Origin: a virus
IMG/VR virus record: IMGVR_UViG_3300017727_004667
Coordinates: 1 to 30,687 of that record
DNA: 30,687 nt
Direction: 5' to 3' (one strand)
Notes under the pieces: model-generated
What the model was told of the DNA's origin: nothing
The model's database searches: none
What the model saw: only the letters and a program-made list of their open reading frames with translations
In this document: piece by piece, positions 1-30,687 of the stretch
Layout: the number at the start of each line of letters is the position of its first letter
Numbering within the stretch: the stretch's first letter is position 1
Position numbers and translations under genes: made by a program

Positions 1-126
1 AAGTGTACCAGCATTACCATATAATTCTAATACTTTTGAATTTTCATATGTATCAACATCCATGTTTGTTGGTGTAAGTGATGTTGAAAAATATGCATGT
101 TTTGGAATGTATGCTTCAATTGTCAT
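1..126 (-). CDS. Partial leftward gene of unknown function (5' end only)
   Basis: A leftward gene starts at 126 and stays open for 42 codons to the window edge, so its 3' part is missing. The visible start reads MTIEAYIPKHAYFSTSLTP, which I do not recognise. An AGGA ribosome site lies 7 nt before the ATG. It has its own late-promoter-like box (163-156) and a small hairpin in the leader (155-136), which separates it from the long operon that ends at 173. The late-type promoter hints at a virion-phase product. Nothing more can be said without the rest of the gene. Confidence 0.6.
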   Translation of the reverse strand, partial: MTIEAYIPKHAYFSTSLTPTNMDVDTYENSKVLELYGNAGTL

Positions 127-135
127 AATTGGTTC

Positions 136-163
136 CTGTTATTTAATTATAACAGTATTTATT
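136..163 (-). promoter_or_regulatory. Late-promoter-like box and leader hairpin
   Basis: On the minus strand AATAAATA (163-156) matches 7 of 8 positions of the T4 late box TATAAATA. Directly after it comes a perfect 7-bp inverted repeat CTGTTAT/ATAACAG (arms 155-149 and 142-136, 6-nt loop), which would form a hairpin in the 5' leader just ahead of the AGGA ribosome site of the gene starting at 126. It might also act as a weak end signal for the operon finishing at 173. Confidence 0.45.
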
Positions 164-172
164 AGATTTGAA

Positions 173-790
173 TTAGACGCCTGAAGGATTTAGGTCGTCT
201 TTGTCGTCTGGTTCTGGTAAGTCTTGTTCAGGAGCAAATAGTTCTCCTTCTAAGTAATGTTTAGCAGAGCCTATATATTCTCCTGCTTTTATTACTTTTC
301 CTTGCCACCAGTGGGGGAAATCTCCGTTAGGTAGTTCGCCTAACATCTTGTATAGTTCAACACTATACTTGCCGATTTTGTATAATTCTTTTCTTAACAT
401 GTCTGATTCATCATCAACATGTCCAATTGCTATTTTGGTTACAGTTTGTTCATCTTCGTTAAGTCCAGCAAGTTTTTTAATTCTTGCTATGTCACTTTCA
501 AATGCATCAGGCATTTCTATACCCTTTGCTTTGTTTAACTCTTTTTCATCATCAAATGCTGGAGTTACACTAGGCTTTTCATCAGGACGTTCTTTCCTCA
601 TAGCCTTTTCTTGTCCGTATTCTCTTTCTAAACTAGGCATTTTTGCTTCTAATTGACCTAATGTCATTTTAGGATATTTTTCCATTGCCCAGGCAAAAAA
701 GTTTCCTATACCAAATTGTTTACCTTTAGAAACACTTGCATCTCTGGCTCCGGCTCTTTTCATGCCAGCAGATTTAAAATCTATAGGCAT
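173..790 (-). CDS. Conserved-looking phage protein with a KKLAGL motif
   Basis: This 205-residue charged protein has no domain I recognise. A basic N-terminal part (residues 1-70) precedes an acidic part. Residues 105-110 are KKLAGL, followed by NEDE; the same KKLAGL string forms the very C-terminus of the protein encoded just upstream. Its ATG overlaps the stop codon of that gene by one base (TAATG), so the two are translationally coupled. It is the last gene of the leftward operon that begins with lysozyme. Probably a structural, core or assembly protein by context; the function is unknown. Confidence 0.75.
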   Translation of the reverse strand: MPIDFKSAGMKRAGARDASVSKGKQFGIGNFFAWAMEKYPKMTLGQLEAKMPSLEREYGQEKAMRKERPDEKPSVTPAFDDEKELNKAKGIEMPDAFESDIARIKKLAGLNEDEQTVTKIAIGHVDDESDMLRKELYKIGKYSVELYKMLGELPNGDFPHWWQGKVIKAGEYIGSAKHYLEGELFAPEQDLPEPDDKDDLNPSGV

Positions 791-2370
791 TACACTAATC
801 CTGCTAATTTTTTCATTTCTTCCATGTCAGCCATATCATAATCCATTTCACCATGGTCTTTGTAATCTGCATTGTCAACAGTATCTTCAATGTATCTTTG
901 TATGATTTCATCTCTGTCATCATCCATGTGCTTACCCATTTCTAATGAAAGGTCAGTTAGTTCAGTGTCTAAGTCTTCCATACTCATGCCTAAAACTTCT
1001 GCTAAGTCTTCTTCACTGTTTTCGTATGCAGTGATTAACTTGTTATACATTTCATCTTCTTGACTTGGTTCACCTTCTGGTGCACTTTCCATTTCTGGTT
1101 CTGGTTGGTCTTCATAGTCTGGATGATTTGAGTCATATTGTTTTACTAATTCTTCTTGGTCAAATGAATCGCCATATTCCTTTTTAAATTCTTCTGGGTC
1201 CATTTCCATAGCATCTATGATAACATCTTTTAGTCTGCCTTCTTCGACATTAACACTATAGTCATCTCTAATGTCTGATAAATCTATAGTTGGCATTTCA
1301 ACTTTTTCAACATCTTCATCTACTAGGTTTTTGCTTTTTGCGAAATCTAACATATTTGCTAATCCTTCGGAGCTCTGGATTGCATCTAAAAACTTTTCTC
1401 TAGGTGATTGTTCTTCGCCACCTCTATTAGTTGGTAGCATGTCCATCATTTTCTTTAATGCTTTTGCTTGACCAGGAGTCATATCCATTTCTTTACCATC
1501 ATCAGTTTTTACACTAGTTACTGGTTTAAAATTTTTAATCTTCATGTCTTCAGCATCTTTACCAGCCTCTTCACTATCAATTACTTTACCTAATTGATTA
1601 ATCATACTATCTTGTTCATAGCCTGGTTTTGTTTCATAATCGTCATCTTCACTGTCCTTCATACCTGTGTCAACATCTAAGTCTCCGTATTGAACAGGAG
1701 CGGCTTCAGTTAAACCTGACAAATATTTCATTACTTCTATCATTTCGCTCATTTTATCACCTATTAATTTGTTATTGAAAAGATTAAAAACTCTTTCATT
1801 GTAAGTACCCATGTATTGTTCGAATACTTGTTTTCTTTTTTCAATGTCTTCAACACTTGTGAATGCTTTTCTAAAAGCACTTGCACTAGCAACTTCATCT
1901 GCACTTTTAACAGTTTGTGCTATATGAATATATCCTCTTTCCTCCATTGGTAAAGCAGGATGTTGCTCTAATGTATTTATCATCTGATAGTACTTTGGAC
2001 GAGGTTCTCCTCGCACAGTCATGTCTAAACCAGTACTATCATCTATATTATTCATTGGAAAACGGTCAGTATCTTTCTCTCCTACAGCAAAAATAACCAT
2101 AGTATTTTCTAAATCAAAATTCTTTTTGTATGAATCTACAAGGTAAGGTTGCGGTGCAAGTATAACATGATCCATAGGAACGTCATACATTTGGCTTATT
2201 ATTTCTGCTTTTTCTTTAAAATTAAAAGGACTTTTACTGCCTTCTACTTTATCTGATGTAGCAAGATAAACTCCTGCACCTGGAAATTCAGCCTGTAGTT
2301 TTTTGTACACTATCTCATGATGAGGTAGCATGGGTTGAAATCTTCCTGGGTATATTACTATTTTTTTCAT
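790..2370 (-). CDS. Nucleotidyltransferase-fold protein with long acidic tail
   Basis: Residues 1 to about 200 look like an HxGH-superfamily nucleotidyltransferase (NMN adenylyltransferase or cytidylyltransferase type). The nucleotide-binding loop is YPGRFQPMLPHH (residues 7-18), and SASAFR (162-167) sits where these enzymes carry the ISxTxxR motif. From about residue 200 to 526 the chain is long, strongly acidic and low in complexity, and it ends in KKLAGLV. A related MKYLSGL string occurs near residue 215. Domain-plus-tail architecture of this kind fits a virion or core protein that carries an enzyme. The start overlaps the upstream cupin gene by 4 nt (ATGA). Substrate cannot be told from sequence; the HxGH motif is degenerate (LPHH), so activity is uncertain. 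Confidence 0.75.
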   Translation of the reverse strand: MKKIVIYPGRFQPMLPHHEIVYKKLQAEFPGAGVYLATSDKVEGSKSPFNFKEKAEIISQMYDVPMDHVILAPQPYLVDSYKKNFDLENTMVIFAVGEKDTDRFPMNNIDDSTGLDMTVRGEPRPKYYQMINTLEQHPALPMEERGYIHIAQTVKSADEVASASAFRKAFTSVEDIEKRKQVFEQYMGTYNERVFNLFNNKLIGDKMSEMIEVMKYLSGLTEAAPVQYGDLDVDTGMKDSEDDDYETKPGYEQDSMINQLGKVIDSEEAGKDAEDMKIKNFKPVTSVKTDDGKEMDMTPGQAKALKKMMDMLPTNRGGEEQSPREKFLDAIQSSEGLANMLDFAKSKNLVDEDVEKVEMPTIDLSDIRDDYSVNVEEGRLKDVIIDAMEMDPEEFKKEYGDSFDQEELVKQYDSNHPDYEDQPEPEMESAPEGEPSQEDEMYNKLITAYENSEEDLAEVLGMSMEDLDTELTDLSLEMGKHMDDDRDEIIQRYIEDTVDNADYKDHGEMDYDMADMEEMKKLAGLV

Positions 2371-2636
2371 AGTTCTACAATTCTCACCTTAAGTGGAGTA
2401 GAACCTTTGATTAGTCTATGATAACATTTTTTGTTTATGTGGATAGTAGAGCCTGGCCCTATTTCTTTTGGTAGTTCGTTATCAAATTGGAATTGCCAGC
2501 CTACACCTTCTAATACTTTTACAAATCTAGTTTTTTTGTCTCTGTGCCAAACAAGTTCTTCGTTGTCTACGGACAAATCGAATATTCTTTCAAATGTGCT
2601 ATCTGTTATATTGATTTGAGTATAGGGATCGCTCAT
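2367..2636 (-). CDS. Small cupin-like protein
   Basis: An 89-residue single-domain protein that resembles small cupin-fold proteins of marine T4-like phages. The pattern WHRDKKTRFVKVLEG (residues 30-44), GWQFQFDNELP and a late CYHRLIKGSTPL fits two short cupin motifs with His residues that could bind a metal. It sits between the 658-residue protein (3 nt upstream) and the nucleotidyltransferase (4-nt ATGA overlap), so it is co-translated with both. Two other cupin modules in this window (17642-18418 and 19463-19885) also lie next to nucleotidyltransferases. Role unknown; a sugar- or nucleotide-sugar-related function is only a guess. Confidence 0.7.
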   Translation of the reverse strand: MSDPYTQINITDSTFERIFDLSVDNEELVWHRDKKTRFVKVLEGVGWQFQFDNELPKEIGPGSTIHINKKCYHRLIKGSTPLKVRIVEL

Positions 2637-2639
2637 ATT

Positions 2640-4616
2640 CTACCACCATTTACCACCTTTAACTAAACCATAACGTGGTAAACGACATGCCCAATAGCCT
2701 GCTTTCATTTTATCATTTTTCTTTTCACAGTTGTGTCTAGCCGCAAATGATTTTGCTCTTTTCTTATTATTTGCTTTTGTCTTGAGACCTGTAACATCTC
2801 CAAAAGATATTTTTTTGACTCTATCTGTTTTTGGATTTTTTACATAAACGTAGTATTTTTTACTACCGCCTCGTTTTGGTTTATTAAGTTCTACGTCTTT
2901 ACCGTTGTATTCTGCTTCGTTGGTAACACCTTCACCGGCATGTATAGCCGCCATGTGTTTTTTATATTTCTTTGTTCCTTTTTTGTGTGGGGATTTGCCT
3001 TCGTCAAAATCTTCCATGTCATTTAAGTTTACATGCTGTAATGCGTCTTCTATAACTTCATTTGCACTGACAACATCTAACACTCTACCACTGGCAAAGT
3101 CTCCTATTGGTTGTCCGCCTACTTCCATTCTTGGATCAACAACATCTTCAACATCCATTGCTTCTAGGTCTGAATACATTTTTGCTTCTAGGTCTTCTTT
3201 ATTGTCTGCATACAAACCTGGTTGTTCACCAAATGTATCTACTAGTTGTTGTACTACGGCATCACGTATAATACTTCTTTCTTCACCTTCACTAATTGCG
3301 TCATTAAAGAGGTTTGATAAAAATCCACCTTTCTTAGGTGCAGGTTTTTTATTATAACTAGGACTTGATTTTTTCATTGCATTCCTACGTTTTCTCATTA
3401 ACTCTTTACCAACTTTAGTTTTAGGATCTGCTTCTTCGCCATCCATTGATTTAAACTTTTTACTGTCTTTATCAAATTTGAATTCTTTACCTCTAGCATC
3501 TGTATGAACATCTGCAACACCAACATCTTTGTATGCTCTTTCTTCTAATTGTACTTTGTAAACAATTTTAGCAATTTTGGCAATGTCATCTGCTAGTGCT
3601 GGATTGACACTTTCTAATTCTGAAAATAACTCTTGTGGGGAGTATTTTTCCCAATCTTTTTTATCTAATGCTTTACCTAAAATTTTGCCTACTGCATTTT
3701 CTTCTGGTGTACTATATGACTTAATCAATGGTAAGGACATATCTAGTTCACGTGATGATTTCCAATCCATATCCATTACACCTTCACCAAATGCCATTTT
3801 AGATGCTTTGCCTAATATTTCACTTCGTTGTCCTCTACCCATGTGTGGAAAGTCTGCCTGCATTTGTTGATATGCCATTCTAGGATCATCCATTCTTTTC
3901 ATATAACTAGCAACTTGTTTTATAACTTCTTCATCACCTGGATATTCGTCTTTTGATTTTTGTCTTTGTGCATTACTTTCGTCATGTTTAATAATTTCTA
4001 CCCAACTTGGTCCATCACTGCCGTAAGTCATTTCGCCTTCGTCACAACCGTAGTTGCCAAAGCCATCGCACTCTGAACTTTCTTCCTCTTCACCATCATC
4101 ATTAATAAATGTTTCTTCACCGTCCATATAACCTGAACCGCCACATGCAGGACAATCACCATCTTTGATGTAGTCGTCCATATAATTGCCTTGTAATGCA
4201 TCTTGTAAATCGTTGTATGCTTGTTTTCTTTCTTCAGCATCATAGTAGTTGTCAGGCTCACCAATCATGCCATTATCATCTTCATCTTCATTTAAGTAAG
4301 GAATATCTAGCCAAACTGTTTCACCATTCTTTAATTTTACACTTTCACCTACGTCTGTGGCAAGCATTTCTTCACTTTCCCAATCTAATTCAGGAAGTGA
4401 ACCTGCTTCACGTAGTTTTTTTGCTAACTGGAATGTTTCGAGGTATGCTTTACTTCCATGTCTAAAAGGACTTGCACATAGTGAACTGCCTTCTTTAACA
4501 TGTTTTGCTAATGCTTGTAAAGACTCGTTGATAGATTCTTCTTGGACTACAGTTTTGCTTTCTGTTATCTTTGATGATAGTTTGTTTTTATCTGATGTAA
4601 AATCGAATAGTTTCAT
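2640..4616 (-). CDS. Large acidic phage protein with Cys4 zinc-finger-like motif and basic C-terminal module
   Basis: A 658-residue protein, probably of the virion or prohead core. It begins MKLFDFTSDK, like several neighbours. Residues 155-191 hold C155PAC158GGSGY and C183-x7-C191, a DnaJ-type zinc-finger-like arrangement. The middle is acidic and helical. The last 90 residues are very basic and contain FAARHNC then GYWACRLPRYG, a module I recall from other proteins of marine T4-like phages. A GATAAATA late box ends 6 nt before the ATG with no ribosome site between, so the mRNA from that promoter would be nearly leaderless. The gene starts a promoter-defined sub-operon running to 173. No enzymatic function is visible. 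Confidence 0.75.
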   Translation of the reverse strand: MKLFDFTSDKNKLSSKITESKTVVQEESINESLQALAKHVKEGSSLCASPFRHGSKAYLETFQLAKKLREAGSLPELDWESEEMLATDVGESVKLKNGETVWLDIPYLNEDEDDNGMIGEPDNYYDAEERKQAYNDLQDALQGNYMDDYIKDGDCPACGGSGYMDGEETFINDDGEEEESSECDGFGNYGCDEGEMTYGSDGPSWVEIIKHDESNAQRQKSKDEYPGDEEVIKQVASYMKRMDDPRMAYQQMQADFPHMGRGQRSEILGKASKMAFGEGVMDMDWKSSRELDMSLPLIKSYSTPEENAVGKILGKALDKKDWEKYSPQELFSELESVNPALADDIAKIAKIVYKVQLEERAYKDVGVADVHTDARGKEFKFDKDSKKFKSMDGEEADPKTKVGKELMRKRRNAMKKSSPSYNKKPAPKKGGFLSNLFNDAISEGEERSIIRDAVVQQLVDTFGEQPGLYADNKEDLEAKMYSDLEAMDVEDVVDPRMEVGGQPIGDFASGRVLDVVSANEVIEDALQHVNLNDMEDFDEGKSPHKKGTKKYKKHMAAIHAGEGVTNEAEYNGKDVELNKPKRGGSKKYYVYVKNPKTDRVKKISFGDVTGLKTKANNKKRAKSFAARHNCEKKNDKMKAGYWACRLPRYGLVKGGKWW

Positions 4617-4622
4617 GTAAAC

Positions 4623-4630
4623 TATTTATC
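4623..4630 (-). promoter_or_regulatory. Late promoter, near-leaderless
   Basis: Minus strand reads GATAAATA (4630-4623) followed by GTTTAC and then the ATG at 4616. In T4 late promoters transcription starts about 6 nt after the last A of the box, which would place the start within one base of this ATG. No Shine-Dalgarno fits in between. Confidence 0.65.
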
Positions 4631-4642
4631 ACTTTTAGCAAA

Positions 4643-4873
4643 TTATTCGTTTTCTTGTTGCTGGTCTGAAATAGGTGCCCAATTAATATCAATGCCCCTA
4701 CGTTCTAATTCTTTGATACATTTGATTCTTGTTTTAGGTTTTGCACCTTCTTTATTGATATATTCGAATAAAAATTCTTTTGATTTTGCTTTGATGTAGT
4801 CATGTTCCCAATGCCACTTTGTTCTACTACCTTTTGCGAATTTTTTTATTGATGGACCGAATTTGACTGGCAT
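4643..4873 (-). CDS. Small basic conserved phage protein
   Basis: A 76-residue basic protein beginning MPVKFGPSIKKFAKGS with a helical second half (KTRIKCIKELERRGIDINW). It resembles a short protein that recurs in marine T4-like phages with an MxVKFxPS start. A GGGAG ribosome site ahead of it is embedded in the last codons of the gene upstream, whose stop lies 2 nt before this start, so the pair is probably coupled. Function unknown; its place within the late operon suggests a virion or assembly role. Confidence 0.7.
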   Translation of the reverse strand: MPVKFGPSIKKFAKGSRTKWHWEHDYIKAKSKEFLFEYINKEGAKPKTRIKCIKELERRGIDINWAPISDQQQENE

Positions 4874-4875
4874 TG

Positions 4876-5031
4876 TTATCTCCCTTGACCTCTATAAGGC
4901 TTATGGGAACGTTTTTTATGCTTGTTCATAGTAGACTGTCCTATTTTAGTACGTCTACCACGACCACCTTGTCCAATGCTACTACATTTTCTTGTAACGT
5001 GTCTTGTTGATTTTCTTACTGCTTTAGCCAT
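4876..5031 (-). CDS. Very basic 51-residue phage protein
   Basis: A 51-residue protein (MAKAVRKSTRHVTRKCSSIG at the start) made mostly of Lys, Arg, Ser, Gly and Thr and ending YRGQGR; likely nucleic-acid or core associated. I recall near relatives ending in K(R)xYRGQGR in cyanophages. The ATG at 5031 is chosen over an upstream ATG at 5058 because AGGTG stands 5 nt before it and the family begins MAxxVRKST. The ribosome site lies in a small TTCAC/GTGAA hairpin. A late-like ACTAAATA box is 48 nt upstream. Confidence 0.7.
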   Translation of the reverse strand: MAKAVRKSTRHVTRKCSSIGQGGRGRRTKIGQSTMNKHKKRSHKPYRGQGR

Positions 5032-5078
5032 TTCACCTGAAGTGAACAACACATACATCAGTGTTGTTTTGATGCATG

Positions 5079-5086
5079 TATTTAGT
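5079..5086 (-). promoter_or_regulatory. Possible late promoter
   Basis: Minus strand ACTAAATA (5086-5079) followed by CATGCATC resembles the late box with one or two mismatches. It lies in a 77-nt gap between two genes of the operon and would serve the basic proteins at 5031 and 4873. Confidence 0.35.
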
Positions 5087-5108
5087 TAAAAATAGTTTTA
5101 ATAATATA

Positions 5109-5366
5109 TTATTTGGTTTTTTTGAGTTTTGCTACTTCTTTTTCAAGAGTAACTATTCTTTTTGCAAGTAATGGATATTGTGCTAACCATTTTTCTTCTC
5201 TACTAGCAATCTCAATGTCGTATCTTTTTGCTATCCATTCCATAGTGTTGTCCATTTTTACTTGGAACCAAACACCTACTTTAGTATTTTTAAACCATTG
5301 ATAAAAACTACTTCCAATGATACTGGATAGGACACTTTTTAATGTTAGTATTAATAGCCAATTCAT
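5109..5366 (-). CDS. Small membrane-anchored protein with C-terminal coiled coil
   Basis: An 85-residue protein with a hydrophobic N-terminal segment (MNWLLILTLKSVLSSIIGSS), an aromatic stretch with FYQWFKN and GVWFQVK, and a Lys/Glu heptad-like C-terminus (RIVTLEKEVAKLKK). Similar small proteins recur in marine T4-like phages next to structural genes. It lies 2 nt after the stop of the 369-residue protein and is preceded by a GGGAAG ribosome site. Its anchor plus coiled coil would suit an assembly factor or spanin-like partner for the nearby lysozyme, but neither is supported by a specific motif. Confidence 0.7.
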   Translation of the reverse strand: MNWLLILTLKSVLSSIIGSSFYQWFKNTKVGVWFQVKMDNTMEWIAKRYDIEIASREEKWLAQYPLLAKRIVTLEKEVAKLKKTK

Positions 5367-5368
5367 AA

Positions 5369-6478
5369 TTACTTCCCTTTGGTATTGCTAACGTTCTTAG
5401 CCTTACCTTTTCTATTCTTATTAGGATCTTGTCTACGTTTTTTACTAACTGCAGAACCTATTGCACTCTTACCACCTTTGGCTCTTAGACTTGCGGCTTT
5501 GCTTTTAGATAAACATTTAGGCTTTGCTTTACTTTTAGTATCTCCGCATTTACCTACACGTTCACCTTTAGTATTATAGGCGTCCCAGCCACCGCCACCG
5601 GCTCCACCTTTTTTACCTTTACCAAACCAAGCCTTAAGGTCATCGTTCAATTCCTGCTTTCTATTTGCTAGGTCTTCCTCAATACCATTTAATAATGCAT
5701 TGAAGTCTTGAGCAAACTCTAAAGTTTCATTTACTTTTGCTTTCTCAAGTTTGTCTCTTAAATCTTTTATGTCTGCTTCTAAGTCATACATTCTAAATTT
5801 GTTTACTTTATCCATCATACCATCAAGTTCAGGATGAAATTTCATTGTTACAGTTTTTGCATCTTTTTTAATTGATTTACCATCTACTAAAACTTCTACT
5901 TCAAACGGCACATGCTTTTCATACCAGTATGCCATATCATAACCACCATCATCTAGTAGTTTAACTAAAAGTCCTCTGTCATATTCGTCATCTTCTGCTT
6001 TAAGAACTTTCATTTCACCTCTTGGTAAAGTAAGTGCAATGTTTCTATCACCTGAAGTAATTTCTTCTGCTTCTTCAACTGCTTCTTTCTTAACACAATT
6101 AGGAACACGTTTACCAAACATAGTCTTCATACCTTTCTTTTGATAACCTTTCCAACATTTTTCAACTATTGCTTCTGCAATACTTGGATCTATCTCAATA
6201 GGTGTAAATTGTTGCATTAAATCAACTATGTCTGAATCATGGTCTAGTATTTTATTGTCCTGACCAATAACAAGTGCTTCGTTGTCATCATATCCATGAT
6301 TCTCACCACTGAGTATATGCATACCATTGCTTAACTCTATGTGGTCTTCTTGATTTATCCATTGAGTAATAACTGACTCTACTTCGTCATGTGGTATTTT
6401 CCATTCCTTACGGAATGCACCAGGCTCTGCTAGTTGAGTGACATTGTCTTCTGCTTGATATACTTCAAATAAACGCAT
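5369..6478 (-). CDS. Phage structural or core-type protein with two basic Cys-pair modules
   Basis: A 369-residue protein starting MRLFEVYQAED. Residues 109-131 hold the module CWKGYQKKGMK then MFGKRVPNCVKKE, a short basic element I recall in many marine T4-like phage proteins. The C-terminal 80 residues are Gly-, Lys- and Ser-rich, with GGWDAYNTKGERVGKCGDTK and a second Cys (PKCLSKSKAASL), similar to a module seen in marine phages and algal viruses. Between them is an alpha/beta-looking region followed by a coiled coil (about 220-290). The stop is 2 nt before the small membrane gene, and the start overlaps the stop of the upstream gene by one base. Probably packaged or structural; function unknown. 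Confidence 0.75.
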   Translation of the reverse strand: MRLFEVYQAEDNVTQLAEPGAFRKEWKIPHDEVESVITQWINQEDHIELSNGMHILSGENHGYDDNEALVIGQDNKILDHDSDIVDLMQQFTPIEIDPSIAEAIVEKCWKGYQKKGMKTMFGKRVPNCVKKEAVEEAEEITSGDRNIALTLPRGEMKVLKAEDDEYDRGLLVKLLDDGGYDMAYWYEKHVPFEVEVLVDGKSIKKDAKTVTMKFHPELDGMMDKVNKFRMYDLEADIKDLRDKLEKAKVNETLEFAQDFNALLNGIEEDLANRKQELNDDLKAWFGKGKKGGAGGGGWDAYNTKGERVGKCGDTKSKAKPKCLSKSKAASLRAKGGKSAIGSAVSKKRRQDPNKNRKGKAKNVSNTKGK

Positions 6479-7290
6479 TACTTTTTCTTCTTAGATTTGT
6501 TACCCCAATTTGCCGCACCTTTCTTTCTGCATTGTACTAATGCACCACTGGCGTAAGCACTGGGCCAAACTTTGTATCTGGATTTAACTTTGTGATAGCA
6601 GGCATCTTTTTCACCTGCGGCTTCATCGAATTGTTCTTCTGTCATTATTTCACGAACTTCCCAAGTGTTTCTAATTTCTTCCTCAATAGGACTTAATTCA
6701 AATCTTCCTTGTGGTTTGTTGTGAAATCTAGGTTTAGCATCTTTGTTTACTAATTTTGCTAAATGTCTCATTAATTTGTCATCATCTTGTGCTTTGTCTT
6801 TTAATTGTCTCAATATAGAATCTATAACTTCAGACTTTTGTGCAACGTATGTACCTTCATCAAAGTCAAACTTTTTTAAATCTTGTTTTTCTTTTTTTCT
6901 GTCATAATCTTTTGTTGACTTATGGGCACCAGCACCACTCATATTGCGTGAATTCTTTGCTACTGGATTATTTTGTTTAGGCATTTTTGGTTTATTCTTT
7001 TGCTCACCTACTAGTTTGCCTTGGTATGGATGAGGACTTTCATGCCCTGTGTTAGGTTTTACTAACTTAGGTTTTTTACTATTTGCTTTAACTTGTTTCT
7101 TTCTGCCTTCAACTATTTCAAAATCATCACTACTAGTGCCAGTATAACGTGATGCTGTTCCACCATGTTGTGCCTTTGCTTTATCTATTGCACTTTTATC
7201 ATGCATAGCAGTTACTTTGTACTTTTTACCAGTACGTTTATGCTTAACAGTATAATGTCTAAATGATTCGTTAAAGTCAGTTAGTTTCAT
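6478..7290 (-). CDS. Basic phage protein with C-terminal Cys-pair module
   Basis: A 270-residue Lys-rich protein starting MKLTDFNESFRHYTVKHK. Residues 10-60 look like a small beta domain (YTVKHKRTGKKYKVTA). The middle is low in complexity and basic. The C-terminus ends in the module ACYHKVKSRYKVWPSAYASG, then ALVQCRKKGAANWGNK, which I recognise as a recurrent tail of proteins in T4-like marine phages. Its ATG overlaps the preceding stop by 4 nt (7287-7290) and its stop overlaps the next start by one base. Likely a virion, core or DNA-associated protein. Confidence 0.75.
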   Translation of the reverse strand: MKLTDFNESFRHYTVKHKRTGKKYKVTAMHDKSAIDKAKAQHGGTASRYTGTSSDDFEIVEGRKKQVKANSKKPKLVKPNTGHESPHPYQGKLVGEQKNKPKMPKQNNPVAKNSRNMSGAGAHKSTKDYDRKKEKQDLKKFDFDEGTYVAQKSEVIDSILRQLKDKAQDDDKLMRHLAKLVNKDAKPRFHNKPQGRFELSPIEEEIRNTWEVREIMTEEQFDEAAGEKDACYHKVKSRYKVWPSAYASGALVQCRKKGAANWGNKSKKKK

Positions 7291-7658
7291 TGTCTTCTCT
7301 CATATTCTAAATCTTCTAAATCCATTTCAATATTTTCAATTTTATTTGCTACATCTCTGTACTTGTCTTCAAAAACTTCTTCCATTTCATAAACAGCAGA
7401 CTCTAATTGATTTCTTGCTTCACGTACTCTATTTTCGTAGTAGTCTAATTCTTTTTCATCAATGCCAAGTTTTTCTGCAAGACCACCTAATCCAATCATT
7501 ATTTCACTTGTTGTATTTTCATATTTGATTGCTTTAGTAATATCTCTTGCTTCTTCTTTAGCAAATTCTAACTTATCAGCAATAGGTTGAAGCCTTTTTA
7601 ATTCTGCTTTCATTTCTTCTTCGCTTTGCTCTTGAACTATTACTTCATTAAGTTTCAT
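7287..7658 (-). CDS. Coiled-coil phage protein
   Basis: A 123-residue acidic, almost wholly helical protein starting MKLNEVIVQEQSEEEM; the heptad-like pattern runs through nearly the whole chain (ELKRLQPIADKLEFAKEEA, then ENRVREARNQLESAVYEMEE). No Cys and no enzyme motif. It overlaps the lysozyme stop by one base and the next gene by 4 nt, so it is a tightly coupled part of the late operon. It could be a scaffold or core component; that is inference from position and composition. Confidence 0.7.
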   Translation of the reverse strand: MKLNEVIVQEQSEEEMKAELKRLQPIADKLEFAKEEARDITKAIKYENTTSEIMIGLGGLAEKLGIDEKELDYYENRVREARNQLESAVYEMEEVFEDKYRDVANKIENIEMDLEDLEYERRQ

Positions 7659-8134
7659 TATACTTCCTCTAATCTTTTCATTAATCTTTCTGCTCTATTA
7701 GTAACTTGTTTGTGCCAACGTGAATCTCTACCTTCAACTGCGGCAGTTTTCCAATCACTTTCTAATATTGCTTTATGCATTTTTTTAAATTTACTTAATC
7801 TTGTTCTGCCCATGTTGAACATCATATTAACCAAGATTTGCTGGACCTCGTCAGGTAAGTCTCCAAATCTCCCGTCTTCGTATAAAAGTTCACACTCGGA
7901 GATGGCAATATCAAGGTCTCGTTCAAAACAGTTCCTGACACGTTCTTCGTCAACTGGAGTTCCAATTGGTTTTCCGAATTCCTTGTCACTTTCGAGGACA
8001 AGATGACCGACTCCAAAGGTCGGGTACCCAAGATGGTCGTTATAGAGTTCATATACTACTCCTTCATCAATTTTAAGTTGTTCAAATACGGCTTCTCTAT
8101 TCAATTTGGTATCCTTAAATAAATTTTTAAACAT
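7658..8134 (-). CDS. T4-type lysozyme (GH24 muramidase)
   Basis: This 158-residue protein cleaves the glycan of peptidoglycan and is the probable endolysin, or a lysozyme acting on the cell wall in another step. The GH24 pattern is clear: E24 (in KIDEGVV), D33 and T39 (in YNDHLGYPTFGVGH) match Glu11, Asp20 and Thr26 of T4 lysozyme, and the later MMFNMG and SRW-x-NRA strings fit as well. No signal peptide is visible, so a holin would be required. The ATG at 8134 is preferred over one at 8182, which would include the terminator hairpin in the coding part. A GATAAATA late box lies 8 nt upstream, leaving a leader of only about 3 nt. It heads the leftward operon. Confidence 0.9.
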   Translation of the reverse strand: MFKNLFKDTKLNREAVFEQLKIDEGVVYELYNDHLGYPTFGVGHLVLESDKEFGKPIGTPVDEERVRNCFERDLDIAISECELLYEDGRFGDLPDEVQQILVNMMFNMGRTRLSKFKKMHKAILESDWKTAAVEGRDSRWHKQVTNRAERLMKRLEEV

Positions 8135-8142
8135 TATGTGTG

Positions 8143-8150
8143 TATTTATC
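8143..8150 (-). promoter_or_regulatory. Late promoter of the lysozyme operon
   Basis: Minus strand GATAAATA (8150-8143), then CACACATA and the lysozyme ATG at 8134. A T4-like start site would lie about 3 nt before the ATG. It sits just downstream of the terminator for the preceding gene. Confidence 0.7.
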
Positions 8151-8168
8151 AGTTTCCTTATTTTTGCC

Positions 8169-8198
8169 AAAAAAAAGCACACCCGAAGATGTGCTTTT
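8169..8198 (-). terminator. Rho-independent terminator with UUCG loop
   Basis: On the minus strand GCACATC-TTCG-GGTGTGC forms a stem extended by AAAA/TTTT and followed by a run of eight T. The C(UUCG)G loop is very stable. It ends the transcript of the virion protein at 8219-8803. The stem and loop are nearly identical to the plus-strand terminator at 20254-20281. Confidence 0.85.
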
Positions 8199-8218
8199 AA
8201 ATTTGTTTCTACTTATAC

Positions 8219-8803
8219 TTACGCAACTGAACCGTAATCTCTAGCAATATTACTAGTAACTCCAGCCTGTACAATTACAATCGCTGTAACTACTGCTGTT
8301 CCACTACTGGCACTACCTGCCGCTATAGTGGCTGTAACATCTGTTGCAGAACTGTATATATGTTGGTGCGAACTTTGAAATTGGAATGTTTGCGTCATAT
8401 CAGCATCACCTGTTCCAAAGTGTCTATCAGTATCTCCTGAGTCGCCTATGATAATTGTTGTATTATCGTCAGCACTAACCCAAGGACTACCAACATCTAC
8501 AGAGATGCTGTAAATCATGCTATCAGCCGGAGCCTCAAACAATGTAGTTGTACCTGTGTTATAACTAACTTCAGTACTGACGTATTGTGCTACTGTTTGA
8601 GTTGCACTATCAAATTGTCCTTTAGTGAAAAATGCTGTAGCCTGGGTTGCATTTGCACCCTTAACTTCAACGAGAGTAGAACCGTCATTGTCAGTAAATG
8701 TGAATTCATTATCTGTAGTGTTTGTAAGTAATTTTAATCCGCGTTTTCCGAATTGCACTAAATTTGCAATACCCTTCAAACCGAAATTGTTTACATCTGC
8801 CAT
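8219..8803 (-). CDS. Predicted virion structural protein
   Basis: A 194-residue Thr-, Ser-, Ala- and Gly-rich protein with alternating beta-type segments and no Cys, typical of phage surface, decoration or fibre proteins. The N-terminus (MADVNNFGLKGIANLVQFGK) is helical; the rest reads as a beta-rich domain (residues 85-194), rich in TGTTTLFEAPADSM and SSGTAVVTAIVIVQAG type strands. It is a single-gene unit with a GATAAATA late box 49 nt upstream, a GGAG ribosome site and a strong terminator, which fits high late expression. Exact identity (head decoration, tail or fibre) cannot be told. Confidence 0.7.
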   Translation of the reverse strand: MADVNNFGLKGIANLVQFGKRGLKLLTNTTDNEFTFTDNDGSTLVEVKGANATQATAFFTKGQFDSATQTVAQYVSTEVSYNTGTTTLFEAPADSMIYSISVDVGSPWVSADDNTTIIIGDSGDTDRHFGTGDADMTQTFQFQSSHQHIYSSATDVTATIAAGSASSGTAVVTAIVIVQAGVTSNIARDYGSVA

Positions 8804-8851
8804 GTGGTTACTCCATTATATAATCGATTATATGTAGTTTCCTACTGCTTA

Positions 8852-8859
8852 TATTTATC
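8852..8859 (-). promoter_or_regulatory. Late promoter of the virion protein gene
   Basis: Minus strand CGATAAATATAAG with the box at 8859-8852. The leader that follows contains an ATATAATCGATTATAT palindrome and the GGAG ribosome site. It is divergent from, and about 10 nt away from, the early promoter of uvsE. Confidence 0.75.
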
Positions 8860-8867
8860 GAAATCAG

Positions 8868-8896
8868 TTGACAATGGGTCCATTATATAATATAAT
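8868..8896 (+). promoter_or_regulatory. Early (sigma70-like) promoter of uvsE
   Basis: TTGACA (8868-8873), 17-nt spacer, TATAAT (8891-8896). The uvsE ATG is at 8903, 6 nt after the -10 box, so transcription would start at or next to the ATG. Confidence 0.75.
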
Positions 8897-8902
8897 ATCA
8901 GC

Positions 8903-9955
8903 ATGTTTGATAGTAATATAAAAAGAATCGGCTTTTGCTGTAAGTATATGGAACCTGACCAGAGTCAGAAACCTAAAGTTCTCAAAGAGAAACAGCAAAA
9001 TTACACAGAACGCATGACAACTATTACTTGGCTTAACAGACAAGAAAAGTCTGTAGCAGAAGAACGTATGCTTGAACTTGTTACTCATAACATGCAGGCG
9101 GCATACAATCTTGTAGAATTAGTAAGCAAACTTCCAGCAGAACGTAGAATGGTTAGGCTAGGCAGTAATCAATTGCCAGGTGCTACACAAGAAGATTGGA
9201 AATACATGTGGCAAGACCCTACTAATATTAAAATGCTAGAAGAAGGCTTTGCTAAAGTGGGGAAACTTGCTAGAGATAAAGATGTTCGTATTAGTTTTCA
9301 TCCTGGGCAGTTTTGTGTACTTGCTAGTGATAAACCTGATGTAGTTGAACGTAGTGTTGACGAGTTTGAATATCATGCTAACATGGCACGTTGGATGGGG
9401 TATGGTAAAGAGTTTATGGACATGAAACTTAACATACATATATCTGGTAGGCAAGGAGCACAAGGTATTATAAATATACTACCTAAGTTATCGACAGAAG
9501 CTCGTAACACTATTGCTATCGAAAACGATGAAATGTGTCATGGATTAGATGAGTCTTTAAAATTAGAAAAACATTTGGCGTTGGTGCTAGACATACACCA
9601 CCATTGGATAAGAGATGAAGAATATATACAAGCAGATGATGACCGTATTAAAAAAATTATTGATAGTTGGCGTGGTGTTCGTCCTACTTTACATTATAGT
9701 TATAGCAGGGATGAATGGTTACCAGAACCATCCTTGTTTGAATCAGGAAGTAGACATGACACTATGCATAAATTATCAGACCTACTCGATATAGGTTGCA
9801 AAAAACAAAAACTTAGAGCACACTCAGATTTTTACCCTAACAAAAAAGTGAATGAATGGGCATTAAGTTTTTTAGATGATTTCGATATTCAATGCGAAGC
9901 AAAGGCTAAAAACTTAGCCAGCGAAGAATTGTACTTGCAATATGTAAACACATAA
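8903..9955 (+). CDS. uvsE: UV damage endonuclease UvsE/UVDE family
   Basis: A 350-residue TIM-barrel endonuclease that nicks DNA 5' of UV photoproducts, an alternative to nucleotide excision and useful for a phage in sunlit water. The N-terminus IKRIGFCCKY fits the family start, and the metal-site strings are present: RLGSNQLPG, ISFHPGQF (about residues 132-139), NIHISGRQG, IAIENDE, LVLDIHHHW, LHYSYSRDEW and LRAHSDF. Length is normal for the family. The ATG at 8903 lies 6 nt from the -10 box, leaving no room for a ribosome site. A short GACTCCGGAGTC palindrome followed by T5 ends the gene. Confidence 0.9.
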   Translation: MFDSNIKRIGFCCKYMEPDQSQKPKVLKEKQQNYTERMTTITWLNRQEKSVAEERMLELVTHNMQAAYNLVELVSKLPAERRMVRLGSNQLPGATQEDWKYMWQDPTNIKMLEEGFAKVGKLARDKDVRISFHPGQFCVLASDKPDVVERSVDEFEYHANMARWMGYGKEFMDMKLNIHISGRQGAQGIINILPKLSTEARNTIAIENDEMCHGLDESLKLEKHLALVLDIHHHWIRDEEYIQADDDRIKKIIDSWRGVRPTLHYSYSRDEWLPEPSLFESGSRHDTMHKLSDLLDIGCKKQKLRAHSDFYPNKKVNEWALSFLDDFDIQCEAKAKNLASEELYLQYVNT

Positions 9956-9958
9956 ATT

Positions 9959-9975
9959 GACTCCGGAGTCTTTTT
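9959..9975 (+). terminator. Short terminator-like palindrome after uvsE
   Basis: GACTCCGGAGTC (9959-9970), a perfect 12-nt palindrome, is followed by TTTTT. The stem is short (4 bp with a 4-nt loop), so it is weak on its own. Confidence 0.5.
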
Positions 9976-9978
9976 GTG

Positions 9979-10077
9979 TTGACTGTTTGGGGAACACCGA
10001 GTTCCTTTACTATCTATCACATCTTAATGAGCGGTGAAATATCTATGTTGTCAACTGGTTCATTGCCAAACAGTTAA
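9979..10077 (+). ncRNA. Possible structured RNA element upstream of the ferredoxin gene
   Basis: No gene lies in 9956-10156. TTGACTGTTTGG (9979-9990) can pair over 12 positions (one G-U) with CCAAACAGTTAA (10066-10077). Directly after the first arm is a hairpin GGAAC-ACCGA-GTTCC (9991-10005). A competing pairing is possible: GTTGAC (9978-9983) with GTCAAC (10050-10055). Two mutually exclusive helices ahead of a ferredoxin gene would suit a regulatory leader, but I recognise no known riboswitch and tRNA features are absent. A further small hairpin, AACTAT/ATAGTT, is at 10101-10118. Confidence 0.35.
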
Positions 10078-10156
10078 TAATATTTAATCGTTTACTGGAA
10101 AACTATGCTGAAATAGTTTATTTTGAGTAAATATTGGTATTAAAAGGAGTTATGAT

Positions 10157-10519
10157 TTGACTTATGTTGTAAAAGGGGAATGTGTAGATTGTAAACATAC
10201 CACCTGTGTGAAAGTGTGTCCGGTTGACTGTTTCTTTGAATTAGAAAATACATTGGTTATAGATCCAAAGATTTGTATTGATTGTGCAATATGTGAACCA
10301 GAATGTCCAGTCAATGCTATTGTGAGTGATAGAAAACTAGCACCTGAAGACCAACACTGGCTTGACTTCAATGCGGAAATGTCACCATCTGGCGGAACAG
10401 ACTCTCCTGTTATTACCAAAGTTAAAGATCCAATGCCCACTTATGAAGAAGCGGCGTCTTATACTGCTGACGAACAATGGAGTAAAGTTAGCAGAATTCC
10501 ATACAAAGAAATCACATAA
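10157..10519 (+). CDS. fdxA: FdxA-type 7Fe ferredoxin
   Basis: A 120-residue soluble electron carrier of the seven-iron ([3Fe-4S] plus [4Fe-4S]) FdxA family. The cysteine pattern matches Azotobacter ferredoxin I with an offset of one: C9, C17, C21 and C50 for the 3Fe cluster, and C25, C40, C43 and C46 for the 4Fe cluster, with the extra C12 also kept. Strings such as KVCPVDCF, CIDCAICEPECP and the DFNAEMS region followed by KDPMP are typical of the full-length family. The start is TTG (10157), set 7 nt after AAAGGAG. An out-of-frame ATGATTTGA (10152-10160) overlaps the start. It needs Fe-S clusters, which ties it to the suf genes at 23499-28494. The redox partner is unknown. Confidence 0.9.
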   Translation: MTYVVKGECVDCKHTTCVKVCPVDCFFELENTLVIDPKICIDCAICEPECPVNAIVSDRKLAPEDQHWLDFNAEMSPSGGTDSPVITKVKDPMPTYEEAASYTADEQWSKVSRIPYKEIT

Positions 10520-10559
10520 ATATTACTTAAATATCTGCCAGAATTCCTGGCAAAAAAGG

Positions 10560-10588
10560 TTGACATTGACCCTATAATTCGTTATAAT
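10560..10588 (+). promoter_or_regulatory. Early promoter
   Basis: CAAAAAAGG precedes TTGACA (10560-10565), 17-nt spacer, TATAAT (10583-10588). A second TATAAT occurs at 10573 with the wrong spacing. It belongs to the same promoter family as those at 19882, 20588 and 28904, all with an A-tract and GG before the -35 box. Confidence 0.75.
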
Positions 10589-10622
10589 ATATGTATATTT
10601 TAACAAGGAAGGTAGGAATTAT

Positions 10623-11003
10623 ATGAGTAACTTAAACACACAAAATCAAAGCAAAGACAAGATCCATGTTATCCCTGGATATTCAATTGGTTCTTTTACT
10701 TGCTATAATGAGAACGAAGAAGATGGAAAATCAGTAAATATCCAACTTACTAGTTTAGAAGAAATGTGGTATGGACATGAAGAAAATATTGACCATCCTG
10801 AAGGTTCAGAATACCCAGTAAGTATTAATGTTCCTCACATGAAAGTGATGAGAGACAGAGTTATTGATAGTGTTCTTAATAGAACTGGTATCGATATTAG
10901 GGATTTTGATAGTATTATACATGCTACATCATCTCCAGGTAGAGATAAGCAAGGTAATATTATTGACCATGGCAACGAAAACATTATAAGGAATGTTGCC
11001 TAA
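10623..11003 (+). CDS. Hypothetical phage protein
   Basis: A 126-residue acidic, soluble protein with one Cys and no recognised domain. It starts MSNLNTQNQSKDKIHVIPGY and has a mixed alpha/beta look, including NVPHMKVMRDRVIDSVLNRT. An AAGGA ribosome site and a clear early promoter with a 34-nt leader precede it, so it is probably made soon after infection. The cell-wall hydrolase begins 22 nt after its stop and may be co-transcribed. Confidence 0.7.
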   Translation: MSNLNTQNQSKDKIHVIPGYSIGSFTCYNENEEDGKSVNIQLTSLEEMWYGHEENIDHPEGSEYPVSINVPHMKVMRDRVIDSVLNRTGIDIRDFDSIIHATSSPGRDKQGNIIDHGNENIIRNVA

Positions 11004-11025
11004 CAAAAAATAAGAGGAGAGGGCT

Positions 11026-11574
11026 ATGGAAACATTATTAGCAGTCTTAACAAGCATGATGATAAGTTATGCTCCGTACAATGTAAACGGTGTTGAGTTT
11101 ACAAAAGAAGAAGCATTTTGTCTAGCACAAAATGTTTTTATGGAAGCCAAAGGTGAAAACCTTGCAGGTAAATCAGCAGTTGCCCATGTAACTCTTAATA
11201 GAGTAAAACATTCAAAATATCCTAGCACCGTATGTGGTGTTACAAAACAAGCCAAACTACGAACTAACTGGAGAGGGTCTGATGTGCCTATTATAGGTAT
11301 GTGTCAGTTCAGTTGGTACTGTGATGGTAAGTCTGATAAAATCCAAGTTGTCTATGAAAAAGGATCAGCAAAAGGAAAACAGATTGGACCTAACATGGAA
11401 GCCTGGAAACAAAGTGTACAAGTTTCTTTGTTAGCATTAAAAGGTGTTACTATAGATCCAACAAGTGGTGCTACACATTATTACAACCATAATATCAGTA
11501 GTCCTAATTGGGGTCAAGTTTACCCTGTAGTTGCTATTCTGAGCAATCATACATTCTTAATTAGAAACGATTAA
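11026..11574 (+). CDS. SleB/CwlJ-type cell-wall hydrolase
   Basis: A 182-residue protein of the Hydrolase_2 (SleB/CwlJ) family of peptidoglycan hydrolases. The family core runs from residue 30: FCLAQNVFMEAKGE with probable catalytic E40, then GKSAVAHVTLNRVKHSKYP, TVCGV and CQFSWYCDGK, and THYYNHN near the end. The N-terminus METLLAVLTSMMISYAP is hydrophobic and could act as an export or anchor signal, though it lacks a positive charge. A strong GAGGAG ribosome site precedes the ATG. Together with the GH24 lysozyme this gives two wall-degrading enzymes; one may act in entry or as an alternative lysin. Confidence 0.85.
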   Translation: METLLAVLTSMMISYAPYNVNGVEFTKEEAFCLAQNVFMEAKGENLAGKSAVAHVTLNRVKHSKYPSTVCGVTKQAKLRTNWRGSDVPIIGMCQFSWYCDGKSDKIQVVYEKGSAKGKQIGPNMEAWKQSVQVSLLALKGVTIDPTSGATHYYNHNISSPNWGQVYPVVAILSNHTFLIRND

Positions 11575-11587
11575 AGCAGTAGTTTAA

Positions 11588-11595
11588 GATAAATA
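11588..11595 (+). promoter_or_regulatory. Late promoter of the nuclease gene
   Basis: GATAAATA (11588-11595) followed by CTCTTG, then a leader with a CAGGAG ribosome site 6 nt before the ATG at 11622. This is the clearest late promoter here with a conventional leader. Confidence 0.75.
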
Positions 11596-11621
11596 CTCTT
11601 GTAGGAAACACAGGAGTAATT

Positions 11622-12080
11622 ATGTACGAGTACAGATGTAAAGTCATCAAAGTAATTGATGGCGACACAGTCGATGTAGACATCGACTTAGGTTTTGATA
11701 TTATTATCAAAGGTGAAAGAGTGCGTATCATGGGAATTGATACACCAGAAAGTAGAACAAGAGACAAAGTTGAAAAGAAATTCGGTTTGGCAAGTAAGGC
11801 TAGATTGAAAGAACTTATTGGTGGTCGTTCAGGTCCTATTCTCAAAACACAGATTAATAGAAAAGGCGAAGACATGCGAGGCAAGTTTGGTCGTATCCTA
11901 GGTGACTTTGTTACTGATGATGGTAGACTTGTTACTGATATATTAGTTGAAGAAGGACATGCAGTTGCATACTTCGGAGGCAGTAAAGAAGAAATACAAG
12001 ACAAGCATATGGCAAACCGTAAAAAGTTAATCAGAGAAGGTTTGGTAAACGTAACTTTAGAAGAAGCCGGAATAGTATAA
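11622..12080 (+). CDS. Thermonuclease-like nuclease (SNase domain)
   Basis: A 152-residue single-domain staphylococcal-nuclease homologue that should cut DNA and RNA in a calcium-dependent way. The active-site residues are all present: VIDGDT with D15, RIMGIDTPE with R35, D40, T41 and E43, and GKFGR with R91 (R87 in the S. aureus enzyme). No signal peptide is seen, so it acts in the cytoplasm or in the virion. It is driven by a late GATAAATA promoter, which argues against a role in early host-DNA breakdown and for a packaged or late function. An AGGAG ribosome site is present. Confidence 0.85.
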   Translation: MYEYRCKVIKVIDGDTVDVDIDLGFDIIIKGERVRIMGIDTPESRTRDKVEKKFGLASKARLKELIGGRSGPILKTQINRKGEDMRGKFGRILGDFVTDDGRLVTDILVEEGHAVAYFGGSKEEIQDKHMANRKKLIREGLVNVTLEEAGIV

Positions 12081-12097
12081 CTTAAATAAAAGTTCTA

Positions 12098-12105
12098 ATT
12101 AAATA
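12098..12105 (+). promoter_or_regulatory. Possible late promoter
   Basis: ATTAAATA (12098-12105) resembles the late box (two mismatches). It ends 5 nt before the ATG at 12111, the same geometry as at 13788-13801, and there is no ribosome site, which is the reason for listing it. Confidence 0.35.
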
Positions 12106-12110
12106 TTCTT

Positions 12111-12716
12111 ATGCGTAAAACGTGGAAGAATATTATTGGTTCTTTATCTTTAGAAAAAGCAACATTTTGTGAACATGTTATTAAAGAACATGTGTCTCAA
12201 GATTCTGTTTGCTTGGAAATAGGAACATACTGTGGTAAGAGTGCATTACATTTACTTGAAGTAGGAAATCCCAAAAAACTTATTACTGTAGATAATTATT
12301 CAGAATTACAATCCACTGCAGGTTTGCCTGATGTATTTGAAGAAAATATCTTAGACATACCAACTGCAAAAATAAGCAATCCTAATACATACACTTTTGA
12401 AAAGAACGAAAAACTTTTTGCAGATTACCCGCAAGTAGAATTAATAAACGGACATACACCTCTTAAACTAAAATTACCAATATTAGATTACATTTATATA
12501 GATGGTGGACATACTTACGAACAAAAAGTTGCAGACTTAGAATGGGTATTTCAATATTGTAAAGATGGTACGGTGATTGTTTTAGATGATTGGTTCATGG
12601 AAGATGTGCAAAATGCAATAAAATATTTTTGTAAAGAATACAAGCAATCCTATGTTTTAAGTGAGCCTAATGAATTTAGAAATACAATGTCCAAAATAGT
12701 TGTAAAAATTGCTTGA
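12111..12716 (+). CDS. Class I SAM-dependent methyltransferase-like protein
   Basis: A 201-residue protein resembling the Methyltransf_24 / O-methyltransferase family. Motif I is VCLEIGTYCGKSALHLLEVG (about residues 35-54), followed by the acidic LITVDNYSE. A later YIYIDGGHTYEQ and VIVLDDWF fit the family's metal and substrate regions. The target (sugar, small molecule or protein) cannot be told. The ATG has no Shine-Dalgarno and lies 5 nt after a late-like box. The 3' end overlaps the -35 element of the next promoter. Confidence 0.75.
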   Translation: MRKTWKNIIGSLSLEKATFCEHVIKEHVSQDSVCLEIGTYCGKSALHLLEVGNPKKLITVDNYSELQSTAGLPDVFEENILDIPTAKISNPNTYTFEKNEKLFADYPQVELINGHTPLKLKLPILDYIYIDGGHTYEQKVADLEWVFQYCKDGTVIVLDDWFMEDVQNAIKYFCKEYKQSYVLSEPNEFRNTMSKIVVKIA

Positions 12717-12740
12717 CTTTTCATAACTATTCTGTATAAT
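12713..12740 (+). promoter_or_regulatory. Early promoter
   Basis: TTGACT (12713-12718), 16-nt spacer, TATAAT (12735-12740). The -35 box overlaps the stop codon of the methyltransferase gene. An AGGA ribosome site follows ahead of the ATG at 12763. Confidence 0.7.
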
Positions 12741-12762
12741 ACAAATATTACAGGATAGAATT

Positions 12763-13059
12763 ATGCTTATAGAAGTTATTAAAGAAGGCGAAGTAGTTAG
12801 TTGTAGGCTTACAACTGGTGAAGAACTAATCGCAAGACTAAAAAAAGATAGACGAGATAAAGACAATCTCGTGGAATTATCACAACCCCTCATAGTTGGT
12901 AGAAGTGCAGAAGGCTTTGGACTTATGCCATATATGATGACTATAAATCCTGAAAGTGCTGTAGAGATTAAAATGGAGCACATTTTAAGTATGCATAAGA
13001 CTAACGATGAGATTACTAAAGGATATCAAAAACAAACAAGCAAGATAGAAACATTGTAA
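12763..13059 (+). CDS. Conserved small phage protein, Sm-like pattern
   Basis: A 98-residue protein whose pattern (CRLTTGEELIARL near residue 14, then ELSQPLIV and GFGLMPYMMTINPESAVEIK) is familiar from small proteins of T4-like marine phages and suggests a small beta-barrel, Sm- or SH3-like fold. It starts an early-promoter unit with the small membrane protein and the QueD-like enzyme, joined by TAATG overlaps. Function unknown. Confidence 0.75.
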   Translation: MLIEVIKEGEVVSCRLTTGEELIARLKKDRRDKDNLVELSQPLIVGRSAEGFGLMPYMMTINPESAVEIKMEHILSMHKTNDEITKGYQKQTSKIETL

Positions 13060-13214
13060 TGGGTTTAGAAGAAGTACAAGGATACATATTAATATTTGCA
13101 CCTTTGGCTATGGCTATAGTGGCTTGTTCTATTTTTACACTACAAGATAAAAATATAAAAACTTATAGACTTGGTGAAATAGTAAAAGACAGTAAAACAG
13201 GAGACACAACATAA
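13059..13214 (+). CDS. Small single-pass membrane protein (51 residues)
   Basis: This short frame is open for 51 codons and is joined to both neighbours by one-base TAATG overlaps, which strongly supports it being real. It begins MGLEEVQGYILIFAPLAMAI, followed by VACSIFTL: one transmembrane segment (about residues 9-28), then a charged cytoplasmic tail rich in Lys. The VAC string resembles a lipobox, but the N-terminus is acidic, so a simple membrane anchor is more likely. Function unknown. Confidence 0.65.
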   Translation: MGLEEVQGYILIFAPLAMAIVACSIFTLQDKNIKTYRLGEIVKDSKTGDTT

Positions 13215-13693
13215 TGGTAAACAAAAGATTTTATTCAGGTAAAACTTATTCACATGCAACTGGACATAGTTGTGCATTTAGACAATGGAGAGCAGACAGC
13301 CATTGCAATTTAATACATGGATATGCATTACAGTTTGAACTTAAATTTGGTGGAGAACTAGATGACAGGAATTGGATTGTAGACTTTGGTGGACTAAAGC
13401 CACTTAAAGAATGGTTAAAATATATGTTTGACCATACCTATCTAGTTGCAGAAGATGATCCAGAGTTAGAAACAGTTAAAATGTTGCAAGAAAAAAATCT
13501 TATTGATATGAGACTTGTGCCAGCAGTTGGTTGTGAACGTTTTGCTGAACAAGTATTTGACTATGCACAAGACTTAGTTAATGATTTAACTGACGGTAGA
13601 TGTTGGGTACAAGAATGTACTGTTAGGGAACATGAACATAATAGTGCTACTGTTGAACGTAACGACCATCAAAAAATAACTTTCTCAGAATAA
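13214..13693 (+). CDS. queD: QueD-like 6-carboxy/6-pyruvoyl-tetrahydropterin synthase
   Basis: A 159-residue protein of the PTPS/QueD family, which makes 6-carboxy-tetrahydropterin on the path to preQ0 and queuosine-type 7-deazaguanines. The family core is SCAFRQWRADSHCNLIHGYA, with C31 as the likely nucleophile and H35 as a zinc ligand; DFGGLKPLK, FDHTYLV and VREHEHNSA also fit. The usual HGH is HGY (Y37), so one zinc His is replaced, a variant I recall in cyanophage homologues. No other preQ0 genes are in the window. It might feed tRNA or DNA base modification. It is coupled to the small membrane gene and followed by a good terminator. Confidence 0.8.
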   Translation: MVNKRFYSGKTYSHATGHSCAFRQWRADSHCNLIHGYALQFELKFGGELDDRNWIVDFGGLKPLKEWLKYMFDHTYLVAEDDPELETVKMLQEKNLIDMRLVPAVGCERFAEQVFDYAQDLVNDLTDGRCWVQECTVREHEHNSATVERNDHQKITFSE

Positions 13694-13709
13694 ACACTAA
13701 AACATACTG

Positions 13710-13733
13710 AAACCCCGTCTTAGGGGTTTTTTT
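13710..13733 (+). terminator. Rho-independent terminator
   Basis: AAACCCC-GTCTTA-GGGGTTT hairpin followed by a T run to 13733, just after the queD-like gene. Confidence 0.85.
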
Positions 13734-13787
13734 GTATTATATAGGTAGTTTATAATTTCAGTAATGTTTATAACCTTAAGAAAATAC

Positions 13788-13795
13788 GATAAATA
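13788..13795 (+). promoter_or_regulatory. Late promoter, leaderless geometry
   Basis: GATAAATA (13788-13795), then TTGAT and the ATG at 13801. A T4-like late start would fall on the A of the ATG. No ribosome site is present. Confidence 0.7.
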
Positions 13796-13800
13796 TTGAT

Positions 13801-15213
13801 ATGCTATTCGGTATATTAACATTATTGACTGCTCTTGCCATTGCCGGAGTTGCCGCCTGGTTCAGTATTGCTGGACTTATGGCAATTTTCAGTGCCGCCG
13901 CTATGCCCATTGCCATTATGGCTGGAACATTAGAAGTAGGCAAACTACTAACTGCAAGTTGGCTTTATAGATACTGGCATGAAACTTCTATATTACTTAA
14001 AACATATCTTTCTATAGCAGTCTTTATCTTAATGATTATTACAAGTATGGGTATCTTTGGATATCTTAGTAAAGCCCATTTGGATCAAGCAAGTGAAAGT
14101 GGAGATGCTTTTGCTATTGTAGAACGTATAGATGGACAAATAGGTAGACAAGAAAATAAGATTGCAACAATAGAAGACCGTATATTAGGTATAGGCGGAA
14201 CAGTTGATGTAAGTCAAAGTATAGCACAACAAGAAGAAATTAGAGATGGTGCATGGGAAAGAGTAAAAGGTGATATAGAATATGCACAAGGACAAATACA
14301 AAGCCTACGAGACCAACTAGGTGTATTAGACAAAGCAGTAAATGACCTAAGAAATAAAGGTGTTGAAGTAATTACAACAGATGAAGGTGGATTATTTCAA
14401 GGAGATACTACAGAAAAAATAGATTATGTTGCACAGGCTAATGACCTATTTGCATCTCAAAAGGATCAACGTGTAAGTATTAAAGAAGATATTGATAAAC
14501 AACAAGACAACATAGATGGCTATAGAGCCCAAGCACAAAAAACAATTGACAATGCTAATGCAGAGATTAATAGATTAAGAAGCAGTAATACAGAGCAAGT
14601 AGATGCTAATCTATTAAAGATAGAAGAATATAACAATCAAATAGATAATATCTATATAGAGATAGCAACACTTAAAGATGAAAAATATGATGCAGAAAGT
14701 GTTGTAAGAACATTAGAAAAAGAAGTAGGACCAATTAAGTATGTAGCCCAATTACTTTTTGGAGGAGATAGCGAAGACTTATTGGATAAAGCAGTACAAG
14801 TATTCATTCTTATGCTTGTATTTGTGTTTGATCCACTAGCAGTTATGCTAGTTATCGCGGCGAACCAAACGTTATTACGTTATGGTATCAACTTAGAAAA
14901 GACAGGTCCTGATATTAGAGAAGTATTAGAAAAAGATTATGGTTCAATAAAAGAACCAAGTACACCAAGTGCGGTAGATGATGCCGCTGATGTTATGTCA
15001 GGTTATAAACAACCTACGCCTATAATAGTGGAAAAAGAAGTTATTAAAGAAGTGCCTGTTGAGGTCATCAAAGAAGTTGAAGTTGAAAGAGTTGTCGAAA
15101 AAGAAGTAGAAGTAGAAGCAGATGTAGATTTAAGTACACCACCTGCTATTAAAGAATTAGAAAAACGACTTGCAAAGAAACTAAAGAAAGATGGCAAAAA
15201 AGATAACAGTTAA
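13801..15213 (+). CDS. Large membrane protein with coiled coil and EKEV repeat tail
   Basis: A 470-residue protein resembling a conserved membrane protein of T4-like marine phages. Hydrophobic segments lie at about residues 1-26, 24-45, 66-90 and 331-356, with LEVGKLLTASWLYRYW between the second and third. Residues 100-310 form a long coiled coil, which the membrane topology could place outside or inside. The C-terminal tail has an imperfect repeat rich in Val, Glu and Lys (409-440, for example KEVPVEVIKEVE) and a basic end. The same repeat occurs in the next gene, which overlaps this one by 23 nt. Function unknown; perhaps a membrane-tethered scaffold for replication or assembly. Confidence 0.75.
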   Translation: MLFGILTLLTALAIAGVAAWFSIAGLMAIFSAAAMPIAIMAGTLEVGKLLTASWLYRYWHETSILLKTYLSIAVFILMIITSMGIFGYLSKAHLDQASESGDAFAIVERIDGQIGRQENKIATIEDRILGIGGTVDVSQSIAQQEEIRDGAWERVKGDIEYAQGQIQSLRDQLGVLDKAVNDLRNKGVEVITTDEGGLFQGDTTEKIDYVAQANDLFASQKDQRVSIKEDIDKQQDNIDGYRAQAQKTIDNANAEINRLRSSNTEQVDANLLKIEEYNNQIDNIYIEIATLKDEKYDAESVVRTLEKEVGPIKYVAQLLFGGDSEDLLDKAVQVFILMLVFVFDPLAVMLVIAANQTLLRYGINLEKTGPDIREVLEKDYGSIKEPSTPSAVDDAADVMSGYKQPTPIIVEKEVIKEVPVEVIKEVEVERVVEKEVEVEADVDLSTPPAIKELEKRLAKKLKKDGKKDNS

Positions 15214-15952
15214 AGAAGCACTAAACAATTTAAACACAAAGTATGCTAACACGTTAGTAATGTTAGATGATGCTTTGGATTTGATAGAAGATTTAGAAAC
15301 GAAACTGGCTGAGAAGCCTAAGGAAGTGCAAGTTGAAATCGAGAAAATTGTTGAAGTTGAGAAACAGATCCCGGTCGAAAAAGAGACAGTGGTCACTATC
15401 GAAAAGGAAGTCCCAGGACCAGAACGAATCGTTGAAGTTGAAGTCCCCGGACCAGAACGAATCATAGAAAAAGAAGTTATCAAAGAGGTAGTAGTCGAAG
15501 TACCTGTAGAAAAAATAGTAGAAAAAGAAATAGTCAAAGAAGTTCCTGTTGAAGTAATTAAAGAGGTTGAAAAAGAAGTACACAAAGTAATACCAGGACC
15601 AGAAAGAGTTGTTGTACGAACAGATAACAGGGAAATAGAACGCCTTACAAAGTTAGTTGCTGAATTAGAAAACCAATTAGAACAACGACCTATTAAAGAA
15701 AAGATTGTTGAAGGCCCTAGAAGAGCAGTAAGAGTTGAATTACCAAATACCGGAGACCTTAGAACTGCGGCAACATTAATTGCAAATAGTGAAATGAATG
15801 CAGATGATTTATCAACAAATGAAATACTCAAAATGTTGCAACAAATAAGTGAAGAAGATGTAAATAAACAGTTAGGAGGGTTTTGGGCTGTTCCATTACC
15901 AAACGATACTGATAACGATGATACTGATACAAACTATGTTACGAGGAAATAA
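15191..15952 (+). CDS. Repeat-rich elongated protein, partner of the membrane protein
   Basis: A 253-residue protein in three parts: a helical N-terminus (1-40), a Val/Glu/Lys/Pro repeat region (43-143) with three PGPER units (75-79, 86-90 and 135-139), and a C-terminal coiled coil plus acidic tail. The repeat shares KEVPVEVIKEVE with the C-terminus of the upstream membrane protein, so the two probably interact or arose by domain sharing. It overlaps that gene by 23 nt in another frame, and its stop overlaps the clpX start (TAATG). The antisense frames here are open only because of the repeat composition. Confidence 0.75.
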   Translation: MAKKITVKEALNNLNTKYANTLVMLDDALDLIEDLETKLAEKPKEVQVEIEKIVEVEKQIPVEKETVVTIEKEVPGPERIVEVEVPGPERIIEKEVIKEVVVEVPVEKIVEKEIVKEVPVEVIKEVEKEVHKVIPGPERVVVRTDNREIERLTKLVAELENQLEQRPIKEKIVEGPRRAVRVELPNTGDLRTAATLIANSEMNADDLSTNEILKMLQQISEEDVNKQLGGFWAVPLPNDTDNDDTDTNYVTRK

Positions 15953-17220
15953 TGCCCGGTAATAAAGATAGCGAACAAAATTTAAACTGTAGTTTTTGTG
16001 GTAAAAAGCGAACTGAAGTAAAGAAACTCATCGCTGGTCCCAGTTCATACATCTGTAATGAATGTATTAGCATCAGTCACAAAATAATCAACGAAGAAGA
16101 TCCTTTAGAAGATTTACTATTTGAGGATATTCCTACGCCTGAAGAAATCAAAGCACATCTAGATGAATATGTAATCAGCCAAGAATATGCAAAAGAAATA
16201 TTGTCTGTTTGTGCATATAATCATTACAAAACAATTTATAATGAAAGTGATACTGAAATAGAAAAAAGTAATATTATTATTTTAGGTAATACAGGAACAG
16301 GTAAAACACTATTAGCAAGAACACTTGCAGAAAAGTTAAGTGTGCCTTTTGCTATTGCAGATGCTACAACATTAACTGAAGCAGGATATGTTGGAGAAGA
16401 TGTAGAAAGCATGTTAGAACGTTTACTTAATATGTGTGATTGGAATTTAGAAGTAGCACAAAAAGGTATAGTATTCATAGATGAGATAGATAAAAAGGCT
16501 CGTAAGGGCGAGTCTAACACCGGCACAAAGGATATTAGTGGGCAAGGTGTACAACAAGCACTATTAAGACTTATAGAAGGTACAACTGTTAAAGTATCTT
16601 CAAATGGTTCTAAACGTATGGATCAATTTGTAGAATTTGATACAACTAACGTACTATTCATATGTAGTGGTGCATTTGTTGGATTAGAAAAACAAATTAA
16701 TACAAGAACAAATAAAAAGAATATAGGGTTCAATAAGACCCTCAAAGACACAACTAAAAAAGATAATTGGCAACACAAAGTAGTACATGATGACTTAATA
16801 AGTTTTGGTCTAATACCAGAACTTGTTGGAAGACTGCCAAACATTGTTCCTTTAGAACCTTTAACTGAAAGTGATATGAAATCAATTTTAAAATCATCCA
16901 AAGCAAGTGTTCTTCCACAGGTTAAAAAACTATTAGAGTTTGACGATATTGAATTAGAATTTAACGAAGAGTATATAAATGATATTGCCAAAATGGCAAG
17001 TAAAACAAAAACTGGTGCTAGAGGATTAAAATCTATTGTAGAAAATAGTCTACATAATGTTATGTTTAGAGCACCCAAACTCAAAGAAAATGGAGTTAAA
17101 GCAATAAGGTTTAACAAATATCCTACAAAAGATGTTGACACATACCCTATTTTCATATATACTAACGGTAATGAAGAATCAGATAATGATTACAAAATAA
17201 AGATTAGAGGTAAAAGTTGA
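15952..17220 (+). CDS. clpX: ClpX, AAA+ unfoldase
   Basis: A 422-residue, full-length ClpX homologue, the hexameric unfoldase that feeds proteins to ClpP. The N-terminal zinc domain has C13, C16, C35 and C38. The AAA+ part shows Walker A GNTGTGKT (112-119), pore loop GYVG (145-148), Walker B IVFIDE (173-178), GLIPELVGRLP and sensor-2 KTGARGL. The NIGF string matches the IGF loop that docks ClpP, so use of host ClpP is plausible; no clpP is seen here. A GAGGA ribosome site precedes the start, which overlaps the previous stop. It is co-directional with bS21 and bacterioferritin. The other Clp factor, ClpS, is at 23197. Confidence 0.93.
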   Translation: MPGNKDSEQNLNCSFCGKKRTEVKKLIAGPSSYICNECISISHKIINEEDPLEDLLFEDIPTPEEIKAHLDEYVISQEYAKEILSVCAYNHYKTIYNESDTEIEKSNIIILGNTGTGKTLLARTLAEKLSVPFAIADATTLTEAGYVGEDVESMLERLLNMCDWNLEVAQKGIVFIDEIDKKARKGESNTGTKDISGQGVQQALLRLIEGTTVKVSSNGSKRMDQFVEFDTTNVLFICSGAFVGLEKQINTRTNKKNIGFNKTLKDTTKKDNWQHKVVHDDLISFGLIPELVGRLPNIVPLEPLTESDMKSILKSSKASVLPQVKKLLEFDDIELEFNEEYINDIAKMASKTKTGARGLKSIVENSLHNVMFRAPKLKENGVKAIRFNKYPTKDVDTYPIFIYTNGNEESDNDYKIKIRGKS

Positions 17221-17642
17221 AAGATAAACAGTATGGCAAACAACAGGGTAAAAAAATAACCCAAAGTTGGAACTCGAATAAACGAAAAGAACAACCTAAA
17301 AAAGACACACATTATCTTGATAGATTTAATAGTGCTGTCGAAGTTAGAAACAACGACGTAAATAAGGCATTAAGAGTTTTGAAAAAGCGATTAGAAAAAG
17401 CAGAATTTCAAAAAGAATTAGCAAAGCAACAATATTATGAAAAGCCTAGTGCAAAACGTAATAGAAAAAAGAAAGCGGCAAAGAAAAGATGGGAAAAGTA
17501 TGTTAGAGAAGCCGAAGCAAGAGGCGAGTTCAAACAATACATGCCCACTGGTACAAAATGGATGAAATCCAAACGTAAATCTAGACGTGTCAGAGACTAC
17601 AATGATAAGATTGCCGCCATGCAGAGAAGTCGTGGTCATTAA
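17217..17642 (+). CDS. rpsU: Ribosomal protein bS21 with extensions
   Basis: A 141-residue protein whose centre (about 41-93) matches bS21 of the small ribosomal subunit: VEVRNNDVNKALRVLKKRL, then QQYYEKPSAKRNRKKKAAKK, including the typical YEKPS-x-KR string. Ordinary bS21 has about 70 residues; this one adds a basic N-terminal 40 and a C-terminal 48 residues of unknown role. bS21 sits near the anti-Shine-Dalgarno and affects initiation, so a phage copy could steer host ribosomes. The start is TTG at 17217, 6 nt after AGAGG and overlapping the clpX stop (TTGA). Its own stop overlaps the next ATG. Confidence 0.85.
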   Translation: MKDKQYGKQQGKKITQSWNSNKRKEQPKKDTHYLDRFNSAVEVRNNDVNKALRVLKKRLEKAEFQKELAKQQYYEKPSAKRNRKKKAAKKRWEKYVREAEARGEFKQYMPTGTKWMKSKRKSRRVRDYNDKIAAMQRSRGH

Positions 17643-18418
17643 TGTCAAAAACGGTAGTCATAGTTAGCGGGGGATTTGACCCACTACATTCAGGACATAT
17701 AAGTTACTTAGAGTCAGCAAAAAGACTGGGCGACAAATTAGTTGTTGCATTAAACAGTGATGCATGGTTAAGTAGAAAAAAAGGCAGGCCCTTTATGCCA
17801 TTTGAAGAGAGGGCAGGAATTATAGAAAGACTAGACATGGTAGACAATGTTTGGGGTTTCGATGATAAAGACGGAAGTGCTAAAAAGGCCCTTGAACAAG
17901 CCAAGAAGGCTTACACAACAGATAGAATTATCTTTTGCAACGGAGGTGATAGAACAAAAGATAACATTCCAGAAATGGAAGTCGAGGGTATAGAGTTTGA
18001 ATTTGGTGTCGGTGGCATAGACAAATCAAACAGTAGCAGTTGGATATTGAAGGAATGGCAATACCCAACAACACGAAGAGTTTGGGGCGAGTTTAGTGAC
18101 TTGTTCCATGATGAAGCAGTTCGTGTAAAGGAGTTGATAATAGAGCCAGGGAAAGGCATAAGTTATCAACGGCACTTCAAGAGAAGTGAAATATGGTTTT
18201 GCAGTAAAGGTCAATGCGATATAAAGTATAGTGCCAGCAATCCAGATAATTTTATAGAGTTTACTTTAAAGACAGATGAGAATTTCCACGTTAAAGCAAA
18301 TGAGTGGCATCAAATTGTAAATAGAAGTAAGAAACCATGTCATATTATAGAGATACAATATGGCGAAGAAACCACTGAAGAAGATATTGAACGTCTTGAA
18401 TACTACAACGGAGAATGA
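17642..18418 (+). CDS. Nucleotidyltransferase-cupin fusion
   Basis: A 258-residue two-domain protein. Residues 1-135 are a cytidylyltransferase-like nucleotidyltransferase: SGGFDPLHSGHI with H16 and H19 of the HxGH motif, RKKGRPFMPFEERAGIIERL, and CNGGDR. Residues 150-258 are a cupin similar to type II mannose-6-phosphate isomerase C-termini: KELIIEPGKGISYQRHFKRS, EIWFCSKGQCDIKY, NEWHQIVNRS and IEIQYG. The pairing suggests activation of a phosphosugar or polyol. The gene follows bS21 with a one-base overlap and overlaps the bacterioferritin start. Substrate unknown; the two other nucleotidyltransferases in the window could work in related steps. Confidence 0.82.
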   Translation: MSKTVVIVSGGFDPLHSGHISYLESAKRLGDKLVVALNSDAWLSRKKGRPFMPFEERAGIIERLDMVDNVWGFDDKDGSAKKALEQAKKAYTTDRIIFCNGGDRTKDNIPEMEVEGIEFEFGVGGIDKSNSSSWILKEWQYPTTRRVWGEFSDLFHDEAVRVKELIIEPGKGISYQRHFKRSEIWFCSKGQCDIKYSASNPDNFIEFTLKTDENFHVKANEWHQIVNRSKKPCHIIEIQYGEETTEEDIERLEYYNGE

Positions 18419-18858
18419 TGGAATTGAAAGAGTTAAACGAAAGTAAAGTATGCGATATACTTAATACAATAGTGGAATATGAGATGGCAGGTGTTGTTAG
18501 ATACGCACACAGTTCTCTAATGGTTACTGGTCCATACAGGATACCTATTGTGCAATTCTTACAGGAACAAGCAAACGAAAGTCTAGCACATGCCTTACAA
18601 GCCGGAGAACTTATTACAGGCTTAGACGGACATCCTAGTCAAATTATTGCACCCATTGATGAATCACATGACCATTCTATTTTGAGAATACTTGAAGAGA
18701 GTTTAGAACATGAAACTTTTGCAGTAGATTTATATAAAGATTTATTGCAGGAAGTAGAAGGTGCCAGTGTGTATTTAGAAGAATATGCTCGAGGACAAAT
18801 TGGTCAAGAAGAACAACACGCATTAGAAATTAAAAAAATGTTAAAAGACTTTGCATGA
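18415..18858 (+). CDS. Bacterioferritin-like iron storage protein
   Basis: A 147-residue four-helix ferritin-fold protein of the bacterioferritin-like type common in Proteobacteria: VVRYAHSSLM, RIPIVQFLQEQANESLAHA, GELITGLDGHPS, LEESLEHET and YLEEYARGQIGQEEQHALE. Likely di-iron ligands are E23, E55 or a neighbour, H59, E100, E132/E133 and H135. It should oxidise and store iron and guard against Fenton damage. Two ATGs (18415 and 18418) are possible; the second has better spacing from GGAG. The operon neighbours are unrelated in function, but with ferredoxin and the suf operon it forms an iron theme. Confidence 0.85.
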   Translation: MMELKELNESKVCDILNTIVEYEMAGVVRYAHSSLMVTGPYRIPIVQFLQEQANESLAHALQAGELITGLDGHPSQIIAPIDESHDHSILRILEESLEHETFAVDLYKDLLQEVEGASVYLEEYARGQIGQEEQHALEIKKMLKDFA

Positions 18859-19049
18859 AAACAATAAGAGCAACAATACAAGTAGAAGTTCCTTACACTA
18901 GCGAACTAATGAATTATGGTAGTAAGTTAGACAAGGAACTAAGAAATGTAATTGATAACACATCTTTTATAAATTGCAAACTAGAAGCAGGTAATTTAAA
19001 ACCTAATGGAATGCCAATTTTAAGGAACACAGATGAGACTGAATTATAA
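18855..19049 (+). CDS. Small hypothetical protein
   Basis: A 64-residue protein starting MKTIRATIQVEVPYTSEL, with a beta strand followed by a helix; no family recognised. It overlaps the bacterioferritin stop by 4 nt (ATGA) and the next nucleotidyltransferase start by 17 nt, so it is embedded in the operon. No Cys-based motif (one Cys only). Confidence 0.6.
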   Translation: MKTIRATIQVEVPYTSELMNYGSKLDKELRNVIDNTSFINCKLEAGNLKPNGMPILRNTDETEL

Positions 19050-19476
19050 AGATTGCGGTAAAATAGGTTTTACTTGCAGTACATTTGATTTATTACACGC
19101 AGGACATATAACAATGTTGGAAGAAGCCAAACATCATTGTGATTATCTAATAGTTGGCTTACAAACAGATCCTACAGTGGATCGCCCAGATTCAAAAAAT
19201 GCACCAATACAAACAATCGTTGAAAGACAGATACAATTGGCGGCAGTCAAATATATAGATGAAATAGTTGTCTATACCACAGAGCAAGATTTAACAGATT
19301 TACTTTTAACACTTCCAGTTGATGTGAGAGTGATAGGAGAAGAATATAAAACAAAAGACTTTACAGGCAAAGACATAGCGAAAGCACGTGGTTGTAAAAT
19401 CATATACAATGGTAGGGACCATAGTTTTAGCAGTACAAGTCTAAGAAAGCGAGTTGCTCACAGTGAAAATACTTAA
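19033..19476 (+). CDS. TagD-like glycerol-3-phosphate cytidylyltransferase family protein
   Basis: A 147-residue single-domain nucleotidyltransferase. GFTCSTFDLLHAGHI carries H22 and H25 of the HxGH motif, VERQIQLAAVKYIDEIV is the usual central helix, and FSSTSLRKRV near the C-terminus is the ISSTxLRxR motif. This size and pattern fit CTP:glycerol-3-phosphate cytidylyltransferases and relatives, which activate small alcohol or sugar phosphates. It overlaps the genes on both sides. It probably works with the neighbouring cupins in an unknown glycan or lipid modification; that is inference. Confidence 0.82.
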   Translation: MRLNYKDCGKIGFTCSTFDLLHAGHITMLEEAKHHCDYLIVGLQTDPTVDRPDSKNAPIQTIVERQIQLAAVKYIDEIVVYTTEQDLTDLLLTLPVDVRVIGEEYKTKDFTGKDIAKARGCKIIYNGRDHSFSSTSLRKRVAHSENT

Positions 19477-19885
19477 ATGGTTAGATAGGATCGGTAGAAA
19501 AAGAATAATACTGGACCGAACACACCAAGAACCTTACTTAACAAGATACTATATATTCCTTAAAGATAGAAAATGGTTCCCATTTAACTTCTTTATACAC
19601 AACTTCCATAAAGGAGATCCTGATGACTTACATGACCACCCTTGGTGTTATTGTACTATTATACTCCGCGGTGGTTATTGGGAGCATACTCCTAAAGGTC
19701 GTTTTTGGCGTAAACCTGGCACTATTAAATTTGCTGGTAGCCGTAGCCTGCACCGTATTGAGCTTGATCCTACTGTTGACGTTTGGACTCTATTTTTTGT
19801 AGGACCACGTGTTAGAGAATGGGGTTTTATCAAGAAAAACAAGTGGATACATAATGAGACGTATTTAGAAACAAAAAAAGGTTGA
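19463..19885 (+). CDS. Cupin-like conserved phage protein
   Basis: A 140-residue protein with DDLHDHPWCYCTIILRGGYW and then LHRIEL and WTLFFVGPRVREWGF, a His-rich pattern typical of a cupin-type metal site (HDHPW plus a later His). The GTG at 19463 is taken as the start because a TTG at 19454 lies too close to GCGAG; the reading frame overlaps the nucleotidyltransferase by 14 nt. The C-terminus runs into the -35 box of the next promoter. Possibly a dioxygenase- or isomerase-like enzyme; function unproven. Confidence 0.72.
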   Translation: MKILKWLDRIGRKRIILDRTHQEPYLTRYYIFLKDRKWFPFNFFIHNFHKGDPDDLHDHPWCYCTIILRGGYWEHTPKGRFWRKPGTIKFAGSRSLHRIELDPTVDVWTLFFVGPRVREWGFIKKNKWIHNETYLETKKG

Positions 19886-19938
19886 CTTTGTGAATAAAAG
19901 ACGTATAATAGTATGTAAGTTAAGGAATTGTCCTTAAC
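19882..19938 (+). promoter_or_regulatory. Early promoter and leader hairpin
   Basis: An A-tract and GG precede TTGACT (19882-19887), 16-nt spacer, TATAAT (19904-19909) in the context ACGTATAATAGTAT. The leader then carries a perfect 8-bp hairpin GTTAAGGA-ATTG-TCCTTAAC (19919-19938), which may stabilise the 5' end of the mRNA. Confidence 0.78.
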
Positions 19939-19966
19939 ACAATCGAAAATGTATATAGGAGGTCAT

Positions 19967-20227
19967 ATGACTACTACATTCGTAAGCAAAGAGATGAAAG
20001 TACTTTCAGCTCTACAAGAAGGCAGAACATTAAGTTCAGCTCAACTAAAAGCACATTTTGGTGCAGGTAACCCACAAGGATTGATTCAATCACTTCGTTT
20101 TAAAGGTTATTCAATTTATCTTAACACAGTAACTGATACTAAAGGAAGAAGCAGAAACGTTTATCGTTTAGGTACTCCTTCAAGAGCAGTTATTGCCGCA
20201 GGATACAAAGCACTTGCCACTTCTTAA
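19967..20227 (+). CDS. Winged-helix / HTH-type phage protein
   Basis: An 86-residue basic protein similar to a short HTH protein conserved in T4-like marine phages: SALQEGRTLSSAQLKAHFGA forms the likely helix-turn-helix, SLRFKGYSIYLNT the wing, and YRLGTPSRAVIAAGYKALA is the hallmark C-terminus. It probably binds DNA. The ATG at 19967 is chosen because a perfect AGGAGGT lies 3 nt before it; earlier in-frame starts have none. Strong early promoter, leader hairpin, ideal ribosome site and a strong terminator mean high early expression. The genes it controls are unknown. Confidence 0.82.
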   Translation: MTTTFVSKEMKVLSALQEGRTLSSAQLKAHFGAGNPQGLIQSLRFKGYSIYLNTVTDTKGRSRNVYRLGTPSRAVIAAGYKALATS

Positions 20228-20253
20228 GTAGCAAATAACCAATTCGGTTAAGT

Positions 20254-20281
20254 AAAGCACACCTTCGGGTGTGCTTTTTTT
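20254..20281 (+). terminator. Rho-independent terminator with UUCG loop
   Basis: AAAGCACACC-TTCG-GGTGTGCTTT with a run of T to 20281. The core is nearly the same as the minus-strand terminator at 8169-8198. Confidence 0.92.
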
Positions 20282-20335
20282 ATGATTGATTGAAAACACA
20301 TATGGAAAGAACACAGACAGATAATCATTAATATT

Positions 20336-20446
20336 GTGTTCGGCGTTTATTGTGCTTTTGTTGGATTAGACGTTGAAATAATGCATTCAAGTAGACGTAG
20401 AAGCAACACAGGCAATCTAATAGAGGAGAGTGTTGTTAATGAGTAA
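20336..20446 (+). CDS. Doubtful small ORF (36 codons, GTG start)
   Basis: A short frame starting GTG and reading VFGVYCAFVGLDVEIMHSSR, then RRSNTGNLIEES. It looks like the end of a membrane-type small protein, and the frame is open upstream to a TGA at 20291, but there is no ATG, no ribosome site and no dedicated promoter. It could be a remnant or a real small protein with an unusual start. Confidence 0.25.
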   Translation: MFGVYCAFVGLDVEIMHSSRRRSNTGNLIEESVVNE

Positions 20447-20501
20447 CACTTTTATCTAGCGGTATTCCTATTATCTAAACATAGTTTCAACACAATTCAT
20501 T

Positions 20502-20509
20502 TATAAATA
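20502..20509 (+). promoter_or_regulatory. Late promoter
   Basis: A perfect TATAAATA (20502-20509) followed by TATACACC. It would give the outer-membrane protein gene a late transcript with a leader of about 180 nt, in addition to the early promoter at 20588. Confidence 0.5.
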
Positions 20510-20587
20510 TATACACCAATCGATATAAACACACCTTTCACATGTTAATATCCTGTGAATAACTTGTTGAAAACTTTACAAAAAAGG

Positions 20588-20616
20588 TTGACAACTACCC
20601 TTAAAAAACGTATAAT
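20588..20616 (+). promoter_or_regulatory. Early promoter of the outer-membrane protein gene
   Basis: AAAAAAGG, then TTGACA (20588-20593), 17-nt spacer, TATAAT (20611-20616) in the context ACGTATAATAATAG. Same family as 10560, 19882 and 28904. Confidence 0.8.
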
Positions 20617-20621
20617 AATAG

Positions 20622-20670
20622 ATTACTGTGACAAAACAGACAGTACTACTGTCTATGTTAGAACAGTAAT
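20622..20670 (+). promoter_or_regulatory. Two-tier hairpin in the 5' leader
   Basis: Outer stem ATTACTGT (20622-20629) with ACAGTAAT (20663-20670), 8 perfect pairs; inner hairpin AGACAG-TACTA-CTGTCT (20638-20654). It begins at the expected transcription start and leaves the AGGAGG site (20684-20689) free. Likely an mRNA stabiliser; a ligand-controlled role is possible but unsupported. Confidence 0.55.
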
Positions 20671-20694
20671 GTAATAATAAAAAAGGAGGAATAG

Positions 20695-21339
20695 ATGAAA
20701 AATTTATTCAACATAGAGAATGGATTCAAGGTAGCAGTAATACTATTGCTTTCTATGATTGCATTCGGGGCCCAAGCGGCTTCAGTGAGCGGAAACGTTG
20801 GTTACGGAAGTGACTATGTTTTCAGAGGACAATCACAAACACAAGGCGATAGTGCTTTGAGCATGGGTCTAGACCTAGATATAGGTAAAGGCGTATATGC
20901 TGGTGTTTGGGCATCTGAAGTTTCTTATGCTGGCAGTGATGCTGACAGAGAAACTGACATGTATGTAGGTTGGGCTGGATCAATCGGCAATGACATTAGT
21001 CTTGACGTTGGTTACATCGACTATGCATATAGTGGTGATGCTTCTTTAGATGGTTCTGAGATTTATATCTCAGGTTCATACAAAGACTTGACTGTATCTC
21101 ACAACATCGGAAACGATGACTTCACAGACTACACAGAAGTCTCATATAACATAATGGACGCAGTTGATGTGTCTTATGGTTCATGGGATAGTGTAGGCGA
21201 CAATTGGTCAGTAAGTAGAAGTTTTGATTTACCAGCAGGTATTGAAGGAACAGTTGCTTATGTGGACTTTGCCGCTGAAGACGGTTCAGGACTTGCAGAC
21301 GAAGATACTTTTGTATTTTCAGTTAGCAAATCATTCTAA
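20695..21339 (+). CDS. Secreted outer-membrane beta-barrel, Gcw_chp (TIGR02001) type
   Basis: A 214-residue protein with a clear signal peptide (K2 and K12 before a VAVILLLSMIAFGAQA core, cleavage near A28) and a mature part resembling the Gcw_chp/TIGR02001 proteobacterial family: SGNVGYGSDYVFRGQSQTQG, alternating amphipathic strands with Gly-Tyr and Gly-Val repeats, and a terminal Phe (VSKSF) typical of BAM-inserted barrels. It should sit in the host outer membrane. Strong early promoter, a structured leader and an AGGAGG site mean high expression. Possible roles are superinfection exclusion, nutrient uptake or envelope change; none is proven. It ends at a terminator. Confidence 0.85.
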   Translation: MKNLFNIENGFKVAVILLLSMIAFGAQAASVSGNVGYGSDYVFRGQSQTQGDSALSMGLDLDIGKGVYAGVWASEVSYAGSDADRETDMYVGWAGSIGNDISLDVGYIDYAYSGDASLDGSEIYISGSYKDLTVSHNIGNDDFTDYTEVSYNIMDAVDVSYGSWDSVGDNWSVSRSFDLPAGIEGTVAYVDFAAEDGSGLADEDTFVFSVSKSF

Positions 21340-21376
21340 CATCAGTTAGATTAGTCCTTTTAAGTTATTAATAACT

Positions 21377-21415
21377 ATAGGGTTCTATTATTTTAAATAG
21401 GACCCTATTCTTTTA
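21377..21415 (+). terminator. Terminator hairpin between converging genes
   Basis: ATAGGGTTCTAT (21377-21388) pairs with ATAGGACCCTAT (21397-21408) over 12 positions with one G-U pair, followed by TCTTTTA. It ends the barrel gene on the plus strand and overlaps the last codons and stop of the leftward DUF2061 gene. Confidence 0.65.
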
Positions 21416-21639
21416 TAATAAGCCATTACAATAATATTCACACTAGGCTTTTCCCACATTCTTTCGTGCCAATAATACAAAAACATTTTTGTTAATATTT
21501 CTATACTCGCAATACTGGCACCGATTGTAGCACTTCCGGTTAATAAGAAACTAATTAGAAAAGTATCAGCAGATGCTAACACACGCCATGTACAGGCTTT
21601 TAATGTTGAGATGACTCTATGTCGCTTTCTCGTATTCAT
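21388..21639 (-). CDS. DUF2061 small membrane protein
   Basis: An 83-residue protein with the DUF2061 pattern: STLKACTWRVLASADTFLIS, LLTGSATIGASIASIEILTK and the hallmark FLYYWHERMW. Two membrane-spanning parts are predicted (about residues 23-45 and 45-62 region). Function of the family is unknown; members occur in marine bacteria and phages. AGGGAGA is 6 nt before the ATG. A hairpin upstream (21656-21678) has a TCTCCCT loop that is complementary to this ribosome site. The tail after HERMW is somewhat longer than I expect for the family. Confidence 0.8.
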   Translation of the reverse strand: MNTRKRHRVISTLKACTWRVLASADTFLISFLLTGSATIGASIASIEILTKMFLYYWHERMWEKPSVNIIVMAYYKRIGSYLK

Positions 21640-21655
21640 GTTATTCTCCCTTCAA

Positions 21656-21678
21656 GTATTCACAGGGAGAGCGAATAC
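21656..21678 (-). promoter_or_regulatory. Possible anti-Shine-Dalgarno hairpin
   Basis: GTATTC and GAATAC form a 6-bp stem (21656-21661 with 21673-21678). On the minus strand the loop contains TCTCCCT, fully complementary over 7 nt to the AGGGAGA ribosome site of the DUF2061 gene just downstream. Pairing of loop and ribosome site would block initiation. Confidence 0.35.
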
Positions 21679-21701
21679 AAGATGTTTTTCGATATATGGA
21701 T

Positions 21702-21938
21702 TTACAGTATTCTGGTGTCGTCTTTAGATTCTATAAACTGTTGTAGTATGTCCGCTTTTTCGTTTTTTATAACATCTATGATTGTGTTGGTTAAATTTAT
21801 TTCTTTTTTAACCATATGCATTTTGACAAAGAGTTCCTGCATTACTCTTTCGTAGTATAACAGTTCTTCTTCTTTCGCTTCTTTATCCTTAATCAAATCG
21901 GATATTAGAATTATTTTTGCAAAATTGTCCTGTTGCAT
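21702..21938 (-). CDS. Hypothetical helical protein
   Basis: A 78-residue charged, helical protein (MQQDNFAKIILISDLIKDKE, then EELLYYERVMQELFVKMHMV). No domain recognised. The ATG at 21938 is preferred to an upstream TTG at 21968, which has no ribosome site. A minus-strand promoter candidate (TTGACA 22009-22004, TATTAA 21986-21981, 17-nt spacer) faces away from the promoter of the long leader at 22016. Confidence 0.5.
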   Translation of the reverse strand: MQQDNFAKIILISDLIKDKEAKEEELLYYERVMQELFVKMHMVKKEINLTNTIIDVIKNEKADILQQFIESKDDTRIL

Positions 21939-21980
21939 ACACTTACTTATGCCTACTAAAAAGCCCAATAATACTAGTTT

Positions 21981-22009
21981 TTAATAAAAAAATAAAAAAA
22001 AGATGTCAA
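21981..22009 (-). promoter_or_regulatory. Possible early promoter, divergent
   Basis: Minus strand TTGACA (22009-22004), 17-nt T-rich spacer, TATTAA (21986-21981). It matches the -35 consensus perfectly and the -10 box at four of six positions. Confidence 0.35.
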
Positions 22010-22015
22010 AATAGG

Positions 22016-22063
22016 TTGATTTTTGCCAAAAAAGTACTATATAATGTATATAGATTATAAATA
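22016..22063 (+). promoter_or_regulatory. Tandem early and late promoters for the long leader and Hsp20
   Basis: TTGATT (22016-22021), 18-nt spacer, TATAAT (22040-22045), and 10 nt later a perfect late box TATAAATA (22056-22063). Either would start a transcript near 22052-22069, about 430 nt ahead of the Hsp20 ATG. Confidence 0.6.
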
Positions 22064-22069
22064 TCTTTG

Positions 22070-22470
22070 CAGTTTAAGAAATAGAAGAAGTGCAAGGGCA
22101 AAAGAATCGTAAGAAACTAGAGTCTACTGTACAACTGATATAACTAAAATTGCAACCTTTAACAACCAAGGAAGATACACAAGGTAAGTGAATCGTAAGT
22201 GAAACAAACCGAATGGTAACAGACTAGGAAGTAAAAGGTTTTAGGACATAGTCTTAAAAAGAAATCGAACAAAGCGAAGTCCTCGGATTAGCGGAGTTAG
22301 AGATCGGACTATATCCGTTTTGGGGTAACCAACAAAGGACTAAGAGTGGTAACACTCAAGGTAACCAAGAAGTTTACCAAGTGTAGTGAGGAGATACAGA
22401 TACACACTAACAGAAACGACCTCACAATGCGACCTCTTTATTCGCCATAAGGGTTTAAAGAGTTGGAATA
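22070..22470 (+). ncRNA. Long structured leader or non-coding RNA upstream of Hsp20
   Basis: No credible reading frame exists in about 400 nt. Instead there is a chain of hairpins: AGACTA (22221-22226) with TAGTCT (22249-22254); CGGA-CTATA-TCCG (22305-22317); TTGG-GGTAA-CCAA (22320-22332); GAGTG-GTAA-CACTC (22344-22357), a GNRA tetraloop; GGTAA with TTACC (22360-22378); GTGAGG (22386-22391) with CCTCAC (22420-22425); CTCTTTA with TAAAGAG (22434-22462). AACCTTT near 22154 can pair with AAAGGTT near 22235. The motifs GAATCGTAAG (twice) and GGTAAC (four times) recur. It may be a leader RNA controlling Hsp20 or a separate RNA. No known family recognised. Confidence 0.55.
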
Positions 22471-22498
22471 GATAACTTGCTAAATATAGGAGATTATT
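22471..22498 (+). promoter_or_regulatory. ROSE-like RNA thermometer hairpin over the Hsp20 ribosome site
   Basis: GATAACTTGCT (22471-22481) faces AGGAGATTATT (22488-22498) across a 6-nt loop AAATAT. All eleven positions align with only C22476/A22493 unpaired, two G-U pairs, and a G22479/G22490 opposition. UUGCU against AGGAG with a G-G pair is the hallmark of ROSE thermometers, which control small heat-shock genes in Proteobacteria. The Shine-Dalgarno AGGAG (22488-22492) is masked and the helix reaches the ATG at 22499. Confidence 0.65.
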
Positions 22499-22942
22499 AT
22501 GAATAAGCAAATCCGATTCACAACCGAATCACTATCCCCACTATATAAAATGTCCATAGGCTTCGACAGACTTGCAGAGCAATTCTTTAACGATCCTACG
22601 TTCACAAATAATGCAACTGGGTATCCACCCTTTAATATCAGCAAAGGCAAAGGAACTGATTTATATGAAATTACTTTGGCTGTTGCAGGTTTTAAAAAGG
22701 ACGACATCGAACTTGAAATCGAAGATGGAGTACTGAAAATTTCAGGTACATCTGGTGTATTAGATTCTGATGATACTGAATACTTACACAAAGGTATTGC
22801 TGAAAGAAATTTTGTTAGAACTTTTAAACTAGCAGAATTTGTTGAAGTTGCAGAAGCCAAACTAGAAGACGGTATTTTAAGAGTTTCACTGTTCAGGAAT
22901 GTGCCTGATGCAATGAAACCACAAAAGATTAAAATATCATAA
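22499..22942 (+). CDS. hsp20: Small heat-shock protein (Hsp20, IbpA-like)
   Basis: A 147-residue holdase chaperone with the alpha-crystallin domain at about residues 45-135: GYPPFNISKG, YEITLAVAGFKKDDIELEIE, VLKISG and the GILRVSLFRNVPDAMKP C-terminus. Hsp20 genes are frequent in T4-like marine phages and probably help capsid folding. The start matches the family (LSPLYKMSIGFDRLAEQFF). It is preceded by the ROSE-like hairpin and the long leader, and followed by a strong terminator that lies just 4 nt before the bL33 gene, so transcription of the downstream suf genes needs read-through or other promoters. Confidence 0.92.
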   Translation: MNKQIRFTTESLSPLYKMSIGFDRLAEQFFNDPTFTNNATGYPPFNISKGKGTDLYEITLAVAGFKKDDIELEIEDGVLKISGTSGVLDSDDTEYLHKGIAERNFVRTFKLAEFVEVAEAKLEDGILRVSLFRNVPDAMKPQKIKIS

Positions 22943-22959
22943 CTTTGCGGTAAATATGT

Positions 22960-22988
22960 GGGTAGCAGTATTTTCTGCTACCCTTTTT
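22960..22988 (+). terminator. Rho-independent terminator after Hsp20
   Basis: GGGTAGCAG-TATTTT-CTGCTACCC, a 9-bp perfect stem, followed by TTTTT (22984-22988). The bL33 ATG at 22992 comes immediately after. Confidence 0.88.
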
Positions 22989-22991
22989 ATT

Positions 22992-23195
22992 ATGGCAAAG
23001 AAAGACAAAAGAAAAACGTTATTATATTTGATCCCTGAAGGTGAAACTAGAGACCACCATACGTATCATTATACATTTATTAAAACAAAAAACTTGACAA
23101 TTGATAATAAGAAGTTAAAATTAAAGAAGTATAATCCAGTTAAAAGAAAACATGAATGGTTTATAGAGGCTAAGTTACCACCACATAGTAAATAA
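22992..23195 (+). CDS. rpmG: Ribosomal protein bL33-like
   Basis: A 67-residue basic protein matching bL33 of the large ribosomal subunit, near the E site: a YHYTFIKTKN strand, then KKLKLKKYNPVKRKHEWFIE and AKLP, equivalent to the bacterial KLELKKYDPVVRKHVxYKEAK. There are no Cys pairs, so it is the zinc-free form. It is longer than the usual 50-55 residues, with about 15 extra N-terminal residues. The ATG at 22992 (MAKKDK) fits the family better than an ATG at 22956, which lies inside the terminator region. No ribosome site is visible because the terminator ends 3 nt before. ClpS follows one base after the stop. Confidence 0.75.
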   Translation: MAKKDKRKTLLYLIPEGETRDHHTYHYTFIKTKNLTIDNKKLKLKKYNPVKRKHEWFIEAKLPPHSK

Positions 23196-23196
23196 T

Positions 23197-23499
23197 ATGA
23201 CAGAACAAGTTGAACAGAAGACTAGAACAAACACCGCACTAAAATATCCACCTAGGTATGATGTTATCGTATACAATGACGATTTTACTCCAGTAGAGTT
23301 TGTAATTAAACTGTTAGTTGAAATCTTCAATAAGAATATTAAGTCTGCAAAAGATTTAACAATAGAAGTACATGAGTCAGGTTCAGCAGTTGCAGGAACA
23401 TACAGTCACGAAATTGCAGAACAAAAATGTGCAGAAGCAACCACAGTTGCAAGAGCTCAAGGTCATCCTTTACAATTAAAAGTTAAACAGGTTGATTAA
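23197..23499 (+). CDS. clpS: ClpS, N-degron adaptor
   Basis: A 100-residue ClpS homologue, which brings substrates with destabilising N-termini to ClpAP. Motifs: [20 protein letters not shown] (N27, D28 bind the alpha-amino group), VHESG (H59) and the [10 protein letters not shown] helix, ending HPLQLKV. The gatekeeper Met of E. coli ClpS (M40) is Val33 here, which may widen or shift specificity. The phage carries ClpX but no ClpA is visible, so ClpS would act with host ClpA. It overlaps the sufB start by one base (TAATG). Confidence 0.92.
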
Positions 23500-24956
23500 T
23501 GAGTATAGATAATTATAATGAAAAATACTATAAAGAAGGATTCGTAACTGATTTAGAAAACGAAACCTTTCCCAAAGGTTTGAATGAAAACATAATAACG
23601 AACATTAGTTTATTAAAAGAAGAGCCAGAATGGTTACTGGAATATAGACTAAAAGCATTTAAAAGATGGGAGCAAATGAGTGAACCCAATTGGAGTGAAC
23701 TAGATTATGATCCTGTTGACTATCAAGAATTAAGTTACTACTCAGCACCAAAGAAATTTGATAAAGACGACATACCACCAGAAATATTTGAGACATTTGA
23801 AAAGTTAGGTGTACCTTTACATGAACGTGATGCTTTATTAGGCTTAGATACAGAAAAGCCAAAACAAGAAAACCTTATTCCTACAGTAGCCGTAGATGCA
23901 GTATTTGATAGTGTTAGTGTAGCAACAACATTTCAAGCAGAGTTAAAGAAACACGGAATTATATTTTGTAGCATAAGCGAAGCAGTAAAAGACCACGAAG
24001 AATTAGTTAAACAATACTTAGGTAGTGTAATACCATACACAGACAATTACTTTGCTACACTGAACTCTGCTGTATTCACAGACGGTACTTTTGTTTATAT
24101 CCCTAAAGGTGTTAGATGCCCTATGGAACTAAACACATACTTTAGAATAAATGCTAGAAATACAGGTCAATTTGAACGTACATTAATAATTGCAGATGAA
24201 GGTAGTTATGTAAGTTACCTAGAAGGTTGTACTGCACCAGCATATGATGAAAACACATTACATGCCGCCTGTGTTGAGTTAATTACAAAAGACGATGCAG
24301 AAATAAAATATTCTACAGTACAAAATTGGTACCCAGGTAATGAAGATGGAGTAGGTGGAGTTTATAATTTTGTAACAAAACGTGCAAAATGTGAAGGCAA
24401 AAACTCTAAAGTTAGTTGGACTCAAGTTGAAACAGGTTCGGCAGTAACTTGGAAATATCCTAGTTGTATATTAAAAGGCGAAGGAAGTATTGGAGAGTTT
24501 TTTAGTGTTGCAGTAACAAAAGGCAAACAACAAGCAGATACAGGAAGTAAAATGATACACTTGGGTAAAGACACCAAGAGCACCATTATATCCAAAGGTA
24601 TTAGTTTTGGGGATAGCACAAATACATATAGAGGTTCTGTTAAAATAAACCCAGGAGCCAAAAATGCTTCAAACTATACTAAGTGTGATAGTCTAATGTT
24701 GCAAGATAGTAGAGCATTAACTATTCCTTATGTTACAAGTCAAAATGATAGTGCTATGGTAGAGCATGAAGCAAGTGCAGGTAAGATTAGTGAAGAACAG
24801 ATGTATTACCTAGCAACAAGAGGATTTAGTGAAGATGATGCAATGAATTTGGTTGTAAATGGATTTTGTAAAGATGTATTCCAAAAACTACCACTAGAGT
24901 TTGCCGCAGAAGCCAATCAACTATTGGCTGTCCAACTAGAAGGTGCAGTTGGATAA
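23499..24956 (+). CDS. sufB: SufB, Fe-S cluster scaffold
   Basis: A full-length (485 residues) SufB, which with SufC and SufD forms the SufBC2D scaffold that builds Fe-S clusters. Key positions are kept: [24 protein letters not shown] (C244), and NYTKCDS with C396 (C405 of E. coli, the proposed sulfur acceptor), then VEHEAS with E422, H423 and E424, and [20 protein letters not shown]. The start overlaps the clpS stop by one base. Base composition and overlap style match the neighbours, so the gene is well settled in this genome. The sufC promoter begins in the short gap just after it. Confidence 0.95.
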
Positions 24957-24959
24957 TAA

Positions 24960-24988
24960 TTGACAATACACATATAAGGTAGTATAAT
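24960..24988 (+). promoter_or_regulatory. Early promoter of sufC, leaderless geometry
   Basis: TTGACA (24960-24965), 17-nt spacer, TATAAT (24983-24988), then AACGGA and the sufC ATG at 24995. Transcription would begin at or within one base of the ATG. Confidence 0.72.
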
Positions 24989-24994
24989 AACGGA

Positions 24995-25690
24995 ATGTTA
25001 AAATTAAAAGATTTTTCTGTAGAACATATTCTAGATAATGTCACAACAACATTTGATGTTGGTAAGACTTATGTTGTAATGGGCAGTAATGGTGTAGGTA
25101 AAAGTACACTACTACATGGCATTATGGGAAGACCTGACTTAAATGTTTCCGGTGATATTACTTTTATGGGTAGTGACCTTTTAGAATTAGAAACAGATGA
25201 AAGAGCAAGACTAGGAATGTTTGTTGGATTTCAAGCACCAACAAGTGTGCCAGGATTAAGTAATTTTCAATTTATGAAACAAGCATTAAATATTTCAGGA
25301 AAAGATATTGCAGAAACATTAAGAAATTTTAAAGAGTTAAGTGCAAACTTAAACTTGCCTGATAATTGGGATAAGAGAAACTTAAACACAGATGCTAGTG
25401 GTGGAGAGAAAAAGAAGAACGAGTTAATACAGATGAGTATGCTCAACACTAAATTAGCAATGCTTGATGAACCAGATAGTGGATTAGACGTTGATGGTAT
25501 TAAAGCATTAATAGAGCAACTTAATAATTGGCGTACTGAAAACAACACATTGATTGTTGTTACACATTACCAAAAATTAGTTGAAGGCTTAAACCCAGAC
25601 AAAGTATTAATCTTAAAGAAAGATGAAGTTCTAACAGGCGGTATGGAACTTGCAGACAAAATATTTAGTCAAGGGTTTGAAAGTGTATAA
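24995..25690 (+). CDS. sufC: SufC, ABC-type ATPase
   Basis: A 231-residue ABC ATPase of the SUF complex; it drives conformational change of SufB and SufD. Walker A is GSNGVGKST (30-38), the Q-loop region reads VGFQAPTSVPG, the signature is ASGGEKKKNE (about 133-143), Walker B is LAMLDEPDSGLD (154-165) and the H-loop is H191. The EKKKNE after SGG is typical of SufC. It has its own promoter whose -10 box ends 6 nt before the ATG and no ribosome site. The last 8 nt overlap the sufD GTG start. Confidence 0.95.
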   Translation: MLKLKDFSVEHILDNVTTTFDVGKTYVVMGSNGVGKSTLLHGIMGRPDLNVSGDITFMGSDLLELETDERARLGMFVGFQAPTSVPGLSNFQFMKQALNISGKDIAETLRNFKELSANLNLPDNWDKRNLNTDASGGEKKKNELIQMSMLNTKLAMLDEPDSGLDVDGIKALIEQLNNWRTENNTLIVVTHYQKLVEGLNPDKVLILKKDEVLTGGMELADKIFSQGFESV

Positions 25691-26960
25691 AAATTTATTC
25701 TATAGAGAAACATTAGAACCTACAAATTATTCAGATAGTTATTACACTATCAAAGATTTATTTGACTTTGTTACAGGTGAAAATACTAAAACAAAAGATT
25801 ATCATCATCTAAAACATAAATTAAATAATTTTTATGATGGTTATAATAACAACATAGAATATATTTCAAATATAGGATTACCAAGTTCTAAATTAGAACA
25901 GTTTAATTTTTCAAATATACATAAGTTATATAATAAAGAAATACTTTGGTCAAATGAACCAAGTCAAAAATCATATCTTGCAGACTTAGAACCTTTTGAA
26001 CAAGTAGCATTCAAAAAGAACACAATTTTGTTTAATGACGGTATGGTTTATCCTAGTAACGACTTAGGGGTAAGGAAACCTTTTCAACTACAAATTTTAG
26101 ACCAAATAAACGTAAACAGAAACAAACAAGATGAATATGTAAAGTTAGTCAAACAAAGTGAAAACTTTTCTAATATAACATACGCATTTTCTCCATTCCT
26201 AAATACTATTATTGTGCCATCCGGTGCTAATAGTAACTTTAAGAAAAATCCTATACATATAAATTATGTTAATAAGAATTCACAAGGAATATTAGAATGT
26301 AATACAAATATAGTAGACATTCAACATAAAGCAAAAGTTCACATAAAAGAAAATGTTAAATTACAATCAGGACAAATGAATAACATAATTTACATTGTCA
26401 GAGAAAACTGTGAACTAGTATTAGATAGGGTTACAAATGACTTTGGTGGCTTCGGAGTATTTGATAGTAAGTTTATTTGCCACCCCAATAGTAAAGTTAC
26501 AATTAATTTTAAAAATACAGGTTCAGAATATTATCAAGAAAACTTTTATTTTGATTTAACAACAAACGTAGACTTGTCTTTAAATGGCAGAAACAACATT
26601 TATAAAGGACATGAATATCATCAGTTTGTTCATGTAGACAGTAAAAGTTTAGATAACAAAAGTATTATAGACATTAAGAATGTTGGAAACGAAAATGCTA
26701 GTACAAGTTTCATAGGTAGATTTGATGTAAGTCCAAATAGTGTAGGGTTTAATGGTCACATGAAAAATGAGAATTTAATGTTGACTCCAAAGACTAAAAT
26801 GCACTCCAGACCCATATTAGATATACATACCAAAGAAATTGAATGTTCACATGGTTGTACCATAAGTAATATAGATAAAAGCAAATTATATTATTTGCAA
26901 AGTCGAGGCTTATCAAAAGACATAGCCGAAGACGTATTAGTAAGTAGTTTTCTATGTTAA
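25683..26960 (+). CDS. sufD: SufD, SufB paralogue of the SUF scaffold
   Basis: A 425-residue SufD, the partner of SufB that supports iron entry. The N-terminal half is divergent; the C-terminal beta-helix region is clear: LQSGQMNNIIYIVRENCELV, FIGRFDVSPNSVGFNGHMKN, KMHSRPILDIHTKEIECSHG (His near 390 matches H360 of E. coli SufD) and KLYYLQSRGLSKDIAEDVLV. The GTG at 25683 is chosen because it gives an 8-nt overlap with sufC; a TTG at 25650 is the only longer option. It overlaps sufS by 7 nt. Confidence 0.9.
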   Translation: MYKNLFYRETLEPTNYSDSYYTIKDLFDFVTGENTKTKDYHHLKHKLNNFYDGYNNNIEYISNIGLPSSKLEQFNFSNIHKLYNKEILWSNEPSQKSYLADLEPFEQVAFKKNTILFNDGMVYPSNDLGVRKPFQLQILDQINVNRNKQDEYVKLVKQSENFSNITYAFSPFLNTIIVPSGANSNFKKNPIHINYVNKNSQGILECNTNIVDIQHKAKVHIKENVKLQSGQMNNIIYIVRENCELVLDRVTNDFGGFGVFDSKFICHPNSKVTINFKNTGSEYYQENFYFDLTTNVDLSLNGRNNIYKGHEYHQFVHVDSKSLDNKSIIDIKNVGNENASTSFIGRFDVSPNSVGFNGHMKNENLMLTPKTKMHSRPILDIHTKEIECSHGCTISNIDKSKLYYLQSRGLSKDIAEDVLVSSFLC

Positions 26961-28168
26961 AAAGTTATAAAAAAGCAAAAGATATTAAACAAATTAGGAA
27001 TTGTTTTCCTAGTTTAGCATACAGTAATTTGACATACTTGGACAATGCCGCAAGTAGTCAAACTGTTGATAGTTCAATTAAGGCGGTTAGTGATTATCAC
27101 TATAACTATAGAGCAAATGTTCATAGGGGAGATTTTAAAACTAGCACCATTGCAAGTGAGAAATATGATGAAGCAAGAGTAGAAGTTGCAAAACTTATAA
27201 ATGCTGAACCACATGAGATTGCTTTTACAAATGGAACAACTGCAAGTTTGAATATGATTGCAGACTGGACACCCTTAGAGTCTACTGTAATATTAACTGA
27301 AGTAGAACATCACAGTAACATCTTACCTTGGATGCAACAAGGCAGGACAGTATCTAATGAACAATTAATTGTAGTACCAAGTAATGATGATGGAAATGTA
27401 GATGTTAATATTTGGTATGAAACAGTAAAAGAGAACCCTGGAAGTATTTGTAGTTTTTTAACTCAAAGTAATTTTACAGGACAAGAGTTACCATGGCAAC
27501 AAATGATAATGATTGCTAAAGAACATGATTGTGAAGTAGTTATAGATGCTTGCCAAAGTATAGGGCATAGACAAATTGATGTCAAAAAGAACGATATAGA
27601 TTGGATGGCATTCAGTGGTCATAAGATGTTTGCAAGTACAGGTACAGGTATTTTATATCACAAAGATGGATTTGATGATATGCAAAGTTGGTTAGGTGGC
27701 GGCACAGTAAGCCAATGTGATTTTAATACATTTACATTACATAGAGGACCTGAAAGAATGGAAGCCGGTACACCAAATGTAGCAGGAGTTCACAGTTTGG
27801 GTGCGGCGGCAAAATGGATAAATGAAATCACATATGATGAAATACACGAATGTGAAACAGAATTTTTTAATATGGTAAAAGACAAAGGATTGTTCGATAT
27901 CGAACAACTAGAACTTATTGGACCAATAGCACCAAGAAGTGTTTTTAGTTTTAAAGTACAAGGAACAAGTCCAAGTGATTTAGCAGGATTTTTAGACATG
28001 CAAGATGTCTGTGTTAGAACGGGCCATATGTGTGCCTATCCGGCTAGTGCAAGGTACACAAACAATGAAGGAATTTTACGAGTTAGTTCAGCACCATACA
28101 ATGATGAACACGATTGCGTAAAATTAGTTGAGGGACTATGGCAGGCGATAGAAAAGATGAAACTGTAG
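26954..28168 (+). CDS. sufS: SufS, type II cysteine desulfurase
   Basis: A 404-residue PLP enzyme that removes sulfur from cysteine and passes it to the SUF scaffold. H119 (EVEHHSNILPW) stacks on PLP, D198 and Q201 (IDACQS) bind it, K224 (FSGHKMFA) forms the Schiff base, and C360 in RTGHMCAYP is the active Cys of group II. MEAGTPNVAG is also typical. All catalytic residues are present, so it should work. No SufE or SufU is seen, so a host partner, or the low basal rate alone, must serve. It overlaps sufD (7 nt) and the DUF59 gene (31 nt). Confidence 0.95.
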   Translation: MLKSYKKAKDIKQIRNCFPSLAYSNLTYLDNAASSQTVDSSIKAVSDYHYNYRANVHRGDFKTSTIASEKYDEARVEVAKLINAEPHEIAFTNGTTASLNMIADWTPLESTVILTEVEHHSNILPWMQQGRTVSNEQLIVVPSNDDGNVDVNIWYETVKENPGSICSFLTQSNFTGQELPWQQMIMIAKEHDCEVVIDACQSIGHRQIDVKKNDIDWMAFSGHKMFASTGTGILYHKDGFDDMQSWLGGGTVSQCDFNTFTLHRGPERMEAGTPNVAGVHSLGAAAKWINEITYDEIHECETEFFNMVKDKGLFDIEQLELIGPIAPRSVFSFKVQGTSPSDLAGFLDMQDVCVRTGHMCAYPASARYTNNEGILRVSSAPYNDEHDCVKLVEGLWQAIEKMKL

Positions 28169-28494
28169 GTCCACCAGAAGAGTTACAGGACCAATTAGTA
28201 GAACAAATTATAGCAAACTTGCGTAGAGTTTACGACCCAGAGTTAAACTTAAATGTTTATGACTTGGGTTTGATATATGAAGTAGCAGTAAACAAAGAAT
28301 ATGATGCACAGGTTATAATGACACTTACCACACCAAACTGTCCTGCGGCAGAAATTATTCCAATGGAAGTAGAATTTGCCACTAGAGCAGTTGAATGTGT
28401 AAACAAGGTAAATGTTGTTTTAACATTTGATCCACCATGGGACCCCCACATAATGGTTAGTGATGAGGGAAAATACCAATTAGGAATTCTATGA
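28138..28494 (+). CDS. sufT: DUF59/MIP18-family Fe-S maturation protein (SufT-like)
   Basis: A 118-residue protein of the DUF59/MIP18 family, which in bacteria (SufT, PaaD) helps Fe-S transfer to target proteins. The family strings are plain: VYDPELNLNVYDLGLIYEVA (about 31-50), MTLTTPNCPAAEIIP with conserved C68, and VVLTFDPPWDPHIM. In many Alphaproteobacteria sufB-C-D-S is followed by such a gene, and the order here is the same. It overlaps the end of sufS by 31 nt, so the two are translationally coupled, and its stop overlaps the next start by 4 nt. Confidence 0.88.
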   Translation: MAGDRKDETVGPPEELQDQLVEQIIANLRRVYDPELNLNVYDLGLIYEVAVNKEYDAQVIMTLTTPNCPAAEIIPMEVEFATRAVECVNKVNVVLTFDPPWDPHIMVSDEGKYQLGIL

Positions 28495-28877
28495 GTATTA
28501 AGAAAGAGTTTAATATAAAAGAAACAGATCCAACACCATCCCCTGATACTGTTATTGTTACAGATAAAGGAGAGGAATTTAGTGTAGGTGAAATACAACA
28601 TTCAAGTAGAATATCTAAGAGTGCTACACCCAAATATGATTTGAGTTGGTATGTAAAATGGATATCAAGTATGTTTATATTGGCGGCTGTTATGATGAGA
28701 GCTCAGGAAGGAGACCAATTCCAAACTGCTGATAGAGTATTAAGTTTGATTGGATGTATGGGTTGGACATGGGTTGGTCTATTATGGAAGGATAGAGCTC
28801 TAATTATCCTAAATGCTATCATAGTATTTGCCCTAGGTTCAGCAGTATTGGGCCAACTACTCAGATATTTTACATAA
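28491..28877 (+). CDS. Small multi-pass membrane protein
   Basis: A 128-residue protein with a soluble N-terminus of about 45 residues and three likely membrane segments (about 58-68, 82-98 and 103-122). The core YDLSWYVKWISSMFILAAV, GCMGWTWVGLLWKDRALIIL and NAIIVFALGSAV resembles a small membrane protein found in marine T4-like phages. It overlaps the DUF59 gene by 4 nt (ATGA), so it belongs to the suf transcript, but nothing in the sequence links it to Fe-S work. Function unknown. Confidence 0.75.
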   Translation: MSIKKEFNIKETDPTPSPDTVIVTDKGEEFSVGEIQHSSRISKSATPKYDLSWYVKWISSMFILAAVMMRAQEGDQFQTADRVLSLIGCMGWTWVGLLWKDRALIILNAIIVFALGSAVLGQLLRYFT

Positions 28878-28903
28878 ATTTGCCAGAAAAAGTGGAAAAA
28901 AGG

Positions 28904-28931
28904 TTGACTTTAACCTAAAAAGACGTATAAT
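28904..28931 (+). promoter_or_regulatory. Early promoter with inverted repeat
   Basis: AAAAAAGG, then TTGACT (28904-28909), 16-nt spacer, TATAAT (28926-28931) in ACGTATAATAGTAT. An 8-bp inverted repeat TTAACCTA (28910-28917) / TAGGTTAA (28940-28947) flanks the -10 box and could be an operator or leader structure. Confidence 0.78.
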
Positions 28932-28963
28932 AGTATATGTAGGTTAAGAAAAAGGAGCAACTT

Positions 28964-29221
28964 ATGACACTTAATGAAATAAAACTTGCCATTAGAAATG
29001 GTAATTTCACAAACGAAGACCTAATTACTTTAGGTTCTTATATCCAAAATGTTAAAACTGAACAGGCTAAGGCTAGTATTTCAGTTGGTGACGAAGTTTT
29101 TGTAGTTCAAAAAACTAAAAAAACTAAAGGTATTGTTGAAAAAATCAATATCAAAAAGGCTATTGTAACTCTTCCAGCAGGACGTTACAATGTTCCATTA
29201 TCAATGTTGGAGGCTATTTAA
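28964..29221 (+). CDS. Small conserved phage protein with KOW-like C-terminus
   Basis: An 85-residue protein: a helical N-terminus (MTLNEIKLAIRNGNFTNEDL) and a beta-rich second half, SVGDEVFVVQKTKKTKGIVE, then VTLPAGRYNVPLSMLEA, which looks like a KOW/SH3-type nucleic-acid-binding fold. Similar proteins occur in T4-like marine phages. A strong AAAGGAG ribosome site and an early promoter precede it; its stop overlaps the next start (TAATG). Function unknown. Confidence 0.75.
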   Translation: MTLNEIKLAIRNGNFTNEDLITLGSYIQNVKTEQAKASISVGDEVFVVQKTKKTKGIVEKINIKKAIVTLPAGRYNVPLSMLEAI

Positions 29222-29460
29222 TGAATATACCTTTGAACGTTTCACAAGCATTTAACAGGGCTGTAAGTAATCCTGAAAATATTCAGACTAATGGTTCAGT
29301 TAATTGGAATTGGGTTGATGCTGATGTTTACATGGATGTTGGTCCCGTCGATACAGATGGTAATCCAATAAGCAATCAGGAACATTACGCAATGTTTGAT
29401 GTTTTAGCAAGTGCTTACGAAAAAGCAAATGGTAAACAAATTCAATCAGACATTCGATAA
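29221..29460 (+). CDS. Small hypothetical phage protein
   Basis: A 79-residue acidic protein starting MNIPLNVSQAFNRAVSNPEN and containing NWNWVDADVYMDVG. I do not recognise a domain. It is coupled to the preceding gene by a TAATG overlap and followed by a strong terminator, so the two form one early unit. Confidence 0.7.
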   Translation: MNIPLNVSQAFNRAVSNPENIQTNGSVNWNWVDADVYMDVGPVDTDGNPISNQEHYAMFDVLASAYEKANGKQIQSDIR

Positions 29461-29477
29461 GAACAATCCAATATATT

Positions 29478-29506
29478 ATGCCCGGCTTAGGTCGGGCATT
29501 TTTTTT
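29478..29506 (+). terminator. Rho-independent terminator
   Basis: ATGCCCG (29478-29484) and CGGGCAT (29493-29499) with an 8-nt loop, then a run of T to 29506. Confidence 0.9.
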
Positions 29507-29516
29507 CCAAAAGTTC

Positions 29517-29545
29517 TTGACAAATGCCACAATATCCGGTAAAAT
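29517..29545 (+). promoter_or_regulatory. Early promoter, leaderless geometry
   Basis: TTGACA (29517-29522), 17-nt spacer, TAAAAT (29540-29545). The next ATG is at 29553, 7 nt later, with no ribosome site. Confidence 0.6.
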
Positions 29546-29552
29546 ATAAATT

Positions 29553-29990
29553 ATGACAATGCATCTAGCTCAAGGTTTAACGACCATAAGAAATAAAAAG
29601 TACAAGCCTAAGATGACTAAGGCTAATATTGCCAAGTGGGAAAATGGCTTACGACTTAAAAATAAAGAACATAAACGTATGGGTATACCTAAGTGGACGT
29701 TTGAAGAGTATGTAGATTATTGCCATGGTATATCGCCTAAGATTGATCCTAGAAGTAGAGAAGCATTTAAAAAAGCAAAGCCAGACCTAACGAGAGTTAG
29801 AGATATGGATGCACATCAGAAAAAGTATCCTAGTATGCCTATTACAATGGCAGGATCTTCTGGTGCAGTAGATATGAAATGGCAAGAAGAAAAAAAAGCA
29901 ATCAGTTCAGGATACACTATTGCACCTGCTTACAACAAAGGTGCTTATCAAGTTATAGGTAAAAACAACATAAAGGATATAGGAAAATGA
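29553..29990 (+). CDS. Conserved hypothetical phage protein
   Basis: A 145-residue very basic protein starting MTMHLAQGLTTIRNKKYKPK, with a WTFEEYVDYCHGISPK string and a later HQKKYPSMPITMAG. It resembles a hypothetical protein that I recall from cyanophages, with the same MxMHLAxxLTTI start. A second ATG lies two codons in. The first ATG is 7 nt past the -10 box. Its stop overlaps the next start by 4 nt. No function can be assigned. Confidence 0.72.
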   Translation: MTMHLAQGLTTIRNKKYKPKMTKANIAKWENGLRLKNKEHKRMGIPKWTFEEYVDYCHGISPKIDPRSREAFKKAKPDLTRVRDMDAHQKKYPSMPITMAGSSGAVDMKWQEEKKAISSGYTIAPAYNKGAYQVIGKNNIKDIGK

Positions 29991-30199
29991 GTTTTCCATC
30001 TGATTTTACAATTAAAGAAGCCAAAGCGGCAATAGGTAGACTCAAAGGAGATACTATAGGTTGCTGTCTTTGTTATGAGCCTATTAAAGAAATTGATAGT
30101 CATAATGCTTGGCCCGTTGTAGATGGTAGGTGTTGTGAAACTTGTAATTATGTGGTTGTTGTTCCTGCTAGAATGAAAGCAATTGATGGACAAGACTAA
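29987..30199 (+). CDS. Small zinc-ribbon-like phage protein
   Basis: A 70-residue protein with a Cys cluster GCCLCYEPI (Cys at about 26, 27 and 29) and a second GRCCETCNYVVVVPAR (Cys at about 49, 50 and 53), a likely zinc-binding pair of knuckles. Similar small Cys-rich proteins are common in T4-like phages. Overlaps of 4 nt and one nt join it to its neighbours. It could bind nucleic acid or protein; no target is suggested. Confidence 0.72.
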   Translation: MSFPSDFTIKEAKAAIGRLKGDTIGCCLCYEPIKEIDSHNAWPVVDGRCCETCNYVVVVPARMKAIDGQD

Positions 30200-30291
30200 T
30201 GCGTAATCCATTACCAGATATGATATTAACACTCTTTGTACTAACTTTAATATTTGTTGCAGTTCATCAGTGGACAGGAGCAATGTTATGA
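30199..30291 (+). CDS. 30-residue membrane peptide gene
   Basis: A tiny frame reading MRNPLPDMILTLFVLTLIFV, then AVHQWTGAML, which is one transmembrane helix. It is joined to the zinc-ribbon gene by TAATG and to the next gene by ATGA, a two-sided overlap that supports it being translated. The last codons contain the CAGGAG ribosome site of the next gene. Function unknown. Confidence 0.55.
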   Translation: MRNPLPDMILTLFVLTLIFVAVHQWTGAML

Positions 30292-30635
30292 CAGATAAAC
30301 AATTAGAACTAGAGTTAGAAGATAAGTTAAAAGAAACTAGTAACTGTATTAGTCATCAAGAAATAGCAAAAGTATTACATGCAGATGGTAGTTCTTATAA
30401 AATGGGAACAGTTGTATATGGAACATATGAAGAGATAGAAGAGTGGTGTGAGAAAAATGATATGTGGGTAGACAAGTATCTAGACCATGTAAATCCTTCT
30501 ACAATCTACAACACTGGAGAATGGGTGGGGACTGGATTATCAGACCCATTTGCAGTATCAGTTCCTTTTGATTATAGGGAAAGTAGAACAAAGGGTAATT
30601 TTAATACTCGTGGTGTCGACCAAGATAAATGGTAG
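30288..30635 (+). CDS. Hypothetical acidic phage protein
   Basis: A 115-residue soluble protein starting MTDKQLELELEDKLKETSNC, with EEIEEWCEKNDMW and a C-terminal SVPFDYRESRTKGNFN. No domain recognised. The ATG at 30288 is preferred to an in-frame GTG at 30270 because AGGAG lies about 8 nt before it and it forms an ATGA overlap with the small membrane gene. Confidence 0.65.
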   Translation: MTDKQLELELEDKLKETSNCISHQEIAKVLHADGSSYKMGTVVYGTYEEIEEWCEKNDMWVDKYLDHVNPSTIYNTGEWVGTGLSDPFAVSVPFDYRESRTKGNFNTRGVDQDKW

Positions 30636-30636
30636 G

Positions 30637-30669
30637 TTGACAAATTGGAGTTTTGTGCTATTATAAATA
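30637..30669 (+). promoter_or_regulatory. Early and late promoter elements at the window edge
   Basis: TTGACA (30637-30642), 16-nt spacer, TATTAT (30659-30664), overlapping a perfect late box TATAAATA (30662-30669). The gene they serve lies beyond the window. Confidence 0.55.
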
Positions 30670-30687
30670 TAAGTAGAGATTCACATT

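Follow-up and report, generated by a model that had tools for sequence, protein, structure and literature searches.

The window, a fragment of 30,687 nucleotides from the genome of an uncultured marine T4-like phage, encodes a coupled run of SUF genes for iron–sulfur (Fe–S) cluster assembly, a 7Fe-type ferredoxin, a ferritin-superfamily protein and the stress-related genes hsp20, clpS and clpX (Table 1). A sequence-only reading of this DNA had proposed an iron theme built on a ferredoxin and a bacterioferritin in the same genome as SUF genes, and the SUF part of that proposal is confirmed by both Pfam and NCBIfam matches to sufB, sufC, sufD, sufS and sufT. The two other genes it named are also real and lie at the positions it gave.

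Table 1. Features of the window, in order of position
Feature	Position	Strand	Basis
fdxA, 7Fe-type [3Fe-4S][4Fe-4S] ferredoxin, 120 aa	10157..10519	+	NCBIfam NF045490; Azotobacter FdI relatives; Cys pattern
clpX	15952..17220	+	NF003745, 503 bits (cut-off 359)
Ferritin-superfamily protein (DPSL-like), 147 aa	18415..18858	+	PF00210; PDB relatives 2qqy, 8w1d, 9qq4, 2vzb
hsp20, small heat-shock protein	22499..22942	+	PF00011; phrog_432
clpS, Clp adaptor	23197..23499	+	PF02617, 96 bits; stop/start overlap with sufB
sufB-C-D-S-T, coupled run	23499-28494	+	Pfam and NCBIfam matches
sufB, scaffold subunit	23499..24956	+	NF008773, 812 bits (cut-off 717)
sufC, ATPase	24995..25690	+	TIGR01978, 231 bits (cut-off 212.8); Walker A (GSNGVGKST), ABC signature (SGGE)
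sufD, scaffold partner (start uncertain, 25650-25683)	25683..26960	+	PF01458, 115 bits
sufS, cysteine desulfurase	26954..28168	+	TIGR01979, 325 bits (under model cut-off of 475)
sufT (DUF59), maturation factor	28138..28494	+	PF01883, 59 bits; TIGR02945, 112 bits

The SufB, SufC and SufD scaffold and the SufS desulfurase are thus all encoded together, and the closest point of comparison is the sufABCDSE operon of Escherichia coli. As in that operon, B, C, D and S stand in order, E and T occur in the phage lineage, and catalytic motifs are conserved: SufB, aligned to E. coli SufB (5awf), retains Cys396 in 'KCDS'; SufD can be aligned at its C-terminus with its E. coli counterpart and retains the CSHG histidine; and in SufS, alignment to solved cysteine desulfurases and SufS places Lys224 and Cys360 in the active-site motifs. 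SufB and SufC pass their NCBIfam cut-offs, whereas SufD and SufS pass the Pfam cut-offs and not those of NCBIfam. The phage system differs from the E. coli operon in its diverged SufD (116 bits against an NCBIfam cut-off of 222), in the distance of SufE from the operon and in that no A-type carrier was found in the lineage of the window. Neither SufE nor SufU was found within the 30.7 kb of the window; SufE scores above cut-off in the near relatives G003, G020, G029, G030/G043 and G031, around 22–28 kb from sufB, so the sufE of the window phage probably lies outside the window. SufE was not found in the 130 kb of G027, and the A-type carrier SufA (PF01521) was not found in the window or its near relatives, with PF01521 present in the divergent phages G042 and G050. 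SufA is not universal among SUF systems. Phages of the window's lineage, without an A-type carrier, and G027, without SufE, would lean on host parts for these steps.

The ferredoxin gene starts at a TTG codon preceded by AAGGAG. Its product scores 119 bits against the NCBIfam model FdxA_Protbact (NF045490), below the model cut-off of 135, which seven relatives exceed, and its best solved relatives are all Azotobacter FdI (E = 1e-25). The likeness to Azotobacter-type FdI and FdxA lies in the Cys pattern and an alignable stretch of residues 3–98; the phage protein departs from FdI in a somewhat longer C-terminal tail and in its score below the cut-off. It has nine Cys residues (9, 12, 17, 21, 25, 40, 43, 46 and 50), all of which are present in each of the 27 complete viral copies. 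Cys 9, 17 and 50 and Cys 21, 40, 43 and 46 align to Azotobacter FdI (AvFdI) in the pattern of a [3Fe-4S] cluster together with a [4Fe-4S] cluster, and Cys 12 and 25 are conserved in addition. By the AvFdI scheme we take the seven aligned residues to be the cluster ligands. The ferredoxin is real, and the earlier count of 'all eight cluster Cys' was a miscount.

The third gene, which overlaps both the preceding and the following gene, does encode a ferritin-superfamily protein, with 56 bits against Pfam Ferritin (PF00210; cut-off 24.5), and the more specific label of bacterioferritin did not hold. No NCBIfam bacterioferritin model matches the protein, and its helix B reads ESLAH, with no E-M-x-H motif bearing the heme-ligand Met. 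Instead, its best solved relatives are DPS-like (DPSL) and short bacterioferritin-type proteins (PDB 8w1d, 2qqy, 2vzb and 9qq4), which the phage sequence matches over almost its full length and from which it differs in having ESxxH in place of the helix-B ExxH. The di-iron ligands claimed for it were borne out in part: by alignment, on which assignment of the metal site rests, five of six canonical positions are matched (E23, H59, E100, E132 and H135), with the exception of the helix-B ExxH, where Glu stands at H-4 and Ser at H-3, giving E-x3-H rather than E-x2-H. This replacement does not vary across 48 sequences of viral and cellular origin, and close cellular homologues with the same ESxxH helix B occur in SAR86, PS1, OCS116 and Luminiphilus. 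In a tree, the viral copies nest with copies from several marine gammaproteobacteria, for which reason we rejected ferritin homology as a means of assigning a host.

Several lines of evidence place these genes in a phage. First, a block with the same genes in the same order recurs in dozens of independent IMG/VR contigs, so their joint presence is more than chance and does not stem from a quirk of one genome. Second, genes of the locus adjoin phage genes, such as that for a tail lysozyme, and the T4 capsid gene gp23, which is not in the 30.7-kb window itself, shares a record with the homologous locus in G030 and is also found in G050. Third, viral SufB sequences form one group apart from cellular SufB (support 89). 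Bacterial contamination of the contig or its relatives was a concern, because several SufB records named as 'phage' are plainly bacterial DNA, among them Microcystis phage MaAM05, which we did not accept as an independent case of a phage carrying sufB plus a ferredoxin, its gene content being bacterial (pgi, ilvD, panB and hemW); SufB matches in 'phage' records of Listeria, Staphylococcus and Enterococcus were likewise left out of the comparison. Synteny already refutes contamination of the present locus, and with the phage neighbours, the viral-only SufB group and the gp23 of G030 its probability is negligible. The genes are also maintained: FdxA, the ferritin-like protein and SufB are under strong purifying selection, with dN/dS values of 0.098, 0.117 and 0.124, respectively, and sufC, sufD, sufS and sufT evolve faster than sufB (0.22–0.36). 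T4 late-promoter-like TATAAATA sites were no more frequent than expected by chance.

Across related phages, FdxA is present in 14 of 14 decidable SUF-positive records and in 0 of 8 SUF-negative ones (naive Fisher test, 3e-6). A tree-aware independent-pairs test yields only 2–3 independent contrasts, all concordant, and has low power; because the block is largely co-inherited, this test cannot reach significance alone. Three SUF-positive records without FdxA (G011, G018 and G034) were rejected as counter-examples, as they are short (24–57 kb) and in their relative G013 FdxA precedes the ferritin-like gene by 34 kb, which would fall beyond their ends. A small Bfd-like open reading frame in L178 was set aside as a candidate, having no Pfam support. 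Divergent phages that have FdxA within or next to a SUF operon support the link more strongly than the tree-aware contrasts. In G042 the genes run sufA-fdxA-sufT-grx-sufE-rpiB-like-sufS-sufD-sufC-sufB; a 2Fe-2S ferredoxin and an FNR-like reductase lie just past the array. G088, G050 and G081, with different arrangements, also have both FdxA and SUF.

These arrangements bear on the possibility that the genes are linked cargo, acquired once and inherited together, with shared ancestry in place of any related use. The single gene order in most relatives and the small number of independent contrasts are as this account would have it. However, FdxA has been relocated in G013, G026 and G027, yet G027 retains both FdxA and SUF at a distance of 34 kb between fdxA and sufB, so linkage is not required; the orders in G042, G088, G050 and G081 differ; and purifying selection is strong. 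We consider linked cargo improbable. The ferritin-like gene behaves differently from the pair: it is present in several SUF-minus relatives and is also found without FdxA. Given this distribution and its nesting with gammaproteobacterial copies, the trio that the sequence-only reading held to be jointly telling is a SUF and FdxA pair plus a more widespread gene, and the ferritin-like gene is not specifically tied to SUF. In the best reading, the ferritin-like protein would act as a partly independent iron buffer.

The neighbouring genes admit a second interpretation, in which the locus is a stress-protection package that mainly sustains the function of infected cells in the face of oxidative stress and protein misfolding, and iron supply as such is not the point. 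SUF would then matter as the oxidant-tolerant Fe–S system, the ferritin-like protein would remove free iron, and Hsp20, ClpS, ClpX, ClpA and peroxiredoxin would handle damaged proteins and peroxides. Consistent with this, hsp20 and clpS stand directly before SUF; in SUF-minus relatives the site after clpS is taken by a solitary SufS-like desulfurase, a peroxiredoxin or both; and G003 encodes ClpA and, around 9 kb from sufB, a peroxiredoxin. On the other side, the pairing of FdxA with SUF and the G042 chain of SufA, glutaredoxin, SufE, ferredoxin and FNR-like reductase favour cluster production over general protection. The stress interpretation fits nearly as well as the iron reading and both can hold; as the explanation of the locus we regard it as somewhat unlikely.

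We favour, with a probability of roughly 0.6, the reading that the phage encodes its own Fe–S assembly and electron-supply module, with iron buffered by the ferritin-like protein. As one working pathway, SufS would remove sulfur from cysteine and pass it to SufE, as encoded by near relatives; the SufB–SufC–SufD scaffold would build clusters, driven by ATP; and SufT would deliver them to clients at times of high demand. FdxA would supply low-potential electrons to assembly or to cluster enzymes, and the ferritin-like protein would oxidize and buffer loose iron in the infected cell, keeping it usable without damage. Clients would include enzymes of the phage, a radical SAM protein among them, and perhaps host proteins that are kept active through infection; those for iron itself would include the di-iron ribonucleotide reductase along with further iron enzymes. 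Candidate iron or Fe–S clients encoded by G003 are NrdA/NrdB, a radical SAM protein, a desaturase, TauD and a deformylase. Such a module would presumably benefit the phage. A bolder version holds that in hosts lacking SUF, such as SAR86-type bacteria, the phage line replaces host Fe–S assembly and brings cluster supply under viral control. SAR86-type bacteria carry close relatives of the phage ferritin-like protein on their chromosomes, and SufB was not found in any of the 14 SAR86-type genomes checked; we nonetheless think this replacement distinctly doubtful.

Clustered Fe–S genes have precedent in marine T4-like environmental viral genomes, for which A-type carriers, IscU, glutaredoxin, PaaD and radical SAM enzymes were described (mSphere 2017, PMC5332604), with SAR86 proposed as the host of one such virus and earlier reports of viral sufA and iscU cited therein. 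The present phages share with those viruses the gathering of several Fe–S genes; they differ in having sufBCDS(E)T, FdxA and a ferritin-like protein, whereas we found no description of a SUF scaffold operon in PMC5332604, and its main text does not contain the words ferredoxin and ferritin. We found no report of phage SUF or phage ferritin beyond that paper and the sufA and iscU reports it cites. The block described here is therefore a much more complete version of a known tendency. Where single Fe–S genes (carriers, IscU and glutaredoxin) were previously known in marine phages, an almost complete SUF line accompanied by a ferredoxin means that these viruses invest several kilobases in Fe–S supply, and one divergent phage adds SufA, glutaredoxin, SufE, a 2Fe-2S ferredoxin and an FNR-like reductase. 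Whether Fe–S clusters set a limit on phage production in surface water poor in iron becomes testable, and the phage SUF gene set is ready for expression in E. coli isc suf mutants. Together, the SUF, 7Fe ferredoxin and ferritin-like genes suggest that these phages take charge of the Fe–S supply of the cells they infect.

The iron genes of the window, a complete IMG/VR record of 30,687 bases, have a viral setting. Minus-strand genes, a T4-type tail lysozyme among them, lie to the left of the gene for FdxA, a 7Fe-type ferredoxin, and only short stretches of the DNA on this side resemble named records, those being of cyanophages and other marine phages. In IMG/VR scans the ferritin-like gene was located at 52 loci, FdxA at 45 and SufB at 24; a scan with a lineage-specific anchor gene, chosen as blind to the iron genes, returned 80. 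The common gene order is lysozyme, g194, uvsE, FdxA, cell-wall hydrolase, nuclease, QueD-like and anchor, continuing with ClpX, S21-like, cytidylyltransferase, ferritin-like, porin-like, hsp20, clpS and sufBCDST. The T4 capsid gene gp23 shares a record with the iron-gene block in G030. FdxA and SufB have few matches in named phages, and these fall in records of other kinds, many of which are bacterial DNA. In MW495066.1, submitted as the complete genome of Microcystis phage MaAM05, the neighbours of sufB and ferredoxin are bacterial housekeeping genes, and the record is probably a mis-deposited bacterial contig.

Features of the window discussed in the text
Feature	Positions	Remark
FdxA/AvFdI-type 7Fe ferredoxin	10157-10519	family models and solved relatives
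Anchor gene	13801-15213	lineage-specific
ClpX	15952-17220	
Ribosomal protein S21-like	17217-17642	phrog_21469
Ferritin-superfamily protein	18415-18858	Pfam, 56 bits
Gcw_chp-family outer-membrane-like protein	20695-21339	apparent signal peptide
ClpS	23197-23499	
sufB, sufC, sufD, sufS, sufT	23499-28494	tight run

Among the other genes, the phage-borne Gcw_chp-family gene, whose product we take to be TorF-type, is kept by near relatives, and the S21-like gene is flanked by clpX and the cytidylyltransferase gene. ClpX and ClpS form a phage-coded Clp unfoldase and adaptor set, to which a ClpA-like ATPase adds in the relative G003 (104638-106836).

The SUF genes named in the sequence-only reading were all identified, with hsp20 and clpS directly ahead of them, and alignment shows motif residues kept in SufB, SufD and SufS. 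Since near relatives (G003, G020, G029, G030/G043 and G031) carry SufE roughly 22-28 kb from sufB, the window's phage probably has its SufE gene outside the window; no A-type carrier was found in its lineage. G003 encodes several candidate clients for iron: NrdA/NrdB, a radical SAM protein, TauD, a deformylase and a fatty acid desaturase. The ferredoxin gene starts with TTG, preceded by AAGGAG. Its product has nine cysteines, all kept in 27 of 27 complete viral copies, of which seven are presumably ligands of the two clusters under the AvFdI scheme (Azotobacter FdI), so that the earlier count of eight cluster cysteines was a mistake.

The ferritin-like protein had been called bacterioferritin-like, with di-iron ligands. 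It belongs to the ferritin superfamily, yet bacterioferritin family models gave no match, and its closest solved structures are DPS-like and short bacterioferritin-type proteins. The di-iron site holds in part: five of six canonical positions are matched, but the helix-B ExxH is replaced by E-S-x-x-H, whose E, S and H do not vary across 48 viral and cellular sequences. The gene found no match among named phages. In one set of phage contigs (L016-L018, L023, L025, L034-L037 and L039) it adjoins the gene for the tail lysozyme and runs in the same direction, and no SUF genes occur in the records searched for this set. L178, a phage record that lacks the ferritin-like gene, has a 61-aa ORF (21008-21193; CxC...CxxC) resembling bacterioferritin-associated ferredoxin, for which Pfam gave no support.

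Of 50 records searched over their whole length, 19 contain SufB above the cut-off, 24 contain FdxA and 35 have a Ferritin-domain protein that exceeds the cut-off. FdxA is present in 14 of 14 decidable records with the SUF operon (the window counted, some near-copies included) versus none of eight without it, the latter class being records whose region behind clpS was read. Judging from contig ends, four of these eight (G025, G037, G044 and G047) appear to extend upstream enough to exclude a shifted FdxA place. The naive Fisher value is 3e-6, or 1.5e-4 with three short SUF-bearing contigs without FdxA counted against the association. A ClpX tree gives only 2-3 independent contrasts, all concordant, so that significance at 0.05 is unreachable. 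More telling are the differing arrangements: FdxA lies 34 kb from sufB in G027, sits inside the SUF operon between SufA and SufT in G042, and also accompanies SUF in G088, G050 and G081. Co-occurrence across related phages thus stands for SUF and FdxA, not for the full trio, as the ferritin-like gene is broader than SUF and also occurs in SUF-lacking G025, G038, G039 and G365.

The divergent phage G042 (L182; 8760-17751, L230 and L231) has the fullest Fe-S set: SufA, FdxA, SufT, a monothiol CGFS glutaredoxin, SufE and an RpiB-like protein, then SufS, a short SufD, SufC, SufB, a 2Fe-2S ferredoxin, an FNR-like reductase and ClpS. G050 (L124, 235,561 bases) is a large T4-like phage with gp23 and, by eye, a DNA polymerase; it encodes FdxA, two A-type carriers and a SUF operon that includes glutaredoxin and SufE, and its ferritin-domain protein looks Dps-like by eye only. 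Behind clpS, where the SUF operon would stand, relatives lacking SUF have a single SufS-like cysteine desulfurase, a peroxiredoxin or both (both in L029, L020, L022, L188 and L193), and two of them, G039 and G047, additionally encode SufE and an A-type carrier at other places.

Low median dN/dS values, which indicate strong purifying selection, were obtained for FdxA (0.098), the ferritin-like gene (0.117) and SufB (0.124), all below the comparison genes lysozyme (0.161) and g194 (0.186); medians for sufC, D, S and T are 0.22-0.36. A branch with support 89 keeps the viral SufBs together, and none of them exceeds 68% identity to the 274 gammaproteobacterial genomes sampled; SufB was found in none of 14 genomes titled SAR86, and in five alphaproteobacterial genomes at 64-66%. 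The ferritin-like protein has cellular homologues (67-77%) almost exclusively in SAR86, PS1, OCS116 and other marine proteobacteria, and these have no phage genes around them; the viral copies fall among gammaproteobacterial ones, where the inner branches are weakly supported.

Fe-S genes in T4-like marine viruses are already known. A 2017 study describes genomes of such viruses that carry radical SAM genes alongside A-type carriers, IscU, glutaredoxin and PaaD, and suggests SAR86 as host for one (PMC5332604); another study, on oxygen-minimum-zone viromes, lists sufE and nifU, and not sufS (PMC8940887). What appears new is the combination, in a phage, of a SUF scaffold operon, FdxA and a ferritin-like gene, of which our literature search, with subscription papers mostly outside its reach, found no earlier report. 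The main rival explanation is that these genes serve in stress protection, a role that may overlap with Fe-S supply. The best reading is a phage-run line in which SUF and FdxA would bring Fe-S assembly and electron supply under phage control and the ferritin-like protein would act as an iron buffer.

Follow-up and report, generated by a model that had tools for sequence, protein, structure and literature searches.

The stretch of DNA analysed here (the window) is the whole of a 30,687-base record classed as viral, and carries hsp20, clpX, clpS and suf genes. The features considered are listed in Table 1. The hsp20 gene encodes an IbpA-type small heat-shock protein (PF00011, E 4.8e-16), and is preceded by a non-coding region that contains two promoter-like motifs, a large structured leader and, immediately before the start codon, two hairpins. 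Downstream of hsp20 this marine phage carries clpS and a nearly complete SUF iron-sulphur cluster operon.

Table 1. Features of the window, with the observations on which each assignment rests.
Position	Strand	Feature	Basis
15952-17220		clpX	protein family search
20695-21339		ORF of the Gcw_chp family (PF09694, uncharacterised bacterial protein), with an N-terminal signal-like segment	protein family search
22016-22045	+	sigma70-like promoter: TTGATT (22016-22021), 18 nt, TATAAT (22040-22045)	sequence; conserved in an alignment of nine relatives; not tested as a promoter
22056-22063	+	T4-type late-promoter-like TATAAATA	sequence; conserved in relatives
22064-22430	+	large conserved non-coding structured leader of unknown class	z-score -4.2 for 22050-22530; covarying helices; no Rfam match
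22195-22200		conserved GUAAGU within the large leader	sequence
22434-22462	+	hairpin I: outer stem CUCUUUA/UAAAGAG (22434-22440 and 22456-22462), U.U mismatches, C22443-G22453, unpaired G22444, C22445-G22452, C22446-G22451, loop AUAA	sequence; covariation in 77 leaders; conserved alignment columns
22471-22498	+	hairpin II, SD-masking: GAUAACUU-G-CUA / UAG-GAG-A-UUAUU with unpaired G22479 (or G.G register); strands GATAACTTGCT (22471-22481) and AGGAGATTATT (22488-22498)	sequence, folding and covariation
22475-22480		ACUUGC, possible partner of GUAAGU	RNAalifold
22476-22481	+	anti-SD motif CUUGCU (U(U/C)GCU family motif)	sequence; motif counts in leaders
22488-22492	+	Shine-Dalgarno (SD) AGGAG	sequence; 6 nt before ATG
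22499-22942	+	hsp20 (147 aa); Y42 and R103 correspond to IbpA Y34 and R93	PF00011; alignment with E. coli IbpA and 17 phage Hsp20
23197-28491		clpS, SufB, SufC, SufD, SufS and a FeS_assembly_P protein	protein family search
29455-29506		strong terminator-like hairpin GCCCGGCTTAGGTCGGGC followed by a T run	matched weakly by terminator parts of AgvB and PhrS models

A sequence-only reading of this locus had proposed that hairpin II is a ROSE-like RNA thermometer, which fully masks the SD by placing UUGCU opposite AGGAG with a G-G opposition, preceded by a second hairpin as in multi-stem ROSE elements. The observation is confirmed, and both hairpins lie where that reading placed them. The pairing is more than chance: a descriptor of both hairpins hits the window once, at this site, and hits 0 of 200 dinucleotide shuffles, although the descriptor was derived from the family and this is therefore supporting evidence only. 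The 96-nt leader by itself is not unusually stable (z -0.85), and the case rests on conservation and covariation, not on folding energy.

Two points in that reading require correction. The first is the register of hairpin II. Two registers are nearly equal in energy, differing by 0.3 kcal/mol at 20°C: the G.G register originally proposed (-5.66 kcal/mol, with a C22476.A22493 mismatch), and a bulged-G register (-5.35 kcal/mol), in which C22476-G22492, U22477-A22491 and U22478.G22490 flank an unpaired G22479. Across phages the changes follow the bulged-G register, in which 88 of 88 sequences pair at each of the three positions next to the G, against 56 of 88 and 83 of 88 in the G.G register. The bulged-G register is also the one seen in a crystal structure of the oppF ROSE stem, where the unpaired G is flanked by U.G and C-G, while the G.G register resembles the B. 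japonicum NMR structure (both described in PMC11342760). The second is that full masking holds only for the 5′ UTR folded alone, as discussed below.

Homologous hsp20 leaders were collected using protein homology only. DNA similarity of the leader to cultured phages was also searched and gave none, so that the link had to be made by protein and structure. A protein search in IMG/VR gave 33 hsp20 loci (loci are designated here by L numbers). The 14 closest (69-90% identical) all keep AACTTGCT..GGAG before the ATG, and their first hairpin keeps the core CGCC-N(4-6)-GGG in its unpaired-G cap. This includes L011-L013, where everything further upstream is different. More distant relatives (38-47% identity), which were not chosen for the leader, show the same layout with other letters, for example AGUA-G-CCU/AGG-UACU in L015 and CCUU-G-CU/AGGAGG in L022. 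Sixteen cultured phages were then examined: Melnitz (OM43), Mosig, HTVC008M, HTVC103P and HTVC115P (SAR11), Atu_ph07, Phosso, P-SSM3, P-SSM5, P-TIM40, S-RSM4, ACG-2014e, S-B68, S-BM3, S-TIM61 and C48C1. All have the SD hairpin and nearly all have hairpin I. Hosts range from SAR11 and OM43 to cyanobacteria, rhizobia and Agrobacterium. Proteins beginning MTNLEV or MTFNSL, at first considered to be phasins, proved to be HSP20.

With 160 further loci there are 189 leaders, of which 91 are non-redundant at 90% over the last 60 nt. These were compared with 351 SD-bearing leaders of other ORFs in such contigs. The bulged-G, SD-masking hairpin is found in 87 of 91 hsp20 leaders against 3 of 351 controls, hairpin I in 76 against 7, and both in 72 against 1. 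The motif YGCU..AGGR is carried by 86 of 91 hsp20 leaders and 7 of 351 controls. The absence of pairing in homologous phages had been named in advance as a result that would count against the thermometer, and it was not observed: the pairing is present, with compensatory changes, in nearly all the non-redundant leaders examined.

Both helices covary. With anchors set by sequence only, pairs 2-6 of hairpin I pair in 53-75 of 77 leaders against 29-44 expected, and 0 of 2000 permutations reach the observed pairing at each of the five. In hairpin II the three pairs below the unpaired G are complete in 88 of 88, with 0 to 2 of 5000 permutations as good for the two that vary on both sides; pair 3 is CG 62, UG 22, GC 2, AU 1 and UA 1 (0 of 5000). 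Leaders are related, so permutation counts are not probabilities. CUU/GAG, CUC/GAG, UUU/GAG, GUC/GAC, AUC/GAU, CAC/GUG and UAC/GUA all pair, so that the SD strand itself changes with its partner: GUC-G-CUU/AAG-GAC in S-RSM4 and ACG-2014e, AUC/GAU in HTVC103P, CAC/GUG in S-TIM61 and UAC/GUA in S-B68. A formal pair count on 30 matches of a covariance model (R1, described below) gives 85.1% paired against 70.6% shuffled, and a covariation score of 0.397 against 0.153 for shuffles and at most 0.096 for slid partners. That alignment was fitted to the structure and leans towards it, whereas the anchored counts do not have this bias. Two MAFFT alignments misaligned the SD strand and were not used for pair counts. 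Pairing of CUUGCU with AGCAA in the coding region is seen in the window's relatives but not in cultured phages, and was not retained.

The relationship to ROSE was tested with Rfam models. A scan of the whole window gave no ROSE match at E <= 1, because the window is divergent. However, ROSE_3 (RF02523), the short thermometer of Pseudomonas ibpA, recognises several sister phage leaders: L176 (37.4 bits, E 4e-4), L193 (35.7 bits), Melnitz (34.1 bits, E 1.6e-6 when the whole genome is searched) and C48C1 (26.8 bits, E 1.3e-4 likewise). Its only match in the window is this site, at 14.2 bits and E 0.039. None reaches the curated cut-off of 43 bits, and we therefore describe the element as ROSE-type, not as a member of the curated ROSE_3 family. 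The window's match to ROSE_2 (RF01832, the E. coli/Salmonella ibpA leader) is not significant (13.3 bits, E 2 in a 141-nt search). A DNA pattern CGCC..GGGT..AACTTGCT was too loose, giving mostly chance matches, and was not used. A scan for AACTTGCT..AGGAGA..AT.ATG returned at least 100 places, and of 94 ORFs behind them 67 are HSP20. The leader of the IbpA-like gene in an unconfirmed Pseudomonas phage record (probably host DNA) reads GCGGGAU-G-CCGAAGACGGGUUCCGC .. ACUUGCUgauaauucAGGAG, which is the same plan as in the window.

Model R1 was built from 15 pelagiphage-type leaders, leaving out the window and its relatives. It ranks 22438-22501 first in the whole window (25.8 bits, E 7.5e-4; next 11.8 bits, E 1.2), and finds hsp20 leaders as best match in 13 of 24 phage records. 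It also finds leaders of sphingomonad hsp20 genes, whose proteins are the closest cellular ones; the direction of transfer was not examined. Most of these alphaproteobacterial leaders (L451-L458 and L460, of L450-L460) have two hairpins with the same unpaired G before an AAUUGCUC..GAGGAU hairpin, and they are not reported by any Rfam ROSE model at E <= 0.5 in the six loci scanned.

Folding predictions support occlusion of the SD for the 5′ UTR alone. In the window the SD is unpaired with probability 0.15 at 20°C and 0.20 at 37°C (0.12 at 10°C to 0.23 at 42°C), and SDs of hsp20 leaders are less accessible than those of controls (0.25 against 0.48 unpaired at 20°C, p 6e-16). When 29 nt of coding sequence are added to the window, a competing fold appears and the SD is unpaired at 0.44-0.55 (0.44 at 20°C; 0.39 to 0.59 over the 10 to 42°C range), and with 30 nt added hsp20 leaders no longer differ from controls (0.43 against 0.45). 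Hairpin II is transcribed before the coding region and so can form first, but this point was not settled, and the predicted melting is gradual. The hairpin is weak, at -5.4 to -5.7 kcal/mol at 20°C. This leaves room for an ordinary weak leader hairpin with a constitutive effect on translation level and no regulation in phages, kept because hsp20 came with it from proteobacteria; the sphingomonad genes have the same layout, so inheritance is plausible. We consider this unlikely, because compensatory changes in several lineages, including in the SD strand, and the constant unpaired G argue for selection on the weak helix itself.

The best explanation, in which we have good confidence, is a two-hairpin ROSE-type translational control element in the 5′ UTR of phage hsp20, and the interpretation of the sequence-only reading is supported, with the ROSE assignment backed by the independent ROSE_3 matches in sister phages and by the same architecture in a Pseudomonas-type ibpA leader. 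The element has the U(U/C)GCU motif opposite the SD, a G within the anti-SD strand that is unpaired or opposed to G, two hairpins of which the last holds the SD, and a position in front of a heat-shock gene. In this view hairpin I is a stable hairpin with a conserved unpaired G, while in hairpin II CUUGCU pairs with AGGAG across an unpaired G and a U.G pair, which makes the helix deliberately weak. At normal temperature the SD would be covered and little Hsp20 made from the transcript, and on warming hairpin II would open and ribosomes bind. The analysis itself shows the sequence, the conserved structure, its covariation, its near-exclusive association with hsp20 and its relationship to ROSE_3. 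Occlusion of the ribosome and melting with heat are inferred from tested bacterial elements, there being no experiment here and no measurement of translation against temperature. In the tested Pseudomonas element the same unpaired G, U.G pair and two hairpins give heat-induced translation, and hairpin II alone senses temperature while hairpin I does not melt (PMC3669281). That temperature, rather than unfolded protein sensed through Hsp20 itself, is the main signal in infection is inferred with less support; cyanophage and pelagiphage hosts see small temperature swings. The same leader sits in front of nearly all the phage hsp20 genes sampled, so many phages probably carry their own built-in sensor of heat (or protein damage).

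An alternative, which can act together with the thermometer, is that the element is mainly the operator of a chaperone feedback loop, in which phage Hsp20 (or the host's IbpA) binds the leader and represses hsp20 translation until unfolded protein titrates it away, temperature being only one of several inputs. E. coli IbpA represses its own translation through the ibpA 5′ UTR, its ROSE leader; R93 is essential and an aromatic residue is needed at Y34 (PMC10474464). The window Hsp20 has R103 and Y42 at those places, whereas IbpB lacks the arginine. The arginine is invariant in the 19 sHsps aligned (17 further phage proteins and one sphingomonad), including cyanophage ones. However, R93 is also partly important for chaperone activity in E. 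coli IbpA (PMC10474464), so its conservation may have another cause, and there are no binding data for any phage sHsp, nor was binding or repression assayed here. Hairpin I keeps its unpaired G in 76 of 91 leaders, which is more sequence conservation than a pure melting hairpin needs. A feedback role is not excluded, and we regard it as a tentative possibility.

The closest described system is ROSE_3 (PMC3669281). It also has two hairpins, the first with one unpaired G below a two- or three-pair cap and the second with ACUYGCU against AGGAG and an unpaired G, placed 5-12 nt before the start of an sHsp gene. The present element differs in being phage-borne and AU-rich, in the sequence of hairpin I (UUCGCC..GGGUUU with U.U mismatches in the window), and in often lying directly behind a T4-type late promoter motif instead of a sigma32 promoter. 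ROSE_2 shares the UCGCUGAUUUCAGGAG hairpin at the SD, but is longer, with more 5′ hairpins. RNA thermometers proposed or tested in phages so far are lambda cIII, SPbeta blyA (fourU) and a gut phage sigma70 leader (fourU) (PMC11182007, PMC10586365). None of these is ROSE-type or on a heat-shock gene, and each is a single case, not a family spread over hundreds of phages. ROSE is already known, and what is new is its place and spread in phages: no report of this family was found in literature searches on ROSE or RNA thermometers with phage, cyanophage or Hsp20, although these covered mainly open-access papers and are not proof. The hsp20 gene has been called part of the core genes of T4-like cyanomyophages (PMC9004378), and the question of what phage Hsp20 is for, host heat survival or capsid assembly (PMC7674155), becomes directly testable by asking when its translation is released. 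The family also shows a proteobacterial-type riboregulator apparently working in phages of cyanobacteria, and gives a large natural alignment of the ROSE fold.

In 58 of 75 leaders with a found hairpin I, a T4-type late-promoter-like [AT]AAATA lies within 25 nt before it, against a 4% background, which suggests a late transcript that starts at the element. In the window's clade the corresponding TATAAATA is about 370 nt away, separated by the large structured RNA. A conserved, strongly folded RNA of 230-540 nt lies between the promoter motifs and the ROSE-type element in this clade (the window, L001, L003-L010, L014, L110, L172, L206, L252 and L269). It has several GNRA-type loops (CGUAAG, GGUAAC, GGCAAC) and a covarying stem around a constant ACAGGACACACACUAACGAAUG loop. 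A group I intron was considered because of an AGACUA/UAGUCU pair and the GNRA loops, but that pair lies in a variable part and no Rfam intron match appears.

A further alternative is that the ROSE-type element is only the expression platform of this RNA: the upstream RNA would sense something, and its GUAAGU would pair with ACUUGC, freeing the SD. RNAalifold does pair the two, with 47 of 48 cells paired. The pairing does not covary, both strands being constant, and in L172 GUAAG becomes GUAAC while ACUUGC stays, which fits a C-GUAA-G to G-GUAA-C tetraloop closing pair instead. In addition, the sister phages L011-L013 and all cultured phages have the ROSE element without the large RNA. This explanation is therefore considered improbable. 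A broader hypothesis, which is not ruled out but which we think unlikely, is that across T4-like and other tailed phages hsp20 is under a phage-owned proteostasis switch, a late-promoter transcript that starts at a ROSE element and is repressed both by cold and by the phage's own IbpA-like chaperone, so that Hsp20 would be made only when heat or assembling virion proteins overload it. In the window's clade the large RNA would then have been placed between promoter and switch, and would feed another signal into it.

A repeated hairpin module, TCTTCAAAAGAGC[AT]CGG, appears as an insert in the large upstream RNA (L003, L010, L110, L172, L252) and also in leaders of other phage hsp20 genes (L162, 9860-9930, and L185). 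In the Prochlorococcus phage P-SSM5 (L287, 1-51), the 3′ part of a manA RNA motif (RF01745) lies about 450 nt upstream of hsp20.
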